A stretch of 48,442 nucleotides of DNA. Origin: a virus. Positions 1 through 48,442 of the stretch are shown here, piece after piece. The stretch covers positions 1-48,442 of IMG/VR virus record IMGVR_UViG_3300036826_000040. One strand, given 5' to 3'. How positions within the stretch are numbered: the first letter of the stretch is position 1; every line of letters begins with the position of its first letter. Both the position numbers and the translations under genes were made by a program. The notes beneath the pieces are model-generated. The model was not told the origin of the DNA and did no database searches. It saw only the letters and a list, made by a program, of their open reading frames with translations.

Positions 1-223
1 CCCTACAGGGCTGCCCATCGGCCTTGACCGCCCAGCAGCCTCCTGGCCCTGGTGCCGTCCCGCGTGAGCCGTGAAACGGCTGTGCGAGGACTGCGGGGAG
101 GGCTTCGGTCTCCGAGTCGGCCGAGTCGCTCCCCGGCTCAGCAAGCTGAGCCTGTGCGTGTGGATCTGCGCTCGGATCGGCGTGCAGTTCTGCGTGCTGA
201 TCCCCACGGAGATCGGCGTCCAC
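1..223 (-). pseudogene. 5' fragment of the Zn-knuckle gene, cut by the contig end
   Basis: This is the first ~74 codons of the gene that is complete at 47766-48434, repeated here because of the terminal repeat. It runs off the window at base 1. The single mismatch (G128 versus T48339) changes one codon from AGA (Arg) to AGC (Ser). It is probably not a separate gene, only the duplicated start. Confidence 0.75.
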
Positions 224-231
224 AAGCCGAT
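1..231. repeat. Left copy of 231-bp terminal direct repeat
   Basis: Positions 1-231 match 48212-48442 base for base except position 128 (G here, T at 48339). This is either a true terminal redundancy or the overlap left by assembling a circular or permuted genome. A minus-strand reading frame begins inside it (GTG at 223-221), showing that the sequence belongs upstream of the 47766-48434 gene. Confidence 0.95.
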
Positions 232-715
232 TCTACTCCCTTTAGGGAGTACAGCCCAGCCCCTTTAGGGGCTGCGAATCCTTACGAAATCCGAACCCTT
301 ACAGGGTTGTTGGCCGACGGTCGGCAGGTTGGCCGCCGGTCGGCTACATTGGGTCGGCCTGGCAGCGGTGCCACGGTCACCGAAGGTGGACGCCGCTGAG
401 CCAGTCGGTCGTCCTGCCCTGCGAGTGAGGGAGCTTTGCTCCCGAAGGACTGGGTAGCTGGCGACGCCGAGGGTGACTCGGCTGCCGAGGGATCGAAGAT
501 CCTCGGGACGTCATTCCCTGGTCGTGGGAGAGCTTGCTCTCCCTGCCTGCCTAGTGCAGCGCTGTGCGAGCGCTGTACGTCCACCGCAGCTTGCTGCGGG
601 GCTGGAGGAGGACAGCGGCCCCTGGTGCTTACAGCACCAACCCAAGCACATGAGACCTCTTTTCCAGCCCCCTACGGGGGGCTGGGATGGATGCCTCAAA
701 CCGAAAGGAGCAACG
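232..715. other. Non-coding hairpin-rich leader before the plus-strand arm
   Basis: No frame here has a convincing start, Shine-Dalgarno sequence or protein. It holds perfect inverted repeats: 234-251 (loop TTTA), 257-274 (loop TTTA), 294-308 (loop TAC), GGGAGC-TTT-GCTCCC near 430, GGAGAGC-TT-GCTCTCC near 530, GCAGC-TT-GCTGC near 585, TGGTGCT-TAC-AGCACCA near 625 and 664-685. It also contains a tandem operator-like repeat (310-344). It is likely a promoter/leader region for the genes from 716 on; no strong promoter was found by eye. Confidence 0.6.
310..344. repeat. Tandem 16-bp operator-like repeat
   Basis: Two copies of TTGGCCG(A/C)CGGTCGGC lie at 310-325 and 329-344, 19 bp apart, each itself a palindrome (GCCGACGGTCGGC in the first). 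The second copy abuts TACATT at 345-350, which could be a -10 element. Two helically phased palindromes beside a possible promoter suggest a dimeric repressor site; this is inference. Confidence 0.45.
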
Positions 716-922
716 ATGCACCGTCCCGACAACGCGGAGGTTCGCAGGAACCGCTTGGCGGTTCGCGCCACCTTCACAGGTCGGAGCAATCCGGTTCACG
801 GAATCTCGGACGACGTGTTGCTGAGCAACACGGTCAGCAGTCGAGCCGCTCGGCAAGCCGAGCGGGAGTGGAAGCGCTCGCTGTCCAGAGGACAGCGGCG
901 GAAGCTACGGGGTCGTCGGTAG
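716..922 (+). CDS. Small basic protein of unknown function
   Basis: This 68-residue protein starts at ATG 716, six bases after CCGAAAGGAG (701-710), a short version of the phage leader motif. It is very rich in Arg, with a C-terminal tail ending RGQRRKLRGRR, so nucleic-acid binding is possible but unproven. The family is not recognised. Four perfect inverted repeats lie within its 207 bases, for example GTGTTGCT-G-AGCAACAC and CGCTGTCC-AGA-GGACAGCG. A further one (GGGTCGTC-GGTA-GACGACCC) spans the stop codon. Confidence 0.65.
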   Translation: MHRPDNAEVRRNRLAVRATFTGRSNPVHGISDDVLLSNTVSSRAARQAEREWKRSLSRGQRRKLRGRR

Positions 923-949
923 ACGACCCCCCACCGAAAGGAGACCTTC

Positions 950-1195
950 GTGATTCTCACGAAGAAGGACATCGAGGGACGCTGGGCCGAGAGGGAGATT
1001 CTCTCCCTCTGGGAGACCTACAACCCGGAGGAGGATCCTCCGGTCGCCTTCTGGCTCGCTGAGGACGGCTCGCAGCTTTGCTGCGACTGCTCCAGCGACC
1101 GCCACGCGATCCTCGGAGAGGACTCCGAGGACGTCGAAGCGTTCGATCCTCGGATCGGCTGCGATGACTGCAAGACAGTCATCGCCTTCGACTGA
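950..1195 (+). CDS. Small acidic Cys-pair protein
   Basis: This 81-residue protein starts at GTG 950 after CCGAAAGGAG (934-943). Two cysteine clusters are visible, CCDC in the middle and CDDC near the C-terminus, so it may bind a metal as a zinc ribbon. The rest is acidic with a WAEREILSLWETY helix. The family is unknown. It is one of several Cys-rich small proteins just upstream of the amidoligase. Its coding sequence holds hairpins such as GAGGGAGA-TT-CTCTCCCTC and CTCGGAG-AGGA-CTCCGAG. Confidence 0.7.
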   Translation: MILTKKDIEGRWAEREILSLWETYNPEEDPPVAFWLAEDGSQLCCDCSSDRHAILGEDSEDVEAFDPRIGCDDCKTVIAFD

Positions 1196-1262
1196 GCGAG
1201 TGCTCGCCTGGTCGATCCTGCTGCTGATAGCAGCAGGGGGAGTCTGGTGGCACTACCGCTGA
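1164..1262 (+). CDS. Possible tiny membrane peptide
   Basis: A 32-codon frame from ATG 1164 (or GTG 1200) to TGA 1260-1262 overlaps the end of the preceding gene and covers most of the gap before 1329. Its second half, VLAWSILLLIAAGGVWWHYR, is a textbook single membrane helix. There is no good Shine-Dalgarno sequence, so expression would rely on coupling to the upstream gene. The hydrophobicity is the only support; chance is possible. Confidence 0.35.
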   Translation: MTARQSSPSTERVLAWSILLLIAAGGVWWHYR

Positions 1263-1271
1263 GCCGCTTTT

Positions 1272-1293
1272 CCAGCCCTCTGAGGAGGGCTGG
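1272..1293. other. Intergenic hairpin before the leader motif
   Basis: CCAGCCCTC-TGAG-GAGGGCTGG is a perfect 9-bp stem, followed by the leader motif CGACAGAGAGGAG (1307-1319). The near-identical hairpin at 664-685 occupies the same place relative to the 716 gene, so hairpin plus leader motif is a repeated arrangement. Confidence 0.6.
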
Positions 1294-1328
1294 GATGGCT
1301 GTTCAACGACAGAGAGGAGGCATCGAAG

Positions 1329-1556
1329 ATGCCTGAAGCTCAGCCGCTCGGAGACGAGCAGATCCCTTCGGGATCGGTGCCGTGCGATGGATGCCGTGGA
1401 GACGGCATCTACTACGGCAGGGGATACGTCGAAAACGGCGTGTTCAAGGGGTTCACCGGAACTTGCTTCCGGTGCCAGGGCAAGGGTCACATGACGGAGG
1501 CCGACGTGCGCCGTTGTCGTCACTACGACAACCATGTGCGTCGGATCAGCCTGTGA
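1329..1556 (+). CDS. DnaJ-like zinc-knuckle protein
   Basis: This 75-residue protein starts at ATG 1329 after CGACAGAGAGGAG. It has two CxxCxGxG motifs, CDGCRGDG and CFRCQGKG, about 24 residues apart, the pattern of one DnaJ-type zinc-binding module. Such modules bind unfolded protein or act as scaffolds. There is no J domain, so it is not a chaperone by itself. It lies just upstream of the amidoligase, whose N-terminus is also Cys-rich. The stop overlaps the next start (GTGA). Confidence 0.7.
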   Translation: MPEAQPLGDEQIPSGSVPCDGCRGDGIYYGRGYVENGVFKGFTGTCFRCQGKGHMTEADVRRCRHYDNHVRRISL

Positions 1557-1792
1557 TCCCGGCCACTTCAGGGCTAGTTCTAGCCCTGACCGACGAGGAG
1601 GCCACCGACCTGTTCCACACCCTTCAGGGTGTGGCGTTCGAGTTCGGAGGACTGAGCGATTCCAGCCGAAGGCTGGCGGCTCGCCTGGTCAGGCACTTCC
1701 GGGCACAGGGTCGGATCTCGACGGCCTGCGGAACTTCGTTCCGCTACCTCGACCTGAGACGTCCAGACGGGTCACATCCCTTCGGTCTGTGA
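1553..1792 (+). CDS. Small protein coupled to the zinc-knuckle gene
   Basis: This 79-residue protein starts at GTG 1553, overlapping the upstream TGA in the GTGA arrangement used many times in this genome. The sequence looks globular, with a helical LTDEEATDLFHTLQGVAFEF segment and an Arg-rich middle. The family is not recognised. Its 5' end contains a 10-bp perfect palindrome (1568-1589) and its stop codon lies in the bulged hairpin at 1769-1804. Confidence 0.55.
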   Translation: MIPATSGLVLALTDEEATDLFHTLQGVAFEFGGLSDSSRRLAARLVRHFRAQGRISTACGTSFRYLDLRRPDGSHPFGL

Positions 1793-1804
1793 AGGGTGTG
1801 ACCC
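1769..1804 (+). promoter_or_regulatory. Bulged hairpin containing a stop codon, copy 1
   Basis: The 5' arm 1769-1783 pairs with 1791-1804 with a single bulged T at 1777; the loop is GGTCTGT. The TGA of the upstream gene (1790-1792) is part of the loop and stem. The element ends just before the leader motif at 1812-1825. The same architecture (CCCTTC stem, seven-base GG-loop, GAAGGG, one bulge on one arm) recurs at 4566-4605 and 5141-5180. An alternative C(UUCG)G hairpin can form from the same bases, so the element may be bistable. Confidence 0.55.
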
Positions 1805-1831
1805 GTAAACCCCGACAGAGAGGAGACCGAC

Positions 1832-1930
1832 ATGTCGGTCAAGGCGATGGTCGCCGCTAGCCGCCAAAGGCGGCGTGGCTACATCGGCACGGTCGGCCAT
1901 GCCCTTATCAGGGCATCGGCCCAGCGGTAG
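1832..1930 (+). CDS. Short basic peptide
   Basis: A 32-residue frame starts at ATG 1832, six bases after a full leader motif (1812-1825), and ends at TAG 1928-1930. It is Arg-rich (SRQRRRG). The well-placed leader and start are the main evidence. Function is unknown. Its bases form GCCGCC-AAA-GGCGGC, ATGCCCT-TATC-AGGGCAT and CAGCGG-TAG-CCGCTG, so the frame could be incidental to the structure. Confidence 0.45.
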   Translation: MSVKAMVAASRQRRRGYIGTVGHALIRASAQR

Positions 1931-2018
1931 CCGCTGCACAAGCCCTCCGAGGAGGGCTTGCGTGGCTGCTAGTGCAGTCACACCACCTTCGGTGGTGAAC
2001 CCGATAGAGAGGAATCTC

Positions 2019-3341
2019 ATGCCTGAGAACGAAGTTCTCATCGACTGGCTTGCCCCGGCTTCTGAGGAAGCCGAGGAGGAGCCGGTGTACGAGTGCCCGG
2101 AGTGCGGCACGGAGCATCCAACGGAGTTGGATGTGGAACTCTGCTGCCCGACCTTCGAGTGCGACCACTGTGGTGCAGAGCACCCCAGTGAGGACGAGGC
2201 TTACGACTGCTGCCGCCACTACTGCGGCTCGTGCGGTACGGAGTACCGCTACGAGGACGAAGCCTACGACTGCTGCCGCTACTCGTGCCCCGGCTGCGGA
2301 GCCATGTACGACTACGAGGAGGACGCCAACGGCTGCTGTGGCCCCAGAGGGGCCAGCTATCCGTCGCTCTCCGACCTTCCCGAGCCTTACCTGATCTCGG
2401 TTCCCGAGATCGAGGGACGGCCTGCGAGGGTCTGCTCTATCGAGCAGGAGATCAACGACGGAGGCTCGGAGGCGCTCCAGATGCTCTACGACTTCGGCTT
2501 TGCCGATGGCAACGAGCAGTCCTCGTACTCGTCCCAGGGTCGGCCTGGCCGTGTGACGGTCAAGTCGGATGCCTCCCTTTCGGGAGAGGATTCGGCCGAG
2601 ATCGTCTACAGCCGTTACCGGCTGTGGGAGCCTGCTTCGTCCAGGGACTTGTCCCTGGCTCTCGGCAGGATGCGTCAGTTGGCTCGGGAGGCGAACGTAG
2701 TTCGCGTCAACAAGTCGGCTGGAACCCACATCCACATCTCGGCTTTGGCCGAGGATGGAACCGGGATCGGCCCGGTCGAGATGGCCGCTCTGCACGAAAT
2801 CTTCTGCTACGCAGAGGATTTCCTGTACTCGGTCGCTGCGGCTGGCTGGGACGCTCACAGATCCCGACCGGGATCTGGTGGCTACTGCAAGCCTGTCCCG
2901 AAGATCCCTTCGGGACAGAAGGCGACGGGCTTCAGGGTCAACGGGCTGATGGCGAGAGACCGATACTTCGGTCTCAACTTCCAGCGGCTCATCGGCTGTG
3001 CCTCGAACTGCTCCTGTGGAGCAGCGAGGTTCGGTGAGTGGGGAGCGTGCGAATGCGGAGCATTCGACGCTGCGACGGTCGAGTGGAGGCTGTTCAACGC
3101 TTCTACGAAGCCCGAGACGCTCCACGCCTGGCTGATCCTGGCTCACTCGCTGACCGCTGCGGCCTTCGGCCACACGGTCGGCTCGCTGCCAGTCAACGAG
3201 TACGGCACATCCGACCTGGAGGGTCGGATGGCAGTTCAGCGCTGGATCGAGGCGAATGCCCCGATGACGGACGACGAGATCCTCGTCGTCCGCGAGGCGG
3301 TGCGGAGGTCTCCCGGTCTCGGGAGACCAGGAAGGAGGTAA
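2019..3341 (+). CDS. Amidoligase (glutamine-synthetase fold) with four CxxC-x12-CC repeats
   Basis: This 440-residue protein starts at ATG 2019 after CCGATAGAGAGGAA. Residues 26-107 hold four exact tandem units C-x2-C-x12-C-C (C26/29/42/43, C48/51/64/65, C69/72/85/86, C90/93/106/107), probably metal-binding. From about residue 138 come amidoligase (COOH-NH2 ligase) hallmarks: IEQE (E142, E144), VKSDASL then AEIV (K182, D184, E194), GTHIHI (H237, H239), RYFGLN near 315 and VEWRLFNAS (E355, R357). A further Cys cluster (C327, C331, C333, C344, C346) is inserted before the last motif. The family forms amide bonds between a carboxylate and an amine using ATP. The next gene is a class II glutamine amidotransferase, a known partner type. 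The substrate is unknown. Confidence 0.82.
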   Translation: MPENEVLIDWLAPASEEAEEEPVYECPECGTEHPTELDVELCCPTFECDHCGAEHPSEDEAYDCCRHYCGSCGTEYRYEDEAYDCCRYSCPGCGAMYDYEEDANGCCGPRGASYPSLSDLPEPYLISVPEIEGRPARVCSIEQEINDGGSEALQMLYDFGFADGNEQSSYSSQGRPGRVTVKSDASLSGEDSAEIVYSRYRLWEPASSRDLSLALGRMRQLAREANVVRVNKSAGTHIHISALAEDGTGIGPVEMAALHEIFCYAEDFLYSVAAAGWDAHRSRPGSGGYCKPVPKIPSGQKATGFRVNGLMARDRYFGLNFQRLIGCASNCSCGAARFGEWGACECGAFDAATVEWRLFNASTKPETLHAWLILAHSLTAAAFGHTVGSLPVNEYGTSDLEGRMAVQRWIEANAPMTDDEILVVREAVRRSPGLGRPGRR

Positions 3342-3350
3342 CTGCGGATG

Positions 3351-3368
3351 CCAGCCCTAACGGGCTGG
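3351..3368. other. Intergenic hairpin with UAAC loop
   Basis: CCAGCCC-TAAC-GGGCTGG lies in the 87-base gap between the amidoligase and amidotransferase genes. It is followed by CTGTCCC-GGA-GGGACAG and then the leader motif (3409-3422). The TAAC loop also caps hairpins at 4521-4542, 5884-5901 and 9992-10015. Confidence 0.6.
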
Positions 3369-3408
3369 CTTCCCGGAGCTACCTGCTCCCTGTCCCGGAG
3401 GGACAGAA

Positions 3409-3422
3409 CCGACAGAGAGGAG
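3409..3422 (+). repeat. Dispersed leader motif CCGACAGARAGGAG (exemplar copy)
   Basis: This motif contains the Shine-Dalgarno sequence and sits 5-12 bases before most left-arm starts. Copies and near copies: 701-710, 934-943, 1307-1319, 1812-1825, 2001-2014, 3409-3422, 4608-4621, 4955-4966, 5431-5444, 5929-5942, 6536-6549, 6758-6771, 7903-7916, 8446-8460 (degenerate), 8857-8870, 10022-10035, 14197-14210 and 44799-44810. A bare Shine-Dalgarno site would not conserve the CCGACA part. It resembles in concept the start-associated sequences of cluster K mycobacteriophages. Confidence 0.85.
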
Positions 3423-3428
3423 CAACAC

Positions 3429-4511
3429 ATGTGCGGAATCGCTGGCATCTACCTGCGAGACCTCCGAATGGAGGTCGATCTCGACTCGATGCTGGACACG
3501 ATGCTGGATGAGATCCAGCATCGCGGCGGCGATGCGACGGGCTTCGTCGCTCTCGGAGAGAGCGGCGTGACCGAGTGGCACCGTGCGGCCTGCGATGTCC
3601 CGGACTTCACGAAGTACCGGCGTCCCGTCCCGAAAGGGACGTGGACGGTCGTGGCCCACACTCGGTATGCAACGCAGGGTCTCCCTGCGTTCATCGAGAA
3701 CAACCACCCGATCAAGCGCGGCCCGTTCTACGTGGTGCATAACGGCCACGTCTCCAACGACAGCGAGCTTTTCAAGCTCGCTGAGAGGACGCCGTTCGGC
3801 CAGGTCGATTCGGAGGCGATCCCGGCCCGTCTAGCTTCCCTGGGGAAGCTGACGGACGCCGAGATCGTCATGGAGGAGATCCAGGGATCAGCGGCTATCG
3901 CCGCTGTGGACGAGACCAACCCCGCCGAGCTTGTGCTCGCCAAGGGGCACTCGTCTCCCTTGTTCGTCCTGGTGACGAACAAGATCGTCCTGTGGGGATC
4001 GACCGAGGCGACGGTACGCTCGGCCTACAAGAAGCATGTAGGCCGACTGCCGAAGAAGCGGAAGATCGAGTCTCTCTCCCCTGGAGAGATGATCCACTTC
4101 GACGCCAACGGCAAGCAGACTCGAACGAAGTTCGAGGTCTACGTGCCGAAGTACATCTCCTACAAGCCGTCTACGGCTTGGAAGGAGACCACGGCGTTCA
4201 CGTACTCGACGGAGAAGGACGCTGCTTGCAGCGTCCCTCCGACGAGGCACCTGCCGACCATTTCGGGCTTCCCGAAATGGGACGACACGGGAGCCGACGA
4301 CGATGCACACTCGACAGAGTGTGACGTCTGCGGCCAGAGCGTTCGCTACAGCGACGCTTCCTACGTGGATGACCCGCTCGACTCGAAGCTGACCTGGGTG
4401 GTCTGCTCGGCCGAGTGCGAGGCTGAGGCGCTCTGGGACGGGGACATCTCCGATGACCCCGCCATCGTCAACGCCGCGATCCTCGCCGCTGGCGAGGAGC
4501 AGGACGACTGA
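3429..4511 (+). CDS. Stand-alone class II glutamine amidotransferase
   Basis: This 360-residue protein starts at ATG 3429 after a full leader motif. The N-terminal MCGIAG gives the Cys2 nucleophile after Met removal. Family motifs follow in order: HRGGDATGF, VVAHTRYATQG, ENNHPI, VVHNGHVSN and VDSEAI. These domains split glutamine and pass on ammonia. There is no synthetase or isomerase domain here, so a partner enzyme is needed; the amidoligase upstream is the obvious candidate. Residues from about 300 form an extra tail with CDVCG and CSAEC, a likely zinc finger. The coding sequence is unusually full of palindromes, such as GGACGCTGC-TT-GCAGCGTCC (4217-4236). Confidence 0.9.
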   Translation: MCGIAGIYLRDLRMEVDLDSMLDTMLDEIQHRGGDATGFVALGESGVTEWHRAACDVPDFTKYRRPVPKGTWTVVAHTRYATQGLPAFIENNHPIKRGPFYVVHNGHVSNDSELFKLAERTPFGQVDSEAIPARLASLGKLTDAEIVMEEIQGSAAIAAVDETNPAELVLAKGHSSPLFVLVTNKIVLWGSTEATVRSAYKKHVGRLPKKRKIESLSPGEMIHFDANGKQTRTKFEVYVPKYISYKPSTAWKETTAFTYSTEKDAACSVPPTRHLPTISGFPKWDDTGADDDAHSTECDVCGQSVRYSDASYVDDPLDSKLTWVVCSAECEAEALWDGDISDDPAIVNAAILAAGEEQDD

Positions 4512-4520
4512 CCCTGCACA

Positions 4521-4542
4521 GAGCACCCCTAACGGGGTGCTC
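4521..4542. other. Intergenic hairpin with UAAC loop
   Basis: GAGCACCCC-TAAC-GGGGTGCTC is a perfect 9-bp stem ten bases after the amidotransferase stop. There is no T run, so it is more likely an mRNA-stabilising or processing element than a terminator. Confidence 0.55.
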
Positions 4543-4565
4543 GATGGAGGGCCACAAGGCTCACC

Positions 4566-4605
4566 CAGGGTTTTCCCCCTTCGGGGTTTGAAGGGGGAAA
4601 CCCTG
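4566..4605 (+). promoter_or_regulatory. Bulged hairpin, copy 2
   Basis: CAGGG, a bulged T at 4571, then TTTCCCCCTTC pairs with GAAGGGGGAAA and CCCTG; the loop is GGGGTTT. It stops three bases before the leader motif at 4608-4621. It has the same plan as 1769-1804 and 5141-5180. The loop G's can instead pair with the C's to make a C(UUCG)G hairpin. Confidence 0.55.
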
Positions 4606-4625
4606 AACCGACAGAGAGGAGCATC

Positions 4626-4862
4626 ATGGCGACAACGGAGAAGCCCGACACGTCGCCACTCCGTATCAACGGAGTGATCGTCCAGGACGGCATCCAGGCC
4701 AACCTGGACACGGCTCGACGGCGTTACCGTCGAGAGTACGACCGGGGCTACCTGCTCTCCGAGCAGGGCCACTCCGAGCACGCGCAGCGTGTTCTCGACA
4801 CTGCCAACAGCGAGCTACTGCTCGCTGAGACGAAGTACGCCAAGGCACGGGGTCGGCAGTAG
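4626..4862 (+). CDS. Small helical protein of unknown function
   Basis: This 78-residue protein starts at ATG 4626 after a full leader motif. The C-terminal two thirds (RRRYRREYDRGYLLSEQGH and on to the end) is predicted helical and charged, compatible with a short coiled coil. The family is not recognised. The stop codon lies inside GGGGTCGGC-AGTA-GCCGACCCC. Confidence 0.65.
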   Translation: MATTEKPDTSPLRINGVIVQDGIQANLDTARRRYRREYDRGYLLSEQGHSEHAQRVLDTANSELLLAETKYAKARGRQ

Positions 4863-4871
4863 CCGACCCCG

Positions 4872-4939
4872 GCTGGTCGCGTCTGCGGTAACAGGCGCAT
4901 TGACGGCTAAGGCAGACACCGCCTGGAGCGCCGACCAGC
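4872..4939 (+). ncRNA. Possible pseudoknotted RNA leader
   Basis: In the 112-base gap, GCTGGTCG (4872-4879) pairs with CGACCAGC (4932-4939) as a closing helix. Inside it, GTCTGC (4881-4886) pairs with GCAGAC (4912-4917), and CAGGCG (4892-4897) pairs with CGCCTG (4920-4925) across it, giving an H-type pseudoknot. It sits upstream of the 4975 gene. Three interlocking perfect helices in 68 bases are the only evidence; a regulatory RNA is inferred. Confidence 0.4.
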
Positions 4940-4974
4940 ACGCACCACCACCACTGACGAAAGGAGGTTCGGCT

Positions 4975-5133
4975 ATGCCGAACGGCTACGAACACTGGAA
5001 CGAGGAAGCGGATCTGATCCGCTACGCGGAGACCGACTTCGACTCCCCGATGGCCGACATGTCGGACGAGGAGATCAAGCAGGCGGTCTACGACCGAGAG
5101 GACGACGACTGGCCTGCCGACTGGGAGGACTGA
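4975..5133 (+). CDS. Small acidic protein
   Basis: This 52-residue protein starts at ATG 4975 after TGACGAAAGGAGG. About a third of its residues are Asp or Glu and there is almost no basic charge, ending DREDDDWPADWED. Such proteins can mimic DNA, but there is no family match to support that. The start lies in the palindrome GTTCGGC-TAT-GCCGAAC, so the start codon would be in a loop of the mRNA. Confidence 0.6.
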   Translation: MPNGYEHWNEEADLIRYAETDFDSPMADMSDEEIKQAVYDREDDDWPADWED

Positions 5134-5140
5134 CCTCCTC

Positions 5141-5180
5141 CTCGATTTAGCCCTTCGGTCTATGAAGGGCATAAATCGAG
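5141..5180 (+). promoter_or_regulatory. Bulged hairpin, copy 3
   Basis: CTCGATTTAGCCCTTC pairs with GAAGGGC and TAAATCGAG with one bulged A at 5171; the loop is GGTCTAT. It is directly followed by AGAGGAGG, the ribosome-binding site of the 5195 gene. It shares the CCCTTC-loop-GAAGGG core with 1769-1804 and 4566-4605. Confidence 0.55.
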
Positions 5181-5194
5181 AGAGGAGGATCAGA

Positions 5195-5383
5195 ATGCCT
5201 GAGATCATCGCCACTGTCGTTGCCGACAGGGTGACACCTGGCGCAGTTCGGTTCACCGAACTGGAGCCGCAGATCGGAGACACCTGCATCTCCATCTATC
5301 TCCGCAAGGAGATGGTCAGCTTCCTGGGTCTCGACCCGGAGCAGGAAGGCACCACGGTCAGGCTGAAGCTCGACCGTGCGTAG
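5195..5383 (+). CDS. Small protein of unknown function
   Basis: This 62-residue protein starts at ATG 5195 behind CGAGAGAGGAGG. The sequence suggests a small beta-rich fold (IIATVVADRV, AVRFTELE, CISIYLRKE, TTVRLKLDRA). There are no recognised motifs. Context suggests an early gene under the same leader-type control as its neighbours. Confidence 0.6.
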   Translation: MPEIIATVVADRVTPGAVRFTELEPQIGDTCISIYLRKEMVSFLGLDPEQEGTTVRLKLDRA

Positions 5384-5451
5384 CAGCTAGGGCCGCTCTG
5401 CGGCCCCTGCTGGTGCGTCTTGCACCACCACCGACAGAAAGGAGTCAGGCT

Positions 5452-5877
5452 ATGCCTGGCAAGTACAGGATCGAAGCGACAATCTCGCTCTCGACGTCCA
5501 TCGGGCCGCAGAGCGGCTACGTCTCGGGCATCGAGGACGAGGGCATCGAGGACTTCGAGGACTCGTCCCAGTGGGACGAGGAGTACGTCTCGGTCGGCGG
5601 GGGAGTCGTGGACTTCACCGTCGAGGCCGACTCGGAGGACGAGGCGCGGGAGATGGCGGATCGCGCCGTCGCCAACGCCTACTACGAGGGCGACGACATC
5701 GAGTGGGAGATCGCTGACTACTCGATCTCCAGCGTCGAGTGCATCGAGGAGCCGATGGACTTGGCGAAAGCCAAGGACATCTTCCGCGAGTTCCTTCGCA
5801 GGAACTCGTCCGTGCTCTCGATCACGGATCAGGAGCAGGCAGCGTTCGACTTCCTGCTCGAACTGCTGACCCCGTAG
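5452..5877 (+). CDS. Acidic hypothetical protein
   Basis: This 141-residue protein starts at ATG 5452 after a full leader motif (5431-5444). The N-terminal half carries an acidic stretch (SGIEDEGIEDFEDSSQWDEE) and a beta strand pattern. The C-terminal part is helical (AKAKDIFREFLRR and DFLLELL). The family is unknown; similar acidic segments occur in small actinophage proteins. Confidence 0.65.
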   Translation: MPGKYRIEATISLSTSIGPQSGYVSGIEDEGIEDFEDSSQWDEEYVSVGGGVVDFTVEADSEDEAREMADRAVANAYYEGDDIEWEIADYSISSVECIEEPMDLAKAKDIFREFLRRNSSVLSITDQEQAAFDFLLELLTP

Positions 5878-5883
5878 CAGGTA

Positions 5884-5901
5884 GGGGAGCTAACGCTCCC
5901 C
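5884..5901. other. Intergenic hairpin with UAAC loop
   Basis: GGGGAGC-TAAC-GCTCCCC in the 70-base gap upstream of the leader motif at 5929-5942. It has the same loop as hairpins at 3351, 4521 and 9992. Confidence 0.6.
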
Positions 5902-5947
5902 CTCCTGGTGCAGCGAGTCAGCACCATACCGACAGAGAGGAGGGGCT

Positions 5948-6376
5948 ATGCCCCTGACTTGGGACACGCAGGACGTCCTCAACTACGAGGACGTCTGCTG
6001 GATCACGAGCGAGGCCGGGATCCCCGACCACGGCATCGAGCCGGGTCAGAAGTACCTCAACCCGGTCACGAACGCGCTGATCTGGCACTCGTTGAACACG
6101 GGGATCGGAAGAATCACCGAGGTCAACGCGGCCGAGGTCTACGCCAGGATCGCCCTGGTCGAGACGCTGTACGGAGCATCGCTCCGTAACAGCGACGGCC
6201 CCAGGCCGATCACGATGGACGACGTGCTTCAGCACGTCGGTCTGACCACCAACGCCACCTTCCAGGAGGAGTCCCGCACGAAGTTCCTGAAGCGCCATGC
6301 GGACTACTTCCTGACCGAGAAGGTCGCCGCCTTCAAGAAGGCGACGAAGGCGAAGGACAGCGGCGAGGGGGCTTAG
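5948..6376 (+). CDS. Hypothetical protein
   Basis: This 142-residue protein starts at ATG 5948, five bases after a full leader motif. It is a globular mixed protein with no motif I recognise; the segment TEVNAAEVYARIALVETLYGA looks helical. It ends the first leader-motif gene series, directly before the large inverted repeat at 6389-6461. Confidence 0.7.
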   Translation: MPLTWDTQDVLNYEDVCWITSEAGIPDHGIEPGQKYLNPVTNALIWHSLNTGIGRITEVNAAEVYARIALVETLYGASLRNSDGPRPITMDDVLQHVGLTTNATFQEESRTKFLKRHADYFLTEKVAAFKKATKAKDSGEGA

Positions 6377-6388
6377 CCCCCTCCGCTG

Positions 6389-6461
6389 CATGAACGACCG
6401 GGTATCGGGAGAGGGCGCGCGCCCTGGGAGAGCGGCAGCGCGTTTTTCCCGGTCGTTCATG
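6389..6461. terminator. Large inverted repeat, probable terminator or structural site
   Basis: CATGAACGACCGGG (6389-6402) and CCCGGTCGTTCATG (6448-6461) form a perfect 14-bp stem. The 45-base loop contains the 14-base palindrome 6412-6425 (AGGGCGCGCGCCCT) and a run of five T's just before the right arm. Placed between the 6376 stop and the promoter at 6494, it is likely to end the first transcript. A protein-binding or replication site is also possible. Confidence 0.5.
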
Positions 6462-6493
6462 GAGCGCACACCGCGTTCCCGCACCACCACCTG

Positions 6494-6522
6494 TTGCACG
6501 TCCGGTTGACGTGTGGTAGGAT
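6494..6522 (+). promoter_or_regulatory. Sigma-70/SigA-type promoter
   Basis: TTGCAC (6494-6499), a 17-base spacer, and TAGGAT (6517-6522). Transcription would start near 6529 and the leader motif follows at 6536. The arms GTTGCACG (6493-6500) and CGTGCAAC (6529-6536) flank the promoter as an inverted repeat, a possible operator. Confidence 0.65.
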
Positions 6523-6555
6523 GTCGTGCGTGCAACCGACAGGAAGGAGGTCAGC

Positions 6556-6777
6556 TTGACCACCACCACTGTCTCCGTCGAGAAGTTCAGGACGGAGGCC
6601 GAGCGGCGTCTGATCGACACGTTCGAGCTAATGCTCGAACTCGGTCTGCGTTCCCGTGACGCCGTGTGGAGTCGCGTCGAGAGCGGCGCGATTCCAGCAC
6701 CGATCATCCGCAAGGCCAACGTAGTTGCCTTGTGGGACAGGGACGCACTCGATCTACCCGACAGAAAGGAGTCGTGA
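6556..6777 (+). CDS. AlpA/excisionase-like small DNA-binding protein
   Basis: This 73-residue protein starts at TTG 6556 after CCGACAGGAAGGAG (6536-6549); no ATG or GTG fits as well. The segment RDAVWSRVESGAIPAPIIRKANVVALWDRDAL matches the helix-turn-helix-wing layout of AlpA/excisionase regulators. It is the first gene after the promoter at 6494, so it may regulate that promoter. No integrase is visible, so a true excisionase role is unlikely. Its stop overlaps the next ATG. Confidence 0.6.
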   Translation: MTTTTVSVEKFRTEAERRLIDTFELMLELGLRSRDAVWSRVESGAIPAPIIRKANVVALWDRDALDLPDRKES

Positions 6778-7847
6778 TGCGTCACGACACGCTGGACTCG
6801 CTCATCGAGCGCGTCCTGAAGGAGCACGAGCGCAAGGAGGACATCCTTGCGGACACGAGGCACATGTCGGTCGTCGTGGAGTCGGAGGAGGACGGCAACC
6901 CGGTCACGCTCAGCGTGGACGAGGCTGACGGCACCACTCTGCACTACGCGCCGTCCGAGCACATGCTCGGGCAGATGGCGACCGATCTCCAGATCCCGAA
7001 GCGGTACTTCGACCGCATGAGGAGCGCAGCACCCGACCTGTTCAGGTCGAACGTCCACCACTGGCTCTACCAGGAGCCGAAGCGGAGGATGCTGCGTGCG
7101 TACAAGGTGGACGACGAGGTTCGCAACGGGAGAGCCTGGCTCTCCGACCGCTACAGGCGGCTCGACAACATCGAGATCGCCACTCGTCTCCTCCCGGAGT
7201 TCGGCAGGCTCGATGTCGAGCCTGAGTTCCACAGCGCGTCGATCACCGACGAGCGCTTCTACCTCCGTGCCGTGTTTCCGGGCATGGAGCGCGAGGTCAA
7301 GGTCGGGGACGCCGTGCAGTGGGGCGTGCAGATCCGCAACTCGGAGGTCGGGGCGGCAACGTTCGCCATCGAGTCCTTCGTGCTGCGCCTGGTCTGCAAG
7401 AACGGGATGGTCGTCGCCAAGGTGCTGAACGCTCGGCACATCGGCAAGCGGTTGGACGACATCCTCTCGGACGAGGCAGTGGAGGCCGACGACCACGCCT
7501 TCTGGCTGGCCGCTCGGGACACGCTGCGTGCCTCGATGGACGAGGCTGCGTTCGAGGAGACGGTCGAGAAGCTGCGTGGGACGACGGAGGGTGCTCGGAT
7601 CGAGTCCGCTCCGCAGGCCACGAAGCGCCTCGCCAAGACGGTCGGCCTCTCCGAGGAGGAGCAGGAGACCGTGCTCACGAACCTGGTGCGTGAGGGCGAC
7701 CTCACCCGCTGGGGGATGTTGAACGCCGTCACCGCCGCTGCACACTCGGTCGAGTCCTTCGACCGGGGCGTGGAGTTGGAGGAGGCTGGCTGGAACATCG
7801 CCAACCTGTCCCGGCGCGACTGGGACAGGATCGCCGTCGCAGCCTGA
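6777..7847 (+). CDS. DUF932 family protein
   Basis: This 356-residue protein starts at ATG 6777 (TGATG overlap) after the leader motif 6758-6771. Family-typical features are the N-terminal HYAPSEHMLGQMATDLQIPKRYFDRM segment, RAWLSDRYRRLDN, and the central FVLRLVCKNGMVV core. DUF932 proteins are common in phages and plasmids and their biochemical role is unknown; a link to DNA replication or recombination is often suggested from context. Hairpin density falls within this gene compared with the genes to its left. Confidence 0.8.
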   Translation: MRHDTLDSLIERVLKEHERKEDILADTRHMSVVVESEEDGNPVTLSVDEADGTTLHYAPSEHMLGQMATDLQIPKRYFDRMRSAAPDLFRSNVHHWLYQEPKRRMLRAYKVDDEVRNGRAWLSDRYRRLDNIEIATRLLPEFGRLDVEPEFHSASITDERFYLRAVFPGMEREVKVGDAVQWGVQIRNSEVGAATFAIESFVLRLVCKNGMVVAKVLNARHIGKRLDDILSDEAVEADDHAFWLAARDTLRASMDEAAFEETVEKLRGTTEGARIESAPQATKRLAKTVGLSEEEQETVLTNLVREGDLTRWGMLNAVTAAAHSVESFDRGVELEEAGWNIANLSRRDWDRIAVAA

Positions 7848-7860
7848 CGGCTGGGGGTAA

Positions 7861-7892
7861 GTGTGGCCCCCTCGTTTACGAGGGGCCACACA
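7861..7892. terminator. Strong intergenic hairpin
   Basis: GTGTGGCCCCCTCG-TTTA-CGAGGGGCCACAC forms a long GC-rich stem with one unpaired C, just after the DUF932 stop and before the leader motif at 7903. There is no T tract, so it may stabilise or process the mRNA rather than terminate. Confidence 0.5.
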
Positions 7893-7922
7893 CCCCCACA
7901 ATCCGACAGAAAGGAGCAAGCC

Positions 7923-8138
7923 ATGTTCACCGTCACCATCAACGAGGGGCCGCTGACGTCCGACGACAACGCGGTCTACTTCTGTGACGCGGAGCCGAAG
8001 GGGTTGCTGATCGAGTTCGAGTCGCCCGATGGCGACATGAAGTTCGCTCGCTTCCTCGCCTTCACGCCGTCCAACGGCCGTGATCCCGGTGCTCCGCACC
8101 GCGTTCCGATGGAGCGCGTCGTCTCGGTGGTCGGATGA
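7923..8138 (+). CDS. Small hypothetical protein
   Basis: This 71-residue protein starts at ATG 7923 after CCGACAGAAAGGAG (7903-7916). The sequence suggests a compact beta protein (FTVTINEG, AVYFCDAE, GLLIEFESP, FARFLAFTP). No known family. The stop overlaps the next start as ATGA, so translation is probably coupled. Confidence 0.65.
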   Translation: MFTVTINEGPLTSDDNAVYFCDAEPKGLLIEFESPDGDMKFARFLAFTPSNGRDPGAPHRVPMERVVSVVG

Positions 8139-8428
8139 CCACCGGGGAGCAGGTCTACGCCACCACGATGCGGCGGGCTTACGCAGCCGCTCGCACCGTG
8201 GCCTGGCGACACCGAGGCGGCGACTCGGACGAGTTCAACGCCTGCGTCGTCCTGGCGATCCCGCACGTTCGCTGGCGGGACGCCGAGACTCGCATCGACT
8301 TCCTGGCCGCACTCGAACGAGCGGCCTACCTCGGGTTCGACCCGTGGGAAGTCGAGGACAGGGCCAGCTTCATCTCGGTCTGTTACGACGCCGAGATCCA
8401 GGCCGAACGTGCAAAGGGCGGCGAGTGA
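8135..8428 (+). CDS. Small hypothetical protein
   Basis: This 97-residue protein starts at ATG 8135 overlapping the upstream TGA. It is mostly helical with an Arg-rich first half and an acidic C-terminal half (FDPWEVEDRASFISVCYDAEIQAERA). No motif recognised. Confidence 0.65.
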   Translation: MTTGEQVYATTMRRAYAAARTVAWRHRGGDSDEFNACVVLAIPHVRWRDAETRIDFLAALERAAYLGFDPWEVEDRASFISVCYDAEIQAERAKGGE

Positions 8429-8445
8429 ACTCGCCGCCCAATGCC

Positions 8446-8507
8446 CCGACAGAAAGGCAGTCGCGCGGTTTCCCGCGCGCCACTCTCTGTGCGAAGGAGG
8501 ATACTCG
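8446..8507 (+). promoter_or_regulatory. Split leader: degenerate motif, hairpin, second ribosome-binding site
   Basis: CCGACAGAAAGGCAG (8446-8460) is the leader motif with a C inserted in the Shine-Dalgarno, and no start codon follows it. A hairpin (GCGCGG-TTT-CCCGCGC) and then a separate GAAGGAGG lead to ATG 8508. The original site appears broken and replaced. Confidence 0.5.
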
Positions 8508-8813
8508 ATGCACGCGGAAGTTCGCGGGCGTCACCACCACTGGAAGGTGTGGACGCCCGATCAAGGATCTCTCGCGCATACCGTCCCGATGTACGACCAG
8601 GACGGGATGCTCGTGGAGATGCTCGTCGTCGGAGCGCCGCCCGAGAAGGGCGGCGTGAAGATGGTCGAGTGCTATGGCGGGCCGTTCGAGTCTCAGGAGG
8701 AGGCCATCGAGTACGCCCGCTACCTCGGCTACACCGAGGTCAAGGTCGTCAAGACCAAGACGAAGCAGGAGGCTCTGGCAGCAGCCAGGGCTGCAAGATC
8801 ACGAAGCGCTTGA
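8508..8813 (+). CDS. Small hypothetical protein
   Basis: This 101-residue protein starts at ATG 8508 after GAAGGAGG. The N-terminus is His-rich (GRHHHWKVWTP). The middle looks beta, and the C-terminus is a Lys/Ala helix (KTKTKQEALAAARAARSRSA). Unknown family. The following hairpin CCTGGC-AGCA-GCCAGG is within the gene. Confidence 0.65.
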   Translation: MHAEVRGRHHHWKVWTPDQGSLAHTVPMYDQDGMLVEMLVVGAPPEKGGVKMVECYGGPFESQEEAIEYARYLGYTEVKVVKTKTKQEALAAARAARSRSA

Positions 8814-8838
8814 CGTTACACGGTAAGACGTGTAGGGT
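8810..8838 (+). promoter_or_regulatory. Promoter with embedded operator-like palindrome
   Basis: TTGACG (8810-8815), a 17-base spacer, and TAGGGT (8833-8838). The spacer contains TACACG (8817-8822) and CGTGTA (8829-8834), an inverted repeat overlapping the -10. The next gene encodes a helix-turn-helix protein, so autoregulation is plausible. Confidence 0.7.
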
Positions 8839-8873
8839 AAGCGCCTGGTCCACTACCCGACAGGAAGGAGAAC

Positions 8874-9542
8874 GTGAACACAGCAGCAGAACGCCACCTT
8901 GCCAAGGCCGAGGGATACCTCGCTAAGGGCGATAGCTGGTACCACAAGGCAGCCGACGAGATCGTTGCCGCGATGGAAGCGGACACGACGCTCGGCCAGC
9001 AGAAGATCGCGGACAGGCTCGGCAAAAGCCGAGCCTGGGTGAGGGACATCGTGGCATGGCACACTAGCGGGCGGCCTGCCGCCATCTCGTGGCATCGCGG
9101 TTCTCACGCCACCACCGCAGAGATCCAGCAGGGCGCACGTCGGCTCCTGCGGGAGGCTCCACTGGAACAGGTGGAGCAGATCATCTCCGAGCTACCTGCT
9201 GAACGTCAGCAGGCCATCGGAGCAGCAGCGGGCCACCGTTACCTGCGTGCTCGTCAGGATCACGACGAGGCAGAGGCCCGTCTCACACCCGCCCAGCGCC
9301 GCGAGCGCGAAGCAGGACGGGCGGAAACCCAGAGGCTCGCCAGCAAGATGACGGCGGGCTTCGCAACCCTCGGCATCATCGGCCACTTGGAGCAGGTTGT
9401 TGAGGAGATGCGGGAGTTGAACGCCGACTCCTCCATCACCCCTCAGCAGGTCGAGCAGATCGAGGCTGTCCTGAAGGACATCCTCACCGAAGTCGAAGTG
9501 GCTCGGGCGATGGCCGGGATGGAAGGGAGCGAGATCGGATGA
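8874..9542 (+). CDS. Helix-turn-helix regulator or ParB-like protein
   Basis: This 222-residue protein starts at GTG 8874 after CCGACAGGAAGGAG. Residues ~39-62 (LGQQKIADRLGKSRAWVRDIV) form a clear helix-turn-helix of the type found in KorB/ParB-like and phage regulators. The remainder is helical with coiled-coil potential (EAEARLTPAQRREREAGRAE and the C-terminal LEQVVEEM region). Its own promoter carries a palindrome, so it is the best candidate for a phage regulator. A role in partition or replication cannot be excluded. Confidence 0.65.
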   Translation: MNTAAERHLAKAEGYLAKGDSWYHKAADEIVAAMEADTTLGQQKIADRLGKSRAWVRDIVAWHTSGRPAAISWHRGSHATTAEIQQGARRLLREAPLEQVEQIISELPAERQQAIGAAAGHRYLRARQDHDEAEARLTPAQRREREAGRAETQRLASKMTAGFATLGIIGHLEQVVEEMRELNADSSITPQQVEQIEAVLKDILTEVEVARAMAGMEGSEIG

Positions 9543-9982
9543 AGGATCTGGCTCGTTGGGAACGGCTGGAGGAGTTCCTGGTCGATCACGACACCGAGAC
9601 CTTCTCGGTGTACGACATCGCCGCAGGGATGGGAGTCACGGTCGAGACGGCCAGTGACCTGATCCAGTCGTACCTCGGGGCGCAGCGCGCGGTCAACCCC
9701 CGCACGCTGTACGTCCTGAAGCGCGAGGGTCGCACTCGTAGTGCGACCTGGAGCGTCGGTCAGCGCACCACCGACGCTCGCATCATCTCGAACGTGCTGT
9801 TCGATGATGTGCAGGTCAAGGTGCATCGGGCATGGAAGCATGACCTCGACAGGCTGAAGGAGAAGAACCCCCAGGCCGCTCGCTACGTCGAGGCCAAGCT
9901 GGTCGCCGTCGTTGACGGTGCACTCCAGATGCTCGCAGTCGCCCTCGATGCAGAGGACGGTTACGAGACCGACCACGCCTAG
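9539..9982 (+). CDS. Winged-helix-like hypothetical protein
   Basis: This 147-residue protein starts at ATG 9539 (ATGA overlap with the regulator). The segment FSVYDIAAGMGVTVETASDLIQSYL looks like a helix-turn-helix and the following strands like a wing. It is probably co-translated with and functionally linked to the regulator upstream. The gene holds the hairpin GTCGCACT-CGT-AGTGCGAC near 9729. Confidence 0.6.
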   Translation: MKDLARWERLEEFLVDHDTETFSVYDIAAGMGVTVETASDLIQSYLGAQRAVNPRTLYVLKREGRTRSATWSVGQRTTDARIISNVLFDDVQVKVHRAWKHDLDRLKEKNPQAARYVEAKLVAVVDGALQMLAVALDAEDGYETDHA

Positions 9983-9991
9983 TAGTAGCAG

Positions 9992-10015
9992 GGGGAGCGG
10001 CTAACGCCGCTCCCC
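9992..10015. other. Intergenic hairpin with UAAC loop
   Basis: GGGGAGCGGC-TAAC-GCCGCTCCCC is a 10-bp perfect stem between the 9982 stop and the leader motif at 10022. It is similar to 5884-5901, with three extra pairs. Confidence 0.6.
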
Positions 10016-10039
10016 TACCACCCGACAGAAAGGAACGAA

Positions 10040-10168
10040 ATGCCACGCAAGACACGACTGAAGGCCAAGGGGCAACGCACCCGTGGTCGTCACAAGCACC
10101 GCTACTCACCAGAGACGAAGGTGTGGAACCGCCTGATGAAGAAGGGGAAGGCGGTGACGAAGCTGTGA
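10040..10168 (+). CDS. Very basic 42-residue protein
   Basis: ATG 10040 follows CCGACAGAAAGGAA (10022-10035); the frame ends at TGA 10166-10168. More than a third of the residues are Lys, Arg or His (KTRLKAKGQRTRGRHKHR), so it likely binds nucleic acid. The stop overlaps the next GTG (GTGA). Confidence 0.6.
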   Translation: MPRKTRLKAKGQRTRGRHKHRYSPETKVWNRLMKKGKAVTKL

Positions 10169-10545
10169 GCTACGAGCCGAACCGCAAGCAGTCCACGCAG
10201 GACTTCTACGAGTCCGCGATGCAGCCCGACTTCCCCGACGAGATCGCACTTCAGATCGACCGTCAGCAGGCTGGCGAAGGCCCGGAGATCGGGTACAGCC
10301 AGGAGTCGGTCGAGACGATCTCGGAACAGTTCCGCGCGTTCCTGCTTGCCCGCAGCTACGCACACTACAAGGCGACGGGCTTCATGCCGAAGCACGTCCG
10401 GGCGAAGGTCACGTTCGACTTCAGCCCGCACCCTGGCGACCCGATGGACGACCCCGATGTGGGGCCGTTCTACCACGCCGCCAACGACCGGGGCACCACC
10501 ATGATCGACGGCACGCTCCGTGCTTACTCCTGGAGGAAGCCGTAA
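10165..10545 (+). CDS. Hypothetical protein
   Basis: This 126-residue protein starts at GTG 10165 in a GTGA overlap. It is a globular protein with a helical N-terminal half and a C-terminal PHPGDPMDDPDVGPFYHAAND segment. No known family. It begins a long run of overlapping genes. Confidence 0.65.
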   Translation: MSYEPNRKQSTQDFYESAMQPDFPDEIALQIDRQQAGEGPEIGYSQESVETISEQFRAFLLARSYAHYKATGFMPKHVRAKVTFDFSPHPGDPMDDPDVGPFYHAANDRGTTMIDGTLRAYSWRKP

Positions 10546-11495
10546 TGCAGGCGTGGGAGTGGGCGCTGGAACTCCGCACGGAGTTGGAGGAGTTCTGGCG
10601 CTCCCCGGTCGGCCAGCGCTTCGGCCAGGGATGGTCGAACGTGCGGGCGAGGAAGGCGGGGATGCCGCCGATCCAGGACATCGAACTGGTGAAGCTGCCC
10701 ATCGCCGCCCCGTTCTACGTCACCGAGGAGATGACCGACCTGCTCACGCACGCAGCGCAGTCGTTCCCGGAGACGGAGTTCCGCCCGATGGATCTACCGC
10801 TGGAGGCTGGGTTCGTCTACTTCGCCAACCCGATCCCGGTCATCGACATCAACCTGAAGGAACTCCACTGGCGGGCGTTCTCGTGGGGAACCACCTACGA
10901 CGAGAACGGGCCGTGGGGCGTGCATCTCGCCTTCTACGACCACAGGGACGACCGAACGTTCGCCCCCTATGTCGAGGACGAGGAGCGGTACGGGCTGCTC
11001 GACATCCTGCCCACGCTGGGGATGCAGCACGAGACCCAGTGGACGTTCGGATCGACGTGCCGCTCCGAGCAGAGGGGCGGGACAATCGCCAACAAGGACA
11101 AGGAGATCCCGGAGGAGGCGAGGGCGTCGGGCGAGCAGATGCTCGCCACGGTTCACGCCTTCTGGCTGCTCTGCTGGCAGAGGATCGGCACGCCACAGAA
11201 CGAGCGCGCATCACGCGGCGTTCGCCGTCGCGCAGAGCGTTCGTTCCCTGGGCGTCCGATCCCCGAGGTCAGGGTCATCACCCTCCGTCGCCCGAAGCCT
11301 CCGAAGGAGGCTGGCGAGGAGGTCAACGGCGGTGGCCGGGAGTACACGCACCGCTGGTGGGTGGACGCCTACTGGCGGCGGACGTGGTACGAGTCGGAGG
11401 GTCGCCACAAGCCCCAGCTTGTCGCTGGGTCGGTGCGTGGCCCGAAGGACAAGCCCCTTGTCCTGAAGGACAAGGTGTACCTCTGGAGACGCTGA
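10545..11495 (+). CDS. Conserved hypothetical protein of actinobacterial mobile elements
   Basis: This 316-residue protein starts at ATG 10545 (TAATG overlap). The C-terminal part, with HRWWVDAYWRRTWYESEGRHKPQLV and then GPKDKPLVLKDKVYLWRR, is a pattern I recall from actinobacterial genomes and phages, where it has no assigned role. The N-terminal half is helical with ITLRRP and aromatic-rich strands. The conserved basic aromatic end suggests nucleic-acid contact; this is inference. Confidence 0.65.
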   Translation: MQAWEWALELRTELEEFWRSPVGQRFGQGWSNVRARKAGMPPIQDIELVKLPIAAPFYVTEEMTDLLTHAAQSFPETEFRPMDLPLEAGFVYFANPIPVIDINLKELHWRAFSWGTTYDENGPWGVHLAFYDHRDDRTFAPYVEDEERYGLLDILPTLGMQHETQWTFGSTCRSEQRGGTIANKDKEIPEEARASGEQMLATVHAFWLLCWQRIGTPQNERASRGVRRRAERSFPGRPIPEVRVITLRRPKPPKEAGEEVNGGGREYTHRWWVDAYWRRTWYESEGRHKPQLVAGSVRGPKDKPLVLKDKVYLWRR

Positions 11496-11674
11496 TGCCG
11501 AGACCGAAGCGATCAGTCAGAGCGAGCGGTGTGGGCCGCAGTATCGGTGCCTACACCGCCGCGCTTGTGACCTGCTCCGAGTGCAAGCGCAGGTTGCCGC
11601 GCGAAGCGATCCACCACATCACGAAGAAGGGCAAGGCGTGGTGCGGCGAGTGCTGGGCGACGTGGCCGCGATGA
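11495..11674 (+). CDS. Small zinc-finger protein
   Basis: This 59-residue protein starts at ATG 11495 (TGATG overlap). CSECKRRLP and CGECWATW give two CxxC pairs with a HH between, a four-Cys zinc ribbon. It is basic at the N-terminus. Short zinc ribbons like this are common in phage replication regions; function unknown. Confidence 0.65.
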   Translation: MPRPKRSVRASGVGRSIGAYTAALVTCSECKRRLPREAIHHITKKGKAWCGECWATWPR

Positions 11675-11958
11675 GCCACGTCATCCATCTGATCGGCGGC
11701 GTGGACGGCATCGAGGACTACCCCGAGCTAGCCGTCCACGTCGGCGGCTACGTCACCCGCTACGAGCCGTTCAACTCGAAGAAGGGCGAACAGTGGATCT
11801 GGACAGACTCGCGCGTCGAGAAGGCGATCCACTTCAAGGACGCTGCGAAGGCGCATGAGTTCTGGACGACCGCCATCGGGATCCGTCCCGATGGTCAGCC
11901 CGACCGTCCGCTGACGATCTACCACGTCAGCATCGAGCCGGTCGAGGAGGACGAGTGA
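11671..11958 (+). CDS. Hypothetical protein
   Basis: This 95-residue protein starts at ATG 11671 (ATGA overlap). It begins MSHVIHLIGGVDGIEDYPEL and looks like a small alpha/beta protein. No known family. Confidence 0.6.
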   Translation: MSHVIHLIGGVDGIEDYPELAVHVGGYVTRYEPFNSKKGEQWIWTDSRVEKAIHFKDAAKAHEFWTTAIGIRPDGQPDRPLTIYHVSIEPVEEDE

Positions 11959-12284
11959 CGAACTTCCCGCAAAGAGCGAGAAAGCCGGGTCGCCCCGGCT
12001 TCTCGGAAATGCCGCACGGGTTGAACCTCTCGGCCTCCCGGCGTACTGTCTGCGTTCGTGACACGTCAGACTGGAGAAGCGTAACGCACGGCCCCCCCGA
12101 AGTGAAGGCCGGTTGCTCGGGGCAGGCGAAGGATGGAGGCCGAGCGGACTGCCTAAAGGCGCAGCTTGGTCGAGAACGGATGTCCTGTCCTTCAACGGCT
12201 GGAAGGGGTGCAGCCCCCCTGGGTGGGGGGGGTTCGGGAAGAACGCTCCGAACCCCCCCGATGGCTCTGGAGGAGAACACATGA
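11955..12284 (+). CDS. Doubtful frame, probably untranslated leader
   Basis: A 109-codon frame opens at GTG 11955 (GTGA overlap), which would fit the local style. However, its codon use is much less biased than that of its neighbours and its sequence is low-complexity (GGGG, PP, many Arg and Ser). The same bases contain a promoter-like pair (12021-12049) and two strong hairpins. I think most of this frame is non-coding; a short N-terminal peptide may be made. Confidence 0.25.
   Translation: MTNFPQRARKPGRPGFSEMPHGLNLSASRRTVCVRDTSDWRSVTHGPPEVKAGCSGQAKDGGRADCLKAQLGRERMSCPSTAGRGAAPLGGGGSGRTLRTPPMALEENT
11979..12005. other. Strong hairpin after the 11958 stop
   Basis: CGAGA, an unpaired A, then AGCCGGG pairs with CCCGGCT and TCTCG around the loop TCGC. 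There is no T run. It lies just before the promoter-like pair at 12021 and may separate the two transcripts. Confidence 0.45.
12021..12049 (+). promoter_or_regulatory. Promoter-like sequence upstream of the recombination operon
   Basis: TTGAAC (12021-12026), 17 bases, TACTGT (12044-12049). This would give a leader of about 225 bases before ATG 12281. The spacing is ideal and both hexamers match at four or more positions. It fits the apparent lack of coding in 11960-12280. Confidence 0.45.
12226..12259. other. Very strong G/C hairpin in leader
   Basis: GGGGGGGTTCGG pairs perfectly with CCGAACCCCCCC around a ten-base loop, ending 11 bases before the ribosome-binding site GGAGGAG of the 12281 gene. 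It may be an attenuator or a stabiliser; there is no T tract. Confidence 0.5.
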
Positions 12285-12562
12285 GGAACCCCTGCATCAT
12301 CCCCGGCTGTCGAGGAGAGGGGATCTGGCAGCTAGGTGTGCGCGCACGTCTGATCGCTAAGGCCGCGTCACCATCACATCCGAGCAAGCGGGCGACCGAC
12401 GCTGCCTTCGCTCCGAACCTGCCCGCGTTCCTCTGCGACAAGCACGCCTTCAGCGGGTGTCTACTCACGCTGATCGTGGAGCCGAGGAAGTACCACGAGA
12501 CCAGGGTGCGGGCCATCGGTGCTCCGAACCCACAACCACACAGGACGGTGAAGATCAAGTGA
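12281..12562 (+). CDS. Small Cys/His protein
   Basis: This 93-residue protein starts at ATG 12281 after CTGGAGGAG. CIIPGC near the N-terminus and C-DKH further on could bind zinc. Basic C-terminus. The family is unknown. Its stop overlaps the next GTG. Confidence 0.6.
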   Translation: MRNPCIIPGCRGEGIWQLGVRARLIAKAASPSHPSKRATDAAFAPNLPAFLCDKHAFSGCLLTLIVEPRKYHETRVRAIGAPNPQPHRTVKIK

Positions 12563-13008
12563 GCGAGAACAGCTTGGAAGCCCTGATCGAACTGGGCAAC
12601 TGGATGCAGGCCACCGGGCGGCAGGCGAACACGATGATCGCCTATCCCGGTGACGACAGAGACGTGCTCTGCCTGGCCCTGATCGGGAACGGCGAGGGCT
12701 GGGAGGCGGTCAATGAGACCGGGCGGTACGACATCTGGTTCGACGGCCAGCCGAGGATGATGGGCCTGAACCTGGAACAAGCAGGCCGCTACATGCTGGA
12801 TCAGTACGAGAAGGCGAAGGCTGAGCGCATCCTCGCGCGTGTGGCCCCCGAACTCAGGGGCAAGGCACGCAAGGAGGCTCTCGCCGTGATTCGTGGCGAG
12901 ATCCGCGAGGAAGGATCCGAGGGAACCTGGAAGAACCGTCCCGAGGGTGCTGTCCGAGCCAACCTGGAGGAGCTACTTCGCATCGGGCAGAGGCGAGCCG
13001 GTGGTTGA
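12559..13008 (+). CDS. Hypothetical protein of the replication operon
   Basis: This 149-residue protein starts at GTG 12559 (GTGA overlap). The first half looks globular (ALIELGNWMQATGR, YDIWFDGQP). The second half is a long charged helix (EKAKAERILARVAPELRGKARKEA). No assigned family. It is directly upstream of the loader-like gene with a short overlap. Confidence 0.65.
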   Translation: MSENSLEALIELGNWMQATGRQANTMIAYPGDDRDVLCLALIGNGEGWEAVNETGRYDIWFDGQPRMMGLNLEQAGRYMLDQYEKAKAERILARVAPELRGKARKEALAVIRGEIREEGSEGTWKNRPEGAVRANLEELLRIGQRRAGG

Positions 13009-13498
13009 TCTGATCTTCGAGACGATCTGCGAGGTCTCGGGCTACGACCTCGCCAGCCTGACCAAGGACGAGCGAGGTCGCGCCAATGCCGCGACGAAGC
13101 AGATCAAGGACATCTACCAGGACGTTGAGCCGAGCGTGGTCTGCATGATGATCCACGAGCGGGTCACGGCCTATCGGGAGGTCTACCCGGAGATGCCGGT
13201 GACACCGCAGGCGATCACCGGGAACTGGTCAACGATCCTGAACGCGCTCGAAGCGCAGCAGGCTCGGACGAAGGAGAAGGAGCGGGAGCAGAGGCGCGTA
13301 ACCAACGCGCACGCGAGAAGCGGCTGCACCACCTGTGGGGACGACCATGTGGTGATCGTCGGCCAGGATGCGAACGGCCATGATCTCTCTGCTCCCTGCC
13401 CGGATTGTGCAGCAAACACCGACACTTCGTACTGGGTGGAGAGGAGGAGAGTCGTTGGAATGGATCCCGCCAAAGTCCGGGAGATGCTTGATCGGTAA
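13001..13498 (+). CDS. Helicase-loader/replication-initiator-like protein
   Basis: This 165-residue protein starts at GTG 13001, overlapping the previous stop. The segment FETICEVSGYDLASLTKDERGRANAATKQIKDI to VTPQAITGNWSTI matches a domain seen in actinobacterial phage and plasmid replication proteins (gene-name-free recollection). The C-terminal CTTC and CPDC give a zinc ribbon. A role in loading the host helicase onto phage DNA is inferred. It is the closest thing to a replication protein in the window. Confidence 0.5.
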   Translation: MVDLIFETICEVSGYDLASLTKDERGRANAATKQIKDIYQDVEPSVVCMMIHERVTAYREVYPEMPVTPQAITGNWSTILNALEAQQARTKEKEREQRRVTNAHARSGCTTCGDDHVVIVGQDANGHDLSAPCPDCAANTDTSYWVERRRVVGMDPAKVREMLDR

Positions 13499-13814
13499 GG
13501 GCAGCCTCCACTCGGACGGCTACCTCGTGAAGCGGATCGGCGGGAGGCTTGCCTACTCTCACCGCCTCGCCTATGAGAAGGTGGTCGGCCCGATCCCCGA
13601 AGGCATGGTCATCCACCACACCTGCGAGAACAAGCGATGCGTCAACGTCGAACACATGACGCTCCTCACGCGGGCGGAACACGGCCAGCACCACCACCAG
13701 CCCATCGAGGTCTGTCCTCGCTGTGGCGGGACGGAGCGCATCCAGATCCGCACTCGACCGGGCAAGAGCTACTGCGCTCCGTGTGAGCGGGAGCGAGATC
13801 GGAGACGGCGATGA
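13455..13814 (+). CDS. HNH endonuclease
   Basis: The chosen start is TTG 13455, because GAGGAGGAG lies at the right distance; the upstream ATG at 13368 has none. The 119-residue product has the HNH core IHHTCENKRCVNVEHMTLLTRAEH (two His, Cys, Asn, Cys, Asn, His) and a C-terminal CPRC/CAPC zinc ribbon. It overlaps the upstream gene by 44 bases. It could be a homing endonuclease or a phage DNA-processing enzyme. Confidence 0.8.
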   Translation: MEWIPPKSGRCLIGKGSLHSDGYLVKRIGGRLAYSHRLAYEKVVGPIPEGMVIHHTCENKRCVNVEHMTLLTRAEHGQHHHQPIEVCPRCGGTERIQIRTRPGKSYCAPCERERDRRRR

Positions 13815-14047
13815 GCATGTACGGAACCTGCGCGCTCTGCGGCGAGGAAATCTTCGAGCATGAGCAGCGCGACATCCACGATCAGATCGTCTCCTGGCAC
13901 ACACGCAGGAGGCGGAAGGGCGGCGGTGCCCACGACAAGGGCAAGCTGTGGCGCTCGACTGGAGCGGTAGCTCACGGTCGCTGCGTCGATGCCGCTGCTG
14001 CGAAGCAGAGGGCAGGCACGTCGATCCACCAGGGAGGGCTGTTCTGA
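13811..14047 (+). CDS. Small zinc-binding protein
   Basis: This 78-residue protein starts at ATG 13811 (ATGA overlap). CALCGEEI near the N-terminus and HGRC later could form a Cys/His site. Basic middle (RRRRKGGGAHDKGK). Unknown family. Confidence 0.6.
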   Translation: MSMYGTCALCGEEIFEHEQRDIHDQIVSWHTRRRRKGGGAHDKGKLWRSTGAVAHGRCVDAAAAKQRAGTSIHQGGLF

Positions 14048-14220
14048 TGCGTCCCGTCTGCGACATCTGCAAGCAACCGCTGACGAGGAGAGGCTGGGTC
14101 GGGCCTGTCGCCCGCTTCACCTGCTCGAATACGTCATGCCCCGACTTTGGCAAGCGCACCTACGAAATCCACGAACAAGCGGTAGAATCCTCTACCCCGG
14201 CAGAAAGGAGTTCTGAGTGA
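14047..14220 (+). CDS. Small zinc-ribbon protein
   Basis: This 57-residue protein starts at ATG 14047 (TGATG overlap). CDIC and CSNTSC are separated by about 20 residues, a typical zinc-ribbon layout. The family is unknown. The GTG of the next gene overlaps its stop. Near its end GGTAGA-ATCC-TCTACC is an inverted repeat. Confidence 0.6.
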   Translation: MRPVCDICKQPLTRRGWVGPVARFTCSNTSCPDFGKRTYEIHEQAVESSTPAERSSE

Positions 14221-14951
14221 GTAGCTACACGCCTGAGCAGCAGCGCGACCAGGAGCAGGTCACTGGCACGCTGGTACAGATCGTCCAGAAGCAGGGCGGC
14301 AAGTTCCAGGCGCAGGTCATCCCGGACGGGAGCCAGTCCACGCGCAACGTCTGGATCGGCACCGACAAGGTGGACTTCCTGCCCTACCTCAGTTCGCAGA
14401 TCGGCAACCGCCTCGTGTTCCTCTGCAACCTGAGCCACTGGAGCAGGGACGGCCAGCAGGTAACGTCGCTCTGGCTTGACCAGGTTGGCCCTCCGGTCGC
14501 AGGTTCGCCCGCTCTGGCTGGGCCTCAGCCACAAGCGCCTGCTCCGCAGACGGCCACGATGGTTCACCCCCCGCAAGTCGCAGGGCAGCAAGTCGTCGTC
14601 CAGCCCCAGGTCGAGCAGGTGGTGGCGCAGGCTCCGATGCAGGCTGCAACCCCGCAGAACTCGCGCTTCCTGGCCGAGCGCGAATACGAGCGTCCCTTCA
14701 TCCACCGCCAGGCAGCCTCGAAGGTGGCAGCCACCCTTCTCGGCTACCTGCCCGAGGGCGAGCGGACTCTCAGCACCTTGCTCGTGCTGTCAGAGCGGCT
14801 GGTCGCCTACTACAACAACGGTCTGCCCCAGGCAGAGACCCTGGACGACCTGATGAACCGCGCCATGCCGTCGTCAATGCCTGACGACGGGGCGCAGTAC
14901 GACGACCCGGCAGCGCAGGGCGACATCTACGGCGAGACCCCGCCGTTCTAA
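14217..14951 (+). CDS. Possible OB-fold single-strand-binding-like protein
   Basis: This 244-residue protein starts at GTG 14217 after CCGGCAGAAAGGAG. The first ~100 residues (VTGTLVQIVQKQGGKFQAQV, NVWIGTDKVDFLPYL, RLVFLCNLSHWSRDG) look like a five-strand OB barrel. A Pro/Gln/Ala-rich linker follows, then a helical C-terminus. It sits a few genes before the Fe-S exonuclease, as an accessory DNA-binding protein would. No exact family match is claimed. Confidence 0.5.
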   Translation: MSSYTPEQQRDQEQVTGTLVQIVQKQGGKFQAQVIPDGSQSTRNVWIGTDKVDFLPYLSSQIGNRLVFLCNLSHWSRDGQQVTSLWLDQVGPPVAGSPALAGPQPQAPAPQTATMVHPPQVAGQQVVVQPQVEQVVAQAPMQAATPQNSRFLAEREYERPFIHRQAASKVAATLLGYLPEGERTLSTLLVLSERLVAYYNNGLPQAETLDDLMNRAMPSSMPDDGAQYDDPAAQGDIYGETPPF

Positions 14952-14960
14952 GGGAGAGAG

Positions 14961-15338
14961 ATGAGACTGAGACGGAAGAAGTCAGAGGAGAACGGCATCA
15001 CCGAGGTCGTGGTCACGGAGACCGACCAGGTGGTGCTGAACATGTCGAGCGCGGCCGAGCGGCTGCGCTCGCTCGACACGGAGATGCTCTCGACCTTCAT
15101 CGAGTGGCGCGTCGCGCAGAGTCGTTGCCGCGACAACGGGCTGCTCGTGGAGATCGAGATGGCCGAGCCGCTGCGTGCGGCCTACCAGACGTGGCTGGCA
15201 GAGCAGTACCGCCCCGCGTCTGCCGATGACGCAGAGACGGGCGTGATCCACAGGAGCGAGATCCCCGCTGGGGATCCAGGCTCAGGTCACGTCCACGGCT
15301 GGCCGATGCGGATGGCCGCTCAGGTGACGGCATGGTGA
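14961..15338 (+). CDS. Hypothetical protein
   Basis: This 125-residue protein starts at ATG 14961 after AAGGGAGAGAG. Basic N-terminus (RLRRKKSEE), then a helical middle. Nothing recognised; it is part of the recombination operon. Confidence 0.6.
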   Translation: MRLRRKKSEENGITEVVVTETDQVVLNMSSAAERLRSLDTEMLSTFIEWRVAQSRCRDNGLLVEIEMAEPLRAAYQTWLAEQYRPASADDAETGVIHRSEIPAGDPGSGHVHGWPMRMAAQVTAW

Positions 15339-15556
15339 GTCCGCGTCTGTCCAACAGCTACACGCTGACGAAGTGGAACGGCGTCACGCACCTGTCCGAC
15401 CGCTACGCCAGGGAGACCCTGTGCGGGATCTCGAAGGTCAACCGGCCCGAGGTCGCCTCGTCTGACGGCGACGGCTGCCGTGCCTGCGCGAACGAGCACG
15501 TCGCTCGCAGAGCACGCACGGCTGTCGCCCAGATCCAGGAGTTCCTGGGTGAGTAG
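15332..15556 (+). CDS. Small protein, three cysteines
   Basis: This 74-residue protein starts at ATG 15332 (or GTG 15335), overlapping the upstream stop. Contains TLCGIS and CRACANEHVARRA; with HLSD this could be a zinc site. Small C-rich proteins of this size are common in actinophage genomes without known role. Confidence 0.6.
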   Translation: MVSPRLSNSYTLTKWNGVTHLSDRYARETLCGISKVNRPEVASSDGDGCRACANEHVARRARTAVAQIQEFLGE

Positions 15557-16409
15557 CCTCGCGGACTTCCTGGCTGCGCCCGCGCACGAGAAGCCCTGGC
15601 CCGAGGAGGTCAGGCATCTCAGCGCGTCCAGCATCGGGATGCTGTTCCGCTGCCCTCGGCAGTTCGAGCGCCGTTACCTGCATCACGAGAAGGAGCGCCC
15701 TGGCGAAGCCATCGTCATCGGCTCCTTCTTCCACGAGACGCTCGACCACAACTACAAGCAGAAGGTCACGTCGCACTCCGACCTTCCCTTCTCCGAGATC
15801 GTCCAGTTCCTTCACGACGCAGCAATCCCGAAGGTGCTGGAGGAGGAGGGAGGCGAGGAGAACATCCGCTGGGACTCGAACCTCACCACCGCCCGTGCGG
15901 ACGCCGAGCGCATCACCAGCGCCTACGCGCACACGGTCATGCCTCGGATCCAGCCAATCGGCACGGAGTTCAAGTTCGAGATCGACGTGACGGACGTGCC
16001 CGTCCCGGTCATCGGCTACGTCGATGTCTGGGACGCGGCACGAACAGTCGATACCAAGACCGGGAAGCAGTCGGTCTCGAAGGTGAAGCCGTCCTGGAGA
16101 CTCCAGGGCAGCCTCTACTCCTGGGCGACCGGGAGGCCGACCGAGTACCACTCGATCTCGCGCGCCAAGACGCCGAAGATCACGACTGCCCTGGAGTCGG
16201 CCGACATGGTGGTGCCGACACCGAACGCTGCTCAGGAGGAGCACATGCGCCACCTGTTCCGCACGGCGGCGGCGCAGATCAGCTTCTTCTACTCGCAGTA
16301 CGGGAACGAGGGCTGGCCCACCTTCGGTGCCGTGCCCGACTTCACGCGCAACATGCTGCCCTGCGACTTCTGCGGGTGGCGGAAGGGGTGTCCTGCATGG
16401 ACGGACTGA
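15549..16409 (+). CDS. Cas4/AddB-type PD-(D/E)XK exonuclease with a 4Fe-4S cluster
   Basis: This 286-residue protein starts at GTG 15549. The RecB-family nuclease motifs appear in order: GSFFHE (H62), GYVDVWD (D159), VDTKTGK (D168, K170) and LQGSLY (Q186, Y190). One early cysteine (C35) pairs with a C-terminal C-x2-C-x5-C (C272, C275, C281), the standard 4Fe-4S arrangement of Cas4 and AddB. The enzyme should degrade or resect DNA ends. No Cas1 or Cas2 and no CRISPR array are present, so it serves phage recombination or replication. It neighbours an OB-fold-like protein. Confidence 0.85.
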   Translation: MSSLADFLAAPAHEKPWPEEVRHLSASSIGMLFRCPRQFERRYLHHEKERPGEAIVIGSFFHETLDHNYKQKVTSHSDLPFSEIVQFLHDAAIPKVLEEEGGEENIRWDSNLTTARADAERITSAYAHTVMPRIQPIGTEFKFEIDVTDVPVPVIGYVDVWDAARTVDTKTGKQSVSKVKPSWRLQGSLYSWATGRPTEYHSISRAKTPKITTALESADMVVPTPNAAQEEHMRHLFRTAAAQISFFYSQYGNEGWPTFGAVPDFTRNMLPCDFCGWRKGCPAWTD

Positions 16410-16858
16410 ACGGATCCCTGGACGGGATCATCAACGAGTTGACCGACGTGCTCGGGCGCGCGGAGTGGTCGCGCGACCAGGCGCAGGAGGCGCTCGACAA
16501 GGCGAACGCCGAGGTTCGCAGGATCAAGGCGATCCTGAAGGCCGCAGGCGTCGAGGAGGAGAAGCCGAAGCGCAAGGAGGTCAAGTCCGGGCGCGTCAAC
16601 GAGGACACGCGGGCGCAGGTCTTGAAGGCGATCCGCTTCCACTCGACGCTGGACGAGGCCGTCATCCCTGGCGTGAAGGGATCCTTCACCGCCGCCACCA
16701 TCGTCCCGCACGTCGATGTCCACGAGGGCAGCGTGCGCTCAGCGATCAACAACCTGCGCGACGACGGGATCATCCGCGCTGTCGGCCTGGTGCCGAACAG
16801 CCCGCGCAAGGCTCCGATGGCCTACGTCCTGGGGGAGGGAAATGAAGCGAGCGAGTAG
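16397..16858 (+). CDS. Coiled-coil plus winged-helix protein
   Basis: This 153-residue protein starts at ATG 16397 behind GGAAGGGG, overlapping the nuclease gene. Residues ~15-50 are coiled-coil (RDQAQEALDKANAEVRRIKAIL). The C-terminal half (GSVRSAINNLRDDGIIRAVG) is a winged helix. It may regulate or position DNA in recombination; function not established. Confidence 0.65.
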   Translation: MDGLNGSLDGIINELTDVLGRAEWSRDQAQEALDKANAEVRRIKAILKAAGVEEEKPKRKEVKSGRVNEDTRAQVLKAIRFHSTLDEAVIPGVKGSFTAATIVPHVDVHEGSVRSAINNLRDDGIIRAVGLVPNSPRKAPMAYVLGEGNEASE

Positions 16859-17291
16859 CACACTCCAGATCAGCGACTTCTCCGACCGGGAGATCCTGCT
16901 GGCGATGAACGACCTCAGCCCGGACTACGTGACCGTCACCGAGTTGTCCGAGCGGATCTTCGGCCTGAACGGGAACGACGACGAGGACGTGCGGGCGCAC
17001 GCCGCCCGCTGCGTCGTCTCTCGCCTGGCCTGGATGAAGCGCTACGGACTGGTCGTGAGCGGCAGGGAGAAGGGGGACGACGCGACCCGCTGGTCGCTCT
17101 CCGAAGTGGGGAAGGCGTTGCGCTTCACCACGCTCGGGCGTAGCCTCTCGTCCGCCATTACGAACACACCCCAGAACTCGCTCTTGGAACTGACCCACCA
17201 GGTCGCGGACAGGATGCAGGGCGAGGGGAACATCGCCGGTCGTGCGATGCGTCGGGAGTTCCAGCACCAGATCAAGCGGAGGAAGTGGTGA
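16842..17291 (+). CDS. Winged-helix protein
   Basis: This 149-residue protein starts at ATG 16842 behind GGGGGAGGG. The pattern VTVTELSERIF, then CVVSRLAWMKRYGLVV, then the wing TRWSLSEVGKAL is a classic winged helix-turn-helix. The C-terminal helix is basic. Its DNA target is unknown. It overlaps both neighbours. Confidence 0.65.
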   Translation: MKRASSTLQISDFSDREILLAMNDLSPDYVTVTELSERIFGLNGNDDEDVRAHAARCVVSRLAWMKRYGLVVSGREKGDDATRWSLSEVGKALRFTTLGRSLSSAITNTPQNSLLELTHQVADRMQGEGNIAGRAMRREFQHQIKRRKW

Positions 17292-17971
17292 CACTCGCAC
17301 CGTGGATCTCCACGGAAGTCCGTGGAATCGAAGGGAAGCCGGGGGACGTCAAGGGAGAGTGCGTCGCCCCCGGCTGCCACTCGCAGGCGCAGCAGCGCCA
17401 CCATCTCTGGTCGCGCTCGTACCTGCGCGGCCAGCCCTACGAGTGGGTCGAGGTCAACGGCCGCAAGATGCAGAACTCGGTCGGCCTCTGTACCGCCTGT
17501 CACTCTGCGGTCACAGGCGAAATCGGAGGCCACCGGGCGCACATCCGCTACCGTCCCGATCTGTCGATCTTCGAGTGGTGGGCAAAGGGAGAGGGCGACT
17601 CGTGGTTTTACGTCGCGCCCATCGACAGGCAGCGCTTCATCGACGCGCAGCCTGAAGCCCGTCGCATCAGGGCACAGGAGGGGCTGTGCCCTGAGTGCGG
17701 GCGTCCGAAGAAGCAGCCGCACCAGCACGAGCCGGGGCCGAAGCGGAAAGTGACAACCTGGGGCGTCGTCGTACCCGACGACGGCGAGGTCGGCTCAGAC
17801 GTGATGGACGACTGGATCGAGCAGTTCGCCGCCATGCTCGGCTTCGGTGACGCGCCCGCCCGTCTCCAGCGCTACCACGTCCTCGCCCTCGTCCTCTCCT
17901 GGGCGATGCTGAACAAGGAGCAGTTCCTCTCCGACCTGGAGGAAGCGGAGTTCTTCGCTAGAGCCGTCTGA
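17285..17971 (+). CDS. HNH-like nuclease with a C-terminal helical domain
   Basis: This 228-residue protein starts at GTG 17285 or 17288. CVAPGC, RHHLWSRS and VGLCTACHSAV give the HNH core with its Cys zinc ligands. CPECG forms a second Cys site around residue 137. Its 3' end overlaps the converging virion gene by 14 bases (17958-17971). It is the last gene of the plus-strand arm. Confidence 0.7.
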   Translation: MVTLAPWISTEVRGIEGKPGDVKGECVAPGCHSQAQQRHHLWSRSYLRGQPYEWVEVNGRKMQNSVGLCTACHSAVTGEIGGHRAHIRYRPDLSIFEWWAKGEGDSWFYVAPIDRQRFIDAQPEARRIRAQEGLCPECGRPKKQPHQHEPGPKRKVTTWGVVVPDDGEVGSDVMDDWIEQFAAMLGFGDAPARLQRYHVLALVLSWAMLNKEQFLSDLEEAEFFARAV

Positions 17972-19004
17972 TGTCGTTGATGTGGAACTGTGAGAGCGGC
18001 TGATACTGGACGACGGTGCCCGTGTGGGGAGCGGCGATCACCTTGCCGTTCCCCGCGTAGATCACCACATGGTCGTAGTTGTTGCAGAGCACCAGGTCGC
18101 CGGGTCGGAGCGGCTGGTTCTTCACCGACTGCCCCATCCCCTTCAGCGTGTAGGTGGTGACGCGCGGGCCGGTGTAGCCCTGCTGCCGCAGGCTCCAGTC
18201 CACCAGGCCCGAGCAGTCGAACCCGCCCTCCTTCCTCGACTCCGCTCCCCAGACGTAGGGCTGGCCTAGCTGCTTCGCTGCGGTAGCAGCGAGGTTCCCG
18301 GAGATCGGCGTGCCGGGGATCTTCGGCCCCTCGATGTGGACGGAGTTCTTCCCCGTCACCTTGCCGCCGACCGGGACGGTGCCGGGGATCGTCTGCGAGA
18401 ACGTCACCGGGGACTGCGAGGAGGCCACGAGCGAGGCGACGTCGGGCGTCCCTCCTGCCGCCAGGCTGGAGAAGATCCCCGAGGCCAGCTTGCCGGGGTC
18501 GAACACGGTGTCCTGCCAGGTCTGCACGCGCGGCTTCACGGCAGCAGGAGCGGCAGCAGGAGCACGGGTCACGACACTGCTGCGCCTGCGCGAGGGGGCT
18601 GCGCCAGGCACCACGGCATTCGCCGTGATGTCCCCGATGCTCTGCGTCGGCAGCGCCCCGTTCAGCGTCCCGTACACCGACTGGACGCCCTTCTCCCAGG
18701 CCGGGTCGGTCGCCCAGCGCGCCGCCTTCCCCGCCATCACGTCCGCGAGCGAGTGGACGCCCCAGCTTCCGAGCGTCTTGGCCCCGTACATGTACTGGTT
18801 CTGGAGGCCCGCGTACTTGGAGAGGATCCCGGAGTCGGTGACGCCGTAGCCGAGCGCGTAGCCGCCCTGCGAAGGACGGCCCGCCCCGGTCGTCCCCCAC
18901 TGCGTCTCGTGCCCGCCGATGGCGAGCAACAGGCGCGGATCGACGCCGTACTGCTTGCCGTACTTCTCGGCCAGCGAGACCTGGAGAGGAGGCGGGCTAG
19001 CCAC
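17958..19004 (-). CDS. Virion peptidoglycan hydrolase with NlpC/P60 domain
   Basis: This 348-residue protein starts at GTG 19004 and overlaps the giant gene by 8 bases. Residues ~8-35 (LAEKYGKQYGVDPRLLLAIGGHETQW) look like a lysozyme/glucosaminidase-type helical domain with a candidate Glu at HETQ. An Ala/Pro-rich linker follows. The C-terminal NlpC/P60 domain has the Cys in FDCSGLVDWSL and the His in DHVVIYAGNG. It would cut peptidoglycan during DNA entry. It is the last gene of the virion operon. Confidence 0.85.
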   Translation of the reverse strand: MASPPPLQVSLAEKYGKQYGVDPRLLLAIGGHETQWGTTGAGRPSQGGYALGYGVTDSGILSKYAGLQNQYMYGAKTLGSWGVHSLADVMAGKAARWATDPAWEKGVQSVYGTLNGALPTQSIGDITANAVVPGAAPSRRRSSVVTRAPAAAPAAVKPRVQTWQDTVFDPGKLASGIFSSLAAGGTPDVASLVASSQSPVTFSQTIPGTVPVGGKVTGKNSVHIEGPKIPGTPISGNLAATAAKQLGQPYVWGAESRKEGGFDCSGLVDWSLRQQGYTGPRVTTYTLKGMGQSVKNQPLRPGDLVLCNNYDHVVIYAGNGKVIAAPHTGTVVQYQPLSQFHINDIRRL

Positions 19005-22000
19005 CGGCTCCGTAGTTCTGGTTCACGCCGAAGGGCACCAGCCTGAGCGAGCGCAGGAACGCTGCCAGCTTGCTCTTGTCCGAGTAGACGTCGGAGGGCT
19101 GCCGCCAGTAGGCGGACAGCCAGGCCGGGGCGGGGAAGTCCGTCCGCAGGATGTCGCCGTAGGACGACTCCCTGCCGTAGCGGTTCTGGCGGCGCAGCAG
19201 TTCGTCGGCAAGCTGGATCCCTGGGTGGAGGTACTGGAAGGGACGGTTGATCCCCACGTCCGGGGGCTGGCCGTGCGCCACGCTCAGCGCCGACTGAAGC
19301 TCGGAGGACAGCATCGAAAGCTGGTCGATGGAGCCGACGTTCACCATCCCGAACGGCGTCCTGGCGTAGCCCTGCGCCCAGGCCGGGAGGTCGGGCGGCG
19401 GGCCGAGGATCTGGTTGGCGAACTGCTGGCCCTGGTTCGACGCGGCCATCGTTGCCCCGAAGGTGAAGGGGTGCTCGCCCGCGTACATAACCGGGTACTT
19501 GGCCGACGCCTTCAGGAACGGGTAGAGGAAGATGATCCGGGCGAGGTAGTCGCGCTCGAACGGCGACATCGAATCGAAGTCGAGCATCAACTGTTCGGCC
19601 TTGTCCCGGATCGAGCGCAGGTCACGGATCGCCTTCGAGTCCGCCTGGAACTTCAGCCCCTTGCGGGCGTCCTCGTTCGCCTGGTCGAGCAGCTTGGTCA
19701 CGTCGGCGTCGCTCTTGTAGCCGAGCTTCTCGGCCTCCCTGCGCCACGCCGCCACGCGGAAGGCATCGTCCACGATGGCTCCTGCGCCGTGGCCGAAGCG
19801 CCCGAGGCGGTAGTCGATGTTCTCGACCGCCTGCATCCCCCGGCCCCGAGCGCGGAAGCCACCCTCCCGTCCGAGGATCTTCTCCGGGATGGCGAGACCG
19901 CCCGCCGTGGGGCCGCGCCCCATCTCGGTAGCGACCCGCTGGAACACCGGATCGACACCCTTCGCCGCCATCGTGAAGCGGTCTGAGCCTGGCACCCCGA
20001 TCTCGCTCGCCTTCACCGCCTCCTTCAAGGCGGGGCCGAGGTACTTGATCGCCACCGGGTCGTTGAACATCATCATCCCGAAGTTGCCTGCGGCGTTCGC
20101 CACGTAGAAGCCGGGGTTCGCGTACAGGAGCAGGGCGCGGATCGAGTTCAGCCCCGTGTCCATCACCCGCTGAACGTTCGCGGGCATCCGGGTCGGGGCA
20201 CCAGGCTTCCGCCCCGTCACCTGGCGGAACAGCATGTCCACGATCCGCTTGTCGATCACGTACAACTGCTGGTCGCCCCGCCACTCCGAGATCGCCTTGT
20301 TGAACTCGGTGCGGTTCTGGACGACGTTCTCGTCCATGAACTCCTTGATCGCGGAGCGCACGTCGCTCGGGGTCTCGGCCGACTCGATGGCGTCGTAGAG
20401 CGCCTTGTTCGGGTTCGTGCCAGCGGTCTTGATGATGTACTCGTGCTCGAAGTCGGGCGGCGGCTCGTGTCGCAGGTACGGGCGAGAGTTCTCCAGCAGG
20501 AACTCCCGAAGCTGGTTCGCCTTCTGGAGGCCGACGAGCCGGTTGACGTGCTCGATCAGCAGGCGCGGGTCGTCGTTGATGAGGCCCGAGCGCAGCAGGC
20601 CCAGGTTGTTCTTGGCGAACAGCGGGATCGTGGAGGGCACGAAGTCGCCCACGGTGCGGGTCGCACGCGGCACGCCCCTGGACATCCGTGCCCCGGTCAG
20701 GTCGGGGGACGCAGCCCGGTGCGGCATGAAGATGTCCGGGGTGTCCGACTCCGGGAACAGCATCTTCTGGAACACGTCCTGGACTTCCTGCGGGATCTCC
20801 TTCTCCGGGTTCTCGGCCTTCGTCTGACGGTAGGCCCGCTGCATCCAGGCCCGGATCCGCTCGAACACGGCCTGGACTGCGCGCGGCACGCGGACAGCGC
20901 CCTGGCGGACGAACCACTCGAAGTCGCGGGCGAAGTTCTCGTGCGCGGCGTTGTCCCACTGGTCGAGCCGCTTGCCCTCGCCGTAGTAGTGGGAGAGCAC
21001 CGACCTGTCCTCGGCGCTCAGATCCCAGACCGCCGAGTGCGATAGCTCGTGGATCCAGGTCGAGATGTCGGCCTTCTGGAACAGGTGGATGAGCCGCTGG
21101 CCCTTGTTCGCCAGCATCTCGTTCGCCCCGCGCGGGAGCTTCCCCCACTCGGGCTGCTTCTGGAACAGGTAGTCGGCCTCCAGCGCCTTCGCCTTGCCCT
21201 CCTCCGTCATCTTCACGACGTAGGCGGGGAGCTTCCCGGACTTGGACAGGAACCCGCCCTCGGTTCCGAGATGGCCGAGGTACGCCTTCTCCACGTACTC
21301 GCCCTTCATCCCGGTGTGCTTCTCGATCAACTGCTGGATCTCGCCCTTGTACTCGCGGGTGTAGGGCGTCTCCTCGGTCAGCCGCTCACGCACGTTCTTC
21401 AGCGCGACCCGTGCGTTCAGCGGCTCCTGCCCCGGCAGGAACGATCCCTCCAGCATCCCCTGGTACTCGTGCTCCAGATCCCGGTACAGCCGCCGCCACT
21501 CCTCCTCGCTGATGTTCGGGTCGTGGAGCTTGGCGAAGTAGTCGCGCATGTCGCTGGGGATGACCATGTTGCGGGCGTGCTGGACGGCGGGATCCACGAT
21601 CAGCACTTCGTCCACGTCGTTCTCGGCGGCGTAGCGCAGGATCCGGTTGACGCCCAGCCTGATCGCCGCGTCCCTCGACATCGGCGGCTTCGGGATCGAC
21701 GGAGGCCGCGCCTTCATGTGCGCCTTGAACTCCTCGTTCACGTCCCGAAGCGCCTGCTTGGAGCGGACGGCAGCGGCCGACGCTTCCTCGTGCAGCCTTT
21801 TCGCCTCGTCCAGTTGATCCTGGGCGAAGGCATGATCCTCTGGCCCCATCTCCCCGTAGGGATCTGCGGTCAACCGCTGTGCCGAGTCCACTTCCGCTCG
21901 GCGCATGTTCTTGTGCCGAAGGGCAGCCTCGTGGTCTCGGTGCGCCTGGCCGACACGGGTGTTGATTTCGTCACGCTTCTGGTGCCAGGCGATCTGCTCG

Positions 22001-24606
22001 GGCGCATCGGGCGGTAGGTAGTCCTTGCCCCCGCGAGACTGCTTGGCATAGTCCTGCGCCCAGTCGGTCTGAACCTCCTCGACCAGCAGGCGCTTCACGC
22101 CTTCGGCGTCCTTCCAGACCTGGAAGCGGACATGGCCGACGACGTTCTTCTTGCCCTCCCAGTGGAAGTACGCCTTCCCCTCGTACTGGCCCTCGGCAGC
22201 CTTCGCGTCCGGGAACTCGAAGGTGATCTCGTGGTACTCGCCCTGGCCGGGTTCGCGGGAGAGAAGCTGGGTGTGGTAGCCCATCGCCCCCTCGCCACCA
22301 GCGACCGGCGAGCCGCCCCACTGGGCCTGGTAGCCGTGGAAGCGAGCCTCGGACGTGTTGATGTAGTGCGTCTCCCGGATGTTCAGCCGGTTCAGCGGGG
22401 TGCCGATGTGCTGCATGAAGTCCCACTTCGAGACCTTGGCGTTCTTCCAGTTCTTGCCGTACTGCTCGAAGAACATCTGCTCCAGGTTCATGTCGGCGTA
22501 CTCGCGCGGGCTGGCCTCCTTCATCGCCGCTGCAACCTGGCCCGCCTGCCGGTACTCCTTGTCGCCCCACGCCTTCTCGAAGGCGCGCTGAGCGCGGGAG
22601 AAGTAGGACGAGTCGGGCATCTCGACCGTGTACTCGCCGTCCCACGTCCTGTCCGGGGGGAAGCGCTGAATCATCATCTCGTCCCCGAAGTCGGGGACGC
22701 GGCCCTGCTGGTAGAACACCTGGTTCGCTCGGTGGGCTAGCTGCGAGGGAGACATTCCCTTCGGGCTGCCGATGGCGTCCCGCCAGAAGGACTCCGGGTT
22801 CTCCGGGCGAGCGCTGCGCGCCATCCCGTCGGCTGCTGCGAGCGCGTCGTCGGCAGCCTGCGGATCCCAGCCAAGCTGCTCGACCATCGCCCGTCTCCAC
22901 GCTGCCCGCTCGGGTGCGTTCACCGGGCGGCTGTTGAGGTACTGGGTGATGAGACCCCGGCGGTTGTGCAGCATCCCGTCCGTCCCCGCCTTGGCGTCCG
23001 CCGCCATCCCCTCAACCTGGTGGATCTGACGCATGACCGCGTTCGCCTCGTCCGCGAACTCGGGGGCAATCTTGAAGATCGAGCGTCCGCTCCCGTCCTG
23101 GGCGTCGTGCTGGATCAGCCGACCCTCGGCGTCCCGCTCGCCCATCATCTTCAGTCGATCCCAGAGCTTCGTCAGTTGGCGGTCGTAGGTCTTGAAGCCC
23201 TGGCTGTCGTGGATGATCGTCTCGCCCACCTTGGTCGCCTGGCGCAGCGTGCCGATGGCGCGCTCGTAGCGAGCGTCGGGCTTGTACTTGATCGCCGCGT
23301 CGAGTCGCTTCAAGAGCGGCCCGCCGAAGCCGTACTGCTTCGCCTGGCGCAGCCAGTCGGCAAGCTGCGGGTCGTCGGCCGGGTTCGGCTTGTGGTCGTT
23401 GTACTCGGAGTGCAGGAAGTCGCGGAGGTCTTGCAGCTTCTTCGACGTGGCCGCATGATCGAAGGTGATGTTCCCGGCATCATCGACCGTGTGCTTGACG
23501 GTCTGCGCCTCCCAGAACAGGCGAGTGAGAGCCTCCTTCGGCAGTCCCTTCAGGCTTCCTGCATCGAGGATCGAGGCGGTGATCCGATCCAGGGTGCGCG
23601 GCAGGTCACGTCCAGCGGCTCGCGTCACCCTCGCCTTCGCACCGATCACGGGCAGATCCGGGTACGCCTTGGCGAGCGCGTCCAGGTCGCGCTGGATGTT
23701 CTGCCTGAGCGCCGAGGGCGAGTAGGGCTGGTCGGACTTCAGAAAGTCCTGGCCGGGATGCAGGTCGGTCGGTTCGTAGGTCGGCACTTCCAGGTGCCGA
23801 GTCGCGGCCCTGCCCTCCGTATAGATGCCGGGTCGCTTCGCCTCGCCCGCTGCGATCCGCACCTTCGTCCACGGCCCCGCCTCAGCGAAGGTCTTGCCGA
23901 AGGTCTCTAGCTGCTGGGTCGCTGCCAGCTTCGGCAGGTTGCCGCCGATGTCGCCAAGCTCGGAGATCGTCTTGGCGATGGCCGCTCCCTTTAGCGCGGG
24001 GCCGAGCACCATGAAGGCGTCGGCCAGGTTGAACAGCGGCGTCTGCCTGGCGTGCTTCTCCCAGTCCTTGCCGTAGCGGTTCTGGTAGTCATCCTTGATC
24101 GAGTGGTAGAGCATCGTCATCGTCTTGTGCATCCCGTACTTGTCGATGCTCTTGGCGAGGGCGAAGGGCGATTCGACCACGCCCTTGACGATGGAGCCGA
24201 GGTTCTTCGTGGACGACCACGGGTTCGCAGCAACGTCGATGGGTGAGGAGCCTGCGGCCTGAGCAGCGGTGGCGATGCCGCGCGTCCGCTTCGGCCCGCG
24301 CTTGGCGAGCACGGCCGGGATCGGCGCAGCAGCGATGTGGCCGAGGCGAACCGCGTCGCTCAGGTTCTTCGGAGCGGAGTGCGTGGACGCCCAGATGTGG
24401 GCTGGCACGGCCAGGAACGGAGTCGCCGCCATGAACGGGATCTCCCACGGATCCGGGTGCAGCAGGCTGTGGAGGAAGCCCCCGCCGCTGTCCTTCTTGG
24501 TCGGGGGTGGCGCGACGGACGGGGTAAACACGGGCCTGCGGATCGGCCCGGTCGGGCCGCTTCTCCGCGTCGTCCCCGAGCCTGTCAGACCTGGACGGCG
24601 GGGCAT
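18997..24606 (-). CDS. Giant polyvalent protein with zincin-like protease domain
   Basis: This 1,869-residue protein starts at ATG 24606. Around residue 840, LLVEEVQTDWAQDY is the conserved 'EVQSDW' segment of large phage polyvalent proteins. Near 1184, WIHELSHSAV has the HExxH zinc site followed by ENFARDFEWFV, a metallopeptidase domain of the same proteins. The C-terminal third (for example IIFLYPFLKASAKYP) is a helical domain often found at their ends. Such proteins are packaged and injected to act early in infection. Placement among virion genes agrees. The exact domains need profile searches; only the named motifs are visible. Confidence 0.8.
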   Translation of the reverse strand: MPRRPGLTGSGTTRRSGPTGPIRRPVFTPSVAPPPTKKDSGGGFLHSLLHPDPWEIPFMAATPFLAVPAHIWASTHSAPKNLSDAVRLGHIAAAPIPAVLAKRGPKRTRGIATAAQAAGSSPIDVAANPWSSTKNLGSIVKGVVESPFALAKSIDKYGMHKTMTMLYHSIKDDYQNRYGKDWEKHARQTPLFNLADAFMVLGPALKGAAIAKTISELGDIGGNLPKLAATQQLETFGKTFAEAGPWTKVRIAAGEAKRPGIYTEGRAATRHLEVPTYEPTDLHPGQDFLKSDQPYSPSALRQNIQRDLDALAKAYPDLPVIGAKARVTRAAGRDLPRTLDRITASILDAGSLKGLPKEALTRLFWEAQTVKHTVDDAGNITFDHAATSKKLQDLRDFLHSEYNDHKPNPADDPQLADWLRQAKQYGFGGPLLKRLDAAIKYKPDARYERAIGTLRQATKVGETIIHDSQGFKTYDRQLTKLWDRLKMMGERDAEGRLIQHDAQDGSGRSIFKIAPEFADEANAVMRQIHQVEGMAADAKAGTDGMLHNRRGLITQYLNSRPVNAPERAAWRRAMVEQLGWDPQAADDALAAADGMARSARPENPESFWRDAIGSPKGMSPSQLAHRANQVFYQQGRVPDFGDEMMIQRFPPDRTWDGEYTVEMPDSSYFSRAQRAFEKAWGDKEYRQAGQVAAAMKEASPREYADMNLEQMFFEQYGKNWKNAKVSKWDFMQHIGTPLNRLNIRETHYINTSEARFHGYQAQWGGSPVAGGEGAMGYHTQLLSREPGQGEYHEITFEFPDAKAAEGQYEGKAYFHWEGKKNVVGHVRFQVWKDAEGVKRLLVEEVQTDWAQDYAKQSRGGKDYLPPDAPEQIAWHQKRDEINTRVGQAHRDHEAALRHKNMRRAEVDSAQRLTADPYGEMGPEDHAFAQDQLDEAKRLHEEASAAAVRSKQALRDVNEEFKAHMKARPPSIPKPPMSRDAAIRLGVNRILRYAAENDVDEVLIVDPAVQHARNMVIPSDMRDYFAKLHDPNISEEEWRRLYRDLEHEYQGMLEGSFLPGQEPLNARVALKNVRERLTEETPYTREYKGEIQQLIEKHTGMKGEYVEKAYLGHLGTEGGFLSKSGKLPAYVVKMTEEGKAKALEADYLFQKQPEWGKLPRGANEMLANKGQRLIHLFQKADISTWIHELSHSAVWDLSAEDRSVLSHYYGEGKRLDQWDNAAHENFARDFEWFVRQGAVRVPRAVQAVFERIRAWMQRAYRQTKAENPEKEIPQEVQDVFQKMLFPESDTPDIFMPHRAASPDLTGARMSRGVPRATRTVGDFVPSTIPLFAKNNLGLLRSGLINDDPRLLIEHVNRLVGLQKANQLREFLLENSRPYLRHEPPPDFEHEYIIKTAGTNPNKALYDAIESAETPSDVRSAIKEFMDENVVQNRTEFNKAISEWRGDQQLYVIDKRIVDMLFRQVTGRKPGAPTRMPANVQRVMDTGLNSIRALLLYANPGFYVANAAGNFGMMMFNDPVAIKYLGPALKEAVKASEIGVPGSDRFTMAAKGVDPVFQRVATEMGRGPTAGGLAIPEKILGREGGFRARGRGMQAVENIDYRLGRFGHGAGAIVDDAFRVAAWRREAEKLGYKSDADVTKLLDQANEDARKGLKFQADSKAIRDLRSIRDKAEQLMLDFDSMSPFERDYLARIIFLYPFLKASAKYPVMYAGEHPFTFGATMAASNQGQQFANQILGPPPDLPAWAQGYARTPFGMVNVGSIDQLSMLSSELQSALSVAHGQPPDVGINRPFQYLHPGIQLADELLRRQNRYGRESSYGDILRTDFPAPAWLSAYWRQPSDVYSDKSKLAAFLRSLRLVPFGVNQNYGAGG

Positions 24607-24609
24607 GGC

Positions 24610-26448
24610 CTACGGGTTCGCGGGGCGGGGAACGTACCCGGTGTTGTAGGAGGTCGAGAACTTCTGGCCCGAGAGCATCTGCGCGATCCAGTTGTCGGCC
24701 ACCTGGTCGTTGCCCTTGTCGAGGGCGCGGCGGATCATCACGACCATGCGCTCGTACTCGGAATTGCCGAAGTGCTTACGGAGCGCAGCCTGCTCCTCGG
24801 TCGAGAAGATCGGCCGACCCTGGTTCCCGCGCTCCCACAGTTCGTTCAGCATATTGCGGGCCTGGTCGCGCTTGTAGCCCATTCGGGTTAGCTGCGCGAG
24901 CGCCTTCGGGTAGGTCTCGAAGCCCTTACCCCAGGTCTTAGGATCCTGCGGGTCGAAGCCCGGAGCCTGCCACGCCGGGACGCGCCTGCCAGGAGACCCC
25001 GCCCTGGTCTTGGTGGCCGGGTGTGCTCCGACCGTTTTGTAGCCGTAGAAGGCGGTCTGGATGTAGTCGTGCGCCTTCATCGCCGTGGTCGCAGACGGAG
25101 GCTTCGCCGCCGTCGCCTTGTCCAAGTAGGAGGAGGGGATCCACTTCTTGTTCGCGTCCAGCACCGGGTTGCCCTGCTTGTCCACGACATGCCCGAGCGC
25201 GCGGGAGCGGTTTACGTCGATGGCTCCGTTGGCGACCTGATCCTTCAACGCCTGACGCATGTAGTTCGCCTGGGCCAGCTTGTTGCGCGCGTCGGCCACG
25301 GACTGCGCCAGCGTCAGCCGCCCGGAGGCGAGATCGACCTGAGCCGCCTTGTACTTCGCGCCGACCTTGGCGTTGTAGGCGCTGGTGGCCGCGTTCTGTG
25401 CGGAGATCCCGATGCGCTGCTGAGCCTGCCTCGCCGTGATCGCGTCGCGGGCAGCCTGCGCGTTCAGCTTGGCGACAGCCTGCTGGTTCGCCTGCTTCTG
25501 CGCGATCAAGCCCTGGACGAGGGTGAGCGACTTCACGCGGGCGTCGTTCGCGTCGCTCATGTACTGGTGGTAGAGGTCGAGCCGCCCTGCGGCCAGCGAG
25601 TTGATCGCCTGCGATTCGTTGTCGTTGATCTGCTTCATCGAGTTCATCAGCGTGGCCGAGGCTTCCTCGGTGACGCGCTGCGCGTCCGAGCCGATCATCC
25701 CGGCGAGACCGAAGTTCGCCGCCTCGCCCTGGGTCTTGAACATCTGGGAGCCGAGCGTCCCTGCCCGGTAGTCCTCGACTCCACGCTGGGTCTCGCCTCC
25801 CACACCGAAGGTGCCGCCCTCAGCAACCGGGGCGTTACCGAGGGAGGCGAGTCCCGCGTTCGCGGCGGACACGTCGCCAGCCGTTGCGCCCGCTGCGTTC
25901 TTCGAGAGCGCGTGCGACAGCCCGCTGATCTCCCCTGCTGCGGCATTGAACTCGCCGCCGACCGCGCCGAACAGATCCTTCGACATGGCAGCGGCAGCCT
26001 GGCCCGCGAGCGACTGGCCCTGCATCTGGGCCATCGCGTCCGCGCGCTGACGCGCGTACATGTCGTCAATCATCTTCTGCTGCGCCGCCATCTGAGCGTT
26101 GATCTCGCGGTTGACGCGAGCCTCCTGGTCGGCGGGCGACTCGATGGTGCCGTATATCTGCTTGATGAGCGAGTCGATGGTCGCCCCGCCGCCCGTGCTC
26201 TTGGTGACGGTCGTGCCCGTTGCGGGTGCTCCCGTTCCTGGCACCGTGTAGTACCCCGATCCCTGCTTGAAGCGGAGCAACTGGTTCTGGGGCAGCGCCC
26301 ACGGGTGCGGATCCAGCTTGCTCCCCGGTGCGTAGGTGTGGAAGCCTCCGACCGGGGCGAAGCTCGGGCTAGCCGGGAGGTTGGTCGGCCCCCAGCGAGG
26401 GCCGTACTTGTCCGCGACGTAGTTCGGGTAGGCCAGTCCGCTCGACAT
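24610..26448 (-). CDS. Internal virion (ejection-type) protein
   Basis: This 612-residue protein starts at ATG 26448 right after the preceding stop. From about residue 90 to 400 it is almost entirely Ala/Gln-rich helix (QEARVNREINAQMAAQQKM, NNESQ-type repeats), like podovirus internal core proteins. The N- and C-termini are Pro/Gly-rich. It is probably injected or forms a core; inferred from position and composition. Confidence 0.6.
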   Translation of the reverse strand: MSSGLAYPNYVADKYGPRWGPTNLPASPSFAPVGGFHTYAPGSKLDPHPWALPQNQLLRFKQGSGYYTVPGTGAPATGTTVTKSTGGGATIDSLIKQIYGTIESPADQEARVNREINAQMAAQQKMIDDMYARQRADAMAQMQGQSLAGQAAAAMSKDLFGAVGGEFNAAAGEISGLSHALSKNAAGATAGDVSAANAGLASLGNAPVAEGGTFGVGGETQRGVEDYRAGTLGSQMFKTQGEAANFGLAGMIGSDAQRVTEEASATLMNSMKQINDNESQAINSLAAGRLDLYHQYMSDANDARVKSLTLVQGLIAQKQANQQAVAKLNAQAARDAITARQAQQRIGISAQNAATSAYNAKVGAKYKAAQVDLASGRLTLAQSVADARNKLAQANYMRQALKDQVANGAIDVNRSRALGHVVDKQGNPVLDANKKWIPSSYLDKATAAKPPSATTAMKAHDYIQTAFYGYKTVGAHPATKTRAGSPGRRVPAWQAPGFDPQDPKTWGKGFETYPKALAQLTRMGYKRDQARNMLNELWERGNQGRPIFSTEEQAALRKHFGNSEYERMVVMIRRALDKGNDQVADNWIAQMLSGQKFSTSYNTGYVPRPANP

Positions 26449-27378
26449 CTACCAAGGGGTCGAGACCGTGCCCTGGCGCTTCATCCAGTCGTACAGGTAC
26501 GAGCCGGTGTTCGCCCAGTCCTGCTCGACGGGGGCCATGATGTCGGAGATGTAGGAGTCCAGCGCAGGCACGTTGTACTGCTCGGGCTGGGCCGGGGTCG
26601 GCGGGTACATCTGGGCAAGCCGCTGAGCCGCAGCGAAGCGCGCCTGCTCGACGCCCTGGGCAAGCTGGAGCTTCAGGTTCGTCAGGTTTGCCAAGCCCTG
26701 CTGACCTCCCGAGAGGAAGTTTCTCAGACCCTCGTAGCGCGCCTGCTCAGCCTGGTTGATCGTGTCGGTCGCGGTGGCGGTCGTCGTCCCACCGAGCGAC
26801 AGACCGGAGGAGGCGAGCAGCGCGTCGTTGACGGCGTTCGTCTTTTCCTCCTGCTGCTTGATCTGCGAGTAGGCGCTGTACTTGTTGTCGATGGCCTTCT
26901 GGATCGTGTCCTTGTCGATGTACTTCGAGAAGTCCCCGAGGCCGTTCTGCTTCATGTCCCCGGAGTAGCCGAGGTCGATGAAGCTCTGGCGAAGCTGGTT
27001 CTGGAACTGCGAGCGGGCCGCAGCCATCTGCGAGGCCATCGCGCTTTCGGCTGCCGAGACCTCCCAGGAGCCGCCGATCATCGAGGAGTAGTCGGGCGTG
27101 TAGGCCGCGACCGCAGGGTGATAGAACTGCGAGACGTCGATGCTCGGCCCCTGCGCGGGTGTGACCTGCGCGCCCTGCTGGTCGGCAGGCACTCCGGGCG
27201 GGTGGTAGTAGCCGCCCCCAGGCGGGCCTCCCGGCTTCGGGATCCCCGTGCCGCCGCTGATCTGTGGCCCTGGATACTTGAAGGGCATGAACTGACCACC
27301 GGACGCCCCTGCCATCCTCGCGTAGCTGGACTGGAGGTAGGGGTTGTTTTTGCCGATGGTTAGCTGCGGCACAGCCAT
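26449..27378 (-). CDS. Internal virion or ejection-related protein
   Basis: This 309-residue protein starts at ATG 27378. Gly/Pro-rich first third (GGTGIPKPGGPPGGGYYHPPG), then helical with Ala/Gln stretches. It ends next to the 612-residue protein's start (TAG then ATG), suggesting they act together. No enzyme motif. Confidence 0.55.
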   Translation of the reverse strand: MAVPQLTIGKNNPYLQSSYARMAGASGGQFMPFKYPGPQISGGTGIPKPGGPPGGGYYHPPGVPADQQGAQVTPAQGPSIDVSQFYHPAVAAYTPDYSSMIGGSWEVSAAESAMASQMAAARSQFQNQLRQSFIDLGYSGDMKQNGLGDFSKYIDKDTIQKAIDNKYSAYSQIKQQEEKTNAVNDALLASSGLSLGGTTTATATDTINQAEQARYEGLRNFLSGGQQGLANLTNLKLQLAQGVEQARFAAAQRLAQMYPPTPAQPEQYNVPALDSYISDIMAPVEQDWANTGSYLYDWMKRQGTVSTPW

Positions 27379-27408
27379 GCCGAGAGTGTACGGCGGGCAG
27401 AGGACGAA

Positions 27409-28236
27409 CTACGTGGCCGAGGACTTGCCTGTGGTGATGACGTACTGGACGCCCGCGTAGCCGGGTGTGTCCGTGTTGTAGCCGCCCGAGGTCGAACCGG
27501 AGAAGGAGTGCGAGTGCGAACCGCCCGTGGGGATCGAAACCCCGTGCGTGTGCGAGCCGCCCGACCCGGTGCTCGACGGCTGGAGGATCGGCACCATCAC
27601 GCCCGACGTGCCAGCAGAGAAGTCCGACCAGTAGTTGCCACCGTTCGTGTGCTGGTGGTTCGGGGAAGCATCGGTCGAACCGGAGTGGCCGTGCGTCCCG
27701 CCCGAGGCCGACCCGGAGAAATCGTGGTGGTGGAACGGCCCGCCTCTGTTTCCCAGCCCCTTGCCATCCGTCTTGGCGAGCGAGACCGCCGAGCCGATCC
27801 CGTACAGCGCCCTGTCTCGGAGGTCGGGGACGTTGAAGGTGGTCGTCCCGTCGCCGTTCCCCCAGGAGATCCCGATGGCGTCGTACAACTCGGAGTAGTC
27901 GGTGCGGGAGACGGGGTTGCCGTTGCAGAGCAGGCAGTCCTTCCCGAAGCTACTGCTGGCGTAGGGCAGGATGATCCCCGCTGGCAGCAGCGACGGATTG
28001 GTGGTGCCGCCGCCCGCGCCGCCGCCGATGATCTGACTCGGACTGATCTTGATGTCCGAGTTCTCGATGAAGTCCTCCAGCCAGCGGCGGAACTCGATGG
28101 GGAAGTAAGTCGGATCCCCGAGCAGCTTGACGACGAGCTTCTGCTCCTCCTCGGTGAGGGCAACGGTCGAGCCTTCGCCGGGAGTGACGTGGAAGGAAGT
28201 GCCGCCCCCCGTCCCTTCGCCGGGGCCGCTGCTCAC
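27409..28236 (-). CDS. Tail-collar-domain receptor-binding protein
   Basis: This 275-residue protein starts at GTG 28236 (GTGA overlap). Residues ~88-140 match the phage tail collar domain (LPAGIILPYASSSFGKDCLLCNG, YSELYDAIGISWGNGDGTTT, FNVPDLRDRAL). The C-terminal region is His/Gly/Ser-rich with repeats such as HSHSFSG and HGHSG, as in metal-binding fibre tips. It likely contacts the host surface. Confidence 0.85.
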   Translation of the reverse strand: MSSGPGEGTGGGTSFHVTPGEGSTVALTEEEQKLVVKLLGDPTYFPIEFRRWLEDFIENSDIKISPSQIIGGGAGGGTTNPSLLPAGIILPYASSSFGKDCLLCNGNPVSRTDYSELYDAIGISWGNGDGTTTFNVPDLRDRALYGIGSAVSLAKTDGKGLGNRGGPFHHHDFSGSASGGTHGHSGSTDASPNHQHTNGGNYWSDFSAGTSGVMVPILQPSSTGSGGSHTHGVSIPTGGSHSHSFSGSTSGGYNTDTPGYAGVQYVITTGKSSAT

Positions 28237-29855
28237 GTCACCCGGCTACCGTCGAGCGGCCAGTTCTCGACAGCGATGTCGTAGAGGCGCGAGATGTGCG
28301 TGGGCACGACCTGCTCGATGTGAACCTGGATCCCGTAGCCGGGGCGTCCGAGCGGCAGCCGCTTGCGGTCGTACATCAGCGAGTAGGGCAGCCCGTTCGT
28401 ATTCGCGGGAAGCTGCCCCATCTCCACGAAGGAGTCGAGGATGACCGGGGTAAGGCGGTAGCCAACCCTGAGCACGGGAGCCTTCGGATCGGCGGGCGAC
28501 TGGATCTGGGTGGCGTGCGAGACGTAGACGGAGCGCAGCCTGCGCTGGCCGCGAGCGCCGAGCGGCACCCAGGCAGTCGTGATCCTCGGCAGGACGGGAA
28601 GCTGGTTGCCGTCCACGGCGAGCGGGAACGAAGCCGGGTTGGAGAAGTCGGGATCCATGTCGGTCAGGCCCGTGAAGATCGGGGAGACCCTGGCGAGCCG
28701 GTAGGCGTAGGCGGCGTTCTGGTTCATGTAGTCGGAGCCGAACCAGAGTTGCTCCGCGCCCGTGGTCGAGGGGATGTAGCAGGTGCCGCTCATGTTCGTC
28801 AGCCGATACCAGGTGCGGTCTGCGAGGTCGCAGACGAACACGAACGGCCTGCTCTCGCGGATGGTCGAGTCGTCCCACTGGGTCAGGATCGAGCAGAACA
28901 GCTTGTTCAGGTAGATGCCGCAGGAGACCTGCGTGCCCGCCCGTTTCAGCGCGTACAGGTAGCGCCACACCTGGCCGACCCCGCCCTGGTCGGTGAGCGA
29001 GCGGATCGTACTGCCGTCCGTGAGCATGACGCCGTGCGAGTTCGCCCAGATCAGGTTCTCCTGCCAGGCGACAACCGAGGCTGGATCGACGCAGCCGTAC
29101 TGCTCGGAGAAGGTGTCGGAGGTCGTGTCCATCCCGTCGCGCTGGGTCAGCACTCCGTCCGGGGGGATGTTCCCGCCCTTGATCCTGGAGGTCATCCCGT
29201 CGTGGAACACGATGCAGACGTTCGCCATCGGGCCGAGCGCGGTGATCGAGCGCCCGAAGCCGAGCGAGGCTCCCGTCACCCAGTCCCCCTTCGGGCCGTT
29301 CGGCGTCTTGGATCCGTAGGGCGGTGCCCAGCGCACGTACTCCGGGTTGGCCGGGTCGCCCGCCGCCAGTAGCCTGCCCTTCCAGACGCAGAGCAGCTTC
29401 GCCTTCGGCACGTTCGCTCCTCCGAGCGCGGTGATCGTCAGGTTCGTGCCGTCAAAGTTGACGAACTTCGGGTTGGCGAGACCCTGCGCGTCCGCCCAGT
29501 ACACGGAGTCGAAGTAGAAGCGCCCGTTGTGCAGGGTGGAGGCGAACAGCGCGCCGACCGAGGTTGCTGGGGCAGCATTCCCCCCGGTCGTCCGAGGCTG
29601 GTCGTACAGCGTCGGGCCAGCGTGGACGAGCAGCTTCTCGCCCGCCTTGTAAACGGCGTCGTAGCCTGACCAGACTGGCCCTGCCAGGGCAGTCTGGGTC
29701 AGGTACGTCCACGGCCCCCGGCCTTCAAGCTGCGCCCCGCGCTGGGAGGGGATGTAGTCCACCAGATCCCAGACGTAGCCCTTCGGCATCTGGTCGAGCG
29801 AGAAGTCGCGGGCCATCCCCTTGACGTCGCCAAGGATGCTCTGCGGTCTCGCCAC
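28233..29855 (-). CDS. Tail nozzle-like beta-propeller protein
   Basis: This 540-residue protein starts at GTG 29855. Repeated segments of the type LLVHAGPTLYD, GRFYFDSVYW, KLLCVWKGRLLAAG, ENLIWANSHGVML and LFCSILTQWDD suggest a propeller as in podovirus nozzle proteins (T7 gp12, P22 gp10). Its place next to the adaptor supports this. Assignment is from fold pattern and order. Confidence 0.6.
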   Translation of the reverse strand: MARPQSILGDVKGMARDFSLDQMPKGYVWDLVDYIPSQRGAQLEGRGPWTYLTQTALAGPVWSGYDAVYKAGEKLLVHAGPTLYDQPRTTGGNAAPATSVGALFASTLHNGRFYFDSVYWADAQGLANPKFVNFDGTNLTITALGGANVPKAKLLCVWKGRLLAAGDPANPEYVRWAPPYGSKTPNGPKGDWVTGASLGFGRSITALGPMANVCIVFHDGMTSRIKGGNIPPDGVLTQRDGMDTTSDTFSEQYGCVDPASVVAWQENLIWANSHGVMLTDGSTIRSLTDQGGVGQVWRYLYALKRAGTQVSCGIYLNKLFCSILTQWDDSTIRESRPFVFVCDLADRTWYRLTNMSGTCYIPSTTGAEQLWFGSDYMNQNAAYAYRLARVSPIFTGLTDMDPDFSNPASFPLAVDGNQLPVLPRITTAWVPLGARGQRRLRSVYVSHATQIQSPADPKAPVLRVGYRLTPVILDSFVEMGQLPANTNGLPYSLMYDRKRLPLGRPGYGIQVHIEQVVPTHISRLYDIAVENWPLDGSRVT

Positions 29856-30539
29856 CTAGCCCCCGATGTAGTCGAGTGAGATACCGACCGTGCCGATGTT
29901 CCCGGCCATGTCGCGGCGCGGGAAGCCGTGCGGGGTGACGCGCTTGGTCAGGATCTTCTTGATCTTCGAGATGTCCCCCGCGTCCCCGTCCTTGCCCTCG
30001 TAGGCGACCCGCCACTTCTCGCCCATCGCGGACTGCTCGTGCTGGGTGTACTCGCCCGCCTTCCAGCAGGCGTAGTTGATGACGGCAGGATGGAACTCGG
30101 CAGCCAGCCCTCCGTAGTTCGGTGTCGAGCAGTCGTCCGAGGGTGAGGACATCGCGGTCGGGCGAAAGATCCCGTATGCCTTCACCTGGGTATCGACCGA
30201 AGCAACCGGGCTGACCCAGAGCAGCGGCTCCTCGTAGGCGAACCCCGAAGCTCCGCTCGACTGTGCGGCGGTGATGTCCTCGCGGGTCATCCGCTGGAGG
30301 AAGTTGCCGTTCGCATCCTGGATGTCGAGCAGGGCGAGGATGTCCGTGGACATGTCGTGGATCGCCACACCCCCGGTCAAGGTCAGGGTGATGACGCGCG
30401 TGTACGGGCGGGTGCGAACGAGGATGTCGAGCACGCCCTCGTTCAGATACGCCTTGATGAACACGCCCTCGTCGTGGGAGATGACTTCCTGCATCCCGAG
30501 CGTGTACTTCACCCGGTCGATCATCGTCTGGAAGTTCAT
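29856..30539 (-). CDS. Head-tail adaptor protein
   Basis: This 227-residue protein starts at ATG 30539. N-terminal MIDRVKYTLGMQE and AYLNEGVLDILVRTRPYT, with a helical C-terminus, agree with podovirus adaptor proteins that sit between portal and nozzle. It lies next to the nozzle-like gene. Confidence 0.65.
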   Translation of the reverse strand: MNFQTMIDRVKYTLGMQEVISHDEGVFIKAYLNEGVLDILVRTRPYTRVITLTLTGGVAIHDMSTDILALLDIQDANGNFLQRMTREDITAAQSSGASGFAYEEPLLWVSPVASVDTQVKAYGIFRPTAMSSPSDDCSTPNYGGLAAEFHPAVINYACWKAGEYTQHEQSAMGEKWRVAYEGKDGDAGDISKIKKILTKRVTPHGFPRRDMAGNIGTVGISLDYIGG

Positions 30540-31445
30540 TCAGGCCACCTTGATCGCAGTCATTGAGGTCGAACCTGGGTTGCCCGCGTTGACGACGAGT
30601 GCCGCCTTCGCAGTAGCCCCCGCACGGGTGGAGAAGTTCTGCATCTTCAGGCTGATCCCGCCAGCACCAACGACGATCTGGGCGACCAGTGGGAACGAGA
30701 GAGCCTGTGAAGCGGCAATGGCGTATGCCTCGGCAGCAGCATAGATCGTGGTTCCGTCATAGAGCCTCACGGCGACGTTGCCGCTGCCGCCCGCCCCCAT
30801 CTGAATGTCGATCTGGCCGACGATCACCCAGGTTCCCTGGGTGAGTGCGAACGCAGGGCCAGGAGCGGGTAGCACGATGTCAGTCCAGGTATTCGCGGCG
30901 CTGACTGCCGTGTCTGCGGCTGCCGCCGCGCTCAGGGTGGTGAGACCGCCAGCGCCGGTTGACCAGGGCTGCGGCGTCTCGCCCGTGGTCGGGCGCAGCG
31001 CCATGTAGCTGACGCCGTTGTAGATGACGACATCGCCTTCCTTGTAGGCGGTCGCCCCTGCGTAGCTCCCCGCCCAGCGCAGGTCGATAGAGACGGGAAG
31101 CTGGGCGCTCGGGATCTTCCCCCCTGAGTCGAGCGAGGCATAGCCGTTCGCCACACCCTTGTTCGCCGTTGCCTCCTTCGCAGACAGCGCTGCTGTCAGC
31201 CCCGAGACGTCGGCCTGGGTGATGGCTGACCAGACCATCGCCCCGCTCGACCCCTTGATCCACTGGCCGTTGACGACCGCCGGGATGTCGGGCATCGCCT
31301 CCTCAGCGGCGAGCCGGGTGTCGAGGCCGTTGATCGCGGTGGCGTGCTGGCCGATGGCCGTGTCGATCTTGTCCATGTGCGCTTCGTCAACCGGGGTCAC
31401 GTTGTCCACCCAGTCAGTCGGCGTGTACGCAGGAACGAGGGTCAT
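30540..31445 (-). CDS. Tail or head fibre protein
   Basis: This 301-residue protein starts at ATG 31445. DKIDTAIGQHATAINGLDTRLAAEE is a short trimeric coil, then DLRWAGSYAGATAYKEGDVVIYNGVSYMAL resembles a carbohydrate-binding module found in phage fibres. Low-complexity Ala-rich C-terminus. ATGA overlap with the next gene. Confidence 0.6.
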   Translation of the reverse strand: MTLVPAYTPTDWVDNVTPVDEAHMDKIDTAIGQHATAINGLDTRLAAEEAMPDIPAVVNGQWIKGSSGAMVWSAITQADVSGLTAALSAKEATANKGVANGYASLDSGGKIPSAQLPVSIDLRWAGSYAGATAYKEGDVVIYNGVSYMALRPTTGETPQPWSTGAGGLTTLSAAAAADTAVSAANTWTDIVLPAPGPAFALTQGTWVIVGQIDIQMGAGGSGNVAVRLYDGTTIYAAAEAYAIAASQALSFPLVAQIVVGAGGISLKMQNFSTRAGATAKAALVVNAGNPGSTSMTAIKVA

Positions 31446-32368
31446 CGCTCGATCTCTAGCCAGGCCGGGTCAGTCCCCGGATCGAAGGGCGTGCCGGGGA
31501 CACCCGAGGAGTCCGTGTAGGCCGTCCCTCCGTCCGGGCCATCAGCGTGCATCAGCAGGACGGTGTAGGCATCGCGCGTGTAGGGGACGCCGGGGACGGT
31601 GAAGGGGCCAGTCCAGCGTGCGATTCCCTTCGAGATCCGAAGCTCGTCCGCGTAGCCCCTGAAGTCGTTGCCGCCCGCCGAGCGGTTGTCGCCGCCGATG
31701 GTCAGGATCGCACTCGACTTGCGGAGGGTGGTGGTGCCGACTGTGTGATCGGTGCCGACCTGTGTACCGTTGACGTAGCCCCGGATCGTGGTTCCCGAAC
31801 GGACGCAGGCGAAGTGATACCACTGGTTCAGGGTGGCGGTGAACGGCCAGTCAACCTGGACGTCGAAGTTGTTGGCCGTCACGGTCGAGTAGTAGAAGGT
31901 CAACTGCTGGTTCGAGGACGATCCCGCGTCCATCGTCAACTCCCAGCCCAGGTCGAGGCCCGCCGCATCCCTGACCGTGTACAGCGCTTTCCTCGCCAGG
32001 GTGATGTAGCCGCGAAACTCCAGCGTCCAGTCACCGTTGGAGAACCACCAGTCGTCCGAGCCGGGAGCCTGAAGCGCCGTACCTGCGAGGTTCGGGAACA
32101 ACAGCGAGGAGCCTCCGAACACCGAGGTCGCGCTCTGCGTCGTCGGCGGGTTCGCGCCCTGCGCGGTGATGACCTTGTTCGGAATCGTGTTCGAGTCCGG
32201 GGTGGTCTCGATCTGAAGCCAGGCTGGATCGCCGCTCGGCGCAGCCGCCTTCGGATCGACCTCCAGCCAGGCGTCGTTGCCGGGGTAGGTGATCGAGCGT
32301 TCCCCAGGGACGAGTAGCCCAGAAGGGCGAACCTCGAACGGCTCCAGCTTCTCCAGCACTTCGGTCAC
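31442..32368 (-). CDS. LamG/concanavalin-like lectin-domain protein
   Basis: This 308-residue protein starts at GTG 32368 (GTGA overlap). Residues ~100-270 are a LamG-type jelly roll (WTLEFRGYITL, WYHFACVRSGTTIRGYVNGTQVG, SAILTIGGD, GYADELRISKGIARW). The same short motif AWLE or AWLQI (WLEVDPKAA, WLQIETTPD, WLEIER) appears three times. It probably binds host surface sugar or decorates the capsid. Confidence 0.75.
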   Translation of the reverse strand: MTEVLEKLEPFEVRPSGLLVPGERSITYPGNDAWLEVDPKAAAPSGDPAWLQIETTPDSNTIPNKVITAQGANPPTTQSATSVFGGSSLLFPNLAGTALQAPGSDDWWFSNGDWTLEFRGYITLARKALYTVRDAAGLDLGWELTMDAGSSSNQQLTFYYSTVTANNFDVQVDWPFTATLNQWYHFACVRSGTTIRGYVNGTQVGTDHTVGTTTLRKSSAILTIGGDNRSAGGNDFRGYADELRISKGIARWTGPFTVPGVPYTRDAYTVLLMHADGPDGGTAYTDSSGVPGTPFDPGTDPAWLEIER

Positions 32369-32943
32369 ACGAACTCCTCGACCGTGGGGACAAGCAGATC
32401 CCCAGTGTAAGCCTCGTTCGGGACGAGATTCCCGTAGTCCTGGACAGGCGTGGGCGTGAGAATCTCGGTCACGGGCACGGTCGGAACGAGGCCCGCCTTG
32501 CCGACCTTGGTGAGCGGCCCACCTTTCAGGAGCATCCGCGCCTTGCCCGGTCGGAGCGTGTCCGAGCGGTTCACCCTGAAGGGCTTGCCTCTCAGGGTCA
32601 TCTGCGGCTTGCCCGTCACCTGGCGTCCTGGCGTAACCAGCCGGTAGCCGCCCTTGCCCCGCAGGATCAGTTTCGGCAGTACAGTCGGCGTCAGCGTCAC
32701 CGAACTGGAGGCGTCCAGTTCGTAAGCCCCCGCGTCTGCTGTCAGGATCATCCGCCCCTTCGGGGGATTCACCTGCTTCAGCATCGCTACGACGTTGACC
32801 TGGAAGTGCTGACCCTTCAGGGTCATGCGCGCCTTCGCAGGCTGGAAGCGTGGTGCGCCTACGGTGTGGCCGTCGCCAACCTTGAACTGGCCGACGATGC
32901 TTCCCGTCCACCCGGACACGGTGACGCGGGGATCTACAGCCAT
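32365..32943 (-). CDS. Protein with internal beta repeats
   Basis: This 192-residue protein starts at ATG 32943. Four imperfect repeats of the type AKARMTLKG, PKGRMILTA, GKPQMTLRG and GKARMLLKG, with basic strands between, suggest a repetitive beta structure. It is placed among fibre genes, so a virion decoration or fibre link is likely. Unknown family. Confidence 0.55.
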   Translation of the reverse strand: MAVDPRVTVSGWTGSIVGQFKVGDGHTVGAPRFQPAKARMTLKGQHFQVNVVAMLKQVNPPKGRMILTADAGAYELDASSSVTLTPTVLPKLILRGKGGYRLVTPGRQVTGKPQMTLRGKPFRVNRSDTLRPGKARMLLKGGPLTKVGKAGLVPTVPVTEILTPTPVQDYGNLVPNEAYTGDLLVPTVEEFV

Positions 32944-32947
32944 AGGC

Positions 32948-33385
32948 TCAGACCGGAGGGCCGGTGGCGATGGACAGCAGGCCCGCCGTCCAGTCGATCT
33001 GGAACACGCCGTTCGCCACGTCGATCTGACCGCCGAAGTTCAGGATCGCCCACAGCCACTTGTCGGTCGTGGTCATCTCGTAGATGATCCCGTACCCGGT
33101 GGAGAAGGTTGCTCCCGGCCCCCAGGAGAGGTCGTCCCCGAGCAGGTTGTACTCGTCAGCGGCGGCGTCGTAGGAGACGGAGCGGCCCGTGATCTGCGAG
33201 CCGCCCTTCGTGTAGCCGCCGCCCGTCGCAAGCTCCTGCCCGGTCACGTCCGAGTAGCGAAGCTGCGTGTCAATGTTCGGGGAGAAGGACGGCACCATCA
33301 GGATGACGCCCATCTGGGTCGGCACCCACATCCGGGCGATCAGCCCGGTCGCTGACTGCCCGTACCACTGGGAAGTCGCGGCCAT
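32948..33385 (-). CDS. Hypothetical virion protein
   Basis: This 145-residue protein starts at ATG 33385. Sequence looks all-beta with many Gly, Thr and aromatic residues (IDTQLRYSDVTGQEL, WLWAILNFGGQIDV). No known family; position between capsid and fibre genes suggests a virion role. Confidence 0.55.
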   Translation of the reverse strand: MAATSQWYGQSATGLIARMWVPTQMGVILMVPSFSPNIDTQLRYSDVTGQELATGGGYTKGGSQITGRSVSYDAAADEYNLLGDDLSWGPGATFSTGYGIIYEMTTTDKWLWAILNFGGQIDVANGVFQIDWTAGLLSIATGPPV

Positions 33386-33394
33386 GAGCGAAGG

Positions 33395-33754
33395 CTAGAG
33401 GTCGCGTCGGACGTGGATCTGAGGCTTCGAAACGTGCTGTGAGCGCTCCAGCGTGGCGAGTTCCGTGTCGATGAAACCCTCTCCGTGCATCTTCTCGACC
33501 TCGCCCACGAAGTCCTGTTCAAGCTGCTGGCGCTGGAGCGCTTTCACGGGAAAATGGCAGAGGGGGCACTCCTTCGGGAATGCCCCCAGTTCGGTCAGAT
33601 CCTCCAGGCAGGAGGCACAGCGGTAGCCCTGCCACATCTGGTCGATCATCGCCCTGGAGACGGTCAGCCTCGACTCGACCATCTCCCTGCCGTCCGGGAG
33701 CATCCGCCCGCGCTCGGACGGCTCGACGTGTACCTCGTCCCAGCTAAGCGGCAA
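33395..33754 (-). CDS. Small zinc-ribbon protein
   Basis: This 119-residue protein starts at TTG 33754 behind GAAGGAAAG. CASC and CPLC around residues 42-62 give a four-Cys zinc ribbon, followed by a Gln-rich helix. It overlaps the upstream gene by 11 bases. Function unknown. Confidence 0.6.
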   Translation of the reverse strand: MPLSWDEVHVEPSERGRMLPDGREMVESRLTVSRAMIDQMWQGYRCASCLEDLTELGAFPKECPLCHFPVKALQRQQLEQDFVGEVEKMHGEGFIDTELATLERSQHVSKPQIHVRRDL

Positions 33755-34313
33755 CGATGCTTTCCTTCTGCTTCTCGATTTCCTCCTCCAGCGCCTCGAT
33801 GATCTGCGGGCGGCGCTTGCCGAAGGTGCGCTCGTAGTGCAGGACGAGTGGGAGGTCGTGGCCGTCCTCGATCAGCTTGACGATCAGGCGCTCGACGTCC
33901 GGGCCGTCCCACTCGTCGTAGGCCGGGAACGGAGGAGCGATGGGCGTGTCCATGACCAGCAGGCACTCGCTCGGTGAGGTCTGCGAGTTCCAGACCAGCC
34001 GCTCCTCTACGAACGCCTTGGTCGCGTCGTCCCAGTGGTTGACCTGCGCCATCTCGTCGGTGTCGTAGATCGAGAGACGCAGCATCGGGTCGGAGGGCGT
34101 GGCCTCGTCCTCGTGCTGGGTGTTGCCCCGGAACTCGAAGGCTTTGAGCGCAGCGGCGATCTCGTTCTCGTAGATCATCGCGCCCTCTCCGACCGCGAGG
34201 AACTGGCAGTAGATCCCCTCCTGGGTGATCTCGACGCCACCGTCTCCGAGCGAGCGGGTGCGCTGTGGGCGGGCCTGGAACTTGTAGCCGGGGTACTGGC
34301 TGACGAACCGCAT
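33744..34313 (-). CDS. Virion-region hypothetical protein
   Basis: This 189-residue protein starts at ATG 34313 after CCAAAGGAGGTCAG. Mixed fold, acidic C-terminal helix (EALEEEIEKQKE). It follows the major capsid gene across a strong hairpin; a head-completion role would fit but is not shown by sequence. Confidence 0.6.
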   Translation of the reverse strand: MRFVSQYPGYKFQARPQRTRSLGDGGVEITQEGIYCQFLAVGEGAMIYENEIAAALKAFEFRGNTQHEDEATPSDPMLRLSIYDTDEMAQVNHWDDATKAFVEERLVWNSQTSPSECLLVMDTPIAPPFPAYDEWDGPDVERLIVKLIEDGHDLPLVLHYERTFGKRRPQIIEALEEEIEKQKESIVAA

Positions 34314-34332
34314 CTGACCTCCTTTGGGATCT

Positions 34333-34368
34333 GGGGGGAGGGGCACCCCTGCGAGGAACCCTCCCCCC
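34333..34368 (-). terminator. Hairpin after the major capsid gene
   Basis: GGGGGGAGGG and CCCTCCCCCC (34333-34342 and 34359-34368) form a strong stem in the short gap after the capsid stop. Read on the minus strand it lacks a clear T run, so partial termination or mRNA stabilisation of the capsid transcript is the likely role. Confidence 0.55.
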
Positions 34369-34375
34369 GTCGATC

Positions 34376-35557
34376 CTAAGCGATCCCGGTCAGGAGTCCG
34401 TGCGTGCGCTCCTGCGCGATTGTCCAGGACATTTCGCACAGGTACTCGGCCGCGACCCGATCCTCTCCCGGCCCCTGCCGGTTGGTGAGCAGCTTCGTGT
34501 CGCGGTCGCGCAGCGGCCGACGCTCGATGTTCGTCATGTCCACGACGAACAGGTTGCCGTTGTAGCCGTTCGCGCCTGACGGGTAGTTCGCCCACTCCTT
34601 CTTCACGACCACGGGGATCTGGTAGCCGAACACCCCCGAGATGAAGCCGTCCACCTTGACGCCGTGGACGCTCTCGTTGGACGGCTTCCAGAACGCGCCC
34701 TGGCCCGAGCGGTGGAAGCGGGAGATGTAGTACGCCCCGACCGTCCCGGTGAAGATCACCTTGTCGGACGATCCCTTGGCGAGCACGGTCGCCAGGAACA
34801 GGTCGAGGTAGTCGGAGGTCAACTCGCCTCCGACGTTCTGCTTGTTGGTGGCGATGAACTCGATCAGCCCGCCAGCGCCACCCTGCGGGTCTCCGGTGTT
34901 CGGCGCGTTGACCGCCGTGACGAAGAACCGAGACCCGAAGAAGCCGTTGTGCTCGATCTGCCGCTTGAACTCCACGGCCTTCCGAGCGGCCTCCTTCGCA
35001 GGCTCTCCCCCGCCGTAAAGCTCGATGGCGGTCGCCGTGCCCGTGAAGCTCCACGGCTCGCGGAAAATCTGCGTGTAGTTGAACCCCAACACGCGGGCGC
35101 TGTACTTCGGGGGGCCGATGTTCGCGCCCTGCGGGTAGGCGTTGCCGACGTAGAGCAGCTTGTCGCCAGCGTTCCCCGCTGCGTTCGTTCCCTGCGGACG
35201 GACGGTGAGGACGCCCGTGCCCGTGACCACGGCGTCTACGATCATCGCCTGGCCCGTCCGCATGTTCCGCAGCACGTCGTTGGGCTGGATCGCCCGCGAC
35301 TCTGCGGCGGTGGTGATCGTGACGGAGGTAGCGCCCGACGTGTACGCCGATGCGGTGTAGACGTCGAGGACGTACTGCTCCTCCAGCCAGTTCACCTTCT
35401 CACGAGTGGCCGCGCGGGATCCCATCCGCGAGGTCATCGTCGTGAACTGCGTCTGGTCGGGATCGAGCAGACGCATCTTCGGATCCATGTCGATGACCTT
35501 CTCGTCCGAGACGATCTCTTGCGTATCGACATAGTTCCCGACTGCAACTTCGGCCAT
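34376..35557 (-). CDS. Major capsid protein (SU10-like, DUF5309 type)
   Basis: This 393-residue protein starts at ATG 35557 after GACAGGAGTGAG. Features seen in this HK97-fold family: N-terminal LLDPDQTQFTTMTSRMGSR, VNWLEEQYV, the central FKRQIEHNGFFGS region, and GVKVDGFISGVFGYQIPVV near the C-terminus. Length and its position between scaffold and head genes agree. Confidence 0.85.
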   Translation of the reverse strand: MAEVAVGNYVDTQEIVSDEKVIDMDPKMRLLDPDQTQFTTMTSRMGSRAATREKVNWLEEQYVLDVYTASAYTSGATSVTITTAAESRAIQPNDVLRNMRTGQAMIVDAVVTGTGVLTVRPQGTNAAGNAGDKLLYVGNAYPQGANIGPPKYSARVLGFNYTQIFREPWSFTGTATAIELYGGGEPAKEAARKAVEFKRQIEHNGFFGSRFFVTAVNAPNTGDPQGGAGGLIEFIATNKQNVGGELTSDYLDLFLATVLAKGSSDKVIFTGTVGAYYISRFHRSGQGAFWKPSNESVHGVKVDGFISGVFGYQIPVVVKKEWANYPSGANGYNGNLFVVDMTNIERRPLRDRDTKLLTNRQGPGEDRVAAEYLCEMSWTIAQERTHGLLTGIA

Positions 35558-35685
35558 GACTCACTCCTGTCGTATGGGGGACTACCGACTTGGAGTACCG
35601 ACGCTGCGGTTCCTATGTGAGCTTCGTCCCGTGAGGGTCGCCCGTGGGCGGTGCCTGGGAAGTGGAAGCTGCGGCTGAGCCTACC
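35558..35685. other. Gap between scaffold and capsid genes
   Basis: 128 bases holding no clear gene. It contains the capsid ribosome-binding site; GACAGGAG resembles the leader motif in part. No promoter was seen by eye. Confidence 0.5.
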
Positions 35686-36741
35686 TCACTCTCCCTCGTC
35701 GTGCCACTGGCCGCGCCGCCGCCACTCCTCCTCCATCGCGTCGAAGAACGGACTCTGCTTCGCGGGTGGAGTGTGCGGTGCCCCCGTCACGACGCCAGCG
35801 GCGTTACGGCGCAACTCCCCCTCTCTGCGGATCTGTTCCTCGCGCTCCGTGTCCGCCACTCGTCGCGTGGTGGTCTGTCCAGCGCGTACCAGGTCGTAGA
35901 CGGCCGAGAGCGCGAGGTCGCGCTGGATCGGGTCGCCGCCGAGGATCGCCAGCGCGTAAGGGTGGTACTCGCCTAGCTCCTCGATCTTCTCCCACATCGG
36001 CTGGCCGTATCTGGAGACGTCGATCCCGAGGCGCTGGAAGGACATTCCCATCTCGGTGTTGAAGTCCACACCCTGCGCGCCGTTCTGTGCGGCTGCGCGC
36101 TGGGCCTTCGCCTCGTTGATCTCCTGCTGAATCTGCATCTGCACCTGGGCGCTGACGTTCGCGGCCATGCCAGGATTCTCCTCCGCGAGCCTGCCGATGA
36201 CAGCGTGGAAAAGCTGCACATTCCCGTTGCGAGCGGCCTGATATGCGTAGCCGGTCGGGTTCGACATCGCCTCCTCGACCCACTGCTCCTCGGCCGAGGA
36301 CATCGGCATCCCGGTGTGCGAGCTAGTGCTGGACTCGACCTGTCGGGCGTACTCGATAGCCTGGGCAGCAGTCTCCTCGGCCTGCTTCTTGTCCGCAGCA
36401 AGCTGTGAGATGAACCGCTCCTGGTCGTAGGCAGCCTTCGCCCACCGAGTCGGATCCGTGCCGTACTTCTTCGTCGCCCAGACGACATGAGGCTCGCCCT
36501 GTTCCTGCTCCTCCTCCTCGGGCTTCTCCTCGCCTGGCGTTTCCTGCACGGAGTCGGGTGAAGGGGAAGGCGGCGGGGTCGGGGTCTCGTCCTCGACGGG
36601 CGGCTCCACTCCTGGGCGCTCGTCATGGACGACCTCCTCGTCTCCGGTCGGTACAGGCGGCGGCTCGGTGCCCGCGCTCAGCACTCCCGTCCCGGCCAGG
36701 AACTCCTCCAGTTCTCTCTCGGATCCTTCTTCAGCGGCCAT
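35686..36741 (-). CDS. Capsid scaffolding protein
   Basis: This 351-residue protein starts at ATG 36741. Acidic, Pro/Glu-rich N-terminal third (EEKPEEEEQEQGE), then charged helices (AADKKQAEETAAQAIEYARQ). Directly upstream of the major capsid gene on the transcript, the usual place of scaffolds. Confidence 0.75.
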   Translation of the reverse strand: MAAEEGSERELEEFLAGTGVLSAGTEPPPVPTGDEEVVHDERPGVEPPVEDETPTPPPSPSPDSVQETPGEEKPEEEEQEQGEPHVVWATKKYGTDPTRWAKAAYDQERFISQLAADKKQAEETAAQAIEYARQVESSTSSHTGMPMSSAEEQWVEEAMSNPTGYAYQAARNGNVQLFHAVIGRLAEENPGMAANVSAQVQMQIQQEINEAKAQRAAAQNGAQGVDFNTEMGMSFQRLGIDVSRYGQPMWEKIEELGEYHPYALAILGGDPIQRDLALSAVYDLVRAGQTTTRRVADTEREEQIRREGELRRNAAGVVTGAPHTPPAKQSPFFDAMEEEWRRRGQWHDEGE

Positions 36742-37048
36742 CGTCGTCTCCTTCGATTAGCTCCTCCTCGATCCCCTGCTCGGCAAGGAAGCGCTGGAGG
36801 GTGGCTTCTGCGTGCCGGGGCACGCCCTTCATCCAGTGGAGCGCTGCGATTGTCCCACGGATCGTGTCCAGCTTGCTCTGGTCTGCCCCGGTCGGCTGGA
36901 GAGCGATGTTCGTGGCGGTGCGCTTCAGCCGCTCGACCTTGCGGTCGATCTCCTGCTCCATGTACTGCCAGCCGGGGTTGCGGAGGAGCGAGGAGAGAAG
37001 GTCGGCGCGGCGGTTGAGTTCCGCCTGAGTCTGGGTGCTAACCGCCAA
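36731..37048 (-). CDS. Small helical protein between portal and scaffold
   Basis: This 105-residue protein starts at TTG 37048. Strongly helical, with heptad-like charges (RKVERLKRTATNIAL), acidic end (EEELIEGDDDG). Overlaps both neighbours. Unknown function; small helical proteins here often help head assembly. Confidence 0.6.
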   Translation of the reverse strand: MAVSTQTQAELNRRADLLSSLLRNPGWQYMEQEIDRKVERLKRTATNIALQPTGADQSKLDTIRGTIAALHWMKGVPRHAEATLQRFLAEQGIEEELIEGDDDGR

Positions 37049-38963
37049 GCTGCTGCGCGGCCTGCACCTGCGATGAGGCGAACTGGTCGGGCGACATGTT
37101 CAGCCCATTGTTGCCGCCCATAGCGACGGCTGCGGGCACGTTCGTCATCCCCTGCGAACCTGCGCCGGGAGGGTTCAGTTGCGGCGTGGCGGGCGGGCCT
37201 CCTGGCGGGCCTCCGTTCGGCGGGGCCATCATTCCCTGCGGCGGTGGCCCCTGCCCCGGCGGGTTGAAATACTTGGCCGAGTCCGTGACGCCCTGGGCTT
37301 CGAGCACGCGCTGGACGACCGCCTGCATGTTGATGTTCGCCATCGGCGCGATGGGGGCGATCATGTTGACGAAGGCCATCGCCTCCTGGATCCGCTCCTG
37401 CTTGACGACGCTCTCGTCGGAGACGTCGATGTTGACGTCGAACTCGCCCTGGAGGTCGAGCGGGTGCATGACCATCATCGAGTGGGAGCCATCTGCCCCC
37501 ATCTGCGGGATGACCCGCTCCTGGCGGATCATCTGGCCCATCATCCCGAGGAACATCTGCCCGACCTTCGCCCACGCCCAGGAGTAGTGCTGCTTCCTCG
37601 CCTGGATGAGCTTCTGGGCAATCGACGTAATGATGCTCATGCCCGTCGCCGTCTTTTGGTCGATGCTGCCGCTCGATACGCCCCCGGCCATCGGCAGCCC
37701 GCCCAGCATGTTCTGGAGGTCGCCCTTCAGCAGGGACTCCGCTTCGAGGGTGATCTGCGCGGCGGTCGCGTCGATCTGTAGCTGACCGACCTGGCCCGGA
37801 TCCTCCACGATCCACTGAGCGCCGGGGTAGAACTCGAAGGCGTCGGGATCGTCCACGTCCGAGCGGATCGTGGTGATGACGTTGGTGAGCAGGCGCAGCG
37901 CGTCGATGCGCTGGTTCTGGAGCGTCCACAGGTACTCCTGGATCTGAGCGAGCGACTCGATCACGCTCATGCCGACGAACTGGAAGGCGTCGGGCATCGA
38001 GGAGGACATCACGAACGGCTTGCTCTTGATGCGGAGCGGGTCGAACTGGGAGGCGAGGACGACCTGCCTGCCACCGACCGTGATTGCGTGTCCGTTCTCC
38101 CAGTATTCGAGAACCTCGATCAGATCCTTGTTCCGCTGCTGCGACCAGAGCATCTGCTCGCGGTCGGTGTAGTCGGCCTCGGCCTGGTTGTTGCGGGCCT
38201 CCTTCAGCGAGTCCACGTTCGAGTAGAGGCCCGAGTCCTCCTTCGCCTTCAGCGTCTCCCAGGTCTCCCAGGAGCGGTCGATCACCCAGGGCGCTGACTG
38301 GAGATCCTTCGAGCCTTCGGGCCAGAAGAAGTCGCGCATATCCCGGACGATCATCGAGGGGCCGTCGCGGATGACCTCGGTGCGATCCACTTCCTCGGAG
38401 CCGAGGTAGCGGTCGATGATGCTGCCCCAGTCGTCCGTGACCTCGAAGGTCATCGGGACGAGGCGGGTCGTGTCGCGGGTCTCGTAGGCCCAGACGACCT
38501 TGGCAAGCGAGCAGCCGACGATCAGGTCTTGCTGCATGAAGGGCCGCTGCTTCAGGGCGAAGTCGTCCTCATCCATCGCCCACTGGAGCGCGGCGCTGGC
38601 GACCTTCGAGTTCTTCAGCCGCCCGTTCACAGCGTCGATCCCCTCACCGGGAAGCGGCTTCGGCGTGACCTCCCAGGTCGGTTTCGGATCCTGCATCGTC
38701 GCCAGCATCCCCTCCGCGATCTGGAGCAGGTAGGGCGTCGTCAGCTTCGAGCGCCAGCCGGGGACGTTCTCGTTCTTGGTCTCCGCGATCCCCCGGTAGG
38801 CGCGGTAGCGCTTCTCGATCTTCGAGACCCAGGAGTTGTGAAACTTCTCGGCGCTCTCGACAGCGGCCAGTACCTTGCTGAGTTCGTCGGCAGCCGGGAA
38901 GTCTGGACTGCCGAGAGGCTCTACCGTCCTGGCGAGAGCGGTCGATCCGCGCTCGTCAGGCAC
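37038..38963 (-). CDS. Portal protein
   Basis: This 641-residue protein starts at GTG 38963. Long helical N-terminal part with KRYRAYRGIAE and WRSKLTTPYLLQIAEG, a middle beta region with DDWGSIIDRYLG and DMRDFFWPEGS, the long helix and tunnel region (GMSVIESLAQIQEYLWTLQNQ and ATGMSIITSIAQKLIQARKQ), and a Pro/Gly/Gln-rich C-terminus. Size, fold pattern and position next to the terminase agree. Confidence 0.85.
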   Translation of the reverse strand: MPDERGSTALARTVEPLGSPDFPAADELSKVLAAVESAEKFHNSWVSKIEKRYRAYRGIAETKNENVPGWRSKLTTPYLLQIAEGMLATMQDPKPTWEVTPKPLPGEGIDAVNGRLKNSKVASAALQWAMDEDDFALKQRPFMQQDLIVGCSLAKVVWAYETRDTTRLVPMTFEVTDDWGSIIDRYLGSEEVDRTEVIRDGPSMIVRDMRDFFWPEGSKDLQSAPWVIDRSWETWETLKAKEDSGLYSNVDSLKEARNNQAEADYTDREQMLWSQQRNKDLIEVLEYWENGHAITVGGRQVVLASQFDPLRIKSKPFVMSSSMPDAFQFVGMSVIESLAQIQEYLWTLQNQRIDALRLLTNVITTIRSDVDDPDAFEFYPGAQWIVEDPGQVGQLQIDATAAQITLEAESLLKGDLQNMLGGLPMAGGVSSGSIDQKTATGMSIITSIAQKLIQARKQHYSWAWAKVGQMFLGMMGQMIRQERVIPQMGADGSHSMMVMHPLDLQGEFDVNIDVSDESVVKQERIQEAMAFVNMIAPIAPMANINMQAVVQRVLEAQGVTDSAKYFNPPGQGPPPQGMMAPPNGGPPGGPPATPQLNPPGAGSQGMTNVPAAVAMGGNNGLNMSPDQFASSQVQAAQQLGG

Positions 38964-39405
38964 CAGCCGGGGTTCCGCCAGCCGCCGTCACCGAGGCATC
39001 CGACTTCTGCTTCGCGGCGAGGATCGCCTGCAACCCCGCCATCCCCTTGCCGATGCCGTGGCTCTCGGTGTCGTCGGTGCTCTCGGTCATCGCCATCATC
39101 AGGTGCTTGATCGCCGCCCTGATGTGGTCGGTGGTGGACATCCCGTTCAGCAGGTCGGTGCCCTGCTGGTCGCCCCCACCATCGGGAGGGCCACCCAGGT
39201 CGCCGGGGCCACCGCCCGCTGCGAGCAGAGCGCTCAGGTCGGGAGCGCCGCCACCCATGCCCGGAGGAGGCCCACCAGGGGAGCCGCCCCCCTGAAGCAG
39301 AGCGGCGAGATCCTCCAGGGATCCGCCACCGGGAGCGGGAGGCCCAGCCGCACCTGGCGGTGGCCCGCCCATGCCGACCGCATCGGGCGCTGCGTATGTG
39401 GACAT
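38956..39405 (-). CDS. Gly/Pro-rich hypothetical protein
   Basis: This 149-residue protein starts at ATG 39405 after AGGAAGGAG. The first half is low-complexity Gly/Pro (GGGSPGGPPPGMGGG). The second half is helical (TTDHIRAAIKHLMMAMTE). It lies between terminase and portal; function unknown. Confidence 0.55.
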   Translation of the reverse strand: MSTYAAPDAVGMGGPPPGAAGPPAPGGGSLEDLAALLQGGGSPGGPPPGMGGGAPDLSALLAAGGGPGDLGGPPDGGGDQQGTDLLNGMSTTDHIRAAIKHLMMAMTESTDDTESHGIGKGMAGLQAILAAKQKSDASVTAAGGTPAGA

Positions 39406-39416
39406 CTCGCTCCTTC

Positions 39417-41009
39417 CTAAGACCAGGCGTAATCGGGCTGATACTGGCGCTTCTCGCGCTTCCGTGATCTTCGCACGTCGAGCGGATGTTCTCCGTAGCG
39501 GCGGAACATCTCGACCGCCCCGCAGAGCGCCATCACCCGGTCGTCGTTCGTCCCGTCCGCCGCTCTCGGGGAGGGGTTCGTCTCCGCGCGCACGAAGGTC
39601 TTGCATTCGAGGATCGCCGTCATCGGCAGATGCGGGAGTGCGTGCTCGCGGAGCGCGCGCTCCAGCGCGGAGATGATGAGCGGGCGGGTCTTGCTCGTGA
39701 CCGGGAACCCGTAGGTGATGTTCTGCTTGTAGTCGGGGCGGTCGTCCTGGACGTGGCGGTACAGCTTCGGGTACGGGCGGCGACCGCGCTTGCCGTCGCG
39801 CAGGGGAATGACCACAGCCTCCCCGTAGCCGCCGCCCATCTCTATCGCCAGCCGCGCGGTGTTGTACCAGCGCCCGAGGAAGTGAAGCTGCTCGGCTGCC
39901 AGGTCGGGGTCGATCTTCCCGTGAAGCTCGGCGGCGATGTTCATGTTGGTCAGGTCGATGACGTAGGCAGCGGTGAAGTCCAGTCCCTTCCCCGTTGCCA
40001 CGTCTGCGTACAGGGCGTAGTTCTTCTCCTTCTCGGGCTTGTCGTAGACCCCGATCCAGCCGTCCGTGCGCTTGACGATGCTGGCCTTCGCCCCCTGCTC
40101 GTCCGGGATGAAGTTGAAGCGGTACTCGACCTCGCGCAGGCAGTCGGCGTACCAGGCGAGCGCGTCGGTGGAGAACCAGCAGCCCGCCGTGCCCAGGAAT
40201 GCCTCGGCCGCGTTGAGTGGGTACTGCTCTGCCATGTCAGCGGGGGACAGTCGGAGTCGCATCCGCGCGAACCACTCGTCGTCGCGGCCTGGATGCAGGT
40301 CAGCGCCGAGAAACCGCGCGTCGATTCCGCGATCCTCCGCTGACATCCACAGGTTGTAGAACTCGTTGCCGAATCCGTTGGCGGTGGAGACGACGAGAAG
40401 CTGACCGCCATCGGCAATCGTCGGGATAAACGCCTTCCAGGAAGCGTCGGCGTATTGGTGGCGGGCGAACTCATCGAGGAATGCGACCGCAGCAGTCTCG
40501 CCGTGGCCTGCCTTCGGAGTGGAAGGCATGGCGAGGAGAGTGGAGACCAATCCGTCCGGGAACGTCCACTCGATCCTGGTCGAAGGGCGGTGCTTGGTCG
40601 GCTTCGTCACCTGCGCGGAGAAGTGCAGATGGGGCGGCAGGTTCTCCCACAGATCCCAGGCGCGGTTGACCAGCTTCGACGCCTCCTCCTCGTTGATCGA
40701 GACGCACAGGCATCTCGTCCCCGGAATGGTCAGGCATTTCCACAGGCAATAGCCGATCCCGAGCCACGACTCTCCAAGCTGGCGAGCTTTCAGCCTGACC
40801 TGGATCTGCCCGTCCATGAAGCTCGACAGTTCCTCGTGCTGCCACTCCCAGCCTTCATCGAAGTGGAAGTAGAACTCCTCGCCCGTTTTCGGGTCGATGG
40901 CGCGGGTGTGCCGAAGCAGGTCGGCCGGGTGCTTGATCGCCGCTTCGTACTCATCCTGCAACTCGAACACACGGTTGCGGATCGCCTCGACGTCAATCGT
41001 GGCCGACAT
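39417..41009 (-). CDS. Large terminase subunit
   Basis: This 530-residue protein starts at ATG 41009 (GTG 41015 is the alternative). The ATPase motif is LKARQLGESWL (R76, G79, S81; this deviant Walker A is normal for the family). Walker B is VAFLDE (D179, E180). The nuclease domain has YADVATGKGLDFTAA and a late DDRVMAL. It packages DNA into the capsid. No strong ribosome-binding site is visible. Confidence 0.9.
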   Translation of the reverse strand: MSATIDVEAIRNRVFELQDEYEAAIKHPADLLRHTRAIDPKTGEEFYFHFDEGWEWQHEELSSFMDGQIQVRLKARQLGESWLGIGYCLWKCLTIPGTRCLCVSINEEEASKLVNRAWDLWENLPPHLHFSAQVTKPTKHRPSTRIEWTFPDGLVSTLLAMPSTPKAGHGETAAVAFLDEFARHQYADASWKAFIPTIADGGQLLVVSTANGFGNEFYNLWMSAEDRGIDARFLGADLHPGRDDEWFARMRLRLSPADMAEQYPLNAAEAFLGTAGCWFSTDALAWYADCLREVEYRFNFIPDEQGAKASIVKRTDGWIGVYDKPEKEKNYALYADVATGKGLDFTAAYVIDLTNMNIAAELHGKIDPDLAAEQLHFLGRWYNTARLAIEMGGGYGEAVVIPLRDGKRGRRPYPKLYRHVQDDRPDYKQNITYGFPVTSKTRPLIISALERALREHALPHLPMTAILECKTFVRAETNPSPRAADGTNDDRVMALCGAVEMFRRYGEHPLDVRRSRKREKRQYQPDYAWS

Positions 41010-41015
41010 CTGCAC

Positions 41016-41131
41016 TAGGATACGCCCCTACATCGACAACGCAGCAGCGGGCACGCCTTCGGCACCCGGACTAGCGCGTCAAGATGCCTTGCCGTACCCG
41101 CTGCGCCCTACCCCACGGAGGGAGAAGCTCA
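41016..41131. promoter_or_regulatory. Divergent intergenic region with possible promoters
   Basis: 116 bases between the terminase (left) and the lysozyme-like gene (right). TAGGAT at 41016-41021 on the plus strand matches the -10 at 6517, but no good -35 was found at 17 bases. A near-palindrome around GCACGCCTTCGGCACCC lies in the middle. The minus-strand virion promoter is expected here but not identified. Confidence 0.35.
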
Positions 41132-41473
41132 GTGAGGTACTTCATTCTGGCAGCGCTGGTCGCTGCCTTGCTGGTTCCATCGTCGGCCGTTTCCAAACGT
41201 TCACCCCGGCCTCCCCACAACGCGATGTGGGAGTGCATCCACGGCAAGGAAGCGTCCTGGACGGACGACGGCGACCCCTACTACGGAGGTCTCCAGATGG
41301 GCTGGTGGTTCATGCGTACATACGCATCGACGCTTTTGCGTGTACGCGGAACTGCGAATCGCTGGTCTGCGAACGAGCAGAAGTGGGTGGCCGAGAACGC
41401 CTGGAGGCGCGAGGGGTACTCGATCCGCTGGCTCAGGGGCCAGTGGCCGAATACCTCCTACGGCTGCATCTAG
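41132..41473 (+). CDS. Secreted Rpf/transglycosylase-like peptidoglycan hydrolase
   Basis: This 113-residue protein starts at GTG 41132 behind GGAGGGAGAAG. Residues 1-22 (RYFILAALVAALLVPSSAVS) are a signal peptide. The mature part has WECIHGKEASW (likely catalytic Glu), PYYGGLQMGWWFMRTY and NTSYGCI, as in actinobacterial resuscitation-factor/transglycosylase proteins. It may aid lysis or exit. It is on the plus strand among minus genes, a moron-like position; its 3' end overlaps the facing gene by 4 bases. Confidence 0.75.
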   Translation: MRYFILAALVAALLVPSSAVSKRSPRPPHNAMWECIHGKEASWTDDGDPYYGGLQMGWWFMRTYASTLLRVRGTANRWSANEQKWVAENAWRREGYSIRWLRGQWPNTSYGCI

Positions 41474-41949
41474 GGGAGGATCCGAACAGCCGCGCGGCCC
41501 TTGGCGTTCGGGTCGTTCGAGTCCGCAGCGGTGACGTACTGGTCGTTGTTCGCATCCCCGGTCGTGAACGCGACAGCGACAGCAGGCGGGTTCGGTGCCG
41601 TGAACACCTGCGGTGCCGTCCCGCCTGAGACCGTGACCGTCTCCGGGGTAGTGGCGAGAGTGCGGTCTGACGGGTCGCCCAGGATCGTCGCGCTCAGTGA
41701 AGCCGGTGCGCCGACGATGGGGATGGGGATGACGCCGAGACGGATGATGAGTTGCTCGCGGGCGTCCACCCGACCCTGGAGAGCGAGAGCGTTCTGGAAG
41801 CTGCCGTTCGAGTTTCCGCGCAGGCGGCGAGCGTTGGCGCTGATCTTCTCCATGTAGCGGTCACGCAGGTTGAAGGAGGTCAGCACGCCCGTCACCGGGT
41901 CGTACTTCCAGCCCTTGCTCTGAAGTCTGTCGATGGCGGACTGGGGCAT
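41470..41949 (-). CDS. Hypothetical protein with dockerin-like calcium loop
   Basis: This 159-residue protein starts at ATG 41949. The C-terminal DANNDQYVTAAD matches a single EF-hand/dockerin type calcium-binding loop. The N-terminus has QNALALQGRVDAREQLIIRLGV; the middle is Pro/Thr-rich. Possibly a surface or virion accessory protein. Confidence 0.5.
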   Translation of the reverse strand: MPQSAIDRLQSKGWKYDPVTGVLTSFNLRDRYMEKISANARRLRGNSNGSFQNALALQGRVDAREQLIIRLGVIPIPIVGAPASLSATILGDPSDRTLATTPETVTVSGGTAPQVFTAPNPPAVAVAFTTGDANNDQYVTAADSNDPNAKGRAAVRILP

Positions 41950-42134
41950 TACGGCTCCTTCACGATAGGTGCGATGAACGCGGCTTGCCCGTTCACGAAC
42001 TGCCAGTGGAAGGGGCAGAGGTTCTGCGCCGTCACGTCCACCCCTCCCACGCTAGTCAGCGCCTTGCCGCCGCAGGCGTTGTTCGTCACGCCTGAGTTGA
42101 TCGACTTCGGCTTCTGGAGTGCGGCACAAGGCAT
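41949..42134 (-). CDS. Small protein, three cysteines
   Basis: This 61-residue protein starts at ATG 42134 after GGGAGGAGAGACC. Contains PCAALQ, NACGGK and NLCPFH, a possible metal site. Stop and next start adjoin. No known family. Confidence 0.55.
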   Translation of the reverse strand: MPCAALQKPKSINSGVTNNACGGKALTSVGGVDVTAQNLCPFHWQFVNGQAAFIAPIVKEP

Positions 42135-42146
42135 GGTCTCTCCTCC

Positions 42147-42464
42147 CTACGCCTCGGGCGGGGGTTCCTCGCCGCCGTTGCCCTCTGCGGACGGCTCCTC
42201 GGGAGCCTCCGGGTCGGGGACGATGGTGACGCCGCCGTGCTCGATCACGATGTCGAACAGAAGCTCGGCATCGCCCTGCGAGCGGCGCTGGCACATCAGC
42301 GCCCAGTCCGACTCGGTGATCTCCCCGCTCGGCGGTTCGAGGTCGGCCTGAGCCGCCTCCTCCTGAGCGGCCTGGACTTCCTCCAGGTACGCCTTCTTCT
42401 CGTCGGAGGTCGGAGGCTGTGTGGCCTTCCCCTCCTTCTCGTCCTTCGTCTTGGACTTCGCCAC
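42147..42464 (-). CDS. Acidic hypothetical protein
   Basis: This 105-residue protein starts at GTG 42464 after GAAAGGAGTC. N-terminus Lys-rich, then Glu-rich helix (AYLEEVQAAQEEAAQ), acidic Pro/Glu tail. Unknown. Confidence 0.55.
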   Translation of the reverse strand: MAKSKTKDEKEGKATQPPTSDEKKAYLEEVQAAQEEAAQADLEPPSGEITESDWALMCQRRSQGDAELLFDIVIEHGGVTIVPDPEAPEEPSAEGNGGEEPPPEA

Positions 42465-42476
42465 CGTGACTCCTTT

Positions 42477-42665
42477 CTACGCGGGTGTCTGTTCTTCGTC
42501 GGGAGTCCTGGGTGGCTCGTACCCCTCGACGCGGACAAGCGGCTCGGCGTGTCCGAACGCCTGGATCTGGTGCAGGGAACACCGCACCTTCCCGTCAGGG
42601 CCGACCCAGCGACCTTCGGACTGGCATGGCCCAGCGAGGATCTGGTTGTCGTCCTGACAGAGCAT
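42477..42665 (-). CDS. Small Cys/His protein
   Basis: This 62-residue protein starts at ATG 42665. CQDDNQILAGPC and CSLHQIQAFGH could bind zinc. The start codon is overlapped by TGTGGATAA (42665-42673), a perfect reverse DnaA box; this may be chance. Confidence 0.55.
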   Translation of the reverse strand: MLCQDDNQILAGPCQSEGRWVGPDGKVRCSLHQIQAFGHAEPLVRVEGYEPPRTPDEEQTPA

Positions 42666-42694
42666 GTGGATAAGGATGGTTGTCGGGTCGGACG

Positions 42695-42862
42695 TTACGA
42701 GCGCTTCTTCGCTGCGTTCGCCTTCCGCGTCTTGTGCCCCTTCTTCGCTGCATTTGAACGCTTCATGGTCGCGTTCGTGATCCTGGCCGCTGACTGCTTC
42801 GAGTAGCCCTGCTGCCGCAGATCCTCGTACATCGCCCAGTTCTTGACCTGGTTGCCAGGCAT
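42695..42862 (-). CDS. Small basic protein
   Basis: This 55-residue protein starts at ATG 42862, directly after the TAG of the upstream gene. It begins MPGNQVKNWAMYEDLR and continues GYSKQSAARITNATMKRSN, a pattern seen in short phage/actinobacterial proteins, ending in Lys/Arg/Ala repeats (AAKKGHKTRKANAAKKRS). Nucleic-acid binding is likely. Confidence 0.65.
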   Translation of the reverse strand: MPGNQVKNWAMYEDLRQQGYSKQSAARITNATMKRSNAAKKGHKTRKANAAKKRS

Positions 42863-43039
42863 CTACTTGGCCTTGCCCTTCACCTTCTTCAGGTTCGGGT
42901 TCTTGCGCTTGGCAGCGGGAGACGCCTTGCGCGCAGCGGCGGCGATGATCGCGCGCCCGCGCTTCTCCGAGACGCCCGCGCTCTTGGCAGCGGACTTCGC
43001 TGCGGCGTTGAAGCCCATGCCCTTCTTCGACTTCGCCAT
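42863..43039 (-). CDS. Lys/Ala-rich histone-like small protein
   Basis: This 58-residue protein starts at ATG 43039 after GGAGGAGAG. Nearly a quarter of its residues are Lys (AKSKKGMG, AAKSAAKSAG, KRKNPNLKKVKGKAK), as in H1-like nucleoid proteins. Together with the next gene it forms a pair of tiny basic proteins near the lysis genes. Confidence 0.6.
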   Translation of the reverse strand: MAKSKKGMGFNAAAKSAAKSAGVSEKRGRAIIAAAARKASPAAKRKNPNLKKVKGKAK

Positions 43040-43048
43040 CTCTCCTCC

Positions 43049-43237
43049 TTAGTGCTGAGTGGGCCAGTCCTCGGGATCCTGGATCTCCGGTTCGTACTCG
43101 CGCTCCACGAACATGCCAACCCGCACTTTCCTCGACTTGCCCTCGCGCATGATGAGCAGGACGAGCAGCACGCCGAGCACGATCACGCCCACGATGACGC
43201 AGGCGGCAAGCTGCCAGCCATCGAGCGCCGCCTCCAT
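43049..43237 (-). CDS. Small membrane protein, possible holin
   Basis: This 62-residue protein starts at ATG 43237. AACVIVGVIVLGVLLVLLIM is one membrane helix, followed by a basic stretch (REGKSRKVR) and an acidic tail. Size, one helix and location beside the endolysin fit a holin or spanin, but a single helix is not decisive. Confidence 0.55.
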   Translation of the reverse strand: MEAALDGWQLAACVIVGVIVLGVLLVLLIMREGKSRKVRVGMFVEREYEPEIQDPEDWPTQH

Positions 43238-43279
43238 GTTCTCAGTGTGCCGACCGGCACGGATGGGAACATCTGAGCC

Positions 43280-43369
43280 ATGACCGAGACCCAGGGCTGG
43301 ATTCTGGTGGTCGAGCTAGGCGTCGTCGCCATCTACGCGCTCGTCCTCCTGATCCGCGCGCTTCGCTAA
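43280..43369 (+). CDS. Possible 29-residue membrane peptide on the opposite strand
   Basis: ATG 43280 to TAA 43367-43369. The peptide WILVVELGVVAIYALVLLIRAL is a single hydrophobic helix. It lies in the divergent gap and its stop overlaps the endolysin stop by 4 bases. No good ribosome-binding site. Possibly a second small lysis protein; weak evidence. Confidence 0.3.
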   Translation: MTETQGWILVVELGVVAIYALVLLIRALR

Positions 43370-44292
43370 GGCTCCGCGACCCGGACGAACACGGTTCCTT
43401 GTCCGCTCTTGGAACGTGAGCGGCGCATCACTTCGCCACCGTTCGAGTCGTTCCCGTAGCTCGTGTTCCCCTCGATGGCGTTGAACTGACCGCTGCCCGT
43501 CCACTTCTCGAAGATCCCGATGTGGTCGTAGATCGTGTCCCACGACCAGTCGTAGACGACCAGATCGCCGGGGATCGGATCGTCCGTAGTCGAAAGCCCG
43601 TTCTGCCTCTCTCTGGCGTCGCTGACCACGTAGGGGCAGTACGAGTAGTACGCCCCCTTTCGGAAGCTGGGGCTGTCGGTGCCACAGTCGGCAGCGCCGT
43701 ACTCGAAGCACCAACTGACGAACATCGCGCACCAGGGGCCGACCATGCCATACCAGGAGCAATACTTCACCTGGTTCGAGTCGGGCGGGGATTCCTTTAT
43801 GCCCAGTTGGGTTATGGCTCTTTGCAGAGCCGCCGCCCTTACCGACCCTCTTTCGGAAGGCGGCGGCTCGCTCCCGTGGAAGCGGTCGAACGCCTGGTTG
43901 ACGAGGCTGACCGCCGTGGCGTCCATCGCTGGCTCGCCCGCGTGCGGCAGCCCCTCGGGGATGCGAATGGAGCGCAGCAGGTTGAAGGTCTTTTCCCCCA
44001 GCCAGCCGGTGTCGTCCAGGTCGCCCTGGCGCTGCACACCCGCGATCCCTGATTCACCAACATTTCCCCCGGCTTTCCCGTGGGAGAAACCATTGGAGAA
44101 GCTGTCATCGAAAGTCCCCCAGGGCCAGCGACCGGCGCGTGAGACCGTCCGCTTGTACGCCTCCACGTCCGGGCCGTCAGAGGAGGACTGCTTCCCGTGC
44201 GCGGCGGCGTCGGGTGGATACAGCGCCCTGGGGAATCCCTTGACCTGCACCATCGGGCCTCCGGGGTACGCCTTCTCGTACCACTTGCTCAC
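43366..44292 (-). CDS. Endolysin with peptidoglycan-binding and CHAP domains
   Basis: This 308-residue protein starts at GTG 44292 (ATGA/GTGA overlap with the upstream gene). Residues ~75-112 (ESGIAGVQRQGDLDDTGWLGEKTFNLL) resemble a peptidoglycan-binding repeat. The C-terminal CHAP domain has WCAMFVSWCFEYG (catalytic Cys), GDLVVYDW and DHIGIFEKW (His). CHAP enzymes cut peptide or amide bonds in peptidoglycan. An 11-bp inverted repeat (43827-43837 / 43859-43869) lies in the gene. This is the main lysis enzyme candidate. Confidence 0.85.
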   Translation of the reverse strand: MSKWYEKAYPGGPMVQVKGFPRALYPPDAAAHGKQSSSDGPDVEAYKRTVSRAGRWPWGTFDDSFSNGFSHGKAGGNVGESGIAGVQRQGDLDDTGWLGEKTFNLLRSIRIPEGLPHAGEPAMDATAVSLVNQAFDRFHGSEPPPSERGSVRAAALQRAITQLGIKESPPDSNQVKYCSWYGMVGPWCAMFVSWCFEYGAADCGTDSPSFRKGAYYSYCPYVVSDARERQNGLSTTDDPIPGDLVVYDWSWDTIYDHIGIFEKWTGSGQFNAIEGNTSYGNDSNGGEVMRRSRSKSGQGTVFVRVAEP

Positions 44293-44759
44293 GAGAACAG
44301 GCGACCGTGCTTCTGCGCGATGGCGTGCAGGGTGAGAAGCTGCTGGGCGGTCAGCGGCGCAGCGGGGCGCGGCCTGATCCCAGGGCGAACGGGGATCGCC
44401 TGGCTGTACGGGCCGATCAGCCCCTTGCCGGTCTCGTTCGCCATCCCCTTGAAGCCCGCCTTGCCGGGGATGAAGGAGGCCATCAGCGCCATCTGCGCGA
44501 GCGTCGGTGGCTTGCCCTGCTGGATCCGCTGAGCGCTGCCGATGAAGGGCGCGGCCAGTTCCCCTCCTGCCCCGTGAGGGCCGAAACCCTGGTAGAGACC
44601 CTGCGGCGAGAAGGCGTGGGCGAGGTTGAGCAGACCCAGGTTGATCCCGTGGCTGGACGCGCCGGGGAAGGGGCCGTAGCGAGGGAGGCTCCAGCTAGGA
44701 ACGTGCGGCAGTGGGGGCAGGCCGTGGAGCAGCTTCGACGGCGTGGGAATGCGGAACAC
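44289..44759 (-). CDS. Hypothetical protein upstream of the endolysin
   Basis: The frame is 156 residues from GTG 44759; the frame remains open further upstream but would run into the divergent gene's start. Gly/Pro/Leu-rich, with LTAQQLLTLHAIAQKHGRL near the end. No recognised domain. Coupled to the endolysin by overlap. Confidence 0.5.
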   Translation of the reverse strand: MFRIPTPSKLLHGLPPLPHVPSWSLPRYGPFPGASSHGINLGLLNLAHAFSPQGLYQGFGPHGAGGELAAPFIGSAQRIQQGKPPTLAQMALMASFIPGKAGFKGMANETGKGLIGPYSQAIPVRPGIRPRPAAPLTAQQLLTLHAIAQKHGRLFS

Positions 44760-44777
44760 GTCAGCCGAATAGTCGCA

Positions 44778-44814
44778 TAGGATCTGGACGTCATCCGACG
44801 ACAGAAAGGACAGC
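44778..44814 (+). promoter_or_regulatory. Possible promoter and leader motif for the plus-strand island
   Basis: TAGGAT (44778-44783) has the same -10 as at 6517; no clear -35 is present. CGACAGAAAGGA (44799-44810) is the leader motif otherwise found only in the left arm. The island's control therefore resembles that of the early genes. Confidence 0.45.
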
Positions 44815-45225
44815 ATGGCCGTAGAGCCAGTTACCAGCGTCAACCGTCAGGTCGTCCCGATCACCTGGGACACCGACAAGCTGGACGGAGAGATCATCGT
44901 CATCCACTGCACGAACACGGAGACGGGCGGCGTCTCCAACTCGGGCTACTCGAAGAACGACGGGAGCGGCATCATCAGTTACCCGTTGGGCTACGCCGGG
45001 ACGACCTTCGTGCAGGTGCTCGACAACCACGGCAACGTGGACGAGGGCTACATCGCCGTTGATGGACAGGGCAACGCCTCCACCCCGGAGCCGCCCGATC
45101 CGCCCATCGACGTGATCCCGCCCGATCCGGTCGAGCCTCCCGACGAGCTTCCGCCCGAGGATCTCGGGCCTCCGCACGTCGATAACACCCTCCCCGGCGA
45201 CCTGCCGCACCCGGAGCCTCACTGA
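44815..45225 (+). CDS. Ig-like domain protein with Pro/Asp/Glu tail
   Basis: This 136-residue protein starts at ATG 44815 after the leader motif. Residues ~10-80 look like a beta sandwich (VVPITWDTDKLDGEIIVIHCTN, TTFVQVLDNHGNVDEGYIAV). The tail is Pro/Asp/Glu-rich. Possibly a virion surface or secreted protein; linked to the next gene by a 4-base overlap. Confidence 0.65.
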   Translation: MAVEPVTSVNRQVVPITWDTDKLDGEIIVIHCTNTETGGVSNSGYSKNDGSGIISYPLGYAGTTFVQVLDNHGNVDEGYIAVDGQGNASTPEPPDPPIDVIPPDPVEPPDELPPEDLGPPHVDNTLPGDLPHPEPH

Positions 45226-46055
45226 CCAGCGAGGCGGAACTCGGGCAGCAGGCTGTCGATCTCGCGCAGCAGACCTCCTACTCCTGGGATCAGTACCTCT
45301 CCAGGATCAGGAACGATCCGGGCTACGCCTACAAGAACACGTCCTGGTACAAGGCCGGGGGCAAGCTGGAGGAGTCGAAGCACCTGACGGGAGGGGGCGG
45401 CAACCCGACCCCCCCTCCCGCTGGGGATCTGACCACGGTGCGCGGTCGCATCTTCCTGGCCGACTCACCGATGAACTGCGTGACCTTCGGCGCTCCTCAC
45501 TGGCTGGTGCCCGTCTGCACCGCCGACCACGCCTATCGCTACTGGTACTCGTCGGATGTGCTCTCGCAGTTGCGCTCCTACTTCGGCACGGTCGAGACCT
45601 GGGCTGACTGCCGGGTCGCCTCCGGGTATCAGGAGGGCCACGGCACCGGCTACGACGAGGCCGTGAAGATGTCAAGCGAGCTTGGCCTGGACGGAGCCTG
45701 GGGGCAGTGTGAGACCACCCCCGAGTTGGAGAACGGCTACAACGCGGGCGCTCGTCGCTTCATCGGCAACTGCGACCCGAACGTGATGAACGACGAGTGG
45801 CTGAACAAGGTCAAGACGGGCGAGATCAAGATGACCGTCGAGCTTTACCGCAACAAGATGCCCTGGATGCTTCCCGACTGGCGGAACGCGAACGCGGGGA
45901 TCGGCGGCAACTGCATCGCCTGTTACGCCTCAGACACGGAGGGCGCGTACTACACGCCCGTCCAGGCGTACAAGGATCAGGGTCTCTACGTGCCGAAGCA
46001 CGATTCGGTCTACGGGGTGGGGCTGCACCCCGAGGACTGGCCGAACCTAGCCTGA
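45222..46055 (+). CDS. Glycoside-hydrolase-like protein with apparent CTG start
   Basis: The coding pattern (almost all third positions G or C) extends upstream of GTG 45438 back to 45222. There the only start-like codon is CTG, overlapping the TGA of the previous gene as CTGA. The 277-residue product has a linker (GGGGNPTPPP) and a C-terminal domain (RGRIFLADSPMNCVTF, AYRYWYSSDVL, ELENGYNAGARRFIGNC, MPWMLPDWRNAN) that looks like a TIM-barrel, GH25- or DUF1906-like hydrolase. A frameshift from the previous gene is the alternative. Function uncertain; 9-base overlap with the facing gene. Confidence 0.6.
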   Translation: MTSEAELGQQAVDLAQQTSYSWDQYLSRIRNDPGYAYKNTSWYKAGGKLEESKHLTGGGGNPTPPPAGDLTTVRGRIFLADSPMNCVTFGAPHWLVPVCTADHAYRYWYSSDVLSQLRSYFGTVETWADCRVASGYQEGHGTGYDEAVKMSSELGLDGAWGQCETTPELENGYNAGARRFIGNCDPNVMNDEWLNKVKTGEIKMTVELYRNKMPWMLPDWRNANAGIGGNCIACYASDTEGAYYTPVQAYKDQGLYVPKHDSVYGVGLHPEDWPNLA

Positions 46056-46508
46056 CGGGGCTAGCTGCATCACGCTCGCCATCACGCCGGGGTTGAACTG
46101 CCCCTCGGCGTACAGCTTCGAGAGCGTCATGGCAACGACCTGCTTGTCGTCCAGGAACACGATCCCGGTCATCGCATCGAGCATCGCGCGGGTGAGCTTG
46201 TCCAGGTCGGGGTGGACGGCGGGGGCGAGCGGCGCGGAGGGCTTCAGCTTCTCGATGTTGCGGCCCGTGCCGAAGTGCCCCTGCGGGCGCGGGAGGAAGA
46301 ACATCAGCCGCACATCGACAGGCTCGCGGTAGGGCGTCCTGCCCTCCATCGCCTGCTTAGCGGTGGTAGCTACGTCCTGTCGCCACGCTCGTAAGCGTGC
46401 GTCCGCCATCTCGATCACGTTGCGGCCGATGATCTTCTTCGACCCCTGGGCGACCGGCTGGCCGTAGACGGTGAACTGGACAGCCTCGCATTCGACAATC
46501 GCACTCAC
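46047..46508 (-). CDS. RusA-like Holliday junction resolvase
   Basis: This 153-residue protein starts at GTG 46508 (GTGA overlap). The N-terminal FTVYGQPVAQGSKK and the C-terminal HPDLDKLTRAMLDAMTGIVFLDDKQV (acidic residues for metal) are the RusA motifs. It resolves branched DNA during phage recombination or packaging. Confidence 0.85.
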   Translation of the reverse strand: MSAIVECEAVQFTVYGQPVAQGSKKIIGRNVIEMADARLRAWRQDVATTAKQAMEGRTPYREPVDVRLMFFLPRPQGHFGTGRNIEKLKPSAPLAPAVHPDLDKLTRAMLDAMTGIVFLDDKQVVAMTLSKLYAEGQFNPGVMASVMQLAPSG

Positions 46509-46840
46509 GCAGCAGCCTGCCCATCAGGAGGCCGACCGGGAGGCTCAGCAGCAGCCAGCCCAGCAGGATCGCTGGGACGATCCACAGAAGCGATAGCGCG
46601 CTCACAGATTCGGCACATCCCCCCGAGCGACTCGGCAATAGCTTCCTGGGACAGGGTACTGAGTTCGTGGTGCGCGGTGATCCGGGCGCGCAGCACCTTC
46701 AACTCGTAGGCGACCACAGCCGAGGGCTGCTGGGCGACCAGCCCCCGGCGCTCCTTCTCTCGCACCAGATCGTAGAACTTCTGCCCGATGGCCTCGGTCA
46801 GGTCGGTCAGTTCCTCGTCGCTGAGACGCTCGTGGCTCAC
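46505..46840 (-). CDS. Hypothetical helical protein
   Basis: This 111-residue protein starts at GTG 46840. Long helices (EELTDLTEAIGQKFYDLVREKERRG, AYELKVLRARITAHH), CRIC, and a Pro/Ala-rich tail. Coupled to both neighbours by 4-base overlaps. Unknown. Confidence 0.55.
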   Translation of the reverse strand: MSHERLSDEELTDLTEAIGQKFYDLVREKERRGLVAQQPSAVVAYELKVLRARITAHHELSTLSQEAIAESLGGMCRICERAIASVDRPSDPAGLAAAEPPGRPPDGQAAA

Positions 46841-46989
46841 TTCTGCTCGGTGTGCATCTCGGCGTGATCGACGTTCCCACACTGGGGGCAGACCTCAACC
46901 GTGCAGCAGGGCAGCACCGGCTCCTCGCTGATCGGCTCGTCCGACTCGACCATGACGTGCCCGCAGCGGCAGGGGCGCTTGTATTTCAT
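46837..46989 (-). CDS. Small zinc-ribbon protein
   Basis: This 50-residue protein starts at ATG 46989. CRCGH, LPCCTVEVC and CG give up to six cysteines in the pattern of a zinc ribbon. Overlaps both neighbours. Unknown role. Confidence 0.6.
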   Translation of the reverse strand: MKYKRPCRCGHVMVESDEPISEEPVLPCCTVEVCPQCGNVDHAEMHTEQK

Positions 46990-47408
46990 CGCTTCCTCCC
47001 CTTCTTCTCGTCCTCCTTCAGGTAGGAGACGACCTCCGTTCGGTGGAGATCCTGCTCCCAGCCCTGATCCCACGGCCACACGATCTGCGACCCCGGCCAG
47101 GGGACGAGGCCAACGGTGTCGTTGTGGCGGACGTAGAAGCGCGAGGAGAGATGCGCGTGCGCCTGCACACTCGGCCAGTCGCGGGCGAGCAGGATCTCGA
47201 AGCCTTTGTACCGTCCTCCCGGCTCGAAGTCCCCCTCATCCTGGTCGTAGCCGGATGGCAGAAGCGCGGAGGCGGTGGTGAGGGTGGCCCGCACGTCCGC
47301 GAGGCTCGGAGCGTCCTCCTGCTCGGGCGGTAGAACTTCGGCCTCTGGGGGCGGTTCGTACCGCTCGGGCGGTACTTCCTCCAGCAGGTGATCGAACTCG
47401 TCCGTCAC
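46986..47408 (-). CDS. Hypothetical protein
   Basis: This 140-residue protein starts at GTG 47408 (GTGA overlap). Acidic, Pro-rich N-terminal third (EEVPPERYEPPPEAEVLPPEQE), then a globular part with aromatic residues (GLVPWPGSQIVWPWDQGW). No known family. Confidence 0.6.
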   Translation of the reverse strand: MTDEFDHLLEEVPPERYEPPPEAEVLPPEQEDAPSLADVRATLTTASALLPSGYDQDEGDFEPGGRYKGFEILLARDWPSVQAHAHLSSRFYVRHNDTVGLVPWPGSQIVWPWDQGWEQDLHRTEVVSYLKEDEKKGRKR

Positions 47409-47542
47409 TTGGTCTCCTTCCGCTTCTCGAAGGCGCGCTTGACGAGGGCACGCACCCACTCGGCGGGGTCTTTCCCCTCCTCGCGGAGGCTACGTGCGTC
47501 CTCGGCTGGGACGTAGACCGCGACCGTCAAGTGGTCAGCCAC
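47405..47542 (-). CDS. Ribbon-helix-helix-like regulator
   Basis: A 45-residue frame from GTG 47542 to TGA 47405. HLTVAVYVPAEDARSLREEGKDPAEWVRALVKRAFEKR has a beta strand then two helices separated by a turn, the MetJ/Arc layout. As first gene of the minus-strand operon and next to the palindromes and direct repeats at 47543-47765, it could repress its own operon or mark the replication region. The ribosome-binding site is weak. Confidence 0.55.
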   Translation of the reverse strand: MADHLTVAVYVPAEDARSLREEGKDPAEWVRALVKRAFEKRKETK

Positions 47543-47610
47543 TCCACTACTCTACTACTCCAGCAGGGACAGGGCCGGGGAGAGAAGGACAGCCCTGCCC
47601 CCACACAGCG

Positions 47611-47620
47611 TTATCCACAA
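47611..47620 (+). promoter_or_regulatory. Perfect DnaA box
   Basis: TTATCCACAA matches the classical DnaA box TTATCCACA exactly. With no replicative polymerase, helicase or primase in the genome, binding of host DnaA here is a reasonable hypothesis. Confidence 0.6.
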
Positions 47621-47717
47621 GCTGTGAAAGCGCAAGTCCAAGGCGCTGAGAGGCTCTGCGCGTTGGCGAGAGACGGTACTGGACAGAGGCTCACCACGCG
47701 CACGCGCCCGTGCGGGG

Positions 47718-47761
47718 GATGACCCACCGCCACCTACGGTGGCGACTGATGACCCACCGCC
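47718..47761. repeat. Direct repeat GATGACCCACCGCC
   Basis: Two copies, 47718-47731 and 47748-47761, 30 bases apart (about three helical turns), flanking a GCCACC-TAC-GGTGGC hairpin. Iteron or operator. Confidence 0.55.
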
Positions 47762-47765
47762 GCTA

Positions 47766-48434
47766 CTACGCCGATGGCTCTACTGAGCCATCGCTGCTAC
47801 GTTCCAGGCTGATGCCCTGAGCTTCGCAGAAGCTCAGCAGTTCAGGCAGTGAGGCTGTGGAGGGGTCGATCTCGCCCGTGACCACAGCGGTAGCTGTGGT
47901 GCGTGGATCGGAGGCGTCGATCACCTTCAGCACGGCGTCCACAGCTTGCTGTGGAGGGAGGGAGGGGTCGAGTGCGGCGCTCACCGCGCGTCCAGCCAAC
48001 CGCTCTGCGTTCACGGTTGCCAGCGCTTTCAGCGCTGATCTCGGTGAAGATAGACGGGTTGTTCCGAGTACGAGTCGTAGCTCAGCCCGCCGTCTCCTCG
48101 ACTCGGCTGACGCGCGAACTCCGCTCGGGGCGAACCCCTTGGGGTTCGCTGCTACGCCGAGTCCCGAGTGAGCCGAGCAGAAGTCGGCTCCTTCCGCCGT
48201 CAGTACCGCAGCCCTACAGGGCTGCCCATCGGCCTTGACCGCCCAGCAGCCTCCTGGCCCTGGTGCCGTCCCGCGTGAGCCGTGAAACGGCTGTGCGAGG
48301 ACTGCGGGGAGGGCTTCGGTCTCCGAGTCGGCCGAGTCTCTCCCCGGCTCAGCAAGCTGAGCCTGTGCGTGTGGATCTGCGCTCGGATCGGCGTGCAGTT
48401 CTGCGTGCTGATCCCCACGGAGATCGGCGTCCAC
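47766..48434 (-). CDS. Zn-knuckle protein, possible terminase small subunit or regulator
   Basis: This 222-residue protein starts at GTG 48434 inside the terminal repeat; its ribosome-binding sequence (GGGAG) lies past the contig end, seen only at positions 232-251. A cluster CWAVKADGQPCRAAVL then FCSAHS (Cys, Cys, Cys, His) resembles a short zinc knuckle common in actinophage proteins. The stretch ANPKGFAPSGVRASAESRRRRAELRLVLG looks DNA-binding, and helices follow. Such proteins are sometimes terminase small subunits; this is not certain. The gene contains many palindromes (AGCGCT-TTC-AGCGCT, CGAACCCC-TT-GGGGTTCG). Confidence 0.6.
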   Translation of the reverse strand: MDADLRGDQHAELHADPSADPHAQAQLAEPGRDSADSETEALPAVLAQPFHGSRGTAPGPGGCWAVKADGQPCRAAVLTAEGADFCSAHSGLGVAANPKGFAPSGVRASAESRRRRAELRLVLGTTRLSSPRSALKALATVNAERLAGRAVSAALDPSLPPQQAVDAVLKVIDASDPRTTATAVVTGEIDPSTASLPELLSFCEAQGISLERSSDGSVEPSA

Positions 48435-48442
48435 AAGCCGAT
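48212..48442. repeat. Right copy of 231-bp terminal direct repeat
   Basis: Second copy of the sequence at 1-231, differing only at 48339 (T here, G at 128). See the left copy. Confidence 0.95.

Follow-up and report, generated by a model that had tools for sequence, protein, structure and literature searches.

Gene pairs coding for an amidoligase and an amidotransferase are widespread in phages, among them phages of Mycobacterium, of Pseudomonas and of marine Methylophilales. The published guesses at what such pairs do range from modifying the cell wall against superinfection to secondary metabolites (PMC10580990), and nitrogen metabolism has been proposed in another phage (PMC10945688); a literature search found no demonstrated substrate of a phage amidoligase pair. 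The locus described here shares a PF12224 amidoligase and a nearby GATase_6 amidotransferase with the LUZ24-like cluster (UFV-P2; PMC3890496), which differs from it in having no Cys module, in an HNH gene between the two enzyme genes and in the ATP-grasp and AIG2 genes alongside. Mycobacteriophage Marvin gp105-gp106 and its relatives have, like the present locus, an N-terminal Cys-rich module, the glutamine-synthetase (GS)-fold signature and an adjoining class II amidotransferase with a Cys-rich tail. However, the module of Marvin gp105 is made of CxxC...CxxC ribbons and contains no CxxC-x12-CC units, and its core has no CxCG insertion. A MurT/GatD-type pair was also considered and set aside, as the two enzymes described here differ in class from MurT, which is homologous to Mur ligases, and from GatD, an amidotransferase of class I.

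The window, that is the whole stretch of DNA analysed, is a 48,442-base viral record in which the tailed-phage genes recognised (terminase, portal, major head protein, tail and endolysin) lie on the minus strand. The features that concern us are the following.

2019..3341, plus strand: phage amidoligase gene (Amidoligase_2 / glutamine-synthetase fold) with N-terminal Cys array; 440 aa, ATG start
2094..2147, plus strand: unit 1, CPECGTEHPTELDVELCC (C26/29/42/43; residues 26-43), predicted beta-beta-alpha
2160..2213, plus strand: unit 2, CDHCGAEHPSEDEAYDCC (C48/51/64/65; residues 48-65), predicted beta-beta-alpha
2223..2276, plus strand: unit 3, CGSCGTEYRYEDEAYDCC (C69/72/85/86; residues 69-86), predicted beta-beta-alpha
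2286..2339, plus strand: unit 4, CPGCGAMYDYEEDANGCC (C90/93/106/107; residues 90-107), predicted beta-beta-alpha
2376..3338, plus strand: catalytic domain, residues 120-440, GS/GCS fold; signature invariant in 11 phage amidoligases
3009..3056, plus strand: CxCG-x10-CxCG core insertion (C331/333/344/346; residues 331-346), probable second metal knuckle
3429..4511, plus strand: class II glutamine amidotransferase, 360 aa, catalytic Cys2; GATase_6 E 2.8e-15
4320..4418, plus strand: CxxC...C-x3-C tail at the C-terminus of the amidotransferase (C298/301/326/330), probable zinc ribbon

A reading made from the sequence alone had described four exact C-x2-C-x12-C-C units of identical spacing, with a period of 21-22, at the N-terminus of the amidoligase. 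Translation of 2019-3341 bears this out: the units lie at 2094-2339, the residue positions agree and the periods are 22, 21 and 21. A search of all six frames of the window gave no further match to the pattern. When residues 1-123 were shuffled, at least two units appeared in 26 of 200,000 shuffles and more than two never. A chance or hairpin artefact as the origin of the array was ruled out on two grounds: the Cys spacing persists in phage proteins whose context is unrelated, and just two of the hairpins internal to the amidoligase gene fall wholly within the array (2115-2133 and 2233-2249).

The same gene with Cys units was found in six other viral contigs (L002, L003, L235, L211, L260 and L275/L305), and in all of them the Cys ligands are kept. 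Their terminases share 60-83% identity with that of the window, and therefore the window and the six contigs belong to one phage lineage; neither the annotated phage collection nor a set of 84,980 prokaryote genomes yielded a close relative. All four units with their 16 Cys are retained in L003, L260 and L275/L305. In L002 and L235 the array opens with a longer CxxC...CxxC ribbon, after which come three units, and in L211 a ribbon stands between two units. Across the relatives the linkers between units vary from 2 to 5 residues whereas the x12 spacing stays fixed, and for this reason a metal site spanning the CC of one unit and the CxxC of the next was judged less likely than a site within each unit. 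A recent tandem duplication was ruled out as well. DNA identity among the four units of the window is 52-74%, and the mean identity outside the Cys is higher between units at equivalent positions in different phages (38%) than between those whose positions differ (29%). The array is thus old and has been maintained.

The unit is not confined to this enzyme. When degenerate patterns for two CxxC-x12-CC units in tandem were run against DNA with no other residue specified, they matched mostly low-complexity Cys runs, which was cured by adding G and [ED]-x-A to the unit pattern. With these additions, a scan for a single unit returned 85 ORFs in 89 viral loci, a count that includes the seven proteins with arrays as well as a few chance ORFs rich in Cys; about 80 phage ORFs beyond the array bearers carry the motif. 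Many of the 85 encode small proteins that contain a single unit or two. Ala14 is present in 121 of 124 distinct units, and the aromatic or His residue at position 8 is near-constant. Companion units with the same framework, which had not been selected for CC, show only three exceptions to it (CH, C-x3-H and C-x3-C), so that a fourth possible ligand is always present in them. Several of the small unit-bearing proteins match PHROG 32948, a family of unknown function whose profile also matches the window protein (E 0.0075, residues 68-108) and L275 of the array lineage (E 0.0058), weakly in both cases. The PHROG 32948 proteins share with the window the C-x2-C(G)-x7-[ED]-x-A-x2-CC unit, often paired, and differ from it in standing alone, in their longer linkers (period 24-33) and in having no enzyme fusion. 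A large set of small, strongly acidic phage proteins with one or two CxxCG-x7-[ED]-x-A-x2-CC units, partly PHROG 32948, was seen in L202-L290. No paper found in the literature search names the C-x2-C-x12-CC ligand pattern.

The models made with AlphaFold2 show four beta-beta-alpha units both for the array alone (pLDDT 82.5) and in the full-length protein (pLDDT 76.5), each with two short strands and then a helix that ends at the CC. Each unit is accordingly predicted to fold as a beta-beta-alpha mini-finger and would bind zinc, although adjacent Cys-Cys ligands are unusual for such a finger, which weighs against this reading. Foldseek, run with the array against the PDB, agrees with the fold, its best matches being tandem C2H2 proteins, some designed and some natural (Aart, E 4e-5), and the sequence profile by itself matches Aart (E 2.6e-7) and ZBTB24. 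Superposition of the whole array on solved fingers was poor (Z at most 2.9), as would be expected with a different linker; in the models, then, the resemblance holds for each unit and not for the overall arrangement. With tandem C2H2 fingers (Aart 2i13, ZBTB24 6ml2 and CTCF) the array has in common the C-x2-C hairpin, the predicted beta-beta-alpha fold and the tandem order, and all four units have the C-x2-4-C with 12 residues to the first helix ligand. It differs in having CC instead of H-x3-5-H (in 4/4 units and nearly all relatives), an Ala where the helix core usually has Leu, a strongly acidic composition and a period of 21-22, the usual period of C2H2 arrays being 28. Because the His-x3-5-His pair is missing, the unit is classed as C2H2-like rather than as a true C2H2 finger. 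Neither Pfam zf-C2H2 nor any other zinc-finger family matched the window protein at gathering, and the matches seen in relatives were all sub-threshold.

The array had been proposed as a new metal-binding element fused to the enzyme. The metal-binding part of this proposal is well supported by ligand conservation, the four-Cys swaps, the predicted fold and the compensating fourth ligands. The novelty stands only in part, as the fold is C2H2-like and, by its sequence pattern, the unit already recurs in many phage ORFs and in PHROG 32948. The other suggestion of the sequence-only reading, that the array could bind RNA, finds little room. DNA-binding C2H2 arrays are indeed its best fold and profile matches, but the array has 22 D/E to 3 K/R and a pI of 4.05, the mean net charge per unit is -3.5 (124 units) and its predicted helices are acidic. 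Because of this strong acidity, binding of RNA or DNA in the manner of classical C2H2 fingers is very improbable, and the reading preferred is that the array binds the partner amidotransferase or else some protein or peptide.

The enzyme that carries the array belongs, as judged from its sequence, to the GS-fold Amidoligase_2 family with intact signature residues, and catalysis is predicted. PF12224 matched the window protein with E 2.4e-4 and 21.5 bits against a gathering threshold of 22, and exceeded the threshold in two relatives (L002, 23.1 bits; L211, 22.7 bits). The core model matches YbdK and glutamine synthetases with Z of about 12-13. The ExE, HxH, RY...N and E-x-R signature is present, and E142, E144, D184, S186, E194, G235, H237, H239, R315, Y316, N320, T353, E355, R357 and F359 are invariant in 11 phage amidoligases. 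Additional Cys in the core had also been pointed out from the sequence. These are C331, C333, C344 and C346 of the CxCG-x10-CxCG insertion, which is kept in all relatives of the window lineage (present in the window, L002, L003, L235, L211 and L305) and, among the 11 amidoligases compared, is absent from the enzymes of L231, Marvin, ctgrD200, Taranis and the Blautia phage. The insertion is probably a second metal knuckle, specific to the window lineage among the enzymes compared.

It could be argued that the array is a structural cap, a redox switch or a metal-sensing regulator of the amidoligase with no role in recognition. The array is dense in Cys, the core has this lineage-specific insertion of its own, and some amidoligases of the same family (Taranis, Blautia, AR1086-1 and UFV-P2) do without a Cys module. 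However, the swapping of units and the variation in linkers suit modular recognition better than a fixed element, and the unit is also found in stand-alone proteins, which makes a purely structural or regulatory role improbable.

Directly 3' of the amidoligase, in the window and in all relatives whose contig continues, lies the gene for the amidotransferase. The protein has the Cys2 nucleophile and the HTR-AT and HNG motifs of class II enzymes, and its GATase_6 score is 56.9 bits against a gathering threshold of 27. C2, R79, N105 and G106, and also H77, are invariant in seven amidotransferases. The Cys pairs noticed earlier in its tail, C298, C301, C326 and C330, were recovered as conserved: in the relatives in which the full gene is readable (L002, L235, L298 and L305) the four Cys are kept as CxxC...CxxC. 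From this pattern, the tail is probably a zinc ribbon. Class II amidotransferases of L231 (8173-8967, minus strand) and L291 (4430-5329) likewise end in a Cys-rich tail of CxxC repeats.

Comparison with other phages suggests that the Cys module and the amidotransferase go together. A Cys-rich module stands just ahead of the amidoligase core in the window lineage, L231, Marvin gp105, ctgrD200, MEP401 and Acinetobacter phage 313, and an amidotransferase of class II adjoins it in 6/6 of these lineages. No amidotransferase was found in the stretch read near the module-less amidoligases of Taranis, the Blautia phage and Clostridioides phage AR1086-1. The amidoligase of UFV-P2 has no Cys module, yet an amidotransferase with CxxC pairs in its tail is nearby, and thus pairing does not require the module. 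The association (6/0 with the module vs 1/3 without it) is suggestive only, because the lineages are few and were collected by similarity.

The surroundings of the pair have features of their own. The early region (1-13,500, coding sequence included) contains 195 short perfect inverted repeats with a stem of at least 7 and a loop of 3-8, as compared to 8.7 in dinucleotide shuffles. Their density within the amidoligase and amidotransferase genes is 20-26 per kb; they are at chance in the tail-tape gene, and the structural genes are near chance. Three relatives (L306, L307 and L308) have a like density and the more distant L305 does not. From the window to the L306 amidoligase, 68% are paired as compared to 18-33% in slid controls, and many hairpin pairs are kept between relatives by bases that have changed and are still complementary. 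Among the neighbouring genes, a 75-aa Cys-rich ORF (1329-1556, plus strand) has a CxxCxGxG pattern like that of a DnaJ central domain (Pfam PF00684, E 4.9e-6, below gathering), and an 81-aa ORF (950-1195, plus strand) with CxC...CxxC gave a weak zinc-finger-like match. The best conserved of the early genes compared encodes a DUF932 / PHROG 1362 protein (6666-7847, plus strand), with 65-81% identity in three relatives.

We infer that the array has a role in partner docking or substrate recruitment. It would consist of four tandem zinc-stabilised beta-beta-alpha mini-fingers, with the C-x2-C ligands in the hairpin and the C-C at the helix end, and would act as the N-terminal adaptor of a two-component, glutamine-dependent phage amidoligase. 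The downstream amidotransferase would free ammonia from glutamine via Cys2, and the amidoligase would activate a carboxylate with ATP and then form the amide. The acidic fingers and the ribbon of the amidotransferase tail would contact proteins, and could keep the two subunits joined to each other, deliver a protein or peptide substrate, or do both. On balance, and with some reserve, we regard the array as a zinc-finger-like adaptor of the amidoligase/amidotransferase pair that docks the partner and/or recruits a protein substrate.

It is possible, though doubtful, that what the fingers recruit is not the amidotransferase but a specific protein of host or phage, which the pair then amidates or ligates early in infection. 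The make-up of the array differs between relatives (four units; a ribbon and three units; a ribbon between two units), as expected of a module that reads targets. Some small phage proteins are themselves short arrays of the unit, which means that no amidotransferase is needed for the unit to work, and the Pup-system enzyme Dop is among the fold matches of the amidoligase core model (Z 11.7). Against this, Cys modules are found only on amidoligases with an adjoining amidotransferase, which fits docking equally. A still more tentative idea, and an unlikely one, is that the units form a distinct phage class of acidic CC-ligand mini-finger that serves as a protein adaptor and, fused here, aims the glutamine-dependent amidoligase at a particular host protein; the result would be a phage-encoded protein-amidating system.

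The array points to a recurring, unannotated type of finger across phage proteins, and an adaptor domain that is conserved and detachable would offer a means to fish out the partner or the substrate.
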